A DNA stretch of 64,000 bases, from NCBI GenBank assembly GCA_947449575.1, contig CANFRV010000021.1, positions 1 through 64,000 on the forward strand. The letters are read 5' to 3'. The position numbers were made by a program, and so were the translations under genes. The notes beneath the pieces were generated by a model. The model saw only the letters and a program-made list of their open reading frames with translations. It was not told where the DNA came from and searched no databases. Within the stretch, counting starts at the first letter, position 1. Each line of letters begins with the position of its first letter. Origin of the DNA: Flavobacteriales bacterium. Lineage in GTDB: Bacteria > Bacteroidota > Bacteroidia > Flavobacteriales_D > Crocinitomicaceae. Of the stretch, positions 1 to 64,000 are shown one piece after another.

Positions 1-3000
1 AGTCTTGGATCTAATTGTCTGAAAAAAGTTGTGTAGCTATTTCCTTCGCCTTTCACTTCATCATCAGCTTCCATTTTGTTAAACCAATACCTAAACTTTT
101 CACTCCCCAAAACGGTACTCGTCCTTTCATTCAACAGGACCCCAAATGGCGAATAATCATGAGCTTCACGAATGTCTGCCATGTAGTAATCTATTGTGCC
201 AGCATTATCGTGAGGAATTGGTTTATCGGATATGACACTCAACACATTGCCTAAATGGTTCGCTAATTCGTAATTGCGTTTTCCAATATGATGTGTTATC
301 ACGGTTGAATTCGCATCATATGTTGTCAATCCAAGCATAGAAACATGTCTATCGAGCACGCCTAATCTGCTACTTCCATAGATATGATTTTCTGCTAAGT
401 AGTAATCGACACTTTCTTCCGTTTCATTGATGGCACGTTCGTACACACTCATCGTGTTTCCACTTGCGTCCAATATATAGTATGTCGATTTTTCAAGCAC
501 GTCACTAGAAGTTAAAACATGTTTTCCAACACGATGCCCCATTGCATCATACTCAAATGTAATATTTTTCTTTGAGCTTCCTATAGGTCTCGTAATTTTT
601 AACACTTTCCCGTCAACCCTCCATTCAATATTCTCGATGTCTTCTTGTTTGTCATAGATTAATCGTCCTTCTTGGTCATAGCTATAATTGTTGACATCAT
701 TGATCGTCGCAATAGTTGGGTCAAACGAGCCCATGTCGTCTATGTCATCTGCAAAATCGGCTGCGTTTGTTCCATCGTTTACATGGTATAACCTATTTTG
801 CACTAGTTTTCCAGATGGGTTGCGTTTATAATTGTAAGTCAGTTCGTCGATTGCTGTTCCTATTGAATTGTGCCTGATTTGAGACAAAATATTCCCATTA
901 GCATCATATTGAAATTGATTGAAATACTTGTCATCATAAGTACCAGAATAACCCCATGTATTGGTTGACAAATTCAAATTGTCAAAACTTCTACTTTCAC
1001 TTAATCTATTCAATTGGTCATAGCGATAGGCATTCCCTAAAGGTAAAATCTCCCTAGTTGTTGGTTCGGTAATTGTTGTCACCATGCGACCAATGTTTCC
1101 ATTGTATAAATCATTACTGTTGGCAATCAAATCACTTCCCGTTTGGTCAGCTAAGAAATTATTCGAACCAGAAATGGAGCCGTAATCACCTTCAAAATAA
1201 TGCAATGAAAATCCAAATGCGTCTCGCGCCAAGATGTTTCCATCACCATCTTTTCCAGGATCATAAGTTTCGTTCAAGGAATTTGAATTCACTCCTTTCA
1301 TCCAACCTTGAATCGTATAAACGTAATCTAAACCTTGTACTTTTTCTTGTCCCAATTCAGTGCGTGCTAATGGTCCGTGGGCGTAGTATTCGTAATTTGC
1401 CTCTTTATCCCAAAATGGTGTCATACCTGGTTCGTTTTGAGAAGCAATTTGCCCGTGTTCTGGCGAAGTCAATGGGGTAGTGGTAGTAGTGAAAACCTCT
1501 GTAATTCGATTATCTGCATCATACTCATACGCATGGTGCCATTGATCAATTTTGCCATTTTCGTAACTTACGCGGTGAACATTACCAGAAATCAAGTCAT
1601 AATTGTAGTCCATGCGTTTAAATTGTTGGTCAACCAACAACGGATCTTGTGCCATTTTTTGGTTGTCTTGCAACAAAGTTTTCACATTTCCATGAATGTC
1701 ATAGTCATAATGCGTTGCATGGTCGTATGTTTGGTCATCACCATCATATTGATATTCATAGGTCACATGTGTAATGCGCTTGCGCTGTGTTTGTGTGTTT
1801 GGTACAAAATCACTTGGCAATCCTGTAATCACTGTTTGGTCGTAGTAACTTTGAGTTACTTCGTTTCTAGAACCGTTTTCATCAATCCAAACCGCTAGTT
1901 TATCATCATCAATAACTGTTGGTATATATTGTCCGCCAACGTTAGTTCCAAATATGTTAGCAAATTTGAATGATCCGTTGTTTTCAGTTTTCTCACCTGC
2001 TTGATATACTCTTCCAAGTGCATCATATAAACTGTAGCTATAACGCTTAGGATATTGTCGTGCATTTTGACTTACCACCAATCTACCCAATCTATCGTAG
2101 TAGAACCTTGAAGAAAAATCTCCAGATTCATCACGCAATGTTCGCACGCAGGCGCCATTCAGGCTGTTTACATAAGAAGATTGATATGCACCGCCAAAAA
2201 CGCCTACATACCTTGCACCAAAAGCCAATGCGCGCAACTGCATGCGGTCATCACCGTTATTACTATTTATACCTTGGGGTAAATCATTGGTTTTGTTTTT
2301 CCAGGATATTGAAGTTATTACATGGGTCACAGGATCAAGATCCACCAATGTTGAGCGCATAAATGTACCGTCATTTCCAATGACGTATCCTACCACATCA
2401 TCATGAAAGAACACATCATTCAGCACCGCTGTTACCAATGGTTCCGAATAATCAATAAAGGTAGTAGTTGGTTTATCGAAATAGCCAATATATCCTCCTG
2501 TTCCAACTGTCATTAAATTTCCATTTTCAAAAATGTGCAACGCACGAAGCTGCGAAGGTCCACCTGATGGAGTGTAGATGCTTCCCAATGAAAGTGCATA
2601 GCTACTACCCGAAGGTATAAAATCTAATTTTTGAATCGAACCATCATTAGTAATCCAACCATTTAAAGGTTCATTGGCAGGAAACCCAATGTCGGAGATA
2701 TTTCCTGAAACGGCATATTCTGTTGAGATTTCCGATGTCACAGTTGCTAAATAACCATCACCAGCAAGCACAGAAAAGCCATTTTCCATACTCCAAGTTC
2801 TGCTTAATTTTGCGCCAAATTGTCCGCTAGTCGAAGGAAGTACAATATTCCAAGTATTTCCTCCGTCTGAAGTTTGTCTCACGAAGAAATCCTTCCCAAC
2901 AATGGTTCCTTGATTAACGTCAGCAAAATGAACATCAGTTATTGAATCAGAAAATACATTTTTCACTTGCGTTCCTGTCACCCCTTGAAAGCGATATACT

Positions 3001-6000
3001 TTTGAATCATCTCCTACTGCCAACATGATAGGCTGCGGAATAGTTTGTGATGGAATAATGGATACACTGTTAAAATCTACATTGTGCGCTAACGTAGTGT
3101 AAGAAAAAGTAGCGTAAAAAGGATTTTGAGAATACAAAACAGTTCCTTGGTCACCAACTATATAGGTATGGTAATTGTCAGTTGCAACACCGTTAAATTT
3201 AGTATTACTAAAGCTGTTTTCAATCGAAGCACCTGAAATCGACAAGGGCGAAATAGTTTGAGAGCTGGTTGTATAGAAATTTGCAAATCCTTGATGACCA
3301 ACCATAATTAGTTGTGTTGGAGCGATTTTAACAAATTCTTGAAGATCAGACAAGGTCTCTACACCAACAATTTTGGGGTTATTGCTACCACTTTTATGTA
3401 TCACTAAACCATTATCACCAACAGCAACGTAATCACCAGAGGAACCAATATATTTTACATCATTGATTGGTGTCAATTTCAGCCCACTTCGCTCTTCAAA
3501 ACTAACTGAGGACAAACTTATTCCAGAAATAACTGGGGTTGTATAAATTTCGCCAGTGATTCCAGTAATTGTTACACGGCCGCTATTGATTCCCAAAGCA
3601 CCAATATTGGCGCTAGAAGAAATACCAGAGGAGGTTGTAGAAGTTGTAGAAGTCGAAAGACCTGAATTTAACAGAGATATTCCATGGAGCTTTTGATTAA
3701 ATATTTCATAAGCAAAAACGCGCTCATTCGACTGATCTATGACAATGTCTGAAAATGAAATAAATGTACCTGGCACAGAAATAGGAGCAATAGTAAATGA
3801 AGCAGTTGATGAAGCTCGGTAAATAGAATAAAGTTTTCCACTTGAAGACAAAATTACGCCAGATACTTGTCCACCTATAAAAGTATGCAGTTTAATTTTT
3901 TTTGCATATTCTCCAATAGAACTCGGATTTAATTGACCAATGGAACTAAAATGTAAATATTCTACACCTGAAATAATGGGCGTTGATATCCATAATTCAC
4001 CATTAACATCGCTAGTTATAACCCTTTTTTGTCCAGATCCACTTTTAAAGTGTCCACTGCTTACAAAATAAGACATAGGCAGAAGGTAATCAGTTACATC
4101 TGTAACAACAGGTTCGCCAGAAAGGGTAAAATAGATTGATTTTTGCTGCCCTGATTCTGAAAGCCCAAACACTTGCATCATACTTGCATCTCTGAAAGTC
4201 AATTCAATACTTGAATATGCATTTCCATTATCCAAAACTTGCCAATCTTGCCCGCCGTTATTTGTGTATACGAGATTTAAAATACCCGTTCCAACTTCTT
4301 CTCGGAAGGCAATTCCTCTTTCAGCATTTAAAAAATATCCATTTATAAATGAACTAACATCTCCACTTTTAACCAATCTTTGATCATAAGTACTTCCAGA
4401 TGTTACTGTATTAATCAAAGCAATATTACCATCTCCACCAAGTATCACACCTTCTGTTGCAGAGTAATAATCAATGGAGTTCCAATTTGAACCTTGAACT
4501 TGCTCAGAAGTGATCGCTGAGTTATAAATTAAATCGTAGTCATTAAATCCATCGTTTAATGTTAAGCCAATCATAAAATCTCCACTTCCATTGAATGACA
4601 GGGAGTTTATATTTACAATTGGATCAGTTATATCTGGTGTCAAATCCAATGTGTTAAATCCAAAGGTAGTTCCACCATCACTTGTTTCAATGTATTCGCC
4701 ATTTCTCCCTAAGAATAATACTGTAAATTCATCCAAACAGAATAAAACTTTAAACTGGACAGCTTGTCCTGTCATATAGGTATTTAACAAATCCCAATTA
4801 GATCCTCCATCTACTGTTTTTAAGGCTACACCTTCATTTCCAATGGCATAACCAATTGTAGGGGTAATCATTTTCACTTTTAATAGATTTGCAGCAACTG
4901 TATTTTGAATCTTTGTCCAATTTGCACCACCGTTGTCTGTTTTATAAAGCAGACCGCGATAATTATTTCCAATTTTCATATAACCACTCAAATAACCTCG
5001 TGAAGCGGTTACCATTTGAATAGCTGTGGTGGTCAAACCAACTTGTAAACCATTGGGCAATTTCATTTCCCAAATATCCATTTGATCTTGATCAGGCATG
5101 GATTGATGTGTGAGTTGGTTCAATGAATTATAAACATAGGTTGTAGGCAATCGATGACTAGTCATAACCACATGTGTTCCATACCTGCGATCATCTCGTA
5201 TTGCGATTGATTGTACATCAAAAGAGCTAGTTGTCTCCAACATTTGCAAGCCTTCTGGTGGTATAGTTTTAATCAAATTCCCTGCTTGATCATAATAATA
5301 TAGCGTTCTATGATATTCACGTTCGTAATATGTCTTTGAAAAATATTCGACTGCATTCATACAATGTTTCACATATTGCGAAGCAATGTGATTTTTGATG
5401 CTGTCTAGATATGCGTTGTAAGCATTCCAGGCATTTGACAGCGCGTTGTTAGTCAAAAATTCAGTGCAAGGATCGGTGAAAACGGCAGTCGGAAATTCTT
5501 CGGTAATAGTTATTGGAGTTTCCGGTTGACAGGGAGGTGCGGTCGCTTCTGCGCATTGTTCCATAAAGCTAGGACCATTCTCAAATTCAATTCGAGTAAT
5601 AAAACCATCCATCACGTCATTTAAATATGCACAATATGCATCTACACAATTACATAAATTATTGGATTCAAAAATACCTTGGTCTAATTTCTTAACTTTC
5701 TTAAAACCATTAACAAAAGCCCAATCATTAAAATTATCTAAACATTCTAGATACTGCTCATATGCATCGTCACATGCAACTCCTGAGTTAGCCAAAACAG
5801 AGGTGTCTGTATTTTCACAAGTTACACAAATTCCTAAAGGAAGGCAAGTTGTTCCGAAAATAGTATCTTCGTAAATTGTTCCTCCAACATCATAAGAAGC
5901 CAAAACATAAAATTCATGTCTATTTCCAAAAGCGTCTGTTTCTCCAAAAGGTGTAAATCCACTAACAAATTCTAAATCTGCTATCTCAAGTGCTGGGGAA

Positions 6001-9000
6001 TTATCATCTGTATGAGTCAAAACTATTGGACACATCTCAGTGTTGGTAATAGTTGTGGTTGAGGTGAAAACTGTCCCATCAAAATTTTCAACAGTGGAGC
6101 TTCCGGTAGATGTTTGTGTTGTTCCAATTAATGATGCTAATGAAGAATTATAAAAAGTACTTGCAGTCAGATTGTATCCAAGTAAATATGATTGATTATT
6201 CAAAACATCTTTCATTAAAGCTCCAAGATTTTCTGTATTGTCAAATTGCACACCTTGGCATGTTTGAGCAGTTGGTTGATGACAAGTCCCTACAGGAACT
6301 TGAGTGGAAGTTCCGCCATTTCTTAAAATAGCATCACAACTTAATGTTGCAATGTAATTTCCTACATTGTCGACACCTACCAAATCAAAACTATTTGACT
6401 GAGTAGGATTAAGCTCTGAAAATGACTTAATCAGATTCAAACTAGAGAAACTAAATGTTGCAGGATAATAGCTGTTGATCTTTAATTCTAAAATTGGTCC
6501 ACCAGAACTGCTTGGTGCAAATTTAAAAACATGATTAGTAGCATCATAAACATAATATACATTAGGCGAACTTGGCAAAATTGAATTTGTAATTGCATTA
6601 TTGACTAATGGAGTATAAATAGCTCCTCCACCTTTTATTTGAATAGATGAAGTAGAGGTTAAGTCTCCTGTCATTGCCATACTTGACAAAAGTGGAGTCA
6701 AAGATATTCCTAGATCATTTGGATCACAAATTTCTTGAAAATTACAGTTTTGAATGTCAATCTTGGTGGTTCCACTTAAAATTGTCTGAAAACTAATACC
6801 TGAGACTGTAACATTAGCTGTGACTTCAAAATGATAATCAGTTCCGATCTTAGTTGTAAATTGTAAATTGCTAAATGAAATAATATCATCCCATGTAAAT
6901 GGAGATGGCATTACAGAAGGCATTGACATTGACAATTTTGAAATTACGGTAGTTGTTGAGGTCAAGACCAAATCAACCTCCAATAATGTTGGTGAAATTG
7001 ATTGTTGTACCCATTGCAATGAAGGAATAGGAGTACTGGAATTATTATTAGTAGATGCTAAGTATAACCCTACAAATGAAGGATAACTGTCTACAATAAA
7101 ACTTGCGTCCGTCAATGCTGAATTTGAAACAACAGCACTCAAGAAATATTGCAAGTTGGAAGTGGTTGGACATTGACCAGTTAGAACATATGTTTGATAC
7201 GCAACTTGATTTGGGTCAACATCATGAGTTAGTTCACTTATATCCCTAAATCTTTGAATTTTATATTTGTACAACTCGTTATGTAGGTAATTACATGGCT
7301 GAACAGCATTAAAATATTGAGTAAGTGCTAAATTTAAAGGGAAAGGCAATGGAATTAAATCGAAAAATTGATGTTCAAAAGGATTGAATTCAGTGTTTTC
7401 GATACAACCATTGTAACCGTGAAAATTGACATCGTTGATAGATCTATCAATAGCAAACGCATGTTGAGCTTGTTTTTTCAATGAAAGATACAATGATCGA
7501 TAACGCTTCCATTCCTCATCTCTTGTATTGGTATTCACAATTGGATCTGGGCCAACATCGTCACCAAATCTTAAACAGGAACCTGATGGTGCAACACCCA
7601 CCAAACTTGTTCCACATCGCGATATGGCAGCGCTAAATTCAGCCAAATTATAGTCCGTTACACCCACTTGAGTATAATTAGCAATTTTGGACAATAGTTC
7701 TGCTTCGTAACCCCCAAAATTAGAGGTACCATAAACAAGAAATGGATCCCATGCATTGTTGCTGATGGCTGACCAATCTGTCAATCTATCTTCAACTGTG
7801 GATATACTTAAATACGTTGGCTTAATTAAGCCTGCTGCAATTGCTCCATCCCAAGTATCTATCCTAGTTAATAATGCATCAAATGACTCACTGGTGTATG
7901 TGTCATTATTGTTAACTTTCTTTGTAAATTCTTGAAAGGTTTTGTAGAACGAATATTCTGGATGATAAATTAAAAGAGAATATGCCCAAGAATTTTTCCA
8001 TCTAGCTATAAAATCTTCTTCATTTTGCAAATACTCAGGAAAAGTGTAGTAGGTATTGGTGGCTACATCTAAAAATACCTGACTTATATCTGATACTGGA
8101 GGATTTGTTGCAATCACTGTTTCTCCATCCGTGTCTATATCTACACTTAATAAGGTAACTGTGGATCGAGTGATTGAATCTTCTTCAAAATAAAGGTTTT
8201 GGACCAATCCATTGATTAAAATTTGAGGAGTTGTCCAATGTCCTCCAAAAGGCAATACGTTATTAGGATTGTAAATAGATAAAGGATATGCCTCAACGTT
8301 AATAGTACCATCGACATTTTGATATTCTCCATACTGGCCTCCAGGATATAGATCGCCGAGCATCATGTCACGAGTAACTTCAAACATTGAAGGTTCTTTA
8401 CATGGAGCCAAACATGCTTCTACATTCAATCGATATTCTTCTGCTGTACCATTACCTGCTGCAATAAAATCAGTCAATGTTCCAAGAGCAAGAATACATG
8501 CTTCGCAATCCACAATTGGTTCACAACCACTAAAATCAGTTTCAGCCAAATATGCTTCTTCAAAGTCCTCTAATGTCTTAATACATTTATTAACTTCAGG
8601 ATCCATAAATGCATTGACATAAAAATCTTTCGCTTGCTCGTTGACGCGTAACACTTTACTTACCACATAACTTCCAACGCCCAACGAAACGTCCAAACTT
8701 TTATCATAAGTAGTTTCAGAACTACCTTCATTGCAAATGGTTGTAAACTCGAGTGCATTGGTGGTTTCATTAATAGTAAATTTTCCGATTTGTGCTGGAA
8801 TGTTTTCAGATTCAAGGACATTGATTCCACATTCATCAAAGATTTTGATTTCTAAATCGTATACACAACTAAAGCATATTCCCTCAGCAAAACATTCATC
8901 ATTCAATGTATCAACAACTAATTTGTAGTCCAAATGTACATTGGTGGTTGAAGACAAAAGTAAAACTTCATTGACAGTTTTTGCAGCACCGTCACTAGAC

Positions 9001-10733
9001 AAAACATTCGAATTTTGAACGCCATATGAATCAGTATTTAAAATGTCAGAAGTTAATTCAAGACCTTCAATTGATGACTCAAGTTTTGTCATGTTTTCTG
9101 GAACTTCCCCAGCCAAAGAAGTAGCAATCACCCGACCCTCTTGATCTAAATAAGAAACGCTTACTTGTCCATTAGGGTCAACAACCATGTTTTTTTGATA
9201 ATGACTGGCAATCCCAACTTCGGAACCAAACATTCTATCCAATTGTATTTGATCTGGATGACCATAATAATACTTTGTTTCGTGTCCTGAGCCCAATTCA
9301 AAACCATCACCAACTCCTCCTTGTCGACGAATTCTTCCAGTATTATCTGGAGTATATTCAACCTGAGTAAATGGCCTCCCTTTTGCATCAGGAACGTATC
9401 CTTGTTTGCTAACTTGATTAGGATTATCACTTGAATAATAATTAGAAGCCCCGCTAGAGGGACTCATTGTTTGGTTGTTAGCTACACATGGCTCTTCTTC
9501 ACTACTGATATCAAAATCAACCCTACTATAAGGTTGATTACTCAAATTTTGGTTGAAATTTGGATAAAATTTCAAAGATGCTTTCTGTTCTCCACAAGAT
9601 GGATTAACAACGGGGACAGGTAATACCTGAACTGCAGGACGACCTTGATGATCATAAATCGTTTCACCTACGATCGTGTTATTGTCAGAAGAAATTTTGG
9701 TAACCATTTGCCTATTTCTAAGAGAACCATCAAAATAAGAAATCACCTCCTTCTTTTTTCCTTCCTCTGCATAAGTGCTTGAATATTGCCAATTTAATTT
9801 TCCTTCATAACTCCAATCTTGATGAAAATGATCAAAATTATCCACTGTATTTTCATCTTCTGAACTCCAATATCCGAAGATCAATTGATTCAAATCGGTC
9901 AAATCACGCCCAATTGCCCGAACACGATAACAAATATAACCACGATCAAAAGTCAAACTTAAATCATAACTTGTAGCGCTTGTCGAAATTCTTGTGGAAT
10001 TCCATTTAAAATTACTAGTTAATTCATAATCGGCCTTGTAAGCTCCGGATGCAAAATCATAATCATTAATGTATGTCCATTCCAATTGATACTCCTCAGC
10101 TCCAATTACTGAACCCCAATAAATTCTTAAAACATCATATATTTCATCACAATCTTCATCGATTGGTTTGGCATACATGGCATTATCTAACGTTGAACTT
10201 GTTATAAAATCATAATATCTATCAACATACAAATCCAAATCCAAGAATAGATTCGCAGGTAAAATGGTATTAGCTACACCGTTTATTTCTATTTCTTTAA
10301 TTTCCGCACTATATTTTTCCAAACCTGTCAATGAAAGACTTTGTTTGTCGCGAAAACTCAAAGAGTCCACAGGTGAGTAGGAAATCTCAAAGTTCATAAC
10401 TGTATCGCTCAAATCAGGCGAAGCCAAAGTGCAATCACTCCATCTTTGAATCAAAACTTTAATTTTCACTTTCATCGAAGCGAATATTTGCGGATAATGA
10501 TGGTCAACACCAAATGTCAAAACACCAAGTTTTCGGGCATCGAGATGAGCAGCTGCACCGCCACTAACCATCTGAATTTCACTCTTACTGGAAGGATATC
10601 CAATTTCCACAACACTTGATCCACCAATGGGAGTGTAAATGCGTTCATGGAAAGGAACAATAGTTGCTTGTAATGAATTTGTAAATAGTAAAGAAAATGC
10701 TATCATTACGATAAATCGATGCAGTGATTTCAT
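1..10733 (-). CDS. Giant RHS/YD-repeat surface protein with internal beta-propeller insertion, C-terminus beyond left edge
   Basis: The reading frame starts at ATG 10733 and stays open to the window edge, giving at least 3577 residues. An N-terminal signal peptide (about residues 1-24, hydrophobic core IVMIAFSLLF) implies export. RHS/YD-type motifs such as YYYDQAGNLIKTIPPEGLQ occur near residue 1815 and YNSLNQL near 1870. From about 1900 to 2815 the sequence changes to repeats with KTDNGGANW, KTVDGGSNW and TSDGGTTF, as in YCF48/BNR beta-propellers. YD repeats then resume (FYYDRLGRLVVSQN near 2880). NHLGNVLSVISDKP near 3490 and FRQLDPRLGRW at the edge are the RHS core-associated motif. In this family a variable, often toxic or adhesive C-terminus follows the core, but it is not visible here. 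It is the last visible gene of a seven-gene minus-strand run. Confidence 0.9.
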   Translation of the reverse strand, partial: MKSLHRFIVMIAFSLLFTNSLQATIVPFHERIYTPIGGSSVVEIGYPSSKSEIQMVSGGAAAHLDARKLGVLTFGVDHHYPQIFASMKVKIKVLIQRWSDCTLASPDLSDTVMNFEISYSPVDSLSFRDKQSLSLTGLEKYSAEIKEIEINGVANTILPANLFLDLDLYVDRYYDFITSSTLDNAMYAKPIDEDCDEIYDVLRIYWGSVIGAEEYQLEWTYINDYDFASGAYKADYELTSNFKWNSTRISTSATSYDLSLTFDRGYICYRVRAIGRDLTDLNQLIFGYWSSEDENTVDNFDHFHQDWSYEGKLNWQYSSTYAEEGKKKEVISYFDGSLRNRQMVTKISSDNNTIVGETIYDHQGRPAVQVLPVPVVNPSCGEQKASLKFYPNFNQNLSNQPYSRVDFDISSEEEPCVANNQTMSPSSGASNYYSSDNPNQVSKQGYVPDAKGRPFTQVEYTPDNTGRIRRQGGVGDGFELGSGHETKYYYGHPDQIQLDRMFGSEVGIASHYQKNMVVDPNGQVSVSYLDQEGRVIATSLAGEVPENMTKLESSIEGLELTSDILNTDSYGVQNSNVLSSDGAAKTVNEVLLLSSTTNVHLDYKLVVDTLNDECFAEGICFSCVYDLEIKIFDECGINVLESENIPAQIGKFTINETTNALEFTTICNEGSSETTYDKSLDVSLGVGSYVVSKVLRVNEQAKDFYVNAFMDPEVNKCIKTLEDFEEAYLAETDFSGCEPIVDCEACILALGTLTDFIAAGNGTAEEYRLNVEACLAPCKEPSMFEVTRDMMLGDLYPGGQYGEYQNVDGTINVEAYPLSIYNPNNVLPFGGHWTTPQILINGLVQNLYFEEDSITRSTVTLLSVDIDTDGETVIATNPPVSDISQVFLDVATNTYYTFPEYLQNEEDFIARWKNSWAYSLLIYHPEYSFYKTFQEFTKKVNNNDTYTSESFDALLTRIDTWDGAIAAGLIKPTYLSISTVEDRLTDWSAISNNAWDPFLVYGTSNFGGYEAELLSKIANYTQVGVTDYNLAEFSAAISRCGTSLVGVAPSGSCLRFGDDVGPDPIVNTNTRDEEWKRYRSLYLSLKKQAQHAFAIDRSINDVNFHGYNGCIENTEFNPFEHQFFDLIPLPFPLNLALTQYFNAVQPCNYLHNELYKYKIQRFRDISELTHDVDPNQVAYQTYVLTGQCPTTSNLQYFLSAVVSNSALTDASFIVDSYPSFVGLYLASTNNNSSTPIPSLQWVQQSISPTLLEVDLVLTSTTTVISKLSMSMPSVMPSPFTWDDIISFSNLQFTTKIGTDYHFEVTANVTVSGISFQTILSGTTKIDIQNCNFQEICDPNDLGISLTPLLSSMAMTGDLTSTSSIQIKGGGAIYTPLVNNAITNSILPSSPNVYYVYDATNHVFKFAPSSSGGPILELKINSYYPATFSFSSLNLIKSFSELNPTQSNSFDLVGVDNVGNYIATLSCDAILRNGGTSTQVPVGTCHQPTAQTCQGVQFDNTENLGALMKDVLNNQSYLLGYNLTASTFYNSSLASLIGTTQTSTGSSTVENFDGTVFTSTTTITNTEMCPIVLTHTDDNSPALEIADLEFVSGFTPFGETDAFGNRHEFYVLASYDVGGTIYEDTIFGTTCLPLGICVTCENTDTSVLANSGVACDDAYEQYLECLDNFNDWAFVNGFKKVKKLDQGIFESNNLCNCVDAYCAYLNDVMDGFITRIEFENGPSFMEQCAEATAPPCQPETPITITEEFPTAVFTDPCTEFLTNNALSNAWNAYNAYLDSIKNHIASQYVKHCMNAVEYFSKTYYEREYHRTLYYYDQAGNLIKTIPPEGLQMLETTSSFDVQSIAIRDDRRYGTHVVMTSHRLPTTYVYNSLNQLTHQSMPDQDQMDIWEMKLPNGLQVGLTTTAIQMVTASRGYLSGYMKIGNNYRGLLYKTDNGGANWTKIQNTVAANLLKVKMITPTIGYAIGNEGVALKTVDGGSNWDLLNTYMTGQAVQFKVLFCLDEFTVLFLGRNGEYIETSDGGTTFGFNTLDLTPDITDPIVNINSLSFNGSGDFMIGLTLNDGFNDYDLIYNSAITSEQVQGSNWNSIDYYSATEGVILGGDGNIALINTVTSGSTYDQRLVKSGDVSSFINGYFLNAERGIAFREEVGTGILNLVYTNNGGQDWQVLDNGNAYSSIELTFRDASMMQVFGLSESGQQKSIYFTLSGEPVVTDVTDYLLPMSYFVSSGHFKSGSGQKRVITSDVNGELWISTPIISGVEYLHFSSIGQLNPSSIGEYAKKIKLHTFIGGQVSGVILSSSGKLYSIYRASSTASFTIAPISVPGTFISFSDIVIDQSNERVFAYEIFNQKLHGISLLNSGLSTSTTSTTSSGISSSANIGALGINSGRVTITGITGEIYTTPVISGISLSSVSFEERSGLKLTPINDVKYIGSSGDYVAVGDNGLVIHKSGSNNPKIVGVETLSDLQEFVKIAPTQLIMVGHQGFANFYTTSSQTISPLSISGASIENSFSNTKFNGVATDNYHTYIVGDQGTVLYSQNPFYATFSYTTLAHNVDFNSVSIIPSQTIPQPIMLAVGDDSKVYRFQGVTGTQVKNVFSDSITDVHFADVNQGTIVGKDFFVRQTSDGGNTWNIVLPSTSGQFGAKLSRTWSMENGFSVLAGDGYLATVTSEISTEYAVSGNISDIGFPANEPLNGWITNDGSIQKLDFIPSGSSYALSLGSIYTPSGGPSQLRALHIFENGNLMTVGTGGYIGYFDKPTTTFIDYSEPLVTAVLNDVFFHDDVVGYVIGNDGTFMRSTLVDLDPVTHVITSISWKNKTNDLPQGINSNNGDDRMQLRALAFGARYVGVFGGAYQSSYVNSLNGACVRTLRDESGDFSSRFYYDRLGRLVVSQNARQYPKRYSYSLYDALGRVYQAGEKTENNGSFKFANIFGTNVGGQYIPTVIDDDKLAVWIDENGSRNEVTQSYYDQTVITGLPSDFVPNTQTQRKRITHVTYEYQYDGDDQTYDHATHYDYDIHGNVKTLLQDNQKMAQDPLLVDQQFKRMDYNYDLISGNVHRVSYENGKIDQWHHAYEYDADNRITEVFTTTTTPLTSPEHGQIASQNEPGMTPFWDKEANYEYYAHGPLARTELGQEKVQGLDYVYTIQGWMKGVNSNSLNETYDPGKDGDGNILARDAFGFSLHYFEGDYGSISGSNNFLADQTGSDLIANSNDLYNGNIGRMVTTITEPTTREILPLGNAYRYDQLNRLSESRSFDNLNLSTNTWGYSGTYDDKYFNQFQYDANGNILSQIRHNSIGTAIDELTYNYKRNPSGKLVQNRLYHVNDGTNAADFADDIDDMGSFDPTIATINDVNNYSYDQEGRLIYDKQEDIENIEWRVDGKVLKITRPIGSSKKNITFEYDAMGHRVGKHVLTSSDVLEKSTYYILDASGNTMSVYERAINETEESVDYYLAENHIYGSSRLGVLDRHVSMLGLTTYDANSTVITHHIGKRNYELANHLGNVLSVISDKPIPHDNAGTIDYYMADIREAHDYSPFGVLLNERTSTVLGSEKFRYWFNKMEADDEVKGEGNSYTTFFRQLDPR

Positions 10734-10788
10734 GCGATTGTTTTTTTAATTTATTAATGTTATTCACCTCAATTAATGAGAATTATTT

Positions 10789-11520
10789 TTACTTTTTTTC
10801 TTTATATCTAAGATCATCCAAAGTATAGTCTTTTAACTCCGAAGTCAATACATAATGGTCTTTTTCAAGAATTACGTATTTACTTATATCGAATTTTGAA
10901 GGATTATTTTTGGTCTTTACAATTGGAAAATAATCTACTATTAATTGCGGCTGTTCAACCGTTTCATCGTCAATCGACTCGCCTGTATAATTATCAGCTT
11001 CCATTGACAAGATGATTTTTGATACATTTCCTGATTTCTTTACCACCCAAAACTCCAGCGATTCATATTCATGAAGTTGAGAATTATAAAAAATCTTATA
11101 AATGGAATGCTCTTTCGTATCTGTTAATGTATAAGTCGCCTTTGGAAAATTATTTTCATCAGTCGGTTTTGTCATCGGGTTGAACAAGCTATCTGGCTCA
11201 AAAACAAGAACCAGTTTAGAAACAGAGTCTATAACTATTTTGGCATCATTATTCTGTATGGTTAAACTTCCAGCTACCTCACTTCTGTACTCTTTATTTT
11301 TCCCCCTCAAAAATTGCCCATCTGTTTCAAAAAATGGCTTTTTATCGGCTTCAAATTCAGAAAGCAATACACTTTGCTTAAACTTTAAGCTATAAGATTC
11401 AATCTCAAATTGTTTAGAGACAATTTTCAATTGCTTAGAAAAATCTTCCTTAGTAATTGTTTTTTGCGCCCAAGCACTTGACAACATTAAAACTGGTATT
11501 ATTAAAAATAAATTTTTCAT
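10789..11520 (-). CDS. Exported protein of unknown function in the RHS operon
   Basis: The 243-residue product begins with a clear signal peptide (about residues 1-18, ending SSAWAQ). The mature part is rich in short beta-strand-like stretches. Its layout (early helix, then repeated pairs such as LEFWVVKKSGNVSKI) is vaguely LolA/LolB-like, but no diagnostic motif is seen, so function is not assigned. It lies 23 bp after the 324-residue YD-repeat gene and 55 bp before the giant RHS gene on the same strand, so it probably acts with the surface proteins in the envelope. Confidence 0.75.
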   Translation of the reverse strand: MKNLFLIIPVLMLSSAWAQKTITKEDFSKQLKIVSKQFEIESYSLKFKQSVLLSEFEADKKPFFETDGQFLRGKNKEYRSEVAGSLTIQNNDAKIVIDSVSKLVLVFEPDSLFNPMTKPTDENNFPKATYTLTDTKEHSIYKIFYNSQLHEYESLEFWVVKKSGNVSKIILSMEADNYTGESIDDETVEQPQLIVDYFPIVKTKNNPSKFDISKYVILEKDHYVLTSELKDYTLDDLRYKEKK

Positions 11521-11543
11521 GATTCTAAATTCAATTGATTTAT

Positions 11544-12518
11544 TTATTGCTTAACAGAATTTTCCCTGTTTTCTTGAATTGTCATTATCCCTTTTTCGGT
11601 CTCTTTTTTTACTCGGATTAGTTTTCCTTCTTCATCATACTCATAAATTTTGGCATAATTTCGCTCATCTAATTCCGCAACCAGCCTCAATGTTATGGGA
11701 TCATAGACATAGCTAATCATACTTCCATCGTAAGGGAAAATTCGAATATCGTCGTAATAGAAATCACCACCTTCAGATACCAGCTCAAGTATCATATCTT
11801 CAGAATTTACTTCAAAAGTTCCCTCAATTCTTTGCCATCCATCTATAATTTGTCCACTTGGGTAAAAGTCAAATGCCAGTGAAGAACTAGGAAAATAGAT
11901 CTTTATATAGACATAATCGTATGAAGTTATTGAAGGGAGAGCACCTTCCTGCTTTACCCAAGCTGAAACAATATACTTTCCTTTTCCTGGATTAAATTGT
12001 GGAATACAGTTCTCGCATCCAATTTCCCTTTCACAATTCAAAATTCTTTCATTTATTTTGAAATTTATATTGAAGTCGCAACTATAGATTGTAACTTCTA
12101 CTAAATAATATTTATCCTGTTGAGCATCTACTTGCACTTCATACGAATTCTGCGGCTCAGAATGATCGGATTTCAAACTCAAAGAATTTATCCTATCACA
12201 TCCATCTTGAAACTCATCAAATGGCCCATAAATATGATAACTAGATTCAGAACTAGTTGAAATATTTCCAACTGAAGATAATCCATCTGTCGAAGATTTG
12301 AAAAAATAATATAAAGTGGTTCTACCCATATGACAAGGTCTATTTTCTTCTTTTGAACTAACTTTTTGCTCAATATTATGGCTTCCACACAAATCGAATG
12401 CACCAAAACAATTTATGTTTGTAGGAGGAGTGTTGAATTTGCGTACAATATTTTCTTCTTGCGAAAATATAATTCCAATGCAAGATTGAAAGACAAGAAA
12501 ATAAAATAATAATTTCAT
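11544..12518 (-). CDS. Exported short YD-repeat protein resembling the C-terminal end of Bacteroidota SpvB/RHS-type proteins
   Basis: The 324-residue protein has its own signal peptide (about residues 1-19, ending GIIFSQ). A carbohydrate-binding-like jelly-roll section follows (GKGKYIVSAWVKQEG, then FYYDDIRIFPYDGSM), and one YD repeat closes it (KIYEYDEEGKLIRVKKETEK). From memory of the family, this tail normally ends large Bacteroidota YD-repeat proteins like the 1852-residue gene directly upstream, whose own C-terminus lacks it. The gap between the two genes is only 4 bp. The pair therefore looks like a surface protein split into two separately exported chains. The signal peptide argues against a simple frameshift. 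Confidence 0.75.
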   Translation of the reverse strand: MKLLFYFLVFQSCIGIIFSQEENIVRKFNTPPTNINCFGAFDLCGSHNIEQKVSSKEENRPCHMGRTTLYYFFKSSTDGLSSVGNISTSSESSYHIYGPFDEFQDGCDRINSLSLKSDHSEPQNSYEVQVDAQQDKYYLVEVTIYSCDFNINFKINERILNCEREIGCENCIPQFNPGKGKYIVSAWVKQEGALPSITSYDYVYIKIYFPSSSLAFDFYPSGQIIDGWQRIEGTFEVNSEDMILELVSEGGDFYYDDIRIFPYDGSMISYVYDPITLRLVAELDERNYAKIYEYDEEGKLIRVKKETEKGIMTIQENRENSVKQ

Positions 12519-12522
12519 AATT

Positions 12523-15500
12523 TTAGTGGTTAAAGTTTAAATTGTTGGCATAATGAGTAACCCTACAACCCTTTGAATCTGTAACAGTTAAGGCAACTTC
12601 AAAAATGGATAAATTTCCAGTCAAAGTAATTCTACCTGTAGGTGAAAGTATCGCGTCTACATCTCCATTTAGAACTTCTATATCTAGTTGATAGGGTGCG
12701 GCTCCGTTTGTAATTTGATATGCTTTATCTTGATATTTAATCTCCAGATTACATGGTTTTTCCTCACAGGAATTGTCAATAATTTGAAATTTTAATGTTG
12801 AGCCTTTTTTGACAAGTATGCTTGTTCTACCTGTATGTGCGGCTTCTTGGGTTAAAAACTCTTTGTCACTTAAATACAGTGGATCAGAGCAACTTTGAAA
12901 AAGAATATCTTCAAAACTTGCTGTTGCAACTTGTTTTAATGAAGCATTCGCAGCAACCGCAGTTGTCAAAGTATTATTAAAACTGTACAAACTGGCCGAA
13001 TACCTACCCAAAGCATCTTTTGTTTCAAGGGCCATTCCATTTGGACTGAATTGAGTTACTTCTGAAACAAATGTCCAGTTACGTTCATCAACTTTCCATT
13101 TGCCAGCGTCCATTTTATAATATGGAGTATAGGAAGTGAAAACTCCATCTCTGCGAATATTTGTATTCAAATTATAGTTGCTTTGTGAACGATTTGTAAG
13201 ATGGGTATATGATTTTACTGGTCTCAAATTACCTTTCAATCCTAAAACAAATGGATTGGTAGTAGGATGGTCCATCGTTTGATTGCATTGGCAATAGGTT
13301 TTCCAATCTTGAGAAAACTCAACAGCACCAGCATTCAAAACATTTTTATAAGTATTAGAACTTAATCCAGGCATAATGTCTGTCAATGCAGTTAAACTAG
13401 CCATTGATGTAGTTTGCTTATTTCTTCTACCCGATCTAATAATAGTGATTTTTGTGTCAAGATTTGTAATCGGATTTCCTTGCTTGTCGATGACATTAAT
13501 ACCGCTTACGGATACTCTTTCGACCCAAGCTCTGAAAGGTTGAAAATCTGTGTTGTTTGGATAGTTTTCCGGTTGAATTTTCAATTCATCACCCTCAACA
13601 AACAAATTGGCAGCATTTGGAATCAAAGCAAAACCTGCATTATTAAAATCTACTCCAGTTTTTGTGTATTCTAAATTTTTATATCCTTGCCCCAATTGAT
13701 CATACTTCCAATATGCAGGATAATTCATGGAATATACTTGGTCATTAAAATTGGTGGTGGTTCTGGTAGATAATATTTCACCCGTATTAGCATCATAACC
13801 CAAATTCTCAGTTTTAACAATCGAACCATCTTGGTTTGCGATTGTACTATCCATAATTCCAAAACGATTGATTATTTTGGTCATCGTGGCACTTTTAAAC
13901 TCATTATTTGTAACTGAAACCGATGGCCAACCTGTTGGAATCGGTACAGGTATAAATCCAAAAAGAATTGTATTCACATTAAATCCCATAGATCCACCAA
14001 CACTAGATGTAGCACTCTTTCTAAAATCAGCTACAGCTTCATTCCTAACTCCTATTTCAGCAGTTGCAAGGGTTCCGTTTGGGTTAATAACTTTTACTCT
14101 ATTTGAAAGCTTAAATGTTTTATCAGCCGAATTTAAAGTTTGCTTTTTATAAAAATATTCCACAGTGCTTATAGGTTGATCTACATTTTCAGCATAAACA
14201 GCTTCCCGTTTAGGCTTACCATGCATGTCATTCAACTCGATTGTAAACCCTTGTGAAACACCTAAGTACTGATATTTAGGTAAATAAGGTAAAAAGCTAT
14301 TTGCAGATTTCATCAACTTTTCTGAGGCAGAAACTATTGTGGGGAAATCTTTCGCGGTGAAGAATTCTTTTATTACTTGCCCCGTGGCAGTTCGGGAAAC
14401 TCCTGGTCTCTTAATATCTTTAATGGTTACACGAGAATAACCTACACTTGGCGATGGAAACAAGGATTCAGCAATTGGCTCTTCCTGATACAAATTTTGA
14501 TCTGGTGAAAATCTCAATTTATTTGAATAAGCAACAGGTTGTTTCCATGGATTTTCATCCCCTCCGATTTGTGGCTCATAAGTGGCAACCCCTGAGGACT
14601 TTCCATCCTCTGTTTGATAAGAATACTCCTGACCGTATTCAAAATCTCCCATTCCAGTCATGGCATTCCAATTATCTTCCATGATAATCTTTTTTACCCT
14701 CAAACCACCTCCTAGTTTACATGCGTCAGGTTCGGTTAATCTCACCCAAGACTTATTGGTAACGATTCTTCTTCCACGATCCTTGTTGTAAATAGACATA
14801 TTAGGAGTGGTCATTAGTTCTCCTAAAGAGGCGATACTATTGATTACTGCTTGTCCGAAATCGAGAATACCTTGTTCAGAATTATCGTCAGAAGGATCAC
14901 TGACACCTACATCATTAATAAATTTTGACAAATGCAATCTGCCAAATTGTATTGCTGACTTTGTTATTGGACTATATTCCTCAGTACCTCCGTCCGTCAA
15001 TGCTTGTCCCTTGAACTTAATCCATCCAAGTTTTTCACCTTGCTTTATTTTAAATCCTACTGAATCTACTTTTCCATAGCCGGATACATACTCGTATTTA
15101 TTTTTGTGATTGTCGCCCAAATCCTCCATAAACTCTGTCAAACATCTAAAATATAGATAGCTACCTACTGTGGCGTATTCGCTTAAATCTTCATGTCCTG
15201 GATCCAATTTGAAATAGATTCGTTTATTTTTATCGCTACTATTTGAAACCGAATGAACTCCAAATACATTTATACTTTCAGCAGGATTATCTATTTTCTC
15301 TTGAGTTGATACAATTTTGAACATCCTCATCGCTTTCTTGTGCTGTACATAAGCATAGTCGTCTGATTCATACTCAACTTTGATTATCCCGCCAGAAGGC
15401 AAATGAATTCCTGACAATGACCAAGCAGCTGCCCATGTATTGGTTTCTCCTGCATTTTGACTAGTGTAAGGAAAATCAGCGTTGTTCATTTCACTTCCAT

Positions 15501-18081
15501 TATCAATTGGTGTTTCAATCCCTGAGGAAGTTGGTTTATAGTTTCCCCAGCGATCTATTGCTTTCATATTATAGTTAGGATTAATATTTCCGTAGTAAAA
15601 TCTATAGGGACTGTGCTTCATTCGATTAGAGCCTTGATAAGTAAAATAAATCTCTTTTAAAGTCAACTTTCCTCCGCCTGTGTAATTCCCTGGAAATCCA
15701 CTGCATAATTCATATGAATAATCAAAATGTACTTCTTGAATGGGTGTAGCACTTAATCCATTTGTTTCAAAGTCTGGTCTAGAATACAAGGAAATTTTCA
15801 TGAGTCTTTGCATGCTTGGATTGACCATATTTACTCCTCCATTTTTTCCATTTACAGCCCTACCATCATCTCTGTCATCTAATGTAAAAACCGCAACATA
15901 ATTTTTGGTTTCTATTGCTTTTACGTACCATAGGTCTTTTTCTCCATATACATAACTAGCCTTATCATCAGTAGGGTCTGTTTTCATCGCTTCATTCCTG
16001 TATGCAGAATTTGCAGCAACTGGTGTTCTCCATGCATATTTATTAACTTTTTCGTAATCAAATTTCACATAAGTTCCAAAATCATTGATACTAGGGCCTT
16101 TCTCATCATCAGAATCCACATAGTCATCACTCAGCACTGAGGTCAACAAGAATGAGTGCGCATAAGCTGGAGTTTTAGAGGCATTGAAATAATTATCAAT
16201 TCCGAAATCATTGTCTTTACTAGCAATATTGGGAGCAGAACCATAATTAATTAATCCATTATATTCATCAGTAGTTGCCAAACCTAAGTCTCCATTAATT
16301 CTTTTACCAGTTGCAAAAGTCACATCCTCTTGTAGATGATTATATGCAGCAATGCCAAAAACATATCTTCTTCCATCAGTTCCTGTTTGAATTACTTCTC
16401 CGATATGATGGCTCTTTGCACCAGCATAAAGCGAAGGATGTAGTTCGTCAACACCCAATCCATTTACCAAATCATCGTGCGTCATAAATTGCATAATTTG
16501 ATTCCTTTTGATTTGGTTTTGTCTTGTGTATGTAGGATTACTTTTTGCCAAATCATCTTTTCTATACATCAATTTATTTTGCAAATTAATCCACTTTAGT
16601 GCTCCTCCAAGATCAAATGCCACTGGCGCATCTCCACCGAGATCAGAGTTAAATAAATTGTCTACATCGACTGACTTTTCATTTGCTTCTTGCAAAGAAT
16701 AATTTTTGGCAAAGTTCCTGTTGTTTGGACTAAAAACCGAATGATTTGCGGCATAATTTAAATTGCCATCCCAGCCTCCAGATTTTGAAACTGACTTGTA
16801 CAATGAAATATCGAATCCAAACTTTGAAAGTTGACCTCCCCCCAACTCAGCTCCAATATCTCCGTTTGTAGTAGTTGTTTGAACAGCAGGATCGAAAACG
16901 TAGCCAATTTCATTTCTAAAACCACGGTAACTGCCATTTATTCCCTGCGCATTCAATGAAAAAATATCATAAGTTAGCTGTGCTGTTGGCAAAAAGGGTG
17001 TTTCTTTAGTAAATGACCCATCATTATCTCTATTGAAATCTAGTAAAGAATTCTCTTGATATTGTCCTGATTCTAAATTAAAATATCCATAAGCAGGATT
17101 TGTAATACTCTTTTGATCATCAGGAATCCATTGTGAAGAAAATCCCAAACCCAAACTTAAAACACCATCTAATCCAAATACATCTAATCCAAATTTAAAC
17201 GATCCATTAACGGCCTCATTTTTCATACTAGGACCAGCAGTCGGAGAATAAGTAGCCAGACCACAATTGTAAGAGGAACTTGGATTCATTGTGGAAGAAA
17301 TACCACCTCCATGATCTATTTTTAATTTCGCTCCATAACTTATTTCCGTCAAGCCCGCTCGAGAATTTAAGGTTGAACCAATCGTTGCGCCCAAATTATT
17401 GTCTATTTTCGATTTTCTAGCAAATGAAGTTTGTAAACTAAGCGATGGAGAAAAAGATGCGCCATTTTCACTGCTTCCGGACAATGAATACCCTGCAGTC
17501 ATGGCATGTCCAGATGTTGTTGCTAAACTGAAACTGGGTCCAAATGAAAAATCAACTCCATAGCCGTTGTAGTTATTGTAATTGATAGCTAAACTCGCAT
17601 TTAAACCTCCCTCCACATTTCCAACGGGAACTTCTAGACCTTTTCCAAAAAGTTCGACATTCAATTTCCCATTAACAGTATAAGTCCTATTTGGTTTAGT
17701 ATTAGTTTCTTTTCCAATTAAATCGCCTTTAAAATCATCAGGTAAGCCTCTTAGATTTCTAACCACTGAGCCGACATTAAGATTCCATCCTAAGCCAACC
17801 CAACTTGCTTCTTGATCCATGCCAATTCCTGCATTGTAAGCAATGTTTATTGGATAACCTTCGATGTTCATTAAAGGCAAATTGTAGGTGAAATCTCCTG
17901 TAAAAGGATCTACCATGTCAGAAACGCCAATTGGGGTAAATCCGGAAACCTCTGGCTGTGAAGGTCCACCTGCACGAGCAAAGTTTGGTAGAATGATTTC
18001 TATGCTGAAGATAAATATAAGCAACCAAGCCATTTGCTTGATACCACCCTCTTGTTTTGAATTATATGTTTCTTTTTTCAT
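12523..18081 (-). CDS. Large SpvB/RHS-type surface protein (1852 aa)
   Basis: An N-terminal hydrophobic stretch (about residues 17-36, WLLIFIFSIEIILPNFARAG) indicates export. It is followed by SGFTPIGVSDMVDPFTGDF, NIAYNAGIGMDQEASWVGLG and WNLNVGSVVRNLRG, the recognisable start of Bacteroidota RHS/SpvB-like proteins. The central part is a long beta-rich shell with many Tyr/Asn/Gly segments. The C-terminus (about 1740-1852) looks like a PKD/SprB-type repeat region (VALTVTDSKGCRVTHYANN). There is no RHS core motif in this chain. It sits in the middle of the exported-protein operon, 4 bp before the YD-tail gene. A structural or adhesive shell role is inferred; no enzymatic motif is visible. Confidence 0.85.
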   Translation of the reverse strand: MKKETYNSKQEGGIKQMAWLLIFIFSIEIILPNFARAGGPSQPEVSGFTPIGVSDMVDPFTGDFTYNLPLMNIEGYPINIAYNAGIGMDQEASWVGLGWNLNVGSVVRNLRGLPDDFKGDLIGKETNTKPNRTYTVNGKLNVELFGKGLEVPVGNVEGGLNASLAINYNNYNGYGVDFSFGPSFSLATTSGHAMTAGYSLSGSSENGASFSPSLSLQTSFARKSKIDNNLGATIGSTLNSRAGLTEISYGAKLKIDHGGGISSTMNPSSSYNCGLATYSPTAGPSMKNEAVNGSFKFGLDVFGLDGVLSLGLGFSSQWIPDDQKSITNPAYGYFNLESGQYQENSLLDFNRDNDGSFTKETPFLPTAQLTYDIFSLNAQGINGSYRGFRNEIGYVFDPAVQTTTTNGDIGAELGGGQLSKFGFDISLYKSVSKSGGWDGNLNYAANHSVFSPNNRNFAKNYSLQEANEKSVDVDNLFNSDLGGDAPVAFDLGGALKWINLQNKLMYRKDDLAKSNPTYTRQNQIKRNQIMQFMTHDDLVNGLGVDELHPSLYAGAKSHHIGEVIQTGTDGRRYVFGIAAYNHLQEDVTFATGKRINGDLGLATTDEYNGLINYGSAPNIASKDNDFGIDNYFNASKTPAYAHSFLLTSVLSDDYVDSDDEKGPSINDFGTYVKFDYEKVNKYAWRTPVAANSAYRNEAMKTDPTDDKASYVYGEKDLWYVKAIETKNYVAVFTLDDRDDGRAVNGKNGGVNMVNPSMQRLMKISLYSRPDFETNGLSATPIQEVHFDYSYELCSGFPGNYTGGGKLTLKEIYFTYQGSNRMKHSPYRFYYGNINPNYNMKAIDRWGNYKPTSSGIETPIDNGSEMNNADFPYTSQNAGETNTWAAAWSLSGIHLPSGGIIKVEYESDDYAYVQHKKAMRMFKIVSTQEKIDNPAESINVFGVHSVSNSSDKNKRIYFKLDPGHEDLSEYATVGSYLYFRCLTEFMEDLGDNHKNKYEYVSGYGKVDSVGFKIKQGEKLGWIKFKGQALTDGGTEEYSPITKSAIQFGRLHLSKFINDVGVSDPSDDNSEQGILDFGQAVINSIASLGELMTTPNMSIYNKDRGRRIVTNKSWVRLTEPDACKLGGGLRVKKIIMEDNWNAMTGMGDFEYGQEYSYQTEDGKSSGVATYEPQIGGDENPWKQPVAYSNKLRFSPDQNLYQEEPIAESLFPSPSVGYSRVTIKDIKRPGVSRTATGQVIKEFFTAKDFPTIVSASEKLMKSANSFLPYLPKYQYLGVSQGFTIELNDMHGKPKREAVYAENVDQPISTVEYFYKKQTLNSADKTFKLSNRVKVINPNGTLATAEIGVRNEAVADFRKSATSSVGGSMGFNVNTILFGFIPVPIPTGWPSVSVTNNEFKSATMTKIINRFGIMDSTIANQDGSIVKTENLGYDANTGEILSTRTTTNFNDQVYSMNYPAYWKYDQLGQGYKNLEYTKTGVDFNNAGFALIPNAANLFVEGDELKIQPENYPNNTDFQPFRAWVERVSVSGINVIDKQGNPITNLDTKITIIRSGRRNKQTTSMASLTALTDIMPGLSSNTYKNVLNAGAVEFSQDWKTYCQCNQTMDHPTTNPFVLGLKGNLRPVKSYTHLTNRSQSNYNLNTNIRRDGVFTSYTPYYKMDAGKWKVDERNWTFVSEVTQFSPNGMALETKDALGRYSASLYSFNNTLTTAVAANASLKQVATASFEDILFQSCSDPLYLSDKEFLTQEAAHTGRTSILVKKGSTLKFQIIDNSCEEKPCNLEIKYQDKAYQITNGAAPYQLDIEVLNGDVDAILSPTGRITLTGNLSIFEVALTVTDSKGCRVTHYANNLNFNH

Positions 18082-18088
18082 AATCCTT

Positions 18089-18715
18089 TTATATAATCAA
18101 TGTTGGAATTTTAGTTTTTGCCAAATGAGTTAAGTCAAACTCAATTTTTTCCTTGGAATAAATCCGATCAAAATAGTAGATAGATTTTACCTGTTCAATA
18201 TCCTTTTCAAAAAAGAAAAACTCAAACTTGGATAAGGGATAATTTGAAATTCCTCTTTCGTGAATGAATCCTTTACATTTAATTGAATCACTATTTTTCG
18301 ATTTCAAGTGAATGTCTTTTTGCATATCAAAAGCAAAATACTGAGTCCTAGATGTAACATTTTCTCCCTCTCCCAATTGATAGTTGAAAATATCTATTCC
18401 TGGCTTGGGAAGTAAAACATAAAACTTAAAAGACAATATATTTTCTGATTCAGATAGTTGAATTTTTGCTTCTTTCTCAGTAATACTTGTGCTTACCAAC
18501 TGCCTCGCAATCTCAACTTCCCTTGGTATCCATTCACAAACAAATTTGATTCCCTCCTTATCAATTGTATCTCTAAATGGAAAATCAGTTGATTTGTACC
18601 ATTCATAGTACAATTTTGCATGCATCTTTTTGTTTTTACCCTTGCCTGTAAACGAAAACAGTAAACAAGCAAAAAATGCACTAAAAAGAAACAATGTATG
18701 ACGTTTTAAAATCAT
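18089..18715 (-). CDS. Exported protein of unknown function in the RHS operon
   Basis: The 208-residue product has an N-terminal hydrophobic segment (about residues 7-22, TLFLFSAFFACLLFSF) consistent with a signal peptide, then a basic patch GKGKNKK. The rest is mixed alpha/beta with many aromatic and acidic residues and no motif I recognise. It lies 7 bp before the 1852-residue gene and 1 bp after the preceding gene, so co-transcription is very likely. Function is unknown; context suggests an envelope accessory of the RHS proteins. Confidence 0.7.
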   Translation of the reverse strand: MILKRHTLFLFSAFFACLLFSFTGKGKNKKMHAKLYYEWYKSTDFPFRDTIDKEGIKFVCEWIPREVEIARQLVSTSITEKEAKIQLSESENILSFKFYVLLPKPGIDIFNYQLGEGENVTSRTQYFAFDMQKDIHLKSKNSDSIKCKGFIHERGISNYPLSKFEFFFFEKDIEQVKSIYYFDRIYSKEKIEFDLTHLAKTKIPTLII

Positions 18716-18716
18716 T

Positions 18717-19445
18717 CTAATTCAATTGAAAATTAATAAATAACCACTCGTTTTTGGTCGCCTCCCATTTCAATGTATAGTTTCCGTTTTCTAAATCTAA
18801 TTCACTCATATCGGCAACGAAGTAGAAATTAGATAGCAACTTAGAGGGTTGTTTTTCATCAACTAAAACAGCCTTTAACTTCAAAGCTTGCTTTTCATTA
18901 CTCGCATTCACGATCCAAACATTTGTATCAATATTTTTGCCTTCATTTTTGATCATGATGTACAACAATGGTTCACTAATTATGTAAGCAGAACCATCCA
19001 ACTTTCTTCGCGCTTGGATAAATTGATGTCTGATAAGTTGAGGATTTGCAATCGTAAATTTCCATGGTTCAGAAACCTGAACAATTTGTTGATTAAAAAG
19101 AAGTCGAACCTGCCAAACATAGCTTCTCCCTTTTTCTAATGGCTCAAGGGCACTGGGATAGGAAAAGGATGAAGACATTACTCCATCCATGAAACAAATA
19201 GTTGGATTGGTTGCAATAGCTTCAGAAGGCGTTTGATCGGTTTCTAATTTTACCAATGCAAATTGTAAACTCAACCTTGGATCATTTTGAATCGCAGACA
19301 AGTTACATTGCCAAACAAAAGTTGGGTTCACAGTTTCAATAGTATCTGTATCGAAGGGGATCGATAAAGAAATTGGTATGTTTTCAAACTGAGCTAACAA
19401 AGTTGAAAACATAAACCCAAAAAAGAATGTCATTCCTAATTTCAT
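18717..19445 (-). CDS. Exported protein with fibronectin-III-like section
   Basis: The 242-residue product has a signal peptide (about residues 1-18, ending STLLAQ). The mature N-terminal half has the NPTFVWQC ... YVWQVRLLF pattern seen in Fn3-like domains of Bacteroidota surface proteins (a leading W/P pair and a later YxWxV strand). The second half is another beta-rich region without recognisable motifs. It is separated by 5 bp from the beta-barrel gene upstream and 1 bp from the gene downstream. A periplasmic or surface binding role is inferred from fold and context only. Confidence 0.65.
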   Translation of the reverse strand: MKLGMTFFFGFMFSTLLAQFENIPISLSIPFDTDTIETVNPTFVWQCNLSAIQNDPRLSLQFALVKLETDQTPSEAIATNPTICFMDGVMSSSFSYPSALEPLEKGRSYVWQVRLLFNQQIVQVSEPWKFTIANPQLIRHQFIQARRKLDGSAYIISEPLLYIMIKNEGKNIDTNVWIVNASNEKQALKLKAVLVDEKQPSKLLSNFYFVADMSELDLENGNYTLKWEATKNEWLFINFQLN

Positions 19446-19450
19446 ACCTA

Positions 19451-21523
19451 TTACTTTAAATGAATATTTGAGGAAAATTTTAAATAAAATGGCTTTTTAA
19501 AATCCGTGTTTTTATTCGTAAAAAGCACATATTCTGTTGGTAAAAATCTTTGCATCGACAAGTCAAAATCTAAGTTTTTGAAAAAGGAAAAATGAGTCCT
19601 AAAAGTAAATCCATGCTGTGTATTAAATTGCTCACTCCACAATTTTTGATATGCCAAACTCAAAGTAAAATCTCGAACTTTTATTCCCACTTCTGGTTGA
19701 AGCAACCAACTTTGACCATAAATTCTTGTCAAACCTTTAAAATTGCTAAATTGAAATGCACAGCCAAAATTCAAACGGTTTAATTCATAATTAAACTTAC
19801 TGTTTAATTGTGTCAAAGTTTGAACTGAATCAAAGCCATTTATTTGCGCATAACTCACATCGTGAATTGAAGTAAAAACATTTTTAAAAATTTGATGAAC
19901 GGTGTTTAACCCCATTCTCCCCAAATGACTCAATTCAGCACCTTTCGTTACCTCCGTATTTCTATCTTTCATCGCCAAAAGAGAATAAGAGGAAGTCATA
20001 ACCAAATGCTTTGATAATTTTAGTTGCAAATCTAGCGTCGCTTGATCTATTTGTCGAATAGAAATACTATTGCTTTGGATATAAAAAATATCCCTAACCA
20101 TCTTAAATGAAGTTCTGAAATTTCTTGTAATAATTTGTTTATATCCTAACTCAATTCTATCTGTTTGGCTTAGAAAAATTCCTTGCGTTAATCCGTCGTA
20201 TGAATATGGTATTCTGCGATAAGAAGCATCTAAATTGGATCTCATTTTAGGAAAATCAATAACAACATTTGAAAATAGCGCGACATGATTACCAACCTTA
20301 TCATTCACTTTTTTCAATGAATCATCTGGCTTATTCCAAGTATATCCTAAAGTATTAATCCAAGTCAAATTTTTAATTTTGGATGGCGTAAATCTACTCG
20401 TTACATTAGTTGTATAATTAGGAGGTACTTTAGATACTTTATCTAATTTTGCTATGAAAGGTCCGGTATAAAAATTTTCTACAGCTACATGATTTCCTGA
20501 TGCTTTCCCGTAACCTACTTTGGCACTTGAAACAAACTGGATATTCTTAACTTGAAAGAAATCACCTTGGTTAAAAATATTCCCAGAGTTGTAAACAATT
20601 TGATCAAATGCCTGATTTGAAAACAACTGATTGGGAAGTGCATATCCCGCAGCAAAATCTGTAAAATAACGATCACCTTCATACTGAACATGAACTCCTT
20701 GCAAGGGAATACTATTTTTAGACATACTACTTTTCGACAATGTGGTTAATCCAATATCAAATTTTTTAATTCCAGATAAAAAAGAAGTAGTTTTCTTTAA
20801 AACCTTTTTGGAATAAAGTTCTTGAAGTTTTTGCTTTTGTGTTTTTAATTCTTTTAAATTGATGTTCAAGTCATCAATCTTAGTTTGATAACCTTCAATT
20901 TTCAAATTCAGCGAATCTAAGTTGTACTTTTTAGAAGTCTCAAAATTCAAACTAGTATCAGGCATTTCAAATCCTTTAACAGCAGAAAGAGAATCCATTG
21001 TGGGCATTTCAAAATCAATAGAATCTTTTTTTAGATTGGGTAGATTAGATTTATTTAGTTTTAGCTTATTTTCAAGTTCAATTTTTTTCTGGTACAAAAA
21101 ACTCAGCTTTGATTCTAATCCAAAAAGAATCTTACTTTTGGAATCAATTTCGCCATCAACTCCTGCTATTTTTCCTTGTAATTGTTCAACATTCAATTCC
21201 CTGAATTTTTGTGTATCAAAAGAAAGTTTGAAAAAACTTGCTCTACCAAATCTCAAATCTTCATTAGAATTTCTAAAATTCATTTTTAAAGGCAGTCCAA
21301 CAATTGTTGCAGAAGAAATGCCCTCGATAAAGTAATATCCTTGGGGAGTTTCGTTTCGAAGGTTTGGATGAATACCATAAGTTGAACCTATTCGTAAATC
21401 TAGGATAGGATCTTGAACAATAGCACTCAGATTGGGCTTTTCCTCAACATTTTGGGAAATAACAAATAAAGGACAATTTAGCACAATACAGTATATAGTT
21501 AAATTTCGCAGCAAAAGAACCAA
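19451..21523 (-). CDS. Probable outer-membrane beta-barrel protein with coiled-coil N-domain, first gene of the RHS operon
   Basis: The 690-residue product starts at TTG 21523. No ATG, GTG or other TTG lies between this codon and the in-frame stop just upstream. A signal peptide (about residues 1-23) is followed by a beta-rich section. A heptad-like Leu/Lys/Glu region (about 110-245, with LNLKIEGYQTKIDDLNINLK) predicts a coiled coil. From about 290 to the end, alternating aromatic/polar strands suggest an outer-membrane beta-barrel, ending KPFYLKFSSNIHLK. As leader gene of a run of exported proteins it may be the anchor or export partner of the RHS polypeptides; this is inference. Confidence 0.6.
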   Translation of the reverse strand: MVLLLRNLTIYCIVLNCPLFVISQNVEEKPNLSAIVQDPILDLRIGSTYGIHPNLRNETPQGYYFIEGISSATIVGLPLKMNFRNSNEDLRFGRASFFKLSFDTQKFRELNVEQLQGKIAGVDGEIDSKSKILFGLESKLSFLYQKKIELENKLKLNKSNLPNLKKDSIDFEMPTMDSLSAVKGFEMPDTSLNFETSKKYNLDSLNLKIEGYQTKIDDLNINLKELKTQKQKLQELYSKKVLKKTTSFLSGIKKFDIGLTTLSKSSMSKNSIPLQGVHVQYEGDRYFTDFAAGYALPNQLFSNQAFDQIVYNSGNIFNQGDFFQVKNIQFVSSAKVGYGKASGNHVAVENFYTGPFIAKLDKVSKVPPNYTTNVTSRFTPSKIKNLTWINTLGYTWNKPDDSLKKVNDKVGNHVALFSNVVIDFPKMRSNLDASYRRIPYSYDGLTQGIFLSQTDRIELGYKQIITRNFRTSFKMVRDIFYIQSNSISIRQIDQATLDLQLKLSKHLVMTSSYSLLAMKDRNTEVTKGAELSHLGRMGLNTVHQIFKNVFTSIHDVSYAQINGFDSVQTLTQLNSKFNYELNRLNFGCAFQFSNFKGLTRIYGQSWLLQPEVGIKVRDFTLSLAYQKLWSEQFNTQHGFTFRTHFSFFKNLDFDLSMQRFLPTEYVLFTNKNTDFKKPFYLKFSSNIHLK

Positions 21524-21540
21524 ATTGAAAGAGTGATTTA

Positions 21541-22071
21541 AGAGATAATTAAATATTTAGCACAAGTGTTAATGCATTGGTCATTGGTTTGGAAATCATA
21601 CATTTAAACTAGATTTCAATTAGAGTGAATTAAAGAATTAGATGCATTACTAGTGTAGAATTAAATAGTGAAAGTAATTTTCGACAAATGCAAATAAGTA
21701 TGATTTTTTATCAAACCCAAGATTAAAAATCAACTAGTGAATAATCAATTCAAAAATAGGATATTAAGAAGTTAATAATTCAGAAAAGGAATCATGATAA
21801 ATAGAAAATCTAACTATTTACAAGGGTTTCGTAGCGCTTCAATTAGTATTTATACTAGTTAAAAATAGTACAATTACTACCAAAAAAAGCATGTTTTACA
21901 CTCAAAAAATGCATAAAACTGATCAAATTACTATAAATAAAATATTTATATTTGTGCTTCGAAAAAATTTAAATTCGTTTAAACTACAACAATCGAGTTG
22001 GTCAACAAATCGGTCAACAAAAGAATATAAGCTCAAATAAATCGTTGATTTAAAGGTAAATACAAGCGAAG
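21541..22071. other. AT-rich intergenic region upstream of the RHS operon
   Basis: No credible gene is present. The region must hold the promoter of the leftward RHS operon. CAAAAATA at 21751-21758 reads TATTTTTG on the minus strand and fits the Bacteroidota -7 element, but I see no clear -33 partner. Near 21996-22020 a short tandem repeat GTCAACAAA-TCG-GTCAACAAA occurs. It resembles GTCCACGG-TGCC-GTCCACGG on the opposite strand near 22158-22177 in layout but not in sequence. The meaning of these two tandem motifs is unclear. Confidence 0.4.
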
Positions 22072-22092
22072 GACGAATCCCGTCCAGACCGC
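22072..22092 (+). repeat. tRNA-3'-end-like sequence, copy A (possible attachment-site remnant)
   Basis: CGAATCCCGTCCAGACCGC looks like the T-loop/T-stem/acceptor 3' part of a tRNA, but no complete tRNA precedes it. It matches copy B at 22236-22256 at 15 of 21 aligned positions. It also sits inside a hairpin (AAGCG at 22064-22068 with CGCTT at 22090-22094, inner GGAC/GTCC). Such partial 3' ends are typical scars of integrating elements. The assignment is tentative. Confidence 0.35.
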
Positions 22093-22107
22093 TTTTAGTT
22101 TTTTTAT

Positions 22108-22140
22108 AAGCCTGTAAGTCATTGACTTACAGGCTTTTTT
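22108..22140. terminator. Strong bidirectional-type rho-independent terminator
   Basis: A perfect 14-bp inverted repeat AAGCCTGTAAGTCA / TGACTTACAGGCTT separated by one base is followed by a T-run on the plus strand. It is preceded by an A/T-rich tract that supplies a weaker T-run on the minus strand. It lies between the RHS block and the island to the right. Confidence 0.75.
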
Positions 22141-22235
22141 GTTGCCTTGGATTTTGACCGTGGACGGCACCGTGGACGGATTTTTCGAAAAAACGACCTA
22201 TTTTTAAAGTGCTCATTTTCATTCTTTTCGCGAAA

Positions 22236-22256
22236 TCTGAGTCCTGTCCGGACCGC
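22236..22256 (+). repeat. tRNA-3'-end-like sequence, copy B (possible attachment-site remnant)
   Basis: TGAGTCCTGTCCGGACCGC is a diverged copy of the motif at 22072-22092, 164 bp away in the same orientation, sharing the GTCC-N-GACCGC end. It contains the 8-bp palindrome GTCCGGAC. The pair flanks the terminator at the point where the defence-type genes begin. Confidence 0.35.
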
Positions 22257-22456
22257 AAATAAAAATTGGTTAAAAATGTAAATTGCTTATTTTTAGAGTG
22301 ATGAGATTTTTGGACTTCGATTATTTTCTGTTTTTTTTTTGAATTTTTAAATGAAAATTTCATAGAAATGGAGTAAAAAAAACTATTTTTTTTATCAATA
22401 TTAGATTTCAAATTTTATTATTCCGCTTAAAATATCAAATGTTGTATATTAATCTA

Positions 22457-23095
22457 CTAGAGATTTTTTAATTTTTGTCCTGCTATTACCATTGGTGTTT
22501 TTGATAGTTCATCCCAAATAATTTCATTTATTGATTCATATTCTGATTTACTTGGATAAATATATAAATCCCTAATTAAGTCTCTTTTGACCCGTGAAAT
22601 TATTTGTTCAATTAGCTTGTTAGACCAAGATGAAAATCCTAGAATTTTAAGAATTGCATATAAATCAATAAAAAATTCAGAATGATATTTTTTTTCCAAC
22701 TTTGCATCGATTAAAAACGGCTCTATTCCTTCAATAATTTGAAAATATGTTTTAATAAATGGCTGAAAATGGAAATTTAAGGCATGCACAATATCGTAAT
22801 CAGCACTTTTATAATTTGGATTTTCAAAAAATAATTTAGTCCTATTTTCATAGACCATGTAATAATCTTTCATTTCAAAATCATAAAACATTGTTTTATC
22901 TCCTTCAAGCGAAATGATGACATTTTTGTCAGAATAAAAAGTACAGTAATACTTTTGAATTTTAGTATTTTCAGCTTTGTAACTTCCTAAACGTTGACCA
23001 AATTGATTATAACTAAAGGTAATGTCTTCATAGACAATAACGTATTCAATTTTTTGACGTTGAGATATCATAAGATTAAAATCATCAATATTCAT
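22457..23095 (-). CDS. Hypothetical protein divergent from the WYL regulator
   Basis: The 212-residue product has no motif I recognise. It is rich in aromatic and charged residues, with a beta-like N-terminal half (VIVYEDITFSYNQFGQRLGS, then YYCTFYSDKNVIISLEGDK) and a more helical C-terminal half. There is no signal peptide or membrane segment, so it is probably cytoplasmic. It starts 95 bp from the divergent WYL-domain regulator, and the shared intergenic region holds a palindrome (23127-23145), so both genes could be under that regulator. Function is unknown. Confidence 0.6.
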   Translation of the reverse strand: MNIDDFNLMISQRQKIEYVIVYEDITFSYNQFGQRLGSYKAENTKIQKYYCTFYSDKNVIISLEGDKTMFYDFEMKDYYMVYENRTKLFFENPNYKSADYDIVHALNFHFQPFIKTYFQIIEGIEPFLIDAKLEKKYHSEFFIDLYAILKILGFSSWSNKLIEQIISRVKRDLIRDLYIYPSKSEYESINEIIWDELSKTPMVIAGQKLKNL

Positions 23096-23126
23096 TTTTC
23101 TTTTTTTGACAAAGAAAATTTATTTG

Positions 23127-23145
23127 TCCGCCAACAAATGGCGGA
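23127..23145. promoter_or_regulatory. Palindromic operator candidate for the WYL regulator
   Basis: TCCGCCA-ACAAA-TGGCGGA is a perfect 7-bp inverted repeat with a 5-bp centre. It stands out as GC-rich in an AT-rich divergent intergenic region. It lies just upstream of the TAAATTTG element of the WYL gene, a position suited to autorepression. WYL-type defence regulators (BrxR/CapW group) are known to bind inverted repeats near their own promoters. Confidence 0.5.
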
Positions 23146-23154
23146 AATAAATCC

Positions 23155-23162
23155 TAAATTTG
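23155..23162 (+). promoter_or_regulatory. Candidate -7 promoter element of the WYL regulator gene
   Basis: TAAATTTG fits the Bacteroidota TAnnTTTG -7 box and lies 28 bp before the ATG at 23191. A -33 TTTG at the usual spacing is not seen; the nearest TTTG (23123-23126) is too far. The operator-like palindrome occupies the expected -33 area. Confidence 0.4.
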
Positions 23163-23190
23163 AATAAATATTATTTAAACGTATTTTCGC

Positions 23191-24087
23191 ATGTCACAAT
23201 TCAAAACGGTAGAAAGACTTTCTTTGATACTAAATTATGTTAATCAAAATCACTACCCGAGTTTGTCCGAAATAATGAAACATTTAGAAGACAAAGATTT
23301 ACAACCAACAGAGCGAACTTTGCAACGTGATTTAAAAACCATTAGAGATTTATGTTTCATTGAAATCAAATATGATCGATTCAATAACGGATATTATATC
23401 GATAGTAATAGTGAACTTGATTTTAAAGAATGGATGCAGGTTTTTGAAGTTTTTAATCGGGCTAAAGTCATTAGTGAAATTCTATTGAAAAACCCTGGTA
23501 GTATCGAATATATAGATTTTGATGAGCCTGTATCTAATCACGAGGAACTACTTTTTCCATCTTTTTTAAAAGCGATTATTGATCGGCAAAAAATCAAATT
23601 TCAATATCATAGATACTGGGAGAATGAAGCAGAAACGATTGAACTTGAACCTCAACTCTTGAAAGAATACTTAAACAGATGGTATATTGTGGGAACAAAT
23701 GAGCAAGGTGAATTTAGATGTTATGGCATTGAACGCATTATTGAATTTGAAATTTCTGCAAAAACATTTCGAGCAAAAGTAAAAAATCCCAAAAGTATTT
23801 TTTCTGATGTTATTGGACTTTATTCTGAAAATGACTGCGAAAAGGTAGTTTTAAGCTATGAACCTTTCCAGGGCAAATACATAAAATCACAACCACTTCA
23901 CTCCTCTCAAAAAATTCTAGTTGACAATGAAAATGAACTGCGAATTGAACTTTTTATTCGTCCGAATTATGAATTAGAAGAACAAATTTTGAAACAAGGT
24001 GAGCGTGTAAAGGTAATTCAACCAACTTCGCTAAGAGACGTTATAAAATCGAGAGTAAAGAAAGCATTTGAAAATTATGAACCTTGA
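23191..24087 (+). CDS. WYL-domain transcriptional regulator (YafY/BrxR-like)
   Basis: The 298-residue protein has an N-terminal winged-HTH (about residues 1-60, with TERTLQRDLKTIRDLCFIEI, a DeoR/HTH_11-like recognition helix). A WYL domain follows (about 120-205, with RWYIVGTNEQGEFRCYGIER) and then the usual C-terminal extension (about 210-298). Length and layout are those of the YafY family. WYL regulators of this form often repress phage-defence operons and sense nucleic-acid or nucleotide ligands. It lies 91 bp upstream of the exonuclease-DUF262 operon on the same strand and has an operator-like palindrome in front of it. It is a plausible repressor of both that operon and itself. Confidence 0.88.
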   Translation: MSQFKTVERLSLILNYVNQNHYPSLSEIMKHLEDKDLQPTERTLQRDLKTIRDLCFIEIKYDRFNNGYYIDSNSELDFKEWMQVFEVFNRAKVISEILLKNPGSIEYIDFDEPVSNHEELLFPSFLKAIIDRQKIKFQYHRYWENEAETIELEPQLLKEYLNRWYIVGTNEQGEFRCYGIERIIEFEISAKTFRAKVKNPKSIFSDVIGLYSENDCEKVVLSYEPFQGKYIKSQPLHSSQKILVDNENELRIELFIRPNYELEEQILKQGERVKVIQPTSLRDVIKSRVKKAFENYEP

Positions 24088-24178
24088 AATTAAATGAAAA
24101 CATTTCACTTATTATTTTTATAGCATAATATGCAAATCCTTTTGAATCAATCTTTTTTACTATTTTTAAGTTTTAAAC

Positions 24179-24661
24179 ATGATAAACAACTTTACAGCAA
24201 TTGACTTTGAAACTGCACAAGGATACCGACATAGCATTTGTCAGGTTGGAATTGTGCGTGTTGAAAACGGAATCATTACAGAAGAAATTAATTTATTGGT
24301 TCAACCACCTGATAATTATTATTGGGAGAAGTTCATCGACATTCATGGGATTAAGCCCGAAGATACAGCCAACGAACCTACTTTCAATCAAATTTGGCAT
24401 AAAATAGAACATCTTATAAAAGATCAAGATGTCGTAGCTCATAATGGAATTTCATTTGATTTTCCTGTACTGGAAAAAACATTGGATTACTATGGAATGG
24501 TAGCACCTCATTATAATAAACATTGTACCTATCGACTTTACAAAGATAATTTAGCATCACTTTGCAAAGTATACAACATCCCTTTGAATCATCACGATGC
24601 CTTGAGCGATGCACGAGCTTGTGCAGAGTTGTTTTTAATACATTCGAACAAAATCAAGTAA
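24179..24661 (+). CDS. DEDDh 3'-5' exonuclease (DNA polymerase III epsilon-like)
   Basis: The 160-residue protein is a single RNase T/DnaQ-type domain. Catalytic residues are visible: D9 and E11 (AIDFETAQG), D94 (NGISFDFPVL) and H139/D144 (HDALSDARAC, the DEDDh Exo III motif). It should hydrolyse single-stranded DNA or RNA from the 3' end with two metal ions. It has no polymerase or helicase extension. The next gene starts 1 bp after its stop, and the intergenic region before it has short palindromes (TGAAA-ACA-TTTCA at 24095-24107; GCATA-A-TATGC at 24123-24133). It probably supplies nuclease activity to the two DUF262 proteins downstream. Confidence 0.88.
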   Translation: MINNFTAIDFETAQGYRHSICQVGIVRVENGIITEEINLLVQPPDNYYWEKFIDIHGIKPEDTANEPTFNQIWHKIEHLIKDQDVVAHNGISFDFPVLEKTLDYYGMVAPHYNKHCTYRLYKDNLASLCKVYNIPLNHHDALSDARACAELFLIHSNKIK

Positions 24662-24662
24662 T

Positions 24663-26453
24663 ATGTCTGAAAATAAAATTTCAATAAAACCAATAAGCGA
24701 TTTACACGGTTGCAACTTTTTTATACCATCGTATCAGAGAGGATATCGCTGGACAGATCAACAAGTAACTGATTTGTTAAATGATGTTTGGGAGTTCATA
24801 AACAAACAGAACAAAAAAGAAGATGAATGGTATTGTTTACAACCAATTGTAGTTAAAAAGATTGAAGAAAATAGATTTGAGTTAATCGATGGACAACAAC
24901 GTTTGACAACTTTGTTTTTGGTTTTAAAATACATGAAAAAGGTCTTACCATTTATTGAAATGAAATTTTCTTTATCATATCAAACAAGAACCAAAAGCGA
25001 GAAATTCTTAGAAAGTTTAGATGAGAATTTAGCAAATGACAACATTGACTTTTTCCATATATTTAATGCTTATTCATTGATATCAAAATGGTTTGCAGAT
25101 GAAAGTACCGGCGAAAAAAATTTAAAAGCCATCAACTTATTCAAATATTTGGGTGAAAGTGTTAAAGTTATTTGGTACGAAACAACAGATTCTGATTCAA
25201 TTGAAATATTTACAAGAATCAATAGTGGCAAAATTCCTCTGACCAATTCCGAATTGATTAAGGCACTTTTTCTAAATAGTTCAAATTTTGAAAAAGCAGA
25301 CAATGAAAAACTCCGTTTAAAACAATTAAAAATCGCATCTGAATGGGATACAATTGAATATGCTTTACAAGATGATTCATTTTGGTACTTCATTAACAAA
25401 AATGACAACAATATACCGACAAGAATAGAATTCATTTTCAATTTGATGTATGAAATAGCTCAGGATGAGGATAACGAAGTAAAAGAAAGAAAGCTTTTGG
25501 GGATTACCGGTAAGGAGAAAATTGACGAAAGAACGAAAACAAATCCGACAATTTTAGAAAAATTCGGAAATGATGAATACGCAACATTTCGATTCTTCCA
25601 ACATAAATTTAAGTCCAAGACAGAAAATGAAATAAATAAGAATTGGAAAGAAATTAAAAATTATTTCCAAACTTTAGAAGAGTGGCACAACGACAAAGAA
25701 TTGTATCATAAAATTGGATATTTGATTACAATTGGAGCTAAAATCAAGGATATTCTTAAAGATAAAAAAGATAAGTCTAAAAAAGACTTTGCAAATGTTA
25801 TAGACGACCAAATAGCCAAACAAATAAATACAAAAGCAATCGAAGAATTAGAATATGGGTCTGATAATGCCCAATTAACTAATATTCTACTTTTACACAA
25901 TATTCTTTCGGTTTTAAAAAGCGAGGATAATTCGCTAAAATTCCCTTTCAATAAATATAAAGACAAGGAAAATGGCGGTTGGAGTTTAGAGCATATTCAT
26001 GCGCAAAATTCAGAGAGTATAACTGAAATTGATGATTTTGACGAATGGCTGAAATCAATCGATGAAAAAGAATTTGACAAAGAATTAACAGGAAAAATAA
26101 ACGATTACAAAAGCAACAAATCAAAGGAAAAAATTACAGAGCTAGTGAAAAAAATTAGCCTATCCTTTGGTGAGACAGAAATTCATTCAATTGAAAATTT
26201 GGCTTTACTTTCAAGAAATGATAACTCAAAACTGAATAATGGATTATTTCCTGTAAAAAGGGAGAGAATCATTGAACTTGAACAAAAAGGAAGATTTATT
26301 CCAATCGCAACCAAGAAGGTCTTTCAAAAAAACTATTCTGGCTGCACCAAGCAGTTAAGTAAATGGGAAAGTATTGATAGAGAAGCTTATTTGAATGATA
26401 TTAAAGAAACTATGAATTTAATTCTTATAAAAGTCGTAGAAAATGAACAATAA
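24663..26453 (+). CDS. DUF262-DUF1524 (GmrSD-type) restriction endonuclease-like protein
   Basis: The 596-residue protein carries the N-terminal DUF262 domain (PSYQRGYRWTDQQ near residue 23, DGQQRLTTL at 76-84), a ParB/sulfiredoxin-like NTPase fold. The C-terminal DUF1524 His-Me (HNH-like) nuclease is intact: LEHIHAQNSE near 442-451 and ENLALLSRNDNSKLNNG downstream, the expected metal-binding and structural residues. GmrSD and SspE relatives use nucleotide hydrolysis to cut modified or phosphorothioated phage DNA. It follows the exonuclease gene by 1 bp and overlaps the next DUF262 gene by 11 bp, so the three probably form one system. Confidence 0.88.
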   Translation: MSENKISIKPISDLHGCNFFIPSYQRGYRWTDQQVTDLLNDVWEFINKQNKKEDEWYCLQPIVVKKIEENRFELIDGQQRLTTLFLVLKYMKKVLPFIEMKFSLSYQTRTKSEKFLESLDENLANDNIDFFHIFNAYSLISKWFADESTGEKNLKAINLFKYLGESVKVIWYETTDSDSIEIFTRINSGKIPLTNSELIKALFLNSSNFEKADNEKLRLKQLKIASEWDTIEYALQDDSFWYFINKNDNNIPTRIEFIFNLMYEIAQDEDNEVKERKLLGITGKEKIDERTKTNPTILEKFGNDEYATFRFFQHKFKSKTENEINKNWKEIKNYFQTLEEWHNDKELYHKIGYLITIGAKIKDILKDKKDKSKKDFANVIDDQIAKQINTKAIEELEYGSDNAQLTNILLLHNILSVLKSEDNSLKFPFNKYKDKENGGWSLEHIHAQNSESITEIDDFDEWLKSIDEKEFDKELTGKINDYKSNKSKEKITELVKKISLSFGETEIHSIENLALLSRNDNSKLNNGLFPVKRERIIELEQKGRFIPIATKKVFQKNYSGCTKQLSKWESIDREAYLNDIKETMNLILIKVVENEQ

Positions 26454-28626
26454 AAACACATCACAAAAAGTAAGTTTCTTACAATTGATTTCAGATGATA
26501 GTATTAAGTGCAATTGTTGTGATAATACAGTATGGAAACCAATCAAAAAAGTTGAAATTCCCATCATCCAACGTGATTATGCGCAGGGAAGAGATGGAAA
26601 GGATGAGCTAAGAAAAAATTTCTTGAATTCACTATTAAAGGCAATTGAAGATAAGCCATTGGAATTAGATTTTGTTTACGGTAATATAGTGGACGATGTT
26701 TTACAACCACTTGACGGTCAACAACGATTGACAACTTTATATTTGTTATATTGGTTTGTTGCAGTCAAAGAGAATAAATTGGATGAAGATTTAAAAAACC
26801 TTTTAAATAAATTCACTTACGAAACTCGCACTAGCTCAAGTGAGTTTTGTGAGGAATTAATTAACAAAGGAATTAGGTATAGTAATGAAACAAAAATTTC
26901 TGATGTTATCATTGATAGCTCTTGGTTTTTTCTATCATGGAAAAAGGATCCAACAATAAAATCAATGTTGACAATGTTAGATGCCATTCAGCAAATTTTT
27001 AAAGACAAAACGGAAGTTTGGGAAAAGCTAGAAAATATTACTTTTCATTTTATCGAATTACAAAACTTTGGACTTTCAGACGATTTATACATCAAAATGA
27101 ATGCAAGAGGAAAACCACTCACTGAGTTTGAAAATTTTAAAGCAAAGTTTGAGCAATACTATAAGTTGGAGATATTCAAAACAGATGAAAATGGTAAAGA
27201 GATTTTAGAAAATGGGCAAAAAGTTATTTTAAAAGGGAATTGGGAAAAGGAATTGTCCTTAACGGATGAAAATAAAGCTCAATGGAAATTACTAACTGAA
27301 AAATCTTTTGCTTACAAAATTGATACACAATGGACAGATTTGTTTTGGATTAATGGTTACAAGAATAATAAAATTGACGATAAGTTAATGAAGTTTATCG
27401 CAGGTATTGCCATTAATAATTATGCAATATGTGGTAATATTTACGAAGATTTAGAGCAAGATAATATCGTAATTGGAGAATTGAAAAAAAAGAACTCAAA
27501 ATACACAAATGCTCAGGCAATAAAAAGGGAAAGAGTTGAGAGACGTATTCAAGTATTGTTCAATAATCCCAAAAATATAATTCCTGAAGATTTCCCAACA
27601 AAAGATTCATTTCAATACTTGATTGACTGCTTTGATATATTTTCGAAAGATTCCAATCATAATATTATTGCATTAAAACTGCCACTTTGGGATTTTATCA
27701 CGATTGAAAATAATGGTATTTCCAGTGAGAACAATCTTTTTTCCGAATTAATTAAGCCTTCGAAAACAGAATATAAGCAAAGAGTACTTTTTTATGCTCA
27801 ATCTGCTTATTTATTGAAAAGTGAGGAAAAGGATGACGAATTATTTTCTGAATGGATGAGAGTAGTCCGAAACATTGCACAAAATTCAACAATTGATAGT
27901 GCTTCAACATTTATTGGTGCAATCGGATTAATCAATGAGTTATCAGCTGGTTGCGCAAACATTTATGAATATCTGAGAACAAATGATATTGTTTCTCAAT
28001 TTGCACAAACTCAAATCAAGGAGGAAAAATTAAAGTCATTTGCAAATAAAAATTCTGAAAACAAAAGAGTTATTTTTCAGCTTGAGGACACCATATTTTT
28101 TAAAGGGAAGATTGAATTTGCTCTACATTGTAGTGATTTCAAAAATTCAGAATCAAAATTTGAAATTCAACAATTGAACTCAATACTCAGTATTGTTAAT
28201 GAACACCTCGCTCAAAAGGATTTGTCGAATTCATTTAGAAGAGGTTTATTGACATGCGGTGAAAATGACTTCTATAAATATTGGACCTCCTGGAGTTACA
28301 ACACAGAATTACACAAACGATGTTTTTTAGAGAATGTTAACGAATTAAAGAACAACCTCAGTAAGGAATTTATTAGAGAAAATTTAAAGGAGTTATTTTT
28401 AAAAATGATGAATCAAACATTGGAACAAGTGATTGAAACATTTGTCGCACCGATTGGTATGCCAAATTGGAAAAAAGAAATAATTAAAAAACCTGAATTA
28501 TTAAACAATTACTGTCAAGGTCATTTCTTTGGAATCTTAGACTTAGATGAATCAGATGATCGCTGCTTTCTCTTTAATTCGAAAAAACGACCAAATAGCA
28601 GGTCGGAATGTCACGAAGTACTTTAA
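26443..28626 (+). CDS. Second DUF262 protein of the exonuclease operon
   Basis: The 727-residue protein has a DUF262 N-terminus (IPIIQRDYAQGRDGK, then LQPLDGQQRLTTLYL with D91 of DGQQR). The Q-R-D-Y pattern fits the DUF262 subgroup that often pairs with a canonical DUF262-DUF1524 protein. I do not see an EHI-x-x-Q HNH motif in its long C-terminal part, so it may be a regulatory or substrate-recognising partner rather than a nuclease. Its ATG lies inside the last 11 bases of the upstream gene, indicating translational coupling. The operon ends here, followed by a hairpin terminator. Confidence 0.85.
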   Translation: MNNKNTSQKVSFLQLISDDSIKCNCCDNTVWKPIKKVEIPIIQRDYAQGRDGKDELRKNFLNSLLKAIEDKPLELDFVYGNIVDDVLQPLDGQQRLTTLYLLYWFVAVKENKLDEDLKNLLNKFTYETRTSSSEFCEELINKGIRYSNETKISDVIIDSSWFFLSWKKDPTIKSMLTMLDAIQQIFKDKTEVWEKLENITFHFIELQNFGLSDDLYIKMNARGKPLTEFENFKAKFEQYYKLEIFKTDENGKEILENGQKVILKGNWEKELSLTDENKAQWKLLTEKSFAYKIDTQWTDLFWINGYKNNKIDDKLMKFIAGIAINNYAICGNIYEDLEQDNIVIGELKKKNSKYTNAQAIKRERVERRIQVLFNNPKNIIPEDFPTKDSFQYLIDCFDIFSKDSNHNIIALKLPLWDFITIENNGISSENNLFSELIKPSKTEYKQRVLFYAQSAYLLKSEEKDDELFSEWMRVVRNIAQNSTIDSASTFIGAIGLINELSAGCANIYEYLRTNDIVSQFAQTQIKEEKLKSFANKNSENKRVIFQLEDTIFFKGKIEFALHCSDFKNSESKFEIQQLNSILSIVNEHLAQKDLSNSFRRGLLTCGENDFYKYWTSWSYNTELHKRCFLENVNELKNNLSKEFIRENLKELFLKMMNQTLEQVIETFVAPIGMPNWKKEIIKKPELLNNYCQGHFFGILDLDESDDRCFLFNSKKRPNSRSECHEVL

Positions 28627-28640
28627 ACTTTTCTATGTTT

Positions 28641-28670
28641 AAGCCAATGAACCAACTCATTGGCTTTTTT
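28641..28670 (+). terminator. Rho-independent terminator of the exonuclease-DUF262 operon
   Basis: Perfect 10-bp stem AAGCCAATGA / TCATTGGCTT with a 6-base loop, followed by a T-run, 14 bp after the stop of the 727-residue gene. Confidence 0.8.
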
Positions 28671-28868
28671 ATTTCTCCAAAATAAAAACTAAACCTCAAT
28701 CTTTGGCAAGTTTGAATACCATAGTTTGTGAAGTATTCTTTAATGCAACGGAAATATTATTCTATTTGAAATCGATTTAATTCCAAATACTTTTTGTCAA
28801 TTCAATTAGCAAAGCATGACGTGCCTCAATTTCTTTAATACCGAAAATAGATAGTTGTTAAAAAATCC

Positions 28869-29237
28869 CTAACCATAGCATTTTTGATATCCCTTCAAAA
28901 ATCCTTCAATATTCCGTTTACCAACGGGGTTGAAGGAATGCACCATAAAATCGGGTAATTTAAGATTGTGGTCTATGCAATAATTAACCAACCATCTTGC
29001 GCAAGTCATGCCGTTTTCTTCTTCTATTTCAGGATCTTGTGGCAAACCTAAATCATGGTCAAAGGAAATAAATTCGGGCAGACCGTGGGCTTCAATCCAG
29101 TTAACAAAATCAGAGTAATTACGAACTATTTGCCAATCTTCATATTGGGCCTCAATGTAATTTCTGGTGAGCTGGTAAATCTTGAATTCTAAAGGGTTTC
29201 GAATGTCATCAAGAAAAAGAAATTTCGGAGTCTTCAT
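28869..29237 (-). CDS. Cyclic-phosphate-processing receiver-domain (cREC) protein
   Basis: The product reads FLFLDDIRNP ... FISFDHDLGL ... MVHSFNPVGKRNIEG. This is the pattern of the receiver-like family linked to RNA repair and cyclic-phosphate processing: acidic DD pair, central DHDL, His-Ser near the C-terminus. I prefer the ATG at 29237 (MKTPKFLFLDD) over 29270, because the family begins shortly before the LDD motif and the longer form would overlap the next gene by 20 bp. With this start the product has 122 residues. It pairs with the small gene upstream and the broken ADP-ribosylhydrolase start, a grouping that hints at RNA or nucleotide repair after damage. Confidence 0.75.
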   Translation of the reverse strand: MKTPKFLFLDDIRNPLEFKIYQLTRNYIEAQYEDWQIVRNYSDFVNWIEAHGLPEFISFDHDLGLPQDPEIEEENGMTCARWLVNYCIDHNLKLPDFMVHSFNPVGKRNIEGFLKGYQKCYG

Positions 29238-29250
29238 TTTCCAATCGATT

Positions 29251-29475
29251 TCAGATTTTAACCACCTCAAACAAATGTGCTGGTATTCTTCCTCCTCCTA
29301 ATTTTTTTAAATCTAACCCATAAATACGCATAAATGCATCTTGTACTTCTTGTCCACCGTTAACCGAAATTGGATTACTTGTGTATTTTGAAGCGACCTC
29401 TACACTCATTCCCTTTTCCAGTCTCAAACCATTTGAGTAACTGTTTTGTTTTGCTGTAATTTTAAAAAGTGCCAT
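29251..29475 (-). CDS. Small DUF6140-like protein
   Basis: The likely start is the ATG at 29475, giving 74 residues beginning MALFKITAKQNSYSNGLRL. Upstream residues in the open frame look unlike coding sequence. LEKGMSVEV and a C-terminal DAFMRIYGLDLKK-like segment match my memory of the DUF6140 family, short Bacteroidota proteins of unknown function often beside the cREC gene. No catalytic motif is visible. It precedes the cREC gene by 13 bp on the same strand. Confidence 0.65.
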   Translation of the reverse strand: MALFKITAKQNSYSNGLRLEKGMSVEVASKYTSNPISVNGGQEVQDAFMRIYGLDLKKLGGGRIPAHLFEVVKI

Positions 29476-29661
29476 TTGATTTTTTTTACAAGAATACGCT
29501 CCTTTAACGCCAAAACGTGTCGTATTGACTATATAAATATCAAATAGCAACATCCAACAACAAAATCTTCAAATCATAGTGTACGTTTTGAGCTTTTCTG
29601 ACTGCAGTTCGTCTCCTAAAACTTGACTATTTTACCTCTTAACATCAAAAGCCATCAAAGC

Positions 29662-29766
29662 TCATCCTTGATATAGTATTTCTTTCAAAAATTCAAACGG
29701 AACACCCAATGCGTCTCCAACTGCAAATCCCAAAATGATCGCTTCTGCTAATTTTTGTTCTTTCAT
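29662..29766 (-). pseudogene. Truncated ADP-ribosylglycohydrolase start
   Basis: A 34-residue frame begins MKEQKLAEAI and contains GFAVGDALGVPFEF, the unmistakable first motif of ADP-ribosylglycohydrolases (DraG/ARH family), then ends at a TGA after ILYQG. Full-length members have roughly 250-300 residues with later aspartate motifs, which are absent downstream in any frame I checked. It lies directly upstream of the DUF6140-like and cREC genes on the same strand, so it is probably the leading gene of that cluster, lost by internal deletion. Confidence 0.75.
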
Positions 29767-29882
29767 AAATGCTAAAAAATTGAATGTATTAATTTATTTT
29801 TGATTAAGCTAACTTCTTTAAATTATCTAGTTTAGAAAAGTTTTTCTTCTTCTTTTATTATTTTTATGAAAAAGTATTCATT

Positions 29883-30749
29883 TTGGAAATAACTAAAGAA
29901 CAACACATCTATCAAATAAATGTTGAAAATTGCGCTAAAGCAGTTTTAGCACATATCTTGGCTGAACCATCAATTTCACCTGAAATATACCAGCGGCATC
30001 AAGAGGGTTTGAAGATAGCAGTTGAAGCGTATAACGAGTCTTTGTACTTTCCAAAAAACATAAGTGAAGAAGAAAAATTCACGATTTCATTGGTAAAAGT
30101 AAATCATCCTTCATTTGATTATTGGTTTGCATTATTTATTTCAACTAGGAAGGCATATGAAGTTCCTCTTATTCTAGATAGATATTACCGCGGAGATTTT
30201 GGAAAAATCGATAATTTTATTGGGCGATTGCAATTTTTTATTCTACTAATTATTGAACGACAAATTCCATTTTATAAAGTTGACATTGTAAATTCCATTA
30301 TTAATTGGCTACGAGAGGTGCAAAATAAAAATGATAAAAAAAATGTGGATGAAAATTTGAAAGAGGATGAAGTTGATTTGATTAAAACAGACTTAGACTT
30401 TGAAGATGTTTTTGATTATTTTAAAGCACTTCATTTTAGATTAGAAGAAGACAATCGTTTAACCTTAGAAGAAGTTGATGACCTAATTTATTCGAATTTT
30501 TATTTTAAAAAAAGGCAAGAGAAAATTCAAAGGAAAAGGTTTAATATTAAAATTGAAAAGCAACTATTGGTAAATTTTGTTTATCAATTTCATCTAAATT
30601 TTGATAAAAACCCCTACAATAATAAACTACAAGAATATAGTAATTTTCTTATTCAAAATTTTGAAATTTTCAAAAACAATAAAGTTGCATCTTTAAAGTC
30701 GAATTTTAGTAAATCCCCGAAGAGATTCAACCCATTAACAAAAAAGTAA
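29883..30749 (+). CDS. Hypothetical protein, mobile-element-type context
   Basis: The 288-residue product starts with TTG 29883; the nearby ATG at 29866 is out of frame and terminates quickly. The sequence is helical and strongly charged, with an acidic middle (KEDEVDLIKTDLDFEDVFDY) and a very basic C-terminus (NFSKSPKRFNPLTKK). I recognise no domain. It lies 96 bp before an excisionase-like HTH gene on the same strand, so it may belong to the same small mobile or plasmid-derived unit. Confidence 0.55.
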   Translation: MEITKEQHIYQINVENCAKAVLAHILAEPSISPEIYQRHQEGLKIAVEAYNESLYFPKNISEEEKFTISLVKVNHPSFDYWFALFISTRKAYEVPLILDRYYRGDFGKIDNFIGRLQFFILLIIERQIPFYKVDIVNSIINWLREVQNKNDKKNVDENLKEDEVDLIKTDLDFEDVFDYFKALHFRLEEDNRLTLEEVDDLIYSNFYFKKRQEKIQRKRFNIKIEKQLLVNFVYQFHLNFDKNPYNNKLQEYSNFLIQNFEIFKNNKVASLKSNFSKSPKRFNPLTKK

Positions 30750-30845
30750 ATTTTACTAGTAATACTAATTTCATTACGAGCTCTACTAATCCAAGATTTA
30801 ATTTTTCATAAATCATCAATTTTACACCAGCTAAAATTCTCAATT

Positions 30846-31163
30846 ATGAAAAATGTAAACAAATTAATCGTAACTCTGAACACCTTTGAACTAAGAAGCA
30901 TTATTGCAGAAGTATTGGAGGAAAAATTTTCAAGAATCGTTACAAAAAAAGATGAAAAAAGAGAAGGTGTGTCTCTTATCAGTCGTTTAGAAGTTGCCAA
31001 ACTTTTTGGAGTATCAAAAACTACCATTGACAAATGGCGGAGGTGTAAAATTCTGCCTCCTGCAATTAAAATGTCCTCAAGGATATTTTTTAACAAGGAT
31101 CAAATTATTGAAGTCCTCAATCGAAAACAAAAGAACCCAAATGAATTTTTACTTTCCAAATAA
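30846..31163 (+). CDS. Excisionase-type helix-turn-helix DNA-binding protein
   Basis: The 105-residue protein has an HTH_17/MerR-like domain in its C-terminal half (LISRLEVAKLFGVSKTTIDK, then RIFFNKDQIIEVLNRK), preceded by a helical N-terminus (TFELRSIIAEVLEEKF). In Bacteroidota such small proteins are accessory DNA-binding factors or excisionases of integrative elements. No integrase is present nearby. It lies 8 bp upstream of the next gene. Confidence 0.75.
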   Translation: MKNVNKLIVTLNTFELRSIIAEVLEEKFSRIVTKKDEKREGVSLISRLEVAKLFGVSKTTIDKWRRCKILPPAIKMSSRIFFNKDQIIEVLNRKQKNPNEFLLSK

Positions 31164-31171
31164 TTAAAATT

Positions 31172-31531
31172 ATGGCAAAATTATATTCAAAAGAATGCCC
31201 CTGTTGTGGAGAAACTTTTCAAACAACTAGAATAGACAAAATTTATAAGAATTCGCTGCATCAGCGAAGTTATAATAATAACAAACAGGCAAATAAAAGA
31301 AAGTTGCTTGATCGATTGAACAAACCCATAAATGCTACCTACAAGATCTACAAAGAGATGCTTGGCAATAAGATGAGTACCAGGATTCCAAGAGAATTTC
31401 TCAAGGGAAAGGGAGCTAACTTAAGATATTTCAGTCATGTTACAAGTATAGACGGAGTGCCAACCAATATGCTGTTCGATATTGCAATAATTCCTGAAGG
31501 AACAATTATAAATCTTAGAAAAATCAAATAA
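31172..31531 (+). CDS. Small zinc-ribbon-like protein
   Basis: The 119-residue protein begins with KECPCCGETFQTTR, a CxxC knuckle as in the zinc ribbons of mobile-element proteins, but the expected second cysteine pair is replaced by YKNSLHQRSYNNN. The C-terminal half is beta-rich (NMLFDIAIIPEGTIINLRKI). It is 8 bp after the HTH gene and 1 bp before the membrane-protein gene, forming a tight three-gene unit. Function is unknown. Confidence 0.6.
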   Translation: MAKLYSKECPCCGETFQTTRIDKIYKNSLHQRSYNNNKQANKRKLLDRLNKPINATYKIYKEMLGNKMSTRIPREFLKGKGANLRYFSHVTSIDGVPTNMLFDIAIIPEGTIINLRKIK

Positions 31532-31532
31532 T

Positions 31533-31748
31533 ATGGAAATAGGTGACTTTAATGTAGTTTTTCCTTCACAAACCATGGAGAAATTAGGTCTTGAAAATAT
31601 AGCTCTTAAAAATCGTCAAAACACATTGATTGCATTTGCTGCTGGATCAGTTATCATCTCTTTAATTATTTATGTTCAATATCTGCAAATGAAGGAAGAA
31701 ATGAAGAAAAATGAAGTTCGAATAGTAAATCCTGAAGATATCAGATAG
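31533..31748 (+). CDS. Small single-pass membrane protein
   Basis: The 71-residue product has one strong transmembrane segment (about residues 31-50, TLIAFAAGSVIISLIIYVQY), preceded by a polar N-terminus and followed by a charged tail (KEEMKKNEVRIVNPEDIR). It is the last gene of a three-gene run and is followed by a hairpin terminator. Function is unknown. Confidence 0.6.
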   Translation: MEIGDFNVVFPSQTMEKLGLENIALKNRQNTLIAFAAGSVIISLIIYVQYLQMKEEMKKNEVRIVNPEDIR

Positions 31749-31806
31749 GCAAAATAAAATATTCTTAACGTCTAGCCTCTTTTGTGATTTTTGAATTTGA
31801 AATAAT

Positions 31807-31830
31807 AGCCCCGAATTTTTGGGGCTTTTT
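31807..31830 (+). terminator. Rho-independent terminator of the small HTH/zinc-ribbon/membrane gene unit
   Basis: AGCCCC (31807-31812) pairs with GGGGCT (31821-31826) around an 8-base loop and is followed by a run of T. Confidence 0.75.
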
Positions 31831-31926
31831 TTCTTTCTACTCATTTTTGTCAAAACTTGCTAAATTGTGTCATTTTGCTACATTTGACTTTAAAACAAAG
31901 GAATAAAACGATAATCAGAAGTAACA

Positions 31927-32358
31927 TTGACGCACAGAATTTACATAGATATTGATGGTGTACTGTTGGATAAGAAACAAAAGCTTCCAAATGGTGCTGT
32001 AAGATTTGTAGAATTTCTTGTTCAACATTTTGATTGTTATTGGCTGACTACTCATTGTCGATCAAATGTAAATAATGCTGTAAGTTATCTATCAAAGTTT
32101 TATGATCCTAAAACGATAGAATTACTAAAAACAATAAAACCAACTAACTGGGAAACGCTGAAAACGGAAGCGATTGATTTTGACCAAAAATTTTATTGGT
32201 TAGAAGATTACCCCTTTGAATCAGAAATGAAGGTTCTTGAAAACAGGAACATTTTAAGCTCACTAATCAAAGTCGATTTAAATGAAACAAATGAATTGGA
32301 ACGATTGGAAAAACTGCTTTCAAGTTATCTGCTACTAACATCAAATGTAAGCAGGTAA
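31927..32358 (+). CDS. HAD-superfamily-like protein
   Basis: The 143-residue product, starting at TTG 31927, begins IYIDIDGVLLDKKQKL. This DxDG motif is the nucleophile motif I of HAD phosphatases. A T-T-H-C-R segment after the second strand (YWLTTHCRSN) fits motif II, and WLEDYPFESE near residue 96 may supply the motif III/IV acids. It is shorter than most HAD enzymes, with no cap domain, like small 5' phosphatase or PNK-phosphatase-like members. The substrate cannot be told. It stands alone between terminators. Confidence 0.6.
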   Translation: MTHRIYIDIDGVLLDKKQKLPNGAVRFVEFLVQHFDCYWLTTHCRSNVNNAVSYLSKFYDPKTIELLKTIKPTNWETLKTEAIDFDQKFYWLEDYPFESEMKVLENRNILSSLIKVDLNETNELERLEKLLSSYLLLTSNVSR

Positions 32359-32533
32359 AAAAATAAAATACTTAATTTCAAGAGATTGCAAAATTGATAT
32401 ATAAATTCTTATATTTGATTGAAAAATAGGCGTTTTTGATTCAGTAAAAAAACACTTCAACATTATGTGTGAATCATTTTTTGTCAGAAAACTAAGTCTT
32501 GAGCCAATTTGATAAGTAAATAAAACTAAGATT

Positions 32534-33280
32534 TTGAAAAATAAAATTATCCTTCATATCCCACATTCCTCCACTAATATTCCACTTAACGAAGGTTTTG
32601 TGGTTGATGAAAAGTACCTGTCAAATGAAATGTTGAAATTGACCGACTGGTACACTGACGACCTTTTTTATTCTGAGGATGATGAAATGGTAAAAGCAGA
32701 ATTTTCGAGAATATTCTGCGATCCTGAAAGATTTACAGATGATGCTCAGGAGGTCATGTCTCAATATGGAATGGGAGTTCTTTATGAAAAAAGTGATGAA
32801 GGAGATGTTATTAGAAATGTAACACCTAATCTTAGGAAAAAAGTTTTAAAAGATTTTTACTGGCAGCACCATAATAGACTAAATAAAGCGGTAAATAACC
32901 AATTAAATCTTTTTGGGAAAGCTTTGATTTTAGATTGCCATTCTTATCCAAATATTCCATTGAAAAGGGATCTTGACAAGAGTTCAAATCGACCTGATTT
33001 TAATATCGGTACAGACTCTTTTCATACGCCAAAAGAATTAATAGACCTATCTGTGGCGTTTTTTGAATCTGCTGGTTATGCCTTGGGGATTGATTGGCCA
33101 TACAAGGGTTCGATTGTTCCTATGGAGCATTATCACAAAAACAAAAACGTTCAAACAATAATGCTTGAGATAAACAGAGGCTTGTATTTAAACGAACCTA
33201 CCAATGAAAAATCTCAAAAGTATTTGGAGGTTAAAGAATTGACTAATGAATTTATTAAGGTACTGAAAAACAGTCTCTAA
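32534..33280 (+). CDS. N-formylglutamate amidohydrolase-like protein
   Basis: The 248-residue product starts at TTG 32534. It has ILHIPHSSTNIP near the N-terminus, MGVLYEKSDEGDVIR, then LILDCHSYPNIPL and a late MLEINRGLY, the layout of the FGase (HutG-like) family with its His/Asp/Glu metal ligands. Family members deformylate N-formyl-glutamate or similar formylated or acylated substrates. No histidine-degradation genes are nearby, so the substrate here is unknown. It may be a stray metabolic gene inside the island. Confidence 0.75.
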   Translation: MKNKIILHIPHSSTNIPLNEGFVVDEKYLSNEMLKLTDWYTDDLFYSEDDEMVKAEFSRIFCDPERFTDDAQEVMSQYGMGVLYEKSDEGDVIRNVTPNLRKKVLKDFYWQHHNRLNKAVNNQLNLFGKALILDCHSYPNIPLKRDLDKSSNRPDFNIGTDSFHTPKELIDLSVAFFESAGYALGIDWPYKGSIVPMEHYHKNKNVQTIMLEINRGLYLNEPTNEKSQKYLEVKELTNEFIKVLKNSL

Positions 33281-33667
33281 TTGGTATTTGTAATTATCAT
33301 GTCTGAATTGATAATTTAATCACTTTCACTAAATTACAGACTGAACTTCAAAACTTATAGTATCAACTAAACCAAGGTTCTACAAATATTTGAAGTGATT
33401 AGAAGATCTTAGTATACAAATTCTTTGAAGTGAATGTATTTAGATATTTCCTTGCTAAATGGGCATAGTTAAACTTGATTTTATGCCTTATTTTTATTTG
33501 CTTTCTAATCATTTTTGTAAAAACAAGGAACAAAACGCTGAAGTGTTAGCTGCTAAGTTGGTACAATCGTTAACAACGACATAGTTTGACGGATTGACAA
33601 ACGATATTTGCAGAAACGGGGCCGCTGAAAACAAACCAGAGTAAGCCCTTAGAAAAAAGTTTCCAAA
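33281..33667. other. Intergenic region without a recognisable gene
   Basis: About 390 bp of mainly AT-rich DNA. The stretch from about 33520 to 33650 is less AT-rich and has broken frames, suggesting decayed or transferred sequence. A partial sigma54-like string (33559-33573) lacks the -12 TGC and is not counted. Confidence 0.3.
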
Positions 33668-33775
33668 ATGAAAAATTATCAATGCAAAAAGTGTAAAACT
33701 CACATCACAAACAGTTCTGCATCAAGTGCCTTTAATTGGCCAGGTGGTGGACAACACCAATGGTCTAAACTTTAA
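33668..33775 (+). CDS. 35-residue zinc-ribbon-like mini-protein
   Basis: This short frame begins MKNYQCKKCKTHITNSSA and ends GGGQHQWSKL. The CxxC followed by a glycine-rich H-x-W-x-K-L ending resembles the conserved layout of small phage and defence-linked zinc ribbons, but the second cysteine is missing. It lies 126 bp upstream of the DUF262-DUF1524 gene on the same strand. It could be a real micro-protein or a remnant. Confidence 0.35.
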   Translation: MKNYQCKKCKTHITNSSASSAFNWPGGGQHQWSKL

Positions 33776-33901
33776 TAAAAAAGGAGCAAGAAAAATTACT
33801 GGTTTTACTGAGTTGATAGATTAGTAATTTGAAACCCGCTTCTTCTCCAAGAGCCAAATATCTGGCGGTCAGTCTAAAACAACAATCAACAAAAAAGAAA
33901 T

Positions 33902-35821
33902 ATGTCAGCTATAAACTTAACAGAATTATTTAATACAAGAATTTTTAGAATTCCAGACTACCAAAGAGGTTATGCTTGGGAAAACAAACAACTTGGTGAA
34001 CTTTGGGACGATCTTGATGAAATCCCAACTGTAAATGGTGAATTAAAAAAACACTATACTGGGACAATTTTTCTCGAAGAAACAAAACCAGCGGAAACCG
34101 AAAGTTGGCTGTCAAATGTGAAATTTTTCAATGTTGTTGACGGACAGCAGAGGTTGACAACAATTAGTATTTTGTTATATGAGCTTTTGAAAGCTACCGA
34201 AATCGGTTATGCCGAGAAGAAAAAGGATAAACTAATTGAAACATTCATCTACGAATCAAATATATCAGGTGAAAGCAAAGTATACAAATTCAGCTATGCT
34301 TTTACAGACAAAAACTTTAACTTTTTACTTCATACTATTTTTGAAGATAAAAAGGTAGTTCTAAATCAAGGACACCTAAATCATTATACAAGGAATTTGG
34401 CAAATGCTAAAAGTTTCTTTCAAGAGAAAATTTCAAAACTTGATGACGAACAAAAAAACTTATTGTTTAAAAAAATCACTACAGCACTTCAATTTGATAT
34501 TAGAACAATTGAGAAAGATTTAGACGTTCAAGCAGTGTTTGAAACTATGAACAACAGAGGCAAACCACTTTCAACTCTCGAAAAACTAAAAAACAGACTT
34601 ATTTATCTAACGGAAAAACTCACAAGTCCTGATGAAGACAAAAAGGTTTTACGAAAAAAAATAAATGACGCTTGGGGAAAAATCTATACTTGTTTAGCAC
34701 AAAATCCTGAACAAATTCTTGATGAAGACGTGTTTTTATCAGCACATTTATCCTTATATAGAAAACCGGTAGAATCTACATTTTCAGAGAAAGCTGCAGA
34801 AGAAAAAGTTTTTCAAATGTTCTGTAACAAGCCAGAAAAATATGATTTAGATGAAAGTGGCAAAAAAGAAGAACCTATTACTTATAATAAAATAGATAAT
34901 TACATCTTAAAACTTTCAGAGTTAGCACCAATTTGGTATCAAGTTCACAATTCAAATTCTAAATTGGTGAAGCGAATTTTAACTCTTGATAGCCGTAAAG
35001 ACATCAAAATATTTCTTGCACTAATTCACCTAAAATTAAATGACACCTTAACTCAAACGAAAACATTTGAGAATTTAGAAAAGATTCTATTTAGGAATCG
35101 TGTTCCTGGCATTTGGATTATGGACGAAAGGACTACTGCATCTTGGGCAAGAGATATTTACAATGAAGAAGACACAATTGAAGGGATAAACAAAAAGCAA
35201 GAAGACCTCTTAAACACAGTTGTTGTTCTTCCAAATATTATAAAATCATTCAAATCTTTATTCACCTATGAAAGAGGTGCAAAAGGGTTTCATCGTTGGG
35301 GAGCTTTGAAATACTTCTTATTTGAATATGAGGAAAATTTAAAAAAAGAAGCGAAAGAAACAAATGACAAAATAACAATAGACGACTTTTATGAAACAAC
35401 TATTGAGCACATAATTCCTCAACAATTTTGGGATAATTGGCAAGACACGGTGAATAGCTTCACAGACGGTATAGCATCGGACGACATTGAGCAAGCAAGA
35501 AAAGTTCTCATAAATTCGCTTGGCAACTTGACAATTCTTAAAAACGGAAAAAATTCCTCATTAGGAAACAAAAGTTGGAAAGACAAGAAAGAACGATTTA
35601 GAACAGGCTCATACAACGAAATAGACATAAGTTCTCACGATACTTGGTCAAAAGACAAAATTGCAGAACGCGGAAATAAGATGCTTAAATTTCTTGAAAC
35701 AAAAATTAGCGGACTAAATTTTACGGAAGACGAAATTGAAAAAACATTATTTTATGAAGAATATATCATCAATAAAATATACGACAGAATCCCAGCAGCA
35801 AGCAGCGTGCAAGCGCCATAA
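33902..35821 (+). CDS. DUF262-DUF1524 (GmrSD/SspE-type) nuclease
   Basis: The 639-residue protein has an intact DUF262 domain (FRIPDYQRGYAWENKQLGEL near residue 13, VVDGQQRLTTI near 80) and an intact DUF1524 His-Me nuclease (TIEHIIPQQFWDNW near 501, then NSLGNLTILKNGKNSSLGN). SspE, the phosphorothioate-sensing effector of SspABCD systems, has the same two domains, and sspABCD homologues lie 6-17 kb away in this window. This may therefore be the PT-dependent effector, but it is not in the ssp operons and may equally be an independent type IV enzyme. Its stop codon lies within an inverted repeat at 35809-35845, suggesting cassette-like acquisition. Confidence 0.87.
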   Translation: MSAINLTELFNTRIFRIPDYQRGYAWENKQLGELWDDLDEIPTVNGELKKHYTGTIFLEETKPAETESWLSNVKFFNVVDGQQRLTTISILLYELLKATEIGYAEKKKDKLIETFIYESNISGESKVYKFSYAFTDKNFNFLLHTIFEDKKVVLNQGHLNHYTRNLANAKSFFQEKISKLDDEQKNLLFKKITTALQFDIRTIEKDLDVQAVFETMNNRGKPLSTLEKLKNRLIYLTEKLTSPDEDKKVLRKKINDAWGKIYTCLAQNPEQILDEDVFLSAHLSLYRKPVESTFSEKAAEEKVFQMFCNKPEKYDLDESGKKEEPITYNKIDNYILKLSELAPIWYQVHNSNSKLVKRILTLDSRKDIKIFLALIHLKLNDTLTQTKTFENLEKILFRNRVPGIWIMDERTTASWARDIYNEEDTIEGINKKQEDLLNTVVVLPNIIKSFKSLFTYERGAKGFHRWGALKYFLFEYEENLKKEAKETNDKITIDDFYETTIEHIIPQQFWDNWQDTVNSFTDGIASDDIEQARKVLINSLGNLTILKNGKNSSLGNKSWKDKKERFRTGSYNEIDISSHDTWSKDKIAERGNKMLKFLETKISGLNFTEDEIEKTLFYEEYIINKIYDRIPAASSVQAP

Positions 35822-35845
35822 CCCTGCCGCAGGCAAAACACTTGC
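35809..35845. repeat. Inverted repeat spanning the DUF262-DUF1524 stop codon
   Basis: Outer arms GCAAG (35809-35813) and CTTGC (35841-35845) enclose an inner stem CCTG-CCG-CAGG (35823-35833). The gene's last codons and TAA fall inside. The element is clearly more GC-rich than its surroundings. It has no T-run, so it is not a classic terminator. Confidence 0.5.
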
Positions 35846-35894
35846 TTAGATTAAATCGAAATAATTAATTAAAAATCAAATCAGACAGCAGCAT

Positions 35895-36464
35895 TCAATA
35901 AAGTTTATCAAAGAAAACTTCACCACCAGTTATCACATTGTCTTCCTGACTAGAACCCAATATTCTATCCTCAACCTTTATTTGCAACAAAAACTGCTTT
36001 TTTTCAATAGATGAAAGTGTAAATGCTAATTGGTCTATCGAAAAAATTTCCGATTGAAACTTAAATTTTCCAATCAAACCCTTTTCCATTTGGATCAGTT
36101 TGAATGATTTTATGTCAGCTTTATCTGCAATTAATTCTTCATCAAACACTGTTCTATAAAGGGGAAATAGCGTTGATTCTGTTTTGAGATCAATTGCTTT
36201 AAATCGAGTGATTAGTTTTGATTCTTGCTTAATTTCAATTCGGTTTTGTGCTTCAAGTAAAAATCCAACATTTGCTGGTTTTGATGAAAGTTTGCTCCAG
36301 TGTTCAAAACCATAGTGATTCAAGATTTCCAGATCGAATAACATATCCTCCCACCTAACATTATGTTTTTGAATTCTTTGATTCATGTCATTAAACACAT
36401 CGATAGTCAATTCGCAGTTCCAATAGCGAATTCCAGTACCGAAAAGATTAATGATGTAATTCAT
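35895..36464 (-). CDS. Hypothetical protein upstream of and divergent from the retron module
   Basis: The 189-residue product has no recognised motif, signal peptide or membrane segment. It begins MNYIINLFGTGIRYWNCELT and has a beta-rich C-terminal half (GKFKFQSEIFSIDQLAFTLS). Codon and base use are like the surrounding DNA. It is divergent from the DnaB-like gene, sharing a 270-bp intergenic region that holds a sigma54-type promoter pointing away from it. Function is unknown, and there is no evidence that it belongs to the retron module. Confidence 0.6.
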   Translation of the reverse strand: MNYIINLFGTGIRYWNCELTIDVFNDMNQRIQKHNVRWEDMLFDLEILNHYGFEHWSKLSSKPANVGFLLEAQNRIEIKQESKLITRFKAIDLKTESTLFPLYRTVFDEELIADKADIKSFKLIQMEKGLIGKFKFQSEIFSIDQLAFTLSSIEKKQFLLQIKVEDRILGSSQEDNVITGGEVFFDKLY

Positions 36465-36608
36465 TTATATATGGGTTGATTGAAATTAATCTTTAAACTA
36501 AGGTGAATTTTAGTTGTAAAATCAAATCTGTTTTCAAATAGGTTTTTACTCCAAACAAAGGTAAGGTTTTCTTTTCCATTTTTAGTTTTGAGTTAAAATT
36601 TACTTTTT

Positions 36609-36645
36609 GAATCAATTTTTGACATAGCAAAATGCTATTTGATTC
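36609..36645. promoter_or_regulatory. Inverted repeat upstream of the sigma54 promoter (possible enhancer/UAS)
   Basis: ATAGCA-AAA-TGCTAT (36624-36638) is a perfect 6-bp dyad. It is extended by GAATCAA (36609-36615) and TTGATTC (36639-36645) with an 8-base bulge on one arm. It lies about 43-80 bp upstream of the -24 element at 36688, in the range where sigma54 activators bind. Confidence 0.4.
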
Positions 36646-36687
36646 ACTATGATTCTAAAATGTGCGTTTTGCTTGCTTTTATTTTTT

Positions 36688-36703
36688 TGGTACGGCAATT
36701 GAC
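36688..36703 (+). promoter_or_regulatory. Sigma54-type -24/-12 promoter of the DnaB-like/retron operon
   Basis: TGGTACG-GCAA-TTGAC matches the consensus TGGCACG-N4-TTGC at 9 of 11 defined bases. The spacing between GG and the -12 G is exactly 12, as required. It lies 31 bp before the ATG at 36734. The RtcR-like sigma54 activator is encoded in the same cluster. The -12 GC is replaced by GA, a mild weakness. Confidence 0.55.
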
Positions 36704-36733
36704 TAATGAGAGCCAATCGATAGAATCAAAACT

Positions 36734-37777
36734 ATGAATCCAGAATTAAGATCAAAACAAATTGTCGAAAAATTAAAATTTGCTTTGGAAACGCATCACT
36801 TGAATGATGTGGTAAAATTAGATCAAATCCGAAATTTACTTACGGAATATGATGCTTCTTTTCAGTCTGAAGTAAAGTCCGAGTTGATTGGTAAATATTT
36901 CGATGAATTTTGTCAGAATGCTGAAAGTCAGAATTCTTGCAATGTGATTAAAACTGGATTGACTGCATATGATCGATCGCTCGGTGGTTTGTTTCCTGGT
37001 GAATATGTGGTCATTGGCGGTCGACCTGCTATGGGGAAATCACATTTCTTAGTGAATATGGTTCTCAACATTGCCGCAGAGCACGAAGTCCTGTTTTATT
37101 CCTTGGACCTTTCTGCTTACATGTTAACGACCAAATTTATTTCTGCATTGACAGGTTTTCATGTAAATGATTTTTTATATCAAAAATTGGATGAAAATCA
37201 GAAAAAAGTGGTTGAATTGTCGAAAATGGAAATTGACTTATTGAAGTTGAGAATCATTGATCGACAAGCACAAAACATGAGCGTATTTAAAGCTATTTGT
37301 AAACAACATGTAGAAGATTTTGGTGCGAAAGTCATCATTATAGATTACCTACAATTATTGAGTTCGAATCGTTATAGAAATCAACGTGAACTAGAAATAT
37401 CATACATCAGTCGTGAACTGAAAAACATTGCGCGTGAATTGAATGTATGTGTAGTTGCAACTAGCCAATTGAGTAGATCAGTAGAAACTCGTGGAGGAGA
37501 TAGACGTCCTATTTTGTCAGATTTAAGGGAAAGTGGTGCCATAGAGCAAGATGCTGATAAGGTTTTCTTTCTGTATCGCCCAGAATATTATGACTTAAAT
37601 GTAAATGAGATAGGCGAAAGTACCAAGCGCCAAGTCGAACTGATTTTAGCAAAAAATCGAAGTGGCAAATTGGATAATATTCTTTTTAAAGTGGATCCAT
37701 TGTTTACCACTTTTGTTCCTGATGATGAGGTAAATGGCGTATTTACTTTTGATGAAGATCGAATGGCCGATTTTTAA
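36734..37777 (+). CDS. DnaB-like replicative helicase without the N-terminal domain
   Basis: The 347-residue protein is the RecA-like C-terminal domain of DnaB: GGLFPGEYVVIGGRPAMGKS (Walker A about 96-103), VIIIDYLQLL (Walker B, D204), then SDLRESGAIEQDADKVFFLY and AKNRSGK, nearly standard DnaB motifs. Ordinary DnaB has about 450-500 residues. Here the primase-binding N-terminal domain is replaced by a short helical segment of about 75 residues. It should be a hexameric 5'-3' DNA translocase or ATPase. The retron msr-msd RNA begins 13 bp after its stop and the RT follows, so it is very likely part of the retron operon. A sigma54-type promoter precedes it. Confidence 0.87.
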   Translation: MNPELRSKQIVEKLKFALETHHLNDVVKLDQIRNLLTEYDASFQSEVKSELIGKYFDEFCQNAESQNSCNVIKTGLTAYDRSLGGLFPGEYVVIGGRPAMGKSHFLVNMVLNIAAEHEVLFYSLDLSAYMLTTKFISALTGFHVNDFLYQKLDENQKKVVELSKMEIDLLKLRIIDRQAQNMSVFKAICKQHVEDFGAKVIIIDYLQLLSSNRYRNQRELEISYISRELKNIARELNVCVVATSQLSRSVETRGGDRRPILSDLRESGAIEQDADKVFFLYRPEYYDLNVNEIGESTKRQVELILAKNRSGKLDNILFKVDPLFTTFVPDDEVNGVFTFDEDRMADF

Positions 37778-37790
37778 TAGAATAATTTTT

Positions 37791-37955
37791 AGAGCCGTTG
37801 TCCAAACTTATGCGTCGGATTGGGCGACCTGTGATTGTGTTCCTGCAATCCATTTATCACTAGAAGTTAGCGCTTCGCTGAAGCTTCGCACTTCTTTGTG
37901 CTTCACTGCGTTCCGCACAAAGAAGTACCCTTTGAAGATAAGTGACAACGGCTCT
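37791..37955 (+). ncRNA. Retron msr-msd non-coding RNA
   Basis: Perfect 12-base arms AGAGCCGTTGTC (37791-37802) and GACAACGGCTCT (37944-37955) are the a1/a2 repeats that bracket retron RNAs. Inside are a hairpin with GTGAT/ATCAC and ATTG/CAAT pairs (37831-37860, msr side) and a long msd stem with perfect 12-bp arms ACTTCTTTGTGC (37890-37901) and GCACAAAGAAGT (37915-37926). It lies directly upstream of the RT gene (19 bp), the standard position. The a2 arm followed by a T-run may also attenuate read-through. I cannot place the branching guanosine with confidence. Confidence 0.85.
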
Positions 37956-37973
37956 TTTTTAAATTAAAATAAC

Positions 37974-39095
37974 ATGATAGAATTTGAATCGCTATTTGAT
38001 TGTTCCAATATTGCTTCGTTTTCAAAAAAAATGAAAGCGAAAACAAAAGAAGAGCAATTAGATTTCAAAATAAATTATTTCAACCGACTCGCCAGATTTA
38101 GTGCTAAGTTTTTAGAAGTAACCAATGGAAATGACTTGGCATTTTTGCTCAATACAGATTTTCATAAAGTTCAAATTTTAATCAATAATCCTATTTACAA
38201 GGAATATGCTATACCCAAGAAAAGCGGAGGTAATAGAATTATTCAAGCTCCAGATAATGATTTACGTAATGCTCAAAGAAAATTAAATAGACTTTTACAA
38301 ATCAATTATTTAAAAATCAAACCAGCGAATGTACATGGATTTGTCACCAAATTTCCTTCGGATGAAAATCATGCTAACATTGTTGAAAATGCGATGGTCC
38401 ACACCGGGAAAAAGACAGTGTTAAACATTGATCTTGAAAATTTTTTCCCTTCGATTTTTGCCAAAACAGTGAAAAATGTTTTTTCAAATGCTCCTTTTAA
38501 CTTCAATGATCAAATCTCGATTGCCTTAGCACTTTTGTTTACTTACAAGGGAAAATTGCCGCAAGGTGCTCCAACTTCTCCAGTTATTTCCAATTTTGTT
38601 TGTTTGCAATTAGACAATGATTTAAATGCTTGGGCAATTCAAAATGAAATCAACTATTCTCGCTACGCCGACGATTTGACATTCTCTGCTGATAAATTTA
38701 TTTCACACGAAAAGCAACAAGAAATAAGGCAGATTATCAATAAATTTCATTTCGTGGTAAATGAAAAAAAATGGAGACAACGTGCAAAAAACCGCAAGCA
38801 AACTGTGACTGGTTTGACTGTAAATTCAAAAGTAAATGTTGATCGACGTTATTTGAAAAAAGTACGAGCCATGTTGCATGACTTATCTGCAAATGGAATT
38901 GAAATTGCAACAATCAATCACTTCAGTTTGGACGAACAAGCATCTAAAGAACAAGAAAGGAAGTTTTTATATAGGTTGCAAGGAAGTATTGGTTTTATTG
39001 GTCAAGTACGCGGAAAATCAGATATACTTTACCAATCGATGCAAACTAAACTAAAAGAATATCAAATCGTTTCTAATAAAATATTAAAAAGGTAA
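37974..39095 (+). CDS. Retron reverse transcriptase
   Basis: The 373-residue protein has the retron RT signature set: NAxxH as NAMVH (139-143), NIDLENFFPSI (RT motif A-like), LPQGAPTSPVISN, catalytic YADD (231-234), and VTG (278-280, QTVTGLTVN) that binds the msr RNA. Length is normal for single-domain retron RTs (about 300-400). It primes on the msr RNA encoded just upstream and makes a branched msDNA. It lies in an operon between a DnaB-like helicase gene and a small gene 4 bp downstream. Those neighbours do not match any retron effector type I can name. Confidence 0.92.
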   Translation: MIEFESLFDCSNIASFSKKMKAKTKEEQLDFKINYFNRLARFSAKFLEVTNGNDLAFLLNTDFHKVQILINNPIYKEYAIPKKSGGNRIIQAPDNDLRNAQRKLNRLLQINYLKIKPANVHGFVTKFPSDENHANIVENAMVHTGKKTVLNIDLENFFPSIFAKTVKNVFSNAPFNFNDQISIALALLFTYKGKLPQGAPTSPVISNFVCLQLDNDLNAWAIQNEINYSRYADDLTFSADKFISHEKQQEIRQIINKFHFVVNEKKWRQRAKNRKQTVTGLTVNSKVNVDRRYLKKVRAMLHDLSANGIEIATINHFSLDEQASKEQERKFLYRLQGSIGFIGQVRGKSDILYQSMQTKLKEYQIVSNKILKR

Positions 39096-39099
39096 TCTT

Positions 39100-39663
39100 A
39101 TGATAAGTTTCCTCTTTCCCAAAAAAGACTTTTTGATTGCTTTAAAGCAATTGAAAAATCCAGTTTCAGTTCGAAGAAATGACGTGTTTTTTATGCGTTG
39201 TGAATTAATCGTTTTGGCAGACAAAGTGGTTTTTAAACTCCCCGGAAATGAAATTTATCTTGAAATTCCAACTATTGGATTGGGAACAACTTCCTTTTAT
39301 TTTAAGGATTTTCAGATGGCAGTAGAAAAAGCTGACGATAAAATTATCACCATCGCCATTGATCGTAAAACAATTAAAATTAACAAAATAACACTTTCTG
39401 CGACCACCGAAATTCTCAATAAAAAAGAGGCGAAACAGCAACTAGAAATGCCAATGGAATCATTGAATGAAGTTCCAGATTACTGGTATGCGAATAAGGA
39501 ACGCAAAAACAAAGAATATCAACGCATAGATGGCCAGCGCGAATTCTCCTTGTATGAGGTAAATAAAGATGTTGATTTTGTGTACACTAGATTGCTGAAA
39601 TATGGCTTTGAAAAATCAGATATACAAGATTTTATCAATAGGAAAATAAAGTTTTCACGCTAA
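39100..39663 (+). CDS. Retron-operon protein, possibly with a single beta-clamp-like domain
   Basis: The 187-residue product starts 4 bp after the RT stop. Residues 1-105 follow the strand/helix order of one DnaN (sliding clamp) domain: FLFPKKDFLIALKQLKNPVS, then MRCELIVLADKVVFKL, then FYFKDFQMAVEKADDKIITI and IDRKTIKINKITLSATTE. Real clamps have three such domains, so this would be a monomer unit or a decoy. The C-terminal 80 residues are charged and helical. The similarity is by eye and weak, so a new retron-associated family is also possible. It is probably the effector or accessory protein of the retron. Confidence 0.55.
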   Translation: MISFLFPKKDFLIALKQLKNPVSVRRNDVFFMRCELIVLADKVVFKLPGNEIYLEIPTIGLGTTSFYFKDFQMAVEKADDKIITIAIDRKTIKINKITLSATTEILNKKEAKQQLEMPMESLNEVPDYWYANKERKNKEYQRIDGQREFSLYEVNKDVDFVYTRLLKYGFEKSDIQDFINRKIKFSR

Positions 39664-39676
39664 TTTTCGAACGGAA

Positions 39677-41104
39677 TTAATAATTTTCAATACCATATTT
39701 TTCGATTTTCGCGACCAATGTATTGATCGCCCAACCAATCGCAATCGCTGTTTGTCGCTTGTTTCCGTTGAAATGTTTTAATACGCGTTCAATGTGTTCC
39801 TTCTCAATATATTCCCAATTCATCGGTTTGTCAATTGCTTCTTGCTTCAAGCGTTTGGGCAGAATTTCGGCACTTACCGTTTCTTCATTGAAGACGTAAA
39901 GCCTCGAGATAATATTTTCCAATTCACGGATATTTCCTGGATAAGAATAACTCAGCAATATTTCCATCGCTTCTTTTTCAAGAATTAACTTTTTACTTTT
40001 CTTGAGTTGACGTTTCTTTTGCGTTAAAAAATACTCAATCATCGTTTTCAAATCTGCCTTTCCACGCTGAAGCAAGGTCGGAACATCTAGTTCAACAACT
40101 GATAAACGATAATACAAATCCCAACGAAACAATTTTTCTTCGCAGCGTTTGACTAGATTTTGATTTGTTGCTGCAATCACTCGAACATCAATTTTCTTCG
40201 CTTTTCCGCCAAGAGGCATAATTTCCTTTTCTTGAAGGACACGGAGTAAAGCTTGTTGCATGTATGGCGAAATATCTCCAATTTCATCTAAGAAAATGGT
40301 TCCCTCATTAGCCAATTCAAAAAGTCCTGGTGTGTCTTTATCAGCTCCTGTAAATGCTCCTTTTTTGTAACCAAAAAGCCTTGATTCTAACAATTGGTCG
40401 TTGAACGCAGAGCAATTTACTGTGATATAAGGCTTTTCTTTTCTGATTGAATTTTTATGAATGTATTTCGCCAGATTTTCTTTCCCTGTCCCACTTTCTC
40501 CTAAAATCAACACCGTCACTTCATCGGTTTGCGCCACTTTTCCAGCATTCAAATAGATTTGTTCAATAGCGGGCGTGATTTTGTAATCGTCACTTGGACC
40601 GACACGTTTGATTTCTTCTTGATGATAGACTGCTGTAACAGGCAAAGAAGAATTTGAGAGATTGATTTTGATCAATTCAGGTTTCTCTTTGCCTGCGGTG
40701 TGTCTTGCTTCACGCGTTTGATATAAAGTCGTTTTTAAGTTCATACTCATGTGACTCAAATACCAAACAACTTGCATTGCAGGGGTTCCCGGAGAAATGA
40801 AAAGTGCAATTTGATCGTCTTTTAAACTAGCTAAAAAAGGCGTCACTTTGGATTGAATTTCTTGATGATCAATTGGATCTTCAATGTCTAAATAAACCGC
40901 TTCAATGGTGCGATCAGGATAAGTTCGACGCAGAAAATTTACTAAAAGCTCAGTTCTTGTATCATCGCTTTTTCTGGTAGAAAGAATAAAATGTCGATCA
41001 CCTTTGAAAAAATACTTGTGAAAAGTACAATTTGGTCCAGTCTCATTGACTGCTCCGCTTACAAAATCATTGGTTTGTGCGACCCAGGAAATTAATGTTT
41101 TCAT
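39677..41104 (-). CDS. RtcR-like CARF-sigma54 activator (AAA+ enhancer-binding protein)
   Basis: The 475-residue protein has three parts. Residues 1-150 resemble the CARF-type ligand domain of RtcR (FISPGTPAMQVVWYLSH, like the TGT-x-x-AQ-x-x-W segment of E. coli RtcR). The AAA+ domain has GESGTGKE (Walker A, 202-209), the sigma54-contact loop GAFTGA (249-254) and TIFLDEIGD (Walker B, 269-277). A Fis-type HTH closes the C-terminus (NKRQTAIAIGWAINTLVAKI). RtcR activates RNA-repair genes after sensing cyclic-phosphate RNA ends. This gene lies tail-to-tail with the retron operon and head-to-head with the DUF3127 gene, and both have sigma54-type promoters, so it is probably their activator. Confidence 0.9.
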   Translation of the reverse strand: MKTLISWVAQTNDFVSGAVNETGPNCTFHKYFFKGDRHFILSTRKSDDTRTELLVNFLRRTYPDRTIEAVYLDIEDPIDHQEIQSKVTPFLASLKDDQIALFISPGTPAMQVVWYLSHMSMNLKTTLYQTREARHTAGKEKPELIKINLSNSSLPVTAVYHQEEIKRVGPSDDYKITPAIEQIYLNAGKVAQTDEVTVLILGESGTGKENLAKYIHKNSIRKEKPYITVNCSAFNDQLLESRLFGYKKGAFTGADKDTPGLFELANEGTIFLDEIGDISPYMQQALLRVLQEKEIMPLGGKAKKIDVRVIAATNQNLVKRCEEKLFRWDLYYRLSVVELDVPTLLQRGKADLKTMIEYFLTQKKRQLKKSKKLILEKEAMEILLSYSYPGNIRELENIISRLYVFNEETVSAEILPKRLKQEAIDKPMNWEYIEKEHIERVLKHFNGNKRQTAIAIGWAINTLVAKIEKYGIENY

Positions 41105-41182
41105 TGTCAGAATTTGATATAAAGATATTTAAAATGACATTAAAATCCTTTAATATTTCGGTTTTGTTAGTAATTTTTGGAT

Positions 41183-41198
41183 TGGTACAACTTTTGCC
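41183..41198 (+). promoter_or_regulatory. Sigma54-type -24/-12 promoter of the DUF3127 gene
   Basis: TGGTACA-ACTT-TTGCC matches TGGCACG-N4-TTGC at 9 of 11 defined bases, with an exact 12-base GG-to-GC spacing and an intact -12 GC. It lies about 40 bp before the ATG at 41237, in the region divergent from the RtcR-like gene. ATTAAA-ATCC-TTTAAT at 41139-41154 is a dyad upstream of it. Confidence 0.6.
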
Positions 41199-41236
41199 AA
41201 ATTGAAAGATTAATTATCAACTTAAAATACATTTAA

Positions 41237-41584
41237 ATGCAATTAATCGGCAAACTCATTCAATTACTCCCACTTCAAACAGGAACCGGCAAAAATGGCG
41301 AATGGAAAAAACAAGAAATCATTATTGAAACAGATGGCCAATATCCTAAAAAAGTGTGTATTGCAATCTGGGGAGATAAAATCAATGCCCAACAGTTGGA
41401 AATAGGAAAGACTTTATCAATTGAATTTGATGCCGAAAGCCGAGAATTTTCAGGCCGTTGGTACACCGAATTAAAAGCTTGGAAAATAGATGCAAACGGT
41501 CAAGGAAATTATACGCCAAATAAATTGGCAACCATTGAGCCGCTTGAAGTGACGAATGATGATGACGAGGGTTTGCCGTTTTGA
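41237..41584 (+). CDS. DUF3127 SSB-like OB-fold protein
   Basis: The 115-residue protein is a DUF3127 OB fold (LPLQTGTGKNGEWKKQEIII ... SREFSGRWYTELKAWKID). It ends in an acidic tip DDDEGLPF, very like the protein-interaction tail of bacterial SSB. It is expected to bind single-stranded DNA and recruit partners. It stands alone behind a sigma54-type promoter and divergent from the RtcR-like activator. A close paralogue is encoded at 60345-60698. With the DnaB-like helicase, RT and possible clamp-like protein it completes a replisome-like set. Confidence 0.82.
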   Translation: MQLIGKLIQLLPLQTGTGKNGEWKKQEIIIETDGQYPKKVCIAIWGDKINAQQLEIGKTLSIEFDAESREFSGRWYTELKAWKIDANGQGNYTPNKLATIEPLEVTNDDDEGLPF

Positions 41585-41917
41585 TATTCGAAACAATTCA
41601 CCTAAATTGTTCTTATGTAATCATTTCACTTTTGGTTTGATTTGGTTCAATTATCAAACCACATCTGAATATTCTTATTAAAACAAAAAAAGTATCATAA
41701 AAATACCTTAAATTTGGTCAAAAGTTATACAAATTAGAGAGAGAATTTTAGTAAAAATTTCACATAAAAAACTATTTTATCTTCTATTATTTATGGAGTA
41801 TTCATGAAGAAGAATTGATTCATTTTTCATTGATTGAATTTTTTAAAAAGTTAAAAGTAGTTTTTGAAGTCGAGTTATATAATAATTCAACTGATTTCAA
41901 TTCAAAAAAAAATGTAA
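41585..41917. other. Intergenic region between the DUF3127 gene and sspA
   Basis: Very AT-rich with no coding frame of interest. TAAATTTG at 41710-41717 fits the Bacteroidota -7 box and could start the rightward sspA operon with a leader of about 200 bases, but no -33 TTTG is seen at the right distance. No clear terminator after the DUF3127 gene was found. Confidence 0.35.
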
Positions 41918-42976
41918 ATGAGTAATTTGCCTAAATATTTAGATACTGCTGCGACAACACCTGTTGATAAAAGGGTATTAGACGTTATGTACCCTTATTT
42001 TTCCGAAATATTTGGCAATGCTTCAAGTAATCATATCTATGGAAAACAAGCAAAAAACGCCATTGAAGTTGCTAGAGAGAGAGTTGCTAAATTGATTAAT
42101 GCTGAGAACAAAGAAATTATATTTACTTCAGGAGCAACGGAATCTATTAATCTAGCAATAAAAGGGTATGTAGAAGCTAATATTGACAGAGGCAACCACA
42201 TTATTACAGTTAAAACAGAACACAAAGCAGTACTTGCAACTTGTGAATACCTAGAAGCGAAAGGTTTTGAAGTTACTTATCTTGATGTCGATGAGAATGG
42301 CTTAATATCATTAGATGAACTAACTTCAGCCATCAAAAATACTACATTGTTGATAGCAGTGATGTATGTAAATAATGAAATTGGAGTTATTCAACCAATT
42401 GCTCAAATTGGGAAGATTGCACGTAAACATTCTGTTTGCTTTTTTTGTGATGCTACGCAAGCCGTTGGCAAAATAAAGGTTGATGTTGAAAAAGATCATA
42501 TTGACATTCTATGTTTTAGTGGACATAAGTTAAATGGTCCTAAAGGGATTGGCGTTCTATACAAAAAAACCAATTTAGAGTTAACTCCTCTTTTTCATGG
42601 TGGTGGACAAGAAAATGGATTAAGGTCAGGCACATATAATACCCCATTGATTGTTGGATTAGGTAAAGCATGTGAAATTATTACTCAAGAAATAGATGAA
42701 ATTGTATCTAGTTTGTTGGAAAAAAGAAATGAGATAGAAATCCACTATGAAAAAAACAACATTGGCTTTGTTAATTTTAAAAATGTACCAAGAGCGCCAC
42801 ATATTTTAAGTATCACTTTAAATGAATTAAATGCTGAAGATTATTTGATATTTAACTCAAAAGATATTTCTGCATCTACTAGTTCGGCGTGTAATTCAAG
42901 TATCATGGTACATTCGCATGTATTACAAGCTATCAATAATAAAAAAATCGAAAAAATAATAAGAATAAGTTTATAA
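41918..42976 (+). CDS. sspA: Cysteine desulfurase of an Ssp phosphorothioation system (SspA/DndA-like)
   Basis: The 352-residue PLP enzyme is of the NifS/IscS type: TSGATESINLAIKG, KTEHKA (H102), FSGHKLNGPKGIG (Schiff-base K204) and STSSACNSS (nucleophile C325). It would take sulfur from cysteine and pass it to SspD. The chain stops just after the IRISL segment, where family members normally continue for some 20-30 residues, so it is slightly short at the C-terminus. sspB, sspC and sspD homologues lie on the opposite strand at 48114-53300. It leads a five-gene plus-strand operon that also holds a GHKL ATPase, a PC4-like protein, a helicase and a PLD nuclease. Confidence 0.85.
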   Translation: MSNLPKYLDTAATTPVDKRVLDVMYPYFSEIFGNASSNHIYGKQAKNAIEVARERVAKLINAENKEIIFTSGATESINLAIKGYVEANIDRGNHIITVKTEHKAVLATCEYLEAKGFEVTYLDVDENGLISLDELTSAIKNTTLLIAVMYVNNEIGVIQPIAQIGKIARKHSVCFFCDATQAVGKIKVDVEKDHIDILCFSGHKLNGPKGIGVLYKKTNLELTPLFHGGGQENGLRSGTYNTPLIVGLGKACEIITQEIDEIVSSLLEKRNEIEIHYEKNNIGFVNFKNVPRAPHILSITLNELNAEDYLIFNSKDISASTSSACNSSIMVHSHVLQAINNKKIEKIIRISL

Positions 42977-42987
42977 CGATAATAGTA

Positions 42988-44694
42988 ATGGAAAAAGAAA
43001 TTAATATTGAACAGGGGTTTGTTGAACAAGATACGGCTCTAGAAAGCATGAGAGCGTCAGATTTCGATTGTTACTCTGCTTATGGCGAAGTAATAGATAA
43101 TTCAATTCAAGCTTATGCCACCGATATAAGAATTTTAATCGAGGAAAGGAAAGATCGGGAAAATTCTAGATCAAAAAAAATCGGGCAAGTTATTTTTGCT
43201 GATAATGGAACAGGAATGGATATCGATTTACTTCATAAATGTTTAAAGTTGGGGCACTCAAGTAGATATAATGATAGATCTGGTATTGGCCGATTTGGAG
43301 TAGGAATGACTTTAGGGGCTATACACGAATGCAGAAGAATTGATGTTTATTCTAAAGTAAAAAATGATAATTGGTATTATACATATATTGACTTAGATGA
43401 AATTAAGAATGGGACTCTTAAATTAATACCTAGACCAGTACAAAAAAAACCAGAATTTGAAATTTCTAACTATATTTCTGATTCGGGAACAGTTGTTATT
43501 TGGAGTAACTATGACAAACAAATTGAAACTTTTGAAACAATTGTTAAGGAATCTCATATTTGGATTGGAAGAACATTTAGAAAATTTATTTGGGGAGAAG
43601 CTCAAGGCTACAATGAAATACAAATTACATTAAATAATAAAATTGTAAGAGCGATAGATCCTTTATATGTAAATAAAAAGAAAACTGGATTTGAAAATGA
43701 AGATTGTGCAGAACTTTTAACACCACAAGAAATCCCTTGGAATATTCCATTTGAAGATATTTCATCCAAACAAAAATCAAATATTAAAATTAATATTTCA
43801 CTTTTACCCGATGCTTACAGAAGAACTAGAGGGGCAGGGGGAGATCAATTTGCTATTGATAGGTTTGTTGACAGAAATGAAGGCATTTCAATTTTAAGAA
43901 AAGATAGAGAAGTGTTTTTTGGTTTGATGCCACGTGCAAATAAATTAAATGGATCAAACGACGGAGACAGAAACGTAACTCGTTTTATTGGTTGTGAAAT
44001 CTCATTTAATCCTGAATTAGATGCAGAATTTGAAGTTAAAAATATTAAAAGAGGATGCGTCCCTGCACGAGAATTAAAACTTGAATTAATTGATAAGCTA
44101 TCTCCAACTTTTACAACATTGAGAGAAAGAATTAGAAACAGGTGGTCTGAATTTGATCGTGAAAAAGAAACAGAAACTTCAAATCAAAATTCTGATATTG
44201 GAATCTCAAGTACACATAGTGCAACAAATAAATTTCTAAAAGAAGCAAAGAGTTCTTTGCTGAAAGGAAATAAGATAAACAATTATGATAAAGATGAAAC
44301 CATCGGTAAGAAAATCAATCCAAAAGCTTCAAATTCAGAAATTGAAAAAGTAATTCAAGGACTAAAAGAAAATGGTATTACAATTGATGAAAAAGAATTT
44401 ATCGGAGATTCATTTATTGATATAGAACATGGCAATCAACTTAAGACTCTTTTTTATAATACCAATTCTACTTTTTATAAGGCATATAGCGACATTTTAG
44501 AAGAGCTTAAAAATCAAAATGAAGAATTGGCCACAAAATATAAGGTGCTCTTAGATTTAATTTTTATTGGATATATGCTTGCGGAATCTTCAATAGATCC
44601 GAATGAAAAAATGGATGGAGCATCTTTTACAGATGAAATAAAACAATATTGGTCAATTAATTTATCGAAAATTTTAAAAAAATGGAATACATAA
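42988..44694 (+). CDS. GHKL (HSP90/MORC-type) ATPase linked to ssp genes
   Basis: The 568-residue protein has a complete GHKL ATP-binding site: EVIDNS (N-box, E34/N38), ADNGTGMDID (G1, 71-80) and GRFGVGMTLG (G2, 101-110). A transducer-like region follows (IWSNYDKQIETFE, then GISILRKDREVFFGLMPRA), giving a MORC/HSP90-like arrangement. The C-terminal third (about 400-568) is helical and charged. Such ATPases act as DNA clamps or conformational switches in several defence systems. It begins 11 bp after sspA and overlaps the next gene by 13 bp, so it is probably part of a restriction module matched to the PT modification. Confidence 0.85.
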   Translation: MEKEINIEQGFVEQDTALESMRASDFDCYSAYGEVIDNSIQAYATDIRILIEERKDRENSRSKKIGQVIFADNGTGMDIDLLHKCLKLGHSSRYNDRSGIGRFGVGMTLGAIHECRRIDVYSKVKNDNWYYTYIDLDEIKNGTLKLIPRPVQKKPEFEISNYISDSGTVVIWSNYDKQIETFETIVKESHIWIGRTFRKFIWGEAQGYNEIQITLNNKIVRAIDPLYVNKKKTGFENEDCAELLTPQEIPWNIPFEDISSKQKSNIKINISLLPDAYRRTRGAGGDQFAIDRFVDRNEGISILRKDREVFFGLMPRANKLNGSNDGDRNVTRFIGCEISFNPELDAEFEVKNIKRGCVPARELKLELIDKLSPTFTTLRERIRNRWSEFDREKETETSNQNSDIGISSTHSATNKFLKEAKSSLLKGNKINNYDKDETIGKKINPKASNSEIEKVIQGLKENGITIDEKEFIGDSFIDIEHGNQLKTLFYNTNSTFYKAYSDILEELKNQNEELATKYKVLLDLIFIGYMLAESSIDPNEKMDGASFTDEIKQYWSINLSKILKKWNT

Positions 44695-45176
44695 TAAATC
44701 AAATTGGAAGTAAAGATTCACCTGTTATTATCGAACTGAAAGAATTTGAAGGCAGAAAATTATTTGACATTAGGAAGTATTTTACCGATAAAAAAACTAA
44801 TGAATTAAGCCCAACTAGAAAAGGAATATCATTAAATCCTTTTCAGTTAATACAGCTGATTGAAACGATTAATACAAAATCAAAAGTCATAAATGATTTT
44901 CTGCAAAATGAAGACGAAACGAAATTTGAAATTTTTACAGAATTGAAATTTGACAATCTAATAGGTCGCTCATTTAAATATGATTTTGCGAATGGGAAAA
45001 CAACAATTATTCTAGATGAAAAAAAATTTGAAGATTTTAAAATTAACGAGTTAGAAATAATAAAAAAAATGTTAATTTCTTTCAATAGTGCCATATTTGA
45101 AATTGTTGATGATCAAACCCAAGTTGAATTGATATTAGATATAATAGATCAAAAAATTAGAAAAATACAATGGTAA
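44682..45176 (+). CDS. PC4-like single-strand DNA-binding protein
   Basis: The 164-residue product has an N-terminal GRKLFDIRKYFTDKKTNELS, then PTRKGISLNPFQLIQLIE, matching the PC4/YdbC signature (R-x-Y-x-T-D ... G-x-L-x-P-T-x-K-G-I-S-L). PC4 folds dimerise and bind melted DNA. The second half is helical and unknown. Its start lies inside the end of the GHKL gene and its stop overlaps the helicase start by 7 bp, so it is translationally coupled to both. It could present ssDNA to the helicase or nuclease, which suits a system working with single-strand phosphorothioates. Confidence 0.75.
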   Translation: MEYIINQIGSKDSPVIIELKEFEGRKLFDIRKYFTDKKTNELSPTRKGISLNPFQLIQLIETINTKSKVINDFLQNEDETKFEIFTELKFDNLIGRSFKYDFANGKTTIILDEKKFEDFKINELEIIKKMLISFNSAIFEIVDDQTQVELILDIIDQKIRKIQW

Positions 45177-46801
45177 TAAAACAATTAAATCTCGGGTTTT
45201 TATCAAAAAAAATAGGTATTGACAATTTTAATAGGCTTAAAAATGCCTACTCGGAAATCTCTTTAGATGGTTATTTTAATGATAATATATCCGACAAAGA
45301 ACTTGCGGGTATTTTATTTGAAAATGTTATAAGTGATGATTTTTTTGAAAAAAAACAAAACCTTTCTGAATTTTATTTCGCACTCCCAGAAATCACTCAA
45401 AAGAAAATAAATAATGATTTAAATGTTAACTCAGGAAATGAAATTAAGTGGGATGAAAAAACATCTACCTATTTTATTGAAAAATTAGGCATTAATGAAA
45501 AATTTAGATGGAGAAAAGAAAAAAATAGCAATAATACTAATATTGGTTATTCTTATTTTGAAAAACCAAATTTAAAATTTAAAAAATTAAAAGACTATCA
45601 ATCAGGTGTGTTTTTTAAAGTTGAAAATTACCTTCTTAATACACCTTTTTCAAGATGTATTGTTCAAATGCCTACTGGGTCTGGTAAGACTAGAACTGCT
45701 ATGGAAGTAGTTTGCAGCATAATGAATCAAACTGGAAAGGATGTTTTGTGGTTAGCAAACACAGAAGAGTTATGTGATCAAGCATTTAATTCATTTACAG
45801 AAGTCTGGCATTTTTTAAGGCAACGAGAAGGAGCTGGAATTAATCATATGAAATTAAAATCTATTAATGATATAAATAAAAACATTCCTACTTTTCATGT
45901 TGCTTCACTTCAAAGTCTTAGTTCATTGGAAAGTGACAAAAAACTCACAAATTTTGGAATTATTCCGACAAATATTGAATTATTAGTTGTAGATGAGGCT
46001 CATATTTCTATTGCTCCAACATACAAAATAGCGATAAGCAACATAATTCAACAAGGCACTAAATTATTAGGACTTACAGCAACTCCAGGTCGACAGCTAA
46101 GAAAAAATTCAGGAAATGATGAAAATCAAGAATTAAGTGATTTTTATTTTAATAAACGTTTTGAAATTGAGACTGGTAATGAGTTACCAATAGAATTTTT
46201 AAGAACACGTGGGATTCTTTCAAATGCCATGTTTATTTCCGTTGAAGGGTCAAATTTAGAAAATACAATGTCAAAAAAAGAAATTGATAGTTTTCGTCTA
46301 AATGGAAATTTACCTAAAAACATATTAGATCTGCTTACAAATGACAATAAAAGAACATCTATAATATTTGATCAATTAGTTCAATTATTAGATAAAGGTA
46401 AAAAAATAATATTTTTCGGAACATCAATTGCTCATTCTGAAATGATTGCTACCTTACTTACAATTAAAGGTTTTAATGCAGCACATATAGATGGAAATAC
46501 AGGTAAATTTCGCTCAAAAATAATTGAAAACTTTAAAAACGGAGAAATACAAATTTTATGTAATTTCGGTGTCTTAAGCACAGGATTTGATGATCCTAAA
46601 ATAGACGTTGTGTTTATGGCTAGAAAAACGAACTCGATTGTTTTATATAGTCAAATAATTGGAAGAGGACTGCGAGGTCCGGTGATTGGGGGGACGGATA
46701 CCTGTGAAATTTATACAGTTTTCGACAATCTATTAGACCTGCCTTCCAATAATGATATTTATTCATATTTCGAAGAATATTTTGTTAATACTAACGATTA
46801 A
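45170..46801 (+). CDS. SF2 DEAH-type helicase linked to ssp genes
   Basis: The 543-residue protein has ordered SF2 motifs: QMPTGSGKTRTA (I, near residue 167), VDEAH (II, near 274), LTATPG (III), then FGTSIAHSEM, CNFGVLSTGFDDP (V) and SQIIGRGLRG (VI). This is the COG1061-like group common in restriction systems. The N-terminal 140 residues before the helicase core are unassigned. It overlaps the PC4-like gene and lies 3 bp before the PLD nuclease gene, giving a helicase-nuclease pair. Confidence 0.88.
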   Translation: MVIKQLNLGFLSKKIGIDNFNRLKNAYSEISLDGYFNDNISDKELAGILFENVISDDFFEKKQNLSEFYFALPEITQKKINNDLNVNSGNEIKWDEKTSTYFIEKLGINEKFRWRKEKNSNNTNIGYSYFEKPNLKFKKLKDYQSGVFFKVENYLLNTPFSRCIVQMPTGSGKTRTAMEVVCSIMNQTGKDVLWLANTEELCDQAFNSFTEVWHFLRQREGAGINHMKLKSINDINKNIPTFHVASLQSLSSLESDKKLTNFGIIPTNIELLVVDEAHISIAPTYKIAISNIIQQGTKLLGLTATPGRQLRKNSGNDENQELSDFYFNKRFEIETGNELPIEFLRTRGILSNAMFISVEGSNLENTMSKKEIDSFRLNGNLPKNILDLLTNDNKRTSIIFDQLVQLLDKGKKIIFFGTSIAHSEMIATLLTIKGFNAAHIDGNTGKFRSKIIENFKNGEIQILCNFGVLSTGFDDPKIDVVFMARKTNSIVLYSQIIGRGLRGPVIGGTDTCEIYTVFDNLLDLPSNNDIYSYFEEYFVNTND

Positions 46802-46804
46802 TAA

Positions 46805-47758
46805 ATGCAGCATTTATACAAAAGTGGTTTTAATATAGAAAAAGGAGCTATTGATTTCATTAGCAGTAATGAGTCGATCACTCTATTATCAGCCTATGTA
46901 AAACTAGGACAACTCAAGGTACTTAATACAGAAAAAAGAGTAATTCGAATTGTCGTTCGTTGGGAAATTGAAGACTTGGTTTTAGGCGTATCTGATTTTG
47001 AAGACTTATATGAATACTGTAAGAATAATAATATAGCACTATTTAGAAATACACGAATCCATTTAAAAGCTATTTGGAACAATGAAAATTCCATTCTTTT
47101 TGGCTCCGCAAATATTACAGGTAAGGGAATAGGTGAAAAAGGTAATAATTATAATTACGAGTTAGCTGGCATAGCAAATCATATTTCATTTGATGATATT
47201 TCGTATTTGAATTTGATTCTGAAAGAAAGTGAATTAGTAAATGATAGGTTATTCTTTGAAATAAAAACCATTATCGACAGTATCGAATTACCTGCAATTA
47301 AATTCCCTGAACTACCAACTAAAAAAAAACTTGATGATGAGTTCTTAATAACTCAACTGCCAATGACTAGTTCTCCAGATTTACTTTTTGAAATACTTCG
47401 AAATACAAACAACTATAGAATAGAAGATCAACTTAAAGCTTCACACGATAAAGTTCTCTATAATATTATTATTGAAGATGGAATTGAAGTATCTCGTTCA
47501 AAACTTAAAACAACTTTTAATAGTATGCCAATCATTGAGAAACTTAAGTTAAGTATTAAAGAAAATCCCCGTAAATCGATGGGATATGGTCAAGTGGTCA
47601 GATGGATTCAAGATTATACTACTTCGGTGCCAGCTCCAATGAGTTGGGAAATAAAAAAAGAACAAATAGTCAATAATTTGTATGAATGGATTTGTGAGTT
47701 TGATAGTAAATTCTCTTGGGATACACCAAATCATACTCAGGTTATCTATTTTAATTAA
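46805..47758 (+). CDS. PLD-superfamily nuclease linked to ssp genes
   Basis: The 317-residue protein has a single HKD-type motif, IHLKAIWNNENSILFGSANI near residue 85. This matches H-x-K plus the later G-S-x-N, with the usual aspartate position occupied by N or E. PLD nucleases dimerise to build one active site and cut DNA without metals. The C-terminal half carries a winged-helix-like stretch (MGYGQVVRWIQDYTT). It is the last gene of the five-gene sspA operon and probably its cutting enzyme. Confidence 0.75.
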   Translation: MQHLYKSGFNIEKGAIDFISSNESITLLSAYVKLGQLKVLNTEKRVIRIVVRWEIEDLVLGVSDFEDLYEYCKNNNIALFRNTRIHLKAIWNNENSILFGSANITGKGIGEKGNNYNYELAGIANHISFDDISYLNLILKESELVNDRLFFEIKTIIDSIELPAIKFPELPTKKKLDDEFLITQLPMTSSPDLLFEILRNTNNYRIEDQLKASHDKVLYNIIIEDGIEVSRSKLKTTFNSMPIIEKLKLSIKENPRKSMGYGQVVRWIQDYTTSVPAPMSWEIKKEQIVNNLYEWICEFDSKFSWDTPNHTQVIYFN

Positions 47759-48113
47759 TACAAATCTTATAACTCGGCACATATTAGTATGATTAATACT
47801 TCGAGTCCTCAAAACGTCTATATATTAGAATACTTTCATTGTATTTAAACTTCAGTAAGTTACATCTATAAACGTAATACTCAAAATTAGAGTTTACTCA
47901 TTTAGTCCTTTTATTAATCCTGCTAAAATGAAGTTTCTTGAAAGTCTGTAAAAATAGGAAAACTTTAACTTATCCCCTTGTATATTAGGTTTGTTTAATG
48001 AAAGTAAAAGCAAAAAATAGTGCGAATTCAATACCTGAATACTAGAACCATAAGGTAAAACAGCAAGAATCTAATCGACACTTTTTTTTACATAAAATCA
48101 ATGGTTGATTATT
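47759..48113. other. Intergenic region between the convergent PLD and sspD genes
   Basis: About 355 bp of AT-rich DNA between gene ends. A weak hairpin AATCAA-TGG-TTGATT (48096-48110) next to sspD may end one or both transcripts, but its T-runs are poor. Nothing else is recognised. Confidence 0.35.
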
Positions 48114-49223
48114 TTAAATAAAACAACTTGCACAACCTTCACCCTCTGCATCCATAATTTGGTCTTGCCAATTACGAGCGTGGTTGTTACGATTCATTCT
48201 TAGGTAATGTTCTTTTTTTATATTCGCTATCCTTTGAGGCAAAGCTAATTCAGATAATGTTTCTGAATCCATCCAAGAATAACCAGCTTTCTCGTATTCC
48301 ATTGCTTTTAAAAACAGATCATTATGTGTTTCATATAACCAAACCCATTCTATTTTTTGCTGATAAAAGCAAAAGAAACAACCTGAACGGCTCCGACTAT
48401 AAGTCCCTTTTTTTATTTCACCTTCAATTTCCACTTCATAAGTAAGAGGTTTATAATATTCAGGAATGCCAACACCAGATTTTTCTAAAATTTCAAAAAT
48501 ATCGTCACGAACGAGGTTATCAGAATTGTTAACCAAAGGAAAGTACTCAAGCTTTCCAACCGGATAATCAGTTTCTTTGAGCATTTCAAAAACAATTTTA
48601 TTGTACAACACAACATCAATATCTAGTAATGCATTCAATTTTTGTTTCAAATTAAAATTGGGGTTTATTTCTTGACTTGAAAGTAATTGAAATTGACTTG
48701 TTGTTTCAAATTTATCTAATTTACTTAAAAAAGAATCCTTGTTTTTATTTGAAAGTACCAATTTATTTACATCTTCGCTCCAGATATTTCTTCTAAATGG
48801 AAATATCGATTGAACACTTTGTTTCTTAGAAATATAACCATCCCTATCTTCATCTCCTCTAATTCCAACGTAAGAAATTGTCGGTGTGTCGCCTATATAG
48901 CTTTCAAATGGATCTAGCTTTAACTTTTTTGTACACCACCTTGATGTAGATGAAGGTAAATAACCTCCATACATACTTAAAAAATGATCAAATGCATTCT
49001 GGTCAGCAATATTTGTTAAATCAACTGCATCTAGTTTGAATATTTTTTTCCCAAGTTTACTTTCTAGACGGTCAATTAGAGCGTAAGTCTCATCTAACTC
49101 TCGCCCTGTATCGCTTGTGTAATATTCAACATCGAGTTCTGGATGTTTTTCATTCAGATAAATAGACAATGCAGCACTATCTTTACCTCCAGAAATTCCT
49201 AATATATGTTTAACTTCACTCAT
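48114..49223 (-). CDS. sspD: ATP-pyrophosphatase / PAPS-reductase-like sulfurtransferase (SspD/DndC-like)
   Basis: The 369-residue protein starts with the PP-loop ISGGKDSAAL, as in adenylating sulfurtransferases. Other family features follow: YYTSDTGRELDET, SRWCTKKLKLDPFE, YVGIRGDEDRDGY and cysteine pairs (SGCFFC near residue 284, GCASCFI at the end) that could carry sulfur or an Fe-S cluster. In Ssp/Dnd chemistry this protein activates the DNA backbone or transfers sulfur from SspA. Its start overlaps the end of sspC by 4 bp (ATGA), and it is the last gene of the sspBCD operon. Confidence 0.85.
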   Translation of the reverse strand: MSEVKHILGISGGKDSAALSIYLNEKHPELDVEYYTSDTGRELDETYALIDRLESKLGKKIFKLDAVDLTNIADQNAFDHFLSMYGGYLPSSTSRWCTKKLKLDPFESYIGDTPTISYVGIRGDEDRDGYISKKQSVQSIFPFRRNIWSEDVNKLVLSNKNKDSFLSKLDKFETTSQFQLLSSQEINPNFNLKQKLNALLDIDVVLYNKIVFEMLKETDYPVGKLEYFPLVNNSDNLVRDDIFEILEKSGVGIPEYYKPLTYEVEIEGEIKKGTYSRSRSGCFFCFYQQKIEWVWLYETHNDLFLKAMEYEKAGYSWMDSETLSELALPQRIANIKKEHYLRMNRNNHARNWQDQIMDAEGEGCASCFI

Positions 49224-52200
49224 TTATTGTTGATTATTTTATCTAGAAGTTTCATTAAAGTTATTTTATTAACCTCGGTATTTGAGCTCATCTCAGCAAT
49301 TAACTTTGATTCAAGATCATTTGCCATTTTTTCCAATGTTGGATTAATTACAATATTTCGTTTGTAGTTTGTGATTCCATCAGAACTTAAAACATTTATT
49401 TGAATTATTTTATCAGAACTTGAGTTTGAAATCGCATGTAAATCAATAAAATCTACTAAAATATCAAAATTCACTTTAAGTTTATCTAGTAAAAAAGGTA
49501 TTTCATTATCTGAAATTTTATCCAATTTTTTACCTAATACAGCATCAGTTAAAGATTCCCAATAGGCAGTTTTAACATCCAATGGTGAAATAACTCTGTT
49601 ATAAAATATTTTAATTTGTTCGTTTGAAATTAAACTTGGGGAGACCGATGAGAACTTTTTAATAAGTTGTTCTTTCACTCCATCAAATGTTCCGCTTCTT
49701 ATATCTAAATGTTCTAAAATATTATTTTCTATTATATCTATTAAATTTGAATAGGATGTTCGAATCTCTTTAATCGTTCCTTTTAACGATTCTAAAAACA
49801 TCAAATCTTCATTTGCCGATTTGTTGATTGAATTAAAACCCAATGCTCTAGGTATTAATTCAAATAGGGCTGATTCAGGATCTTTTGCTTTTGCGATAGC
49901 ATCTCTCACTCCTTGAGCTTGTGGAGTTAATTGCCGTGTATTTTTCGAGTACTCTTCTAGTCCACGATAAAATCTTAAAAAATTGCTATATATTGTAATG
50001 TAACTTGTTTCAAGCCCTTTAACATTGCTATCATTATATCCAACTAATTCTTTGTATGAATTAAAGTATTCATTATTTATACCATTAGTGGATAAATACT
50101 TAATAAAAAATCGACCGGGAGTTTTATGAATAATATCCATAATATCTGGCGTAAGATGTGGCACATATTCACCATCACTAGAATACAAAGAATAATCCTC
50201 TTTTTTAATGATTAAAAAAATTGGAATCCAAAAATCCAAAAATCCTTGTTTTAATTTAAAGGGTACCTCTTTTAAAATTTCATAAAAACTAGAGATAGGT
50301 TTGCGTGTTTCAGAACTGTCGCAAAGTATATCCATCGTTTTATCCCATAATTGCTTGAAAGATTCATCAGTTGGATCTTGATACTTCCAATTATGCTTTC
50401 CTTGAACATGTATTCCTGTCTTTTTAATTAGTGAGAGATAAATCGTTCGCTCTGGCGGAAATAATTTTGAATCAAAACCTATGTTTTCTTTTTCTCCCGA
50501 ATTAATTAATGCTTTTATTAATTGTTTTCTAGCGGTTAAAATAGGTGTGGAAAGAACTTCCTTGTTAACCATTTCATTTTTAAAAATCGGGCTTTTTGAA
50601 TACACATTTTCACAAATAAAACTTAATGTCTTATTAAGGTCTTTTTCTGAATTCAATTCTAACAGTTCCCCATTAAAAACCCAAAGAGTACCAGATTTGT
50701 TTTCAAATAAATCTTTTTTTAAGCTTGATGCAATTTTTTCAAGAAAAAAATTCCGATCTTCATTTAAAACTCTGTTTGCAACTTTATCATCAGGAAATTT
50801 TTCGATTACATAATTTATTTTATCAATTTCAAATAAGGCACTAGAAATATTTTCAACATTTGGCAACAGCGCAAACAGCTGAGCTGACTTTGTTTCCGAG
50901 GAGAAACTCTTTATTTTGTCAATTTTTATTGAAGGATTTATTATTAAATTGATGTATCCGTCAATTTCATTCATTGGGCTTTCAGCAACTAATTCTTCAC
51001 ATACTTTAAAAGCGAAAAATCTAGGAGATCCTTTTTCAAATTGAAACCTTTTTGCTGGAACAAAATCAAAATCGACATAAGAATTTATCCGATTAACAAG
51101 ATTAATATTTGGGTCAATGTGCTTAACTGCTTGGATTAATTCTTGCTCAAGATCAATGTCAGTGCCATCTAAGAAATTAAGTTTATTCCTTGTCCTAGAA
51201 TATTTTATTATATTTCTTCGTATAAGTTCTTCTATTAATACTTCGGGAGCATCTATTCCAAGTGATAATTTAGCGTAATTACATAATACTTTCTCATCTA
51301 ATGTACCGCTAGAATTAGAGAAAATATTTACAAGGCAAATAAGTTTTAATATTTTTTCGACCTGATTGTATTTGTTTTCAAATACAAATTCACATCTTTC
51401 CATTGCAATAATTGCAGCCTTCCATTGAGGTTTAAATGGGTTTTTTTCACCATCCTCAAGTTCTGAATTTAAATTTTCGATTAAGTAATCAAAACAGTCT
51501 ACAACACTAAATATTCTGCCTTCTTTAATAATCTTTTCAATAAATTCAGACTCAAGAAAAGTAAATAGCGACCTCTCATTTTGACCATAACGTTGTAGTG
51601 ACTTCGTTAATATGTCAGCGGCAAGAGGGTCAAGTGGGTATAATTCTTCGAAAAAATTAGATTCAGCATTACCTATTTTCCCAAGTAAATTAGATTTTAA
51701 TATTTGATTTGTAAGTTTTTCAAACGATTTTAAATTCTTTGGTTTGTATGGAGCCAGCCTTTTAGCTGCAAAAAACAACAATTGTTCCACCGGTTCATCA
51801 AAAGTAACTTCTAAAAGTCTTCCCCTAACTTTATCCCATTCTGAGCGTTGGGCTTTAGACAATCCTTTTGAATAAGATCCCACATTCTGATGAAGGGTTG
51901 TTATGAACAAAACATTCTTCAAAGGGTCGTTTAAATATTCACAAAGCTCTTGTATGAAATACATTTCATCTGGATTATTTTTTGCTATAAACTCCAAATG
52001 CTTCCCAAATTCATCTACCAAAATAACTAGGCCTATTTTCTTTTCTTGGATATCAGTAACCAACAAATCAAACTCCCTAAGAATAATTTTATTTGTTCCG
52101 CCGCTTAAATGAGATAAACCGAAAACCTCACAGAATTTCGTTTTAAATGAAATGGCCTCACCTATAATACGTGTAAAGCTGAAAGATTCAATATCAAAAC

Positions 52201-52438
52201 TTTGTTTCGCGAAACTAGTATTAAAATAAGATTCACCTTTAAGATGTTTTTCAAGTGCCCATAAAAATGAAGACTTACCGGTTCCATAAGAGCCAATAAT
52301 TGTAAATGAATTTTGCCCTTTACTATGATTAAAATCAATTTTATCAAAAACATCATTAGTGTTTTTTGTAACGATATAATCAATTTGAACTGAAGAATCA
52401 CGTTCTATATTAGTGGATATTTTAAATGCTCTTTTCAT
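49220..52438 (-). CDS. sspC: Large P-loop ATPase of the Ssp system (SspC-like)
   Basis: The 1072-residue protein has Walker A IGSYGTGKSS (about 48-57) and Walker B LVILVDEFGKHLEF (about 140-150), followed by a long helical body without further motifs. Size and position between a DUF4007 protein and a PP-loop protein match SspC, the ATPase that drives phosphorothioation in SspABCD systems. It overlaps sspB by 17 bp upstream and sspD by 4 bp downstream, so the three are translationally coupled. Identification rests mainly on context plus the ATPase motifs. Confidence 0.8.
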   Translation of the reverse strand: MKRAFKISTNIERDSSVQIDYIVTKNTNDVFDKIDFNHSKGQNSFTIIGSYGTGKSSFLWALEKHLKGESYFNTSFAKQSFDIESFSFTRIIGEAISFKTKFCEVFGLSHLSGGTNKIILREFDLLVTDIQEKKIGLVILVDEFGKHLEFIAKNNPDEMYFIQELCEYLNDPLKNVLFITTLHQNVGSYSKGLSKAQRSEWDKVRGRLLEVTFDEPVEQLLFFAAKRLAPYKPKNLKSFEKLTNQILKSNLLGKIGNAESNFFEELYPLDPLAADILTKSLQRYGQNERSLFTFLESEFIEKIIKEGRIFSVVDCFDYLIENLNSELEDGEKNPFKPQWKAAIIAMERCEFVFENKYNQVEKILKLICLVNIFSNSSGTLDEKVLCNYAKLSLGIDAPEVLIEELIRRNIIKYSRTRNKLNFLDGTDIDLEQELIQAVKHIDPNINLVNRINSYVDFDFVPAKRFQFEKGSPRFFAFKVCEELVAESPMNEIDGYINLIINPSIKIDKIKSFSSETKSAQLFALLPNVENISSALFEIDKINYVIEKFPDDKVANRVLNEDRNFFLEKIASSLKKDLFENKSGTLWVFNGELLELNSEKDLNKTLSFICENVYSKSPIFKNEMVNKEVLSTPILTARKQLIKALINSGEKENIGFDSKLFPPERTIYLSLIKKTGIHVQGKHNWKYQDPTDESFKQLWDKTMDILCDSSETRKPISSFYEILKEVPFKLKQGFLDFWIPIFLIIKKEDYSLYSSDGEYVPHLTPDIMDIIHKTPGRFFIKYLSTNGINNEYFNSYKELVGYNDSNVKGLETSYITIYSNFLRFYRGLEEYSKNTRQLTPQAQGVRDAIAKAKDPESALFELIPRALGFNSINKSANEDLMFLESLKGTIKEIRTSYSNLIDIIENNILEHLDIRSGTFDGVKEQLIKKFSSVSPSLISNEQIKIFYNRVISPLDVKTAYWESLTDAVLGKKLDKISDNEIPFLLDKLKVNFDILVDFIDLHAISNSSSDKIIQINVLSSDGITNYKRNIVINPTLEKMANDLESKLIAEMSSNTEVNKITLMKLLDKIINNK

Positions 52439-53300
52439 AATAATTTTTTAGAACATCCCATTTGCTTATTTCGTTTTTTATCTGAATTTCCTTTCTTCCA
52501 GAGTCATCTTTGTATACAATATAACCTTTTTCTTGAAGCTCAATCAATTTAGTTTCCGTTCCTTCTCGATTACACAAAAATAAATCTGAAATCTCATTTT
52601 GGATGTCACTAACAGAAATCGATATTTCGCCCTCAAAGGAATCTAAAATTGAAAACAATAAAACTTCAGAAGGAAGATTTTCTTTGGCATTATATAATAA
52701 TTTGAATACTTGTAAACCTTCTATATATAAATCTGGAACAATAGTTATAATATCAAGGTTTATTAACAAAGAAGAAAAATCATCCTCTAAACTTTTTGAT
52801 CCTTTTTTATAAAGCGAAACATAATTTCTAATAAAAACTTTGACGTCATTCTCAATAGATTTTTGACTGAAATTAACACCTTCAATAATTAAATATTTAC
52901 AAATAAAATCTTCTAACTGCTTAGATGTGAATTCGGACGAAATTCTTGTTTTTCTGAAATTTAAAAATGCTAATTTATATATTGAAGAATAGTTTTTCTT
53001 TAATAATTTAAAATGAAGCAACCACAATGAACCTTCATCTTCTAAAAAACTATCAAAGCCGGCATCGTTAAAAATATTATTTCCAAATTCAGTAATTTCA
53101 TCTTCTTCAAATATTCCGAATGCATTCATCCAAAACTGAATTGATAAAACCATATTTTTCCCAACACCTAATTTAACGACAGCATCATTGTCTTTAAAAT
53201 TATTACCTTCACTTGCAAAATTGTATCCTTTTTTAAGCCAAAAGTGTTTACAATGAAAGGTTTCATGCCCGGCAAATCTCCAATTATTCATATGTTTCAA
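52422..53300 (-). CDS. sspB: DUF4007 protein, SspB-like DNA nickase candidate
   Basis: The 292-residue protein begins with NWRFAGHETFHCKHFWLKKG, the DUF4007 hallmark (F-A-G-H-E-T-F ... W-L-x-K-G), followed by VVKLGVGKNMV. DUF4007 is the SspB family, which supplies the strand-nicking step of single-strand phosphorothioation. The start may be M1 or M4 (MKHMNNW). It is the first gene of the minus-strand sspBCD operon. A TATATTTG element on its strand lies 87-94 bp upstream. Confidence 0.87.
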   Translation of the reverse strand: MKHMNNWRFAGHETFHCKHFWLKKGYNFASEGNNFKDNDAVVKLGVGKNMVLSIQFWMNAFGIFEEDEITEFGNNIFNDAGFDSFLEDEGSLWLLHFKLLKKNYSSIYKLAFLNFRKTRISSEFTSKQLEDFICKYLIIEGVNFSQKSIENDVKVFIRNYVSLYKKGSKSLEDDFSSLLINLDIITIVPDLYIEGLQVFKLLYNAKENLPSEVLLFSILDSFEGEISISVSDIQNEISDLFLCNREGTETKLIELQEKGYIVYKDDSGRKEIQIKNEISKWDVLKNYYEKSI

Positions 53301-53682
53301 AGGTAGTAAATAACTTATTTATTTACTTAAAAAATACACTTTTTTAACTTGAAGTTATAAACAAAATAAGTGAGTTGTGAGTCTTACAAATATAGTCCCT
53401 CAGATAGCTTGGATAACTCAATACCAATTTTAAGTCGATTTAATTATACTTTTTTGTTTGTTTTTTTAAAAAAATTACTCATTTGGAGTATGATAATTTA
53501 TGCCTGATTGTCTCTAATCATTTTACTAATACCTAAAAGAATGAATAAAACTGCAGGTTCAAAAGAAACGAGAGTATTATTTCATTACAAATCAAGTTAA
53601 GGAAATTCATTTCATTTTTTTTTTAAAAAAGAATATTAACTTAGTACTCAAGTCTAAATTAGGGATAAATAATTTTTTTATT
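53301..53682. other. Divergent intergenic region upstream of sspB
   Basis: AT-rich, no gene. CAAATATA at 53387-53394 reads TATATTTG on the minus strand, a good Bacteroidota -7 box for sspB. The nearest CAA that could serve as -33 lies about 24 bp further (53419), slightly too far. A promoter for the plus-strand gene at 53683 is not evident. Confidence 0.4.
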
Positions 53683-54249
53683 ATGATTGATGCCTTTCCT
53701 GAGTTAAAAGCATTATTTAAATTAAAATCGTTTGATCAAAAAGTACTTGATGTATATATTGAAATTATAAATAAGACATATCCGCAAAAGGATAAAAACA
53801 AGATGGCCCATGCTTTATTGAAGATGGAATTAATGAAATATTCCATGCATAAAGAACCAAATGAAATATCCTTAAAAACTAATTTTCAAAAAAGTTCATT
53901 TGATAAAAATGAAAAGGATAAAAATCCATCAAAATGGAAAATATTGATTGGCAAAAAATTGGATGAAATCTCGAAAAAATTAGATGTTCGCCCTGAATTT
54001 ATAATAAGATTATTGTCACAAAGAGGCATTCAAATTATAAAAATGCAAACTTTGAATTTTGATGAAATATTTCCGATTAGGGAATATATAGAAAATAGAA
54101 TTAGTATTTTGGAAAGACAAAATGAAAATAAAAAATGTAATCGAGTCTCAAAGACTAATAAATCGGATTTCTCCGACTTTAATGGTGCTTGGGGTGCAAT
54201 GAGAAAATATGGATCTCCTGGTAAAATAATTTATATAAGAAGTAAGTAA
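53683..54249 (+). CDS. Hypothetical lysine-rich protein
   Basis: The 188-residue product is highly charged and basic in the middle (KSSFDKNEKDKNPSKWKILI). A short helical piece, ISKKLDVRPEFIIRLLSQRG (about 100-119), resembles small HTH or IF2-N-like helical modules, with no firm assignment. The tail has NGAWGAMRKYGSPGKII. There is no signal peptide or membrane span. It is divergent from sspB and monocistronic as far as can be seen. Function is unknown. Confidence 0.55.
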   Translation: MIDAFPELKALFKLKSFDQKVLDVYIEIINKTYPQKDKNKMAHALLKMELMKYSMHKEPNEISLKTNFQKSSFDKNEKDKNPSKWKILIGKKLDEISKKLDVRPEFIIRLLSQRGIQIIKMQTLNFDEIFPIREYIENRISILERQNENKKCNRVSKTNKSDFSDFNGAWGAMRKYGSPGKIIYIRSK

Positions 54250-54314
54250 ATCGAAAGGAAATTCTGTTTCGAGTTATCATATCTATCCAAATGCACTCCA
54301 GCTCAAACACCCTG

Positions 54315-54355
54315 GAAGCGAGCTTCATGACACTATTTAGGTTTCTAAACGTCAT
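54315..54355. repeat. Nested inverted repeats after the lysine-rich gene
   Basis: GAAGC-GA-GCTTC (54315-54326) is followed by a compound hairpin ATGAC (54327-54331), TTTAG (54336-54340), GTTT loop, CTAAA (54345-54349) and GTCAT (54351-54355). There is no T-run directly behind. It could be RNA structure or a protein-binding site. Confidence 0.4.
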
Positions 54356-54504
54356 AAGGTTTTGGTTGGTTATAAAAACAGCATCAAAAACCAAATCCGT
54401 TCAAGGAATCATTACCACACGAAGGATACATATAAGATAAAGAAAAGCCAAAATCAACTGGTTTTAAATTTTCTGTAATTTCCTTACTAGAAAAATAAAT
54501 CCCA

Positions 54505-54663
54505 ATGTCGAAAACTAGAAATGAAATTTTGGAGGATCTTAAAAAACTGCGCCCCGATCTATCTAATGCAGAAGCGAAACAATTATTAGAAACACTTGAA
54601 ACTTATTGTGAATTAGTAATTGATTTTACATTAAAACACGAGGACTCTAATGAACGTGAATAA
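54505..54663 (+). CDS. Small helical protein (52 aa)
   Basis: The frame runs from ATG 54505 to TAA 54663 and encodes MSKTRNEILEDLKKLRPDLS and a second helix NAEAKQLLETLETYCELVID. The amphipathic two-helix pattern and codon-like composition support a real small gene. Function is unknown; such small helical proteins can be antitoxins or regulators, but no partner is adjacent. Confidence 0.5.
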   Translation: MSKTRNEILEDLKKLRPDLSNAEAKQLLETLETYCELVIDFTLKHEDSNERE

Positions 54664-54873
54664 TCACTTTTAATATTATTCAAGATTAATTATAGCAATA
54701 ATTATTTAAGACCTTTCAATCTTAACATTCGGAAATATATCTGAATTAAAAGCAGTTATCACTCTAATTCGCTCAAAGTTCTCTATAAGAATGGTGTTTT
54801 TTGTTGGTATTGTTCACCAAACAATTGTCATTTTACAAATCGAAAACATCACCTACCATCCTTGGGGCTTTTT

Positions 54874-55128
54874 TTAGAGAGTTTTGACTGAGCACTTTTT
54901 TAACTTGGATAGATTTGGACTTTTTTCTAAGCTCAAAATATCAATTGTTTCATTAATCAAATTCTCCATACTTTCCCATTCTGCATCAGTCAACTCTGCA
55001 AGTCCCATACATTTATTAAAAGGGTGACATCGTTCACAAAAGCCTCTGTGTACCCAAATTCCTGGGAGGCCTTCGGGTTGAAGCCATATTTCTTCTCTTC
55101 CAGTTCTAGCATTAATTCTTGTTATCAT
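54874..55128 (-). CDS. Small cysteine-containing hypothetical protein
   Basis: The 84-residue product contains PGIWVHRGFCERCHPFNKCM, a C-x-x-C-H cluster that could bind a metal, plus a helical C-terminus. It overlaps the start of the VanZ-like gene upstream by 17 bp, so the two are translationally coupled. Function is unknown. Confidence 0.55.
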   Translation of the reverse strand: MITRINARTGREEIWLQPEGLPGIWVHRGFCERCHPFNKCMGLAELTDAEWESMENLINETIDILSLEKSPNLSKLKKCSVKTL

Positions 55129-55519
55129 TTTCTATCCTATTTAAATTATTTATTATTTTTTGTACCGATAAAGAAACTCCCCAGAAAAATGATCCCACAA
55201 TAAGTCCAAGCAAATTATAAAAAACATCTAATGGATCAAAGTTTCCATGAATTTTCTTGGGTGAAAGATGATTGGATAATTCTTGTATCACCTCGATTCC
55301 AATACCAAAGATCACTAATAAAAGGAAAATTACAATGTGGTTAGCCATTCTATTCTTACCAAAAATCATGTAGAAAAAAATGGCAGTTAGTAAGTAAAAT
55401 AGAAAATGTAGTTCACGGTCATGATGTCTAAAAACAGCTGGCAGCTTTATTATGAATCCAAAAAAGGACAACGTTAAAAGTGTCAATACTAATCTAATCT
55501 CCGGCTTTGTTACTTTCAT
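55112..55519 (-). CDS. VanZ-like membrane protein
   Basis: The 135-residue protein has four predicted transmembrane helices (about residues 8-26, 36-52, 58-76 and 99-120). It has the VanZ-type ending FDPLDVFYNLLGLIVGSFFW, with the conserved D and N before the last helix, and an E-x-x-Q-E segment after helix 3. VanZ-family proteins are widespread in Bacteroidota with unknown roles, and no glycopeptide-resistance genes are present. It is coupled to the small cysteine-containing gene downstream. Confidence 0.75.
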   Translation of the reverse strand: MKVTKPEIRLVLTLLTLSFFGFIIKLPAVFRHHDRELHFLFYLLTAIFFYMIFGKNRMANHIVIFLLLVIFGIGIEVIQELSNHLSPKKIHGNFDPLDVFYNLLGLIVGSFFWGVSLSVQKIINNLNRIENDNKN

Positions 55520-55672
55520 AAGATACCACCCTATTTTGTTAAATCCTTTCAGATGTAAAGTATTTTTCTGATTTAAATCGATTCACATTTAAATCGATTT
55601 CGATTATACACTATTTTCGTTGTTTGTTCTTTTAAAATGATTCGGTAATGTTTAACTACTAGTATAAAAAAC

Positions 55673-56209
55673 CTAAATTTTTGTCAATGATTTTTTCAAA
55701 TATTCGAAAAATAGTTCAGCCGTCATAAATTCTTCACCCATCCATTTATAAAATAACTCTTTGTTTAAAACAATAAAAGCATTGCTGCAAGCCCTTTTAA
55801 TTACCCCAGTTGATTCAATAAGCTTAATTATTTCGATTGTTGAATAACCAAAAGTTTTTAATGAAATGTTTTTAACAACATTAGCCCCAAAAAAATTATC
55901 AGTAAATCGTCCATCTAATATTTCCTCTTTGTCATTAAAACCTTTTATGATACAATGGCTTTTAAAAATTCCAACTCCGCTTAATCTAAGTGGATTTTCT
56001 TGAAGAAACTCGTTAACCGACAAAAGACTATTTCCCTTAACAACTCGTTCGGACTTAAATCTTATTATATTTCCATCATAATCTAAATTATTGTTTAAAT
56101 CAACTTTAGTTAGCGTCAATAAATCAACAGTAATGCCCTCTAAAGATGTCACATATCTTTCGTGGTTTTGATGATCAATCCAATTAAAAGGTAAAGTTAT
56201 CGTGTTCAT
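55673..56209 (-). CDS. Hypothetical protein at the end of the receiver-HEPN cluster
   Basis: The 178-residue product is beta-rich at the N-terminus (MNTITLPFNWIDHQNHERYV) and helical at the C-terminus (FYKWMGEEFMTAELFFEYLK). It has no motif I recognise and no signal peptide. It lies 91 bp downstream of the 951-residue gene on the same strand and may be the last member of that operon or a separate unit. Confidence 0.55.
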   Translation of the reverse strand: MNTITLPFNWIDHQNHERYVTSLEGITVDLLTLTKVDLNNNLDYDGNIIRFKSERVVKGNSLLSVNEFLQENPLRLSGVGIFKSHCIIKGFNDKEEILDGRFTDNFFGANVVKNISLKTFGYSTIEIIKLIESTGVIKRACSNAFIVLNKELFYKWMGEEFMTAELFFEYLKKSLTKI

Positions 56210-56300
56210 AATTTGAAATTTTAGGGAATTAAGTAATTGTTACTTTTACTTACTCTATATTTTTTTAAGATTGATTTATTATTCAATTCTAAAGAGAAAT

Positions 56301-59156
56301 TTAAGTAACCATTTCTTTCGGGAAAACAACATCATGATATTTTTTAATTGCAAATGCTCGTTCGAGATCTTTCGTTAAATCAATTTTCTTTCCACATTTT
56401 GAGTTTGAACAAACTAATAAATTTATTTCTTTTATATAGGGCTCAGCTACAAGTTGAACAGTTTGACTTCTATCTGCAATGTTAGGTATATTGAAGCCAA
56501 CCAGTGAAAGATTATATAATTTTTGTTGAAATTGTTCTTCACTTAATTTACCTTGTGAAAATAAAAACCACCAACCACCATCATTTTTTCTTCTCCCAGA
56601 TGAACTCACAATTTCACGATTAAACGAATTTTGTCTGAAAAATTCAATTATTACCGTCCGTTTATTAGAATCTCCTCCATTTATCATGGTGTCACCACAT
56701 TCATTACAAAATATTATACCTTGATCCTTGTGACCTTCATGATGGCAGGTATAATTTCTGCTATTTGTTTTCAAATTATCAATTCTTCGTTTCAAAGCGA
56801 TATTTGAACAACAAGAATGGCAATTCTGGCATATATACCATCCGCATTCTTCACTTTTATAACCCGCAGGTGAACATTTAACACTATCTCTACTATCTAT
56901 AATATCTGAACATCTACCGTTTAAACAATGACTTATATAAATTGATTTATCATTCTTACTCTCCTCACAGTCAGTATTTGTGCAACAAAAATAATTTACT
57001 CCCCAAAAAGCATAATTTGATTTACCTTTGGGCCTTAAAATATGCTTACAAGACCTGCAATTCATATGACTAAAAAAACGATTCAATTTATTTATCACAT
57101 TTAAATAAAGCTCTAAATCAATTTCGTTATACTCTATTTTCAAGATATGAAGAAAGTCCATAAGTGAATAATTTTCCCAATCTACAGATGAATGAAGGCT
57201 TCTAGATGGTTCATGACAAGGTTTGTTTCCACACCACCAGAATTCTTTATTCGTTATTTCATGCAGATTAGGGACGGAGGATCCTTTTTTAAGGGATTTT
57301 CTTCCATCACAGTATGAATGCATCTTCGGGTAATCAAAGCTACTTCTTTCGTATTTTAATTCGATCGTCTTTTCACCATCTTTGTCAATGATCTCCTTTT
57401 TATTTACTTTACATCTTCCTCCACATGTATCGAAGAATCCTTCGATTTCCAATATATCTTCGGGATCATTTATTTGATTAACAACTATTTCAAAAATTTT
57501 AGATGTAATATTCTTTTCGTCAAACGATTTATATTCATTTAACTCTTTGACTATATTTAAAATAATACTTGTGGAAAAATCTAATTTTGTTCCGTCAACT
57601 TTTTGAATCGATTTACTAATCTCATAGTCAATAACATTTAAATTTGTGAATTCATCCAATTCAAGTGAAACTCTACCTTCATGTATATACTTTAGTACTT
57701 TTTTAACAAACCTTCTTTGCTCAAAAGAACTAAGAGTGATTATATATGGTTTGAATAGTGGATAATCTAGTTCCTCAATATAACCATCAATCCACAGGTT
57801 TAATTTATAGTATTCTGGGACAATTCTTTGTAATTCTGCCAAGACTTTTTCACAAGTTTCAGGGGTATAGTCTGTTGAAATTTGTAATATTGTTTTTATA
57901 TCAGAATAATTCGACTTTGCTTCTTTAAAGTCTAAATTAAGAATACTTTTAAAGATAATATTTATTCTATCCTCTTGATTACATTTTGAAAATATTTTTT
58001 CCTTTTCAGAATCATCTAAATTATTTAATATTAATGCAATATGATCAATTTGACATATGTCAAGTATATCGATTAACCATAATTTATGTGCAATTTCTAT
58101 ACTAACTTTAGAAGTGCATAGGTTCTTGTAAGCAATTAGATTATCTGGTAAATATCCTTCTAAGAAATAAAAATAATCTCTAATATCATCTAAATTTGCA
58201 AAGAACTCGCTTTGCAATTCATTCTGAATAAAATGAGTATTAGAATCCAACAAGATTTTTAAAGCAATTTTAGAATCCTTTGATTTTTTAATTATTTCAG
58301 CACGTAGATCTTTTTCAACTACCCAAAAATCTCGCAAGAAGAAATTCTGATTATGATTATGTATCGAATCAAACAAGTCGGTAAAAATTGGATCCTCAGT
58401 TACTAAAATAAATTTTAATAACTTAGAGATTTGATCATTATCAGAAGTTCCTTTATAAATTAAATGAAGTAAAAGTTTTTGTCTGATTTCACTGTTTAAC
58501 TTATTGAAGACTTTTTCTTGAATATGATTTTCAAATGATTCAAAAGAAGGAATTAAATATTCCTCATCGATATAGTTTACTTTATTTTCTAACCACAGAT
58601 CTAATAAGGTCTTTTTATCTATTGATTTATAAAAAAACAACTCTAATTCCTCTGAAAAAGAATTGTCTATCTTTTTTAAAAATAAAATGGTTTCAATGAT
58701 TATTTTAGAGTCAAACTGATCATTTTTCTGGTTAAAATCATCAAAAACAATAGTTTTAAGACGGCTTAGGGATTCTATCTTTTTCTCTTCATTAAATTCT
58801 CTATAAATAATAAGTATTCTATTTTCTAGATAAAATTTGATTTTTTTGGAATCACTGTTCTCTGGTCCCTTAATTGCTGATAACAACTCATTAAATAAGA
58901 ATTCTAAATCAATTTCATTTTCTATTAAACGGACATTGTAAGCCTCAAAAGATCCCTTTTTATGTTTTGATTCTTTTGAATTAAATATTACTACTGCATC
59001 TTCTTTAAAACTAGAAAGTTCCTCCGTTTGATCAATTAAATTTTCATTGAAATAATGTTGTCCAACTAACGGATGTCTTACAAATCCATATTTTGCATTG
59101 CGTATCTGATCATAAAACCAATCAACAATTCCTATATATTTAATATTATCTTTCAT
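56301..59156 (-). CDS. Large protein with N-terminal cold-shock-like OB domain and C-terminal zinc-rich region
   Basis: Residues 1-80 of this 951-residue protein follow the cold-shock-domain layout: IKYIGIVDWFYDQIRNAKYG, then FVRHPLVGQHYF, then FKEDAVVIFNSKESKHKKGS and AYNVRLIE, so it should bind single-stranded RNA or DNA. Residues about 90-560 are helical with no motif. From about 575 to 930 there are many Cys/His clusters: FDTCGGRCKV, WWCGNKPCHEPS, CRSCKHILRP, FCCTNTDC, CGWYICQNCHSCCS, IFCNECGD and CSNSKCGKK, implying several zinc sites. It follows the tandem OB-fold gene by 12 bp and is probably the large nucleic-acid-handling component of the receiver-HEPN operon. Confidence 0.7.
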   Translation of the reverse strand: MKDNIKYIGIVDWFYDQIRNAKYGFVRHPLVGQHYFNENLIDQTEELSSFKEDAVVIFNSKESKHKKGSFEAYNVRLIENEIDLEFLFNELLSAIKGPENSDSKKIKFYLENRILIIYREFNEEKKIESLSRLKTIVFDDFNQKNDQFDSKIIIETILFLKKIDNSFSEELELFFYKSIDKKTLLDLWLENKVNYIDEEYLIPSFESFENHIQEKVFNKLNSEIRQKLLLHLIYKGTSDNDQISKLLKFILVTEDPIFTDLFDSIHNHNQNFFLRDFWVVEKDLRAEIIKKSKDSKIALKILLDSNTHFIQNELQSEFFANLDDIRDYFYFLEGYLPDNLIAYKNLCTSKVSIEIAHKLWLIDILDICQIDHIALILNNLDDSEKEKIFSKCNQEDRINIIFKSILNLDFKEAKSNYSDIKTILQISTDYTPETCEKVLAELQRIVPEYYKLNLWIDGYIEELDYPLFKPYIITLSSFEQRRFVKKVLKYIHEGRVSLELDEFTNLNVIDYEISKSIQKVDGTKLDFSTSIILNIVKELNEYKSFDEKNITSKIFEIVVNQINDPEDILEIEGFFDTCGGRCKVNKKEIIDKDGEKTIELKYERSSFDYPKMHSYCDGRKSLKKGSSVPNLHEITNKEFWWCGNKPCHEPSRSLHSSVDWENYSLMDFLHILKIEYNEIDLELYLNVINKLNRFFSHMNCRSCKHILRPKGKSNYAFWGVNYFCCTNTDCEESKNDKSIYISHCLNGRCSDIIDSRDSVKCSPAGYKSEECGWYICQNCHSCCSNIALKRRIDNLKTNSRNYTCHHEGHKDQGIIFCNECGDTMINGGDSNKRTVIIEFFRQNSFNREIVSSSGRRKNDGGWWFLFSQGKLSEEQFQQKLYNLSLVGFNIPNIADRSQTVQLVAEPYIKEINLLVCSNSKCGKKIDLTKDLERAFAIKKYHDVVFPKEMVT

Positions 59157-59168
59157 TGTATTTAACTA

Positions 59169-59786
59169 TTAAAATGGCCAATTTTCAGGATTTGAATCAT
59201 CAAACTTTTGTGTATTATCAATCAATCCCTTTTCGACAAGTTCAATTTTCCAAGCTTTAATTTCTGTAATCCAATTTTGACTAAAATTTCTACTTTCTAC
59301 TAATAATTCTAAAGAAACGATATCTCCAATTGAAAAATCAGTTATATCAATTTTATTATTCACAAATGACACACAAAATCTTTTATCACCTAAAGTAAGT
59401 GGTTCAAAAATTATTTCTTTTTTACTCCAAGTTTCCCCAACTTTTTCTGGTAAAAACTCTACTATTTTTGCATTCGTTTTGAGAGGTTTAATACCCGAAA
59501 CCCAAGAGCGTAAAATGTTTTTTACAGTTGATGGATTTTCTTTTAATAGTAATTTAGAATAATAGTTTCCATTATACAATTGGCTCTCAATTTTTAAATC
59601 AAAATCGTAATCAGAACCAATTATCAAATCAGAAATATCAAATAGATCATTCCAAATCGTTAGAACTACTTTTTTTGGATAAGTATCTTTTGTCAGAACA
59701 ACAATATTTTGTCTTTTCCAATTTCCATAAGCACTAGATCCAGTTTCAACAGGAAGTAATTCAAAAAATTTGGCCGTAAGTATCAT
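59169..59786 (-). CDS. Tandem DUF3127-like OB-fold protein with SSB-like tail
   Basis: The 205-residue product contains two OB-like repeats: LLPVETGSSAYGNWKRQNIV ... YPKKVVLTIWND, then FLPEKVGETWSKKEIIFEPL ... ESRNFSQNWITEIKAWKIEL. It ends DDSNPENWPF, an acidic aromatic-Pro-Phe tail as in SSB. Single-domain DUF3127 proteins have about 115 residues, so this is a duplicated form. It overlaps the 168-residue gene upstream by 4 bp. It probably binds single-stranded nucleic acid. Confidence 0.72.
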   Translation of the reverse strand: MILTAKFFELLPVETGSSAYGNWKRQNIVVLTKDTYPKKVVLTIWNDLFDISDLIIGSDYDFDLKIESQLYNGNYYSKLLLKENPSTVKNILRSWVSGIKPLKTNAKIVEFLPEKVGETWSKKEIIFEPLTLGDKRFCVSFVNNKIDITDFSIGDIVSLELLVESRNFSQNWITEIKAWKIELVEKGLIDNTQKFDDSNPENWPF

Positions 59787-60289
59787 AATTGATTATTTTG
59801 ATTTTTTAATTCTAAACTTAATTGTTCAATGCATTTCAAAATTTGCTCAAAAACAGATTTTCTGAATTTTAAAATGTCTTCAAGATCTTTAATTTTGTTT
59901 TCATCATGATCATAAAATCTATAACCAAGAGAATTGCTTTTTACTCCCGAATAGATTAAACACGGTAATTTTTCACTGACATAACGAATTTGTTTTTTAC
60001 CTGTCTCAAAATTATCGAGTTCATCAAAAAAATGGTTCTCGTTTTTATTGAATTCTAAAACTTCAATTTTAGATATTGTCCTAAATTCCTCTTTCAATTT
60101 TAAATTATTAAAGGAAATTGTAAGAAAACCATACAAATTTGTAAATGCTATATCTAAACCATAAAAATCTTTTGAAATGAATGTTAAAATTTCATTCTCT
60201 GTATTTATATAAATCGCAAATCCTTTATCAACAAAGTGATCAATCATATACTTTGTCCATTTTTTTTCATCTACTTTTTTTATCGGCAT
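59783..60289 (-). CDS. Hypothetical protein in the receiver-HEPN operon
   Basis: The 168-residue product starts MPIKKVDEKKWTKYMIDHFV and has alternating beta segments (NEILTFISKDFYGLDIAFTN, then LTISFNNLK). It ends with a helical stretch SVFEQILKCIEQLSLELKNQ. No family is recognised. It sits between two DUF3127-type genes, 55 bp after one and overlapping the other by 4 bp. This placement suggests it works with the OB-fold proteins. Confidence 0.6.
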   Translation of the reverse strand: MPIKKVDEKKWTKYMIDHFVDKGFAIYINTENEILTFISKDFYGLDIAFTNLYGFLTISFNNLKLKEEFRTISKIEVLEFNKNENHFFDELDNFETGKKQIRYVSEKLPCLIYSGVKSNSLGYRFYDHDENKIKDLEDILKFRKSVFEQILKCIEQLSLELKNQNNQL

Positions 60290-60344
60290 AATTAAGATTT
60301 TTACAAATCTATTTCCTTTTTATGCAATATATCTGCACAGCAAA

Positions 60345-60698
60345 TTAAAAAGGTAAACCATCATCTGGCTTTTCATCTAAATCCAAAGGAGTAATATCGT
60401 TTAATTTATTTTGAGTTAAAGAACCAGATGAAATTAATTCTATTTTCCAAGCCTTTAAATCGGTATACCAACGACCAGAAAATTCTCGACTTTCTGCTTC
60501 AAAATCAATCATTAAGGTATTACCTATTTCCAATTGTTGTGCATTGATTTTATCTCCCCAAATGGAAATGCACACATTTTTAGGATATTGACCATCAGTT
60601 TCTACAATGATGTCTTGTTTCCTCCATTCGCCGTTTTTGCCTGAGCCTGTTTGAATTGGAAGTAGTTGTTTGAGTTTTGCTGTTAATTGCATTTTCAA
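60345..60698 (-). CDS. DUF3127 SSB-like OB-fold protein (paralogue of 41237-41584)
   Basis: The 117-residue protein has LPIQTGSGKNGEWRKQDIIV, WGDKINAQQLEIGNT and SREFSGRWYTDLKAWKIE, nearly identical to the DUF3127 protein at 41237-41584, and ends EKPDDGLPF. The acidic C-terminal tip with Pro-Phe fits partner recruitment by SSB-like proteins. Its ATG overlaps the stop of the receiver-HEPN gene by 4 bp. Two close paralogues in two different candidate systems suggest repeated recruitment of this ssDNA-binding module. Confidence 0.82.
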   Translation of the reverse strand: MKMQLTAKLKQLLPIQTGSGKNGEWRKQDIIVETDGQYPKNVCISIWGDKINAQQLEIGNTLMIDFEAESREFSGRWYTDLKAWKIELISSGSLTQNKLNDITPLDLDEKPDDGLPF

Positions 60699-62347
60699 TT
60701 TATTTGTTTAATTATTCTTACCAAATTCTCTAGCAGAGCCACACACTTCTCTGCATCTGGTTGCTTTTTACCAGGATGGCTAACATTATTTCTATATTCC
60801 TTGAAGTCATAAAACTTTTTATAGTAAGTAAGTCCATCCAATCTTAATCGTTCAATAATGAATGTAATAAAACCATGAAAAACATTTCCAAAGGGAAAAT
60901 CATAAGGGACTAATTTTCGTTTCTTTTCATCGAATTTTTTAATATGAAAACCTCCTTTTTTTATGCTATTTTCAATTTTATGCTTGTAGATATATTCAAC
61001 AATTAAATAAATTGAAATAAAAGAGTGATTTAGTAGGTTTTGAAATTCCCCTCTGCCAATCCTTTCATTATGATTCATTCTTTCCAAAAGTGCACAGGAT
61101 ATGCTCAGTTGGTTCATTATATCTATTTCAAATTGTGATTTGATATCATTTTTTCCGGTGTTAATATTAAATTCTCGATTATCCACAAAATGATTAGTTA
61201 ATTCTTTTGTTAGAGAATATAATTTTCTTAAATATTCTGATCTATTGAAACATCCTTTAACTTGTAATTGAAGATTTTTTAAGTTATTAGTTGTTTGATT
61301 TATTGAGACATTAAATTCAGGTGATTCTTTTAAATAATAACCATCTGCACCTTGATCTAGCAGAGATTTAAGATTCCAAGTCTTATTTGATGCTGTAAAA
61401 ATAATAACTTGATTTCCTTGGTTAATTGATTTGATTTTTTGAAGTATTTTCATCCCAGAGAAATCTTCAGTTTTCAAATTCTCATCTTCATCCAAACCGT
61501 TTAAACGGAGATCTACCAAATATAAATCGAAACTTTCATTTTCAATAATTTTCTTGCTACTCTCTGAGAATGACTCATATTCTTTTACTTTTTCGTTTAT
61601 TACTACGAAATCATCTAATGAGGAAGTTTTAAATATTTTTTTTAAAACAGAATCCCAACCTTTATTCGCCTCATCATCGATGTATAAAATCCTTTTAGAT
61701 TTGGCTTCAATAATTAAGTTTTCATATTGGAAATCTGGCTCCAAACGATTATCACCATTTATTAATGGTAAATTGTTTACAGCAACGACAAATTTAAAGT
61801 GAATTGATTTCTTAAAATCTGCATTATCATCTAAAACCAATGTATTTGCAGCTCTATCTAAAGCATATGCGCCCCAAATATTCGCTAGAGAGTGCCTTCC
61901 CACAGTTTCATCAGGTTGAATATTGATTTGTTTTAAAAAACCAGTCAAATATTCTGATTCTTTTATTACCTCAATATATTCAATTTCTCGTTTAACCATT
62001 TCCAAATCGAAATCACAAAAATGTGTACCGGCAGTAGATAGAATATGATTATACCCTCGAGAACTTATCATAATTTGACTTAATGATTGTGAACTAATGA
62101 ATAAAATTGGAGTTAAAACCTTATTTCGCAGTTGCTCTATGCTAAGGCGAACGTGATAACCTATCTGTAATGAAGCGATAGGATTATCTGTTATCTCTAT
62201 GACTAGCTTTTCAATGTCGTTAGTTTTAAATAGATTAATAACCCAGTTATGAATTTTAATTTCATTATCAAAATTTTCAACCTTGATAAAATTGCAACCT
62301 AATTCACCAAGGACATCACTATTTCCAAGTATGTATGTTTTTTCCAT
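60695..62347 (-). CDS. Receiver-HEPN fusion protein
   Basis: The 550-residue protein has a central response-regulator receiver domain (about 217-345). It has an intact acidic pocket YIDDE (D224/D225), phosphoacceptor D279 (LYLVDLRL), T318 (IIFTAS) and K340 (YYLKESPE). The C-terminal domain (about 405-550) is helical and ends KEYRNNVSHPGKK, whose R519-x4-H524 fits the Rx4-6H motif of HEPN ribonucleases. The N-terminal 200 residues are unassigned and perhaps another degenerate receiver. I read it as an RNase controlled by phosphorylation. It overlaps the upstream receiver-like gene by 29 bp and the DUF3127 gene by 4 bp. Confidence 0.75.
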   Translation of the reverse strand: MEKTYILGNSDVLGELGCNFIKVENFDNEIKIHNWVINLFKTNDIEKLVIEITDNPIASLQIGYHVRLSIEQLRNKVLTPILFISSQSLSQIMISSRGYNHILSTAGTHFCDFDLEMVKREIEYIEVIKESEYLTGFLKQINIQPDETVGRHSLANIWGAYALDRAANTLVLDDNADFKKSIHFKFVVAVNNLPLINGDNRLEPDFQYENLIIEAKSKRILYIDDEANKGWDSVLKKIFKTSSLDDFVVINEKVKEYESFSESSKKIIENESFDLYLVDLRLNGLDEDENLKTEDFSGMKILQKIKSINQGNQVIIFTASNKTWNLKSLLDQGADGYYLKESPEFNVSINQTTNNLKNLQLQVKGCFNRSEYLRKLYSLTKELTNHFVDNREFNINTGKNDIKSQFEIDIMNQLSISCALLERMNHNERIGRGEFQNLLNHSFISIYLIVEYIYKHKIENSIKKGGFHIKKFDEKKRKLVPYDFPFGNVFHGFITFIIERLRLDGLTYYKKFYDFKEYRNNVSHPGKKQPDAEKCVALLENLVRIIKQIN

Positions 62348-63050
62348 ATTTAGTGTAACTTTCTAAAATTGTATTAATATTTTTTTTAAAATCTTGAACT
62401 CGAATTGTTTGATTTTTTACTGATTTCAAAATAGCTTCAAGATCCGAAGTTGGTAGCGCATCTTCAATAAATTTTTCGAAACTACTTTTTATCGACATGA
62501 TATCAGACAACTGCAAAAAATCGGCATTGCTTTTACTTTGCAAGGCTATTAGTATTTCTGCGCCTAGTTTGATATTCTGCGCCGCAGCATAATTTTTGCC
62601 TATAGCTATTATCTTAAGTTCTATCTTTTGGGTCTGCTTATAGTTATCAAGAAAATCATATAATCTTTCATAGAAAATATTTTTTTTGATTCCTCTTATG
62701 TACTTAAGGTCTTCGTTTGCTTCAAAGTCTGGTTCACCCATTGAATTACTGAATAGAACCAAAGGAATTGTCTTACCTTGCATGGAAATAAAATCTTTTA
62801 TTTTTATGACATTGGTAATCGATCCTGAAATAAAACCTTGAGTATCTTGAAAGTCCTCAGTTGTTGAATGGAGTAAAATGCAATCTGCAGATTTTAAAAA
62901 TTCTAAATGACTAAAATCTACTAGACTTTTTCCTATTTCTAATTTGTCTATTACCTTGATAAAACCGTCAAATACCCCTTCTTCAAGGAAAGTAATATTA
63001 TAATTCTGTTGTCTCAGATTATTCTGATTATCGTCAATTAAATAAATCAT
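62319..63050 (-). CDS. Degenerate receiver-domain protein
   Basis: The 243-residue product begins MIYLIDDNQNN, the acidic pair of a receiver domain. The phosphoacceptor strand reads DCILLHSTTED, with His where Asp is expected, and later strands give LVLFSNSMGE (Ser/Thr position) and IRGIKKNIF (Lys position). The receiver is therefore probably unable to be phosphorylated in the normal way. The C-terminal 100 residues are helical and unassigned. It lies 2 bp after the upstream gene and overlaps the receiver-HEPN gene, indicating a shared complex. Confidence 0.6.
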   Translation of the reverse strand: MIYLIDDNQNNLRQQNYNITFLEEGVFDGFIKVIDKLEIGKSLVDFSHLEFLKSADCILLHSTTEDFQDTQGFISGSITNVIKIKDFISMQGKTIPLVLFSNSMGEPDFEANEDLKYIRGIKKNIFYERLYDFLDNYKQTQKIELKIIAIGKNYAAAQNIKLGAEILIALQSKSNADFLQLSDIMSIKSSFEKFIEDALPTSDLEAILKSVKNQTIRVQDFKKNINTILESYTKYGKNIHTWK

Positions 63051-63052
63051 TT

Positions 63053-63958
63053 CTATTTATAATAAAAGGTTAAAATATGTGTGAAACCTTCAACATTTGA
63101 ATCAATCGTTTCAACTGCTGGTGTATCGTTATCTCTTAAAATATTAACTCTAGAAGGTTTGTCTTCAATTATTGTTTCCACCGACCAGTAACAATAACCT
63201 TCCAAATTTGCACTAATTTTTCCTATGCTCCCTTTTTCCTTCCATTCGCGCAAAATAACTTGTAGTTCCTTTTTAGGATATGAGTTATGATGAGTAATAT
63301 AGAGTTTGCGAATAAAAAACTCATCTTGTATACCAAATTCATAACTTATTGTTATCTTCTTTCTGTAATCTGATGAAGATCTATCTTTAATTTCTTTAAA
63401 AATGGTTTCTAGTGCTATTTTAAGGAATTTTACATGAGTATAGAAATCTGCCTTATCAAGATCACATTTTTTTATTTCATAACTTGTAATGTCTTTTTCT
63501 AGTACTTTTACAAGGGTTGCGTCAATCAATTTTTCTAGATTTGGATCCTTGATTCTTGTAATTCGCTTAAAATCATTTATAATGCCCTCATATTTTTCAT
63601 TTCTTATAGGGTGTAAACTATTTTGTTTAGACCAGTGTCGCAACTCTTCAGATGCCCAACCTGTATTTATATTAATGTCTTTTGTATAATCATCTGATAT
63701 AGATGTCCATGATGCTTGCTTTGAATCAAAAGCAAATTCTTTTACAATTCGCCATAAACTTGGAGGAATATCAAGTTCTCTAGTGTGATCACTAAAAACT
63801 TGAAATGCAGAACGTAAAAATTCATCTATATTAAAATCGGTGTTTTCATCAAAGTCATGAGTCAGATATTTTAATCCGTCTCGCTTATTAAACAAAGACA
63901 TAAATTCTGCAACATGTTTTGGGTTTGGAATTTTTCGATTTTCATTTTCTTGAATCAT
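63053..63958 (-). CDS. Hypothetical protein, possibly a degenerate histidine-kinase-like ATPase; may extend past the right edge
   Basis: From the first ATG at 63958 the product has 301 residues, but the frame remains open to base 64000, so the true start may lie outside the window. The C-terminal half resembles the order of a HATPase_c domain: a FLKIALETIFKEIKDRS helix, a strand ISYEFG, RKLYITHHNS where the G1 box would be, GSIGKISANLEGYCYWSVET where G2 would be, and a closing GFTHILTFYY strand. The key Asn/Asp/Gly residues are not conserved, so ATP binding is doubtful. It is the first visible gene of the receiver-HEPN operon and fits a sensor role. Confidence 0.55.
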   Translation of the reverse strand: MIQENENRKIPNPKHVAEFMSLFNKRDGLKYLTHDFDENTDFNIDEFLRSAFQVFSDHTRELDIPPSLWRIVKEFAFDSKQASWTSISDDYTKDININTGWASEELRHWSKQNSLHPIRNEKYEGIINDFKRITRIKDPNLEKLIDATLVKVLEKDITSYEIKKCDLDKADFYTHVKFLKIALETIFKEIKDRSSSDYRKKITISYEFGIQDEFFIRKLYITHHNSYPKKELQVILREWKEKGSIGKISANLEGYCYWSVETIIEDKPSRVNILRDNDTPAVETIDSNVEGFTHILTFYYK

Positions 63959-64000
63959 CCCTATTTCTAACTCATAATTACTTTTGTTTATGTCGTCTTG

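Follow-up and report, generated by a model that had tools for sequence, protein, structure and literature searches.

A probable retron operon combining a histidine-kinase-like protein, receiver domains and a predicted HEPN RNase in a Flavobacteriales bacterium

Organization of the operon

The window analysed here comprises the first 64,000 nucleotides of contig CANFRV010000021.1 from a Flavobacteriales bacterium. Eight minus-strand open reading frames at its right end lie where a preliminary description, made from the sequence alone, had placed them. The outermost is cut by the window edge, but the contig continues to 70,148 and contains the complete gene, which encodes a 484-amino acid protein (63053–64000 in the window, full gene to contig position 64507) matching Pfam PF22561 (E = 6e-62), the HisKin-conflict domain. 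Abutting it upstream with zero gap, beyond the window, is the gene for a 426-amino acid retron-type reverse transcriptase (RT; contig 64508–65788, or L002:12509-13789; minus strand; RVT_1, E = 1e-19). Some 360 bp separate the RT from a divergent WYL regulator on the plus strand (contig ∼66149–67153, start chosen by eye; WYL, E = 1e-8), and a retron-like noncoding RNA lies between them on the minus strand (contig 65789–66046, with an msr model match at 65926–66046).

The genes downstream of HisKin, all on the minus strand, encode a 243-amino acid degenerate receiver-like protein, here termed IR (62319–63050); a 550-amino acid protein with an inactive receiver (iREC), a receiver (REC) and a HEPN domain (60695–62347); a 117-amino acid DUF3127 protein (60345–60698); a 168-amino acid protein (59783–60289); a 205-amino acid tandem DUF3127 protein (59169–59786); and a 951-amino acid cysteine-rich protein (56301–59156). 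The operon thus runs from the RNA through the RT, HisKin, IR and the iREC-REC-HEPN protein to the DUF3127, 168-amino acid, tandem DUF3127 and 951-amino acid genes, the last four being accessory. The IR and iREC-REC-HEPN genes overlap by 29 bp, and the 550/117 and 168/205 amino acid gene pairs each overlap by 4 bp. These positions and overlaps, together with the co-occurrence of the core genes elsewhere, bear out the joint, tightly packed operon proposed in the preliminary description. A 178-amino acid gene (55673–56209, minus strand) lies 91 bp downstream of the 951-amino acid gene and is perhaps the last member of the operon; its membership is doubtful, as its product matches nothing in Pfam or NCBIfam and lacks relatives at the other RT loci read.

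The preliminary description had also suggested extending the sequence rightwards in search of a sensor, and the RT and structured RNA were found just past the window edge. The sensor missing from that description is most likely this retron, upstream and outside the window.

Elsewhere in the window, relatives of SspA, SspD, SspC and SspB (DNA phosphorothioation), with GHKL ATPase, helicase-like and PLD-like proteins between them, occupy 41918–53300 and form a defence island beside the retron. An RtcR-type CARF-AAA-HTH activator lies at 39677–41104 (minus strand; PADLOC, E = 6e-134), and a protein matching the PADLOC HEC-06, Orf5 and SspE models at 33902–35821 (plus strand). There is a second retron-type RT at 37974–39095 (plus strand; PADLOC retron model score, 311 bits), neighboured by a DnaB-like helicase gene (36734–37777) and a 187-amino acid protein without a Pfam match (39100–39663) that gives us the impression of a sliding-clamp piece. 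A third RT is found on contig C15.

Reverse transcriptase and upstream RNA

Retron RTs are marked by YADD, NAxxH and VTG motifs, and the RT of this operon carries all three. Across the 22 related loci that encode a HisKin domain (see below), YADD and VTG are present in 22/22 and NAxxH in 18/22; one of the four RTs lacking NAxxH is truncated. Among PADLOC retron models the RT scores 327 bits to type XI, 319 to type XII and 156 to type IX. None of the NCBIfam retron models attains its cut-off with this protein, and the NCBIfam Drt2 model scores 56 bits. A diversity-generating (DGR) reading was dropped on the PADLOC RT model scores.

The regions upstream of these RTs share a pattern. First comes an a1 strand, then a ATATTGAT-like box and a hairpin whose loop is conserved; another hairpin and an AT-rich stretch follow, and an a2 strand immediately precedes the RT start. 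The complementary a1 and a2 ends lie beside the RT, as in retron noncoding RNAs. Across 15 sequences, the 27 pairs of the structure can form in 91.3% of cells, a share that leans toward the relative (L048) on which the structure was drawn by hand; slid versions of the structure pair in 30–46% of cells. Two-sided changes occur in 17 of the 27 pairs, against a shuffled mean of 8.5; the covariation score reaches 0.431, compared with 0.213 after shuffling. None of 500 shuffles equals the observed pairing share, two-sided changes or covariation score; the shuffles keep the kinship among loci, and the counts are not independent events.

A covariance model, R1, was built from seven relatives with the window's locus excluded. 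A scan of 53 sources, 928,628 bases in all, returned 25 matches with E ≤ 1. Of these, 18 had E ≤ 1e-4, including the window's locus at E = 1.6e-5, and seven were weak. Every one of the 25 lies on the strand of the RT and ends 109–262 bases ahead of the aligned RT start, the distance at the window's locus being 137. The model matches 17 of the 22 HisKin loci, four of these weakly (E = 0.017–0.59), and is without a match in L032, L033, L034, L038 and L042; the L038 contig begins inside the RT, so that the RNA region falls off its end. The 153-base RNA stretches of L027 and L026 are identical, as are those of L036 and L014. On the 64,000-nucleotide window itself the best R1 hit has E = 0.18, with no significant match, because the RNA lies past the window edge.

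Other RNA searches gave less. Rfam returned three matches at the RNA region, all far under their gathering scores and none to a retron RNA. RNAalifold found no structure when 16 upstream regions were aligned automatically and recovered part of the a1/a2 pairing when given seven. The output of a duplex scan, which consisted of long AT-rich pairings, was set aside.

Kinase-like, receiver and HEPN proteins across related loci

A genome scan with the RT alignment yielded 43 loci, which with the window's locus and seven plasmid loci make 51 RT loci, each read with our own profiles. Among the plasmids searched, two from Chryseobacterium carry the same four-gene core. Read with a profile version free of fused RT regions, a HisKin domain is present at 22 of the 51 loci: the window's, two of the seven on plasmids and 19 of the 43 in genomes. 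The receiver-HEPN module is found in all 22. The preliminary description had made its proposal depend on the genes staying together in other genomes, and for the core they do. The recurrence of the core order exceeds chance, though the locus counts are not independent events because some loci are near-copies (L026/L027 and L014/L036 among the 22). On the two Chryseobacterium plasmids (L014:575-8275 and L015:615-8268) the retron comes directly after genes whose annotations read DNA methyltransferase, restriction subunit S and DEAD/DEAH helicase.

The RT and HisKin form one protein in seven of the 22 loci (L022, L027, L029, L030, L032, L033 and L042; two of these fusions were examined with Pfam), and an eighth fusion occurs in genome G557. 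Gene borders also shift within the receiver part, which is split into IR-iREC and REC-HEPN genes in L021 and is a single gene in L024; such shifting borders fit one complex.

A separate scan with the Pfam HisKin-conflict domain found the window's genome alone among 296 genomes of the phylum, five genomes among 395 of the class, and five above the cut-off among 299 of the order, along with a fragment in G784 that falls below the cut-off, is broken by internal stops and was excluded. The samples overlap and contain eight distinct genomes above the cut-off, the window's included. The RT is adjacent or fused in 8/8, and the receiver-HEPN gene follows in 8/8, though in one the contig ends within it. 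Five of the seven genomes other than the window's appear to be in the RT-locus set already; G557 and G324 are new. Viral contigs scanned with the HisKin and receiver-HEPN proteins contained no relative.

The predicted structure of a 301-amino acid HisKin domain (pLDDT 88) resembles solved histidine kinases and PDK-type kinases, most closely a histidine kinase (VIA Z = 13.2 over 138 residues). An alignment of HisKin domains from 20 of the 22 loci (L014 and L015 left out) has no conserved columns corresponding to an H-box, N-box or G-box: no Asn column reaches 80%, the DHp-like helix has no shared His, and DxGxG is present in 1/20 rows, the DHp and N-box helices being assigned on our own reading. 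Three columns are invariant, holding Lys, Gly and, close to the start, His; the His is residue 34 of the 301-amino acid fragment and is present in 18/18 rows that have a letter there. We read HisKin as a pseudo-kinase, with a kinase-like fold and unrecognizable catalytic motifs; the Pfam match, the fold and the missing motifs agree with the degenerate kinase-like protein of the preliminary description. A classical phosphorelay is doubtful because the domain has no recognizable catalytic motifs, and an unusual kinase is conceivable because the His is invariant.

The 550-amino acid protein matches iREC (PF22563, E = 1e-11) and, at 29.2 bits slightly short of the 30.2 cut-off, Response_reg (E = 1e-6). 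In its predicted structure (pLDDT 82) the receiver superposes on solved receivers with Z = 14.2 over 123 residues. The receiver pocket residues D224, D225, D279, S/T318 and K340 are kept in 17/17 aligned rows, 15 from RT loci and two from the RT-less loci L012 and L013. A phosphorylation trigger, as initially proposed, is doubtful in so far as the kinase-like protein, which lacks recognizable catalytic motifs, would have to supply it, although the receiver pocket is kept. IR has no Pfam match; in profile comparisons its family matches the receiver of the operon at 66% probability and the N-terminus of the one-gene relatives at 99%.

The HEPN motif RNNVSH spans R519–H524. The intact receiver fused to a HEPN domain was correctly recognized at the outset. 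The receiver alignment misaligns the HEPN columns in four rows, and HEPN counts are taken from other alignments. The receiver-HEPN protein carries an R-x(4-6)-H motif toward its C-terminus in 22/22 loci, and the R, N and H of the motif are invariant in 16/16 aligned rows, an alignment that spans 16 of the 22 loci (omitting L014, L027, L029, L034, L038 and L040). Loss of the motif in homologs, which the preliminary description would have counted against itself, is thus not what we see. The HEPN part has no Pfam match of its own in the window's protein. The family profile matches the CRISPR RNase Csm6 (PDB 6tug; E = 0.0032) with the motifs aligned, and one of 24 relatives matches Pfam's Csm6 HEPN domain (E = 0.0034); in the structure search with the 550-amino acid model, receivers filled the matches listed and no HEPN chain was among those, which does not argue against a HEPN fold. 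The motif and the Csm6 match point, as anticipated, to an RNase, and the receiver-HEPN protein is probably the toxic effector.

Two further loci of the same phylum (L012:5279-13567 and L013:5392-13926), both RT-less, encode a large kinase-like protein with MARNMSHNIGSH, a small protein, an iREC-REC-HEPN protein and a second receiver-like protein. These genes, read by eye, lie downstream of ABC-transporter-like genes.

The HisKin loci are not a single clade in the RT tree, where their distribution requires at least eight changes (shuffled mean 17.0). A group of 33 RT rows (support 93/92) includes 12 without HisKin, and in 12/12 of these a protein with R[ND]x2-3H directly follows the RT (shuffled mean 1.4, highest 7; many of the loci are related, and the shuffles are not independent events). 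The usual HEPN motif is R-x4-6-H. R-x4-H is present in eight of the 12 sister loci and the shorter R-x3-H in four. In Pfam these small proteins gave one weak match, to DUF4145; they match the receiver-linked HEPN at 7% probability, and their profile matched no solved HEPN structure. If these are indeed HEPN proteins, this RT group would deploy its HEPN toxins either bare or linked to receivers, as though one version stood in for the other. On two cyanobacterial plasmids the gene after a related RT (L016:8674-9462 and L018:7974-8879) carries a HEPN-like motif, RNIASH in the one and RNHRSH in the other, and an ATPase gene comes next.

The genes beyond the module are less constant. A TBP-TOTE helicase and S1/CSD protein pair, matching PADLOC PDC-M16A/B, follows in 13 of the 22 HisKin loci. 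A DUF3127 gene comes immediately after the receiver-HEPN module in four: the window's locus, L021, L046 and L048. The RT of L021 is the sister of the window's RT in the tree, and the two loci share their order through the DUF3127 gene and the 168-amino acid gene, whose relative in L021 is at the same place; there the helicase pair takes the place of the window's second DUF3127 gene and 951-amino acid gene. At L040:14780-15766 a PLD-like protein gene overlaps the end of the receiver-HEPN gene and may be a further accessory.

Both DUF3127 assignments hold (PF11325; E = 5e-28 for the 117-amino acid protein and E = 2e-26, over two stretches, for the 205-amino acid protein), whereas no solved structure bears out the likeness to single-stranded DNA-binding proteins claimed for the former, the best match having E = 0.19. 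The 951-residue protein has 27 cysteines; its cold-shock part is not borne out by Pfam, which gives no CSD match, and the plasmid proteins that carry the annotation “cold shock domain-containing” align with other residues, 501–785. This protein has no solved-structure match, and none of the 50 other RT loci has a relative of it within the stretch fetched, contig ends cutting some of these short. Distant relatives occur on 130 plasmid records, with 25–28% identity over 15–30% of its length among the 20 matches listed, and in the two records examined they sit in type I restriction operons. Judged by their distribution, these putative nucleic-acid-binding genes, for the DUF3127 and 951-amino acid proteins, are variable accessories.

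Interpretation and comparison with described systems

Considered together, the RT, the structured RNA beside it and a HEPN-bearing gene of predicted toxicity in 22/22 HisKin loci are consistent with a retron of an apparently undescribed type, in which a HEPN toxin would be gated by a pseudo-kinase and receiver cassette. We put the probability of this reading, including the RT-DNA, RNA cleavage and defence that it entails, at roughly 0.7. The operon is probably an anti-virus system, judging from its genes.

In this reading the RT would copy part of the RNA into msDNA, and the RT-msDNA particle would hold the pseudo-kinase, which would dock on the receiver module as a kinase does on a receiver and keep HEPN inactive. 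Phage damage to the msDNA particle, or phage binding of it, would rearrange the kinase-receiver contacts. The receiver would then change state, a small phosphodonor or a different kinase perhaps acting on its conserved phosphorylation pocket, and the HEPN domains would pair and cleave cellular RNA, stopping growth of the infected cell. The DUF3127 and 951-amino acid proteins may bind nucleic acid and widen the sensing. A more far-reaching version, to which we give a little less than even odds, is that a repurposed two-component cassette reads the msDNA sensor: an RT-coupled histidine-kinase fold would act through degenerate and intact receivers on the HEPN RNase, with the state of the receiver setting the threshold for self-killing.

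The closest rival shares the retron with the preferred reading but casts HisKin as an active kinase of an unusual kind: when the RT-msDNA particle senses phage, HisKin would phosphorylate the receiver, and the phosphorylated receiver would turn on HEPN. It overlaps the preferred reading, and our confidences need not sum to one. The conserved receiver pocket, the resemblance of HisKin to histidine kinases and PDK-type kinases and the invariant His speak for such a phosphorelay; we consider it unlikely in view of the missing Asn and DHp His columns and the near absence of DxGxG. That the upstream RNA is instead a template, from which an RT of the DRT kind makes another DNA product on infection, has a precedent in the noncoding RNAs used by other RT defence systems, as two abstracts describe them (PMC12489045, PMC12483538). 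A classical msr-msd is nevertheless favoured by a1/a2 ends that pair immediately upstream of the RT and by the margin of 327 bits to a PADLOC retron model over 56 to Drt2, which leave the DRT reading very unlikely.

The RT could also be a chance neighbour of a self-contained kinase-receiver-HEPN system gated by the DUF3127 and zinc proteins. L012 and L013 speak for this, having the iREC-REC-HEPN gene together with kinase-like and second receiver-like genes (the last two by eye) and no RT. This is highly improbable given the RT-HisKin fusions, the RT in 8/8 HisKin-conflict genomes, the conserved retron-like RNA and the scarcity of DUF3127 directly after the module (4/22). Least probable is an operon with no part in defence, serving regulation or the maintenance of a mobile element. 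The relatives on two Chryseobacterium plasmids would suit it, as would a gene resembling tyrosine recombinases that lies 2.5 kb upstream of the RT; the SspABCD-like genes nearby and the PDC-M16A/B-type helicase pair in 13/22 loci argue for defence.

If a two-component cassette does read the msDNA sensor, this would be the first retron, within the searches made, in which a signalling step separates the sensor from the toxin. Kinase and receiver folds, classic parts of bacterial signalling, would be placed between a retron and a HEPN toxin, and both phage sensing by the retron and receiver gating of the RNase become testable. The Pfam domains PF22561 (“Histidine Kinase domain observed in conflict contexts”) and PF22563 (“Inactive Receiver domain”), both present in the operon, gain a context in this group; a model now also exists for a retron-like RNA missed by Rfam here. 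The two domains were reportedly described, most likely, by Burroughs and Aravind in 2020 (J Bacteriol).

Retrons are described as a complex of RT, RNA and RT-DNA that sequesters a toxic effector; 13 types have been counted, plus one added with HipA and DUF3037, according to a 2025 paper (PMC12548924). The preliminary description recognized no described defence system with this content, and we likewise found no retron with this gene content in the literature searched, from which most subscription journals were outside coverage; the call of novelty is provisional because that coverage is incomplete. The nearest RT models, PADLOC types XI (RT-protease), XII (RT-TIR) and I-C (RT-Toprim), are single genes in which the RT has an extra domain, whereas RVT_1 is the sole Pfam domain of the 426-amino acid RT here, which has no fused protease, TIR or Toprim; these types were rejected. 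The TOTE pair (Pfam TBP-TOTE and S1CSD-TOTE), common after receiver-HEPN in related loci, is missing in the window, where the DUF3127, 168-amino acid and 951-amino acid genes are found instead.

By function, the nearest described system is the type IX retron Kva2 of Klebsiella variicola, as presented in PMC13405049. There, a HEPN protein is sequestered in the RT-msDNA complex, and a phage protein that binds the msDNA releases it to cut tRNA. The two systems are alike in being retrons with a HEPN RNase effector, the RNase here being predicted from the genes. Membership of type IX was rejected on the fusion of HEPN to receivers, the lack of a Pfam winged-helix match among the operon proteins and the RT scores (156 bits to type IX against 327 to type XI). 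As far as that source describes it, the Kva2 HEPN is a separate 19 kDa protein without the canonical motif, accompanied by a winged-helix protein; in contrast, the HEPN domain of the operon described here has an R-N...H motif, is fused to receivers and is accompanied by a putative pseudo-kinase.
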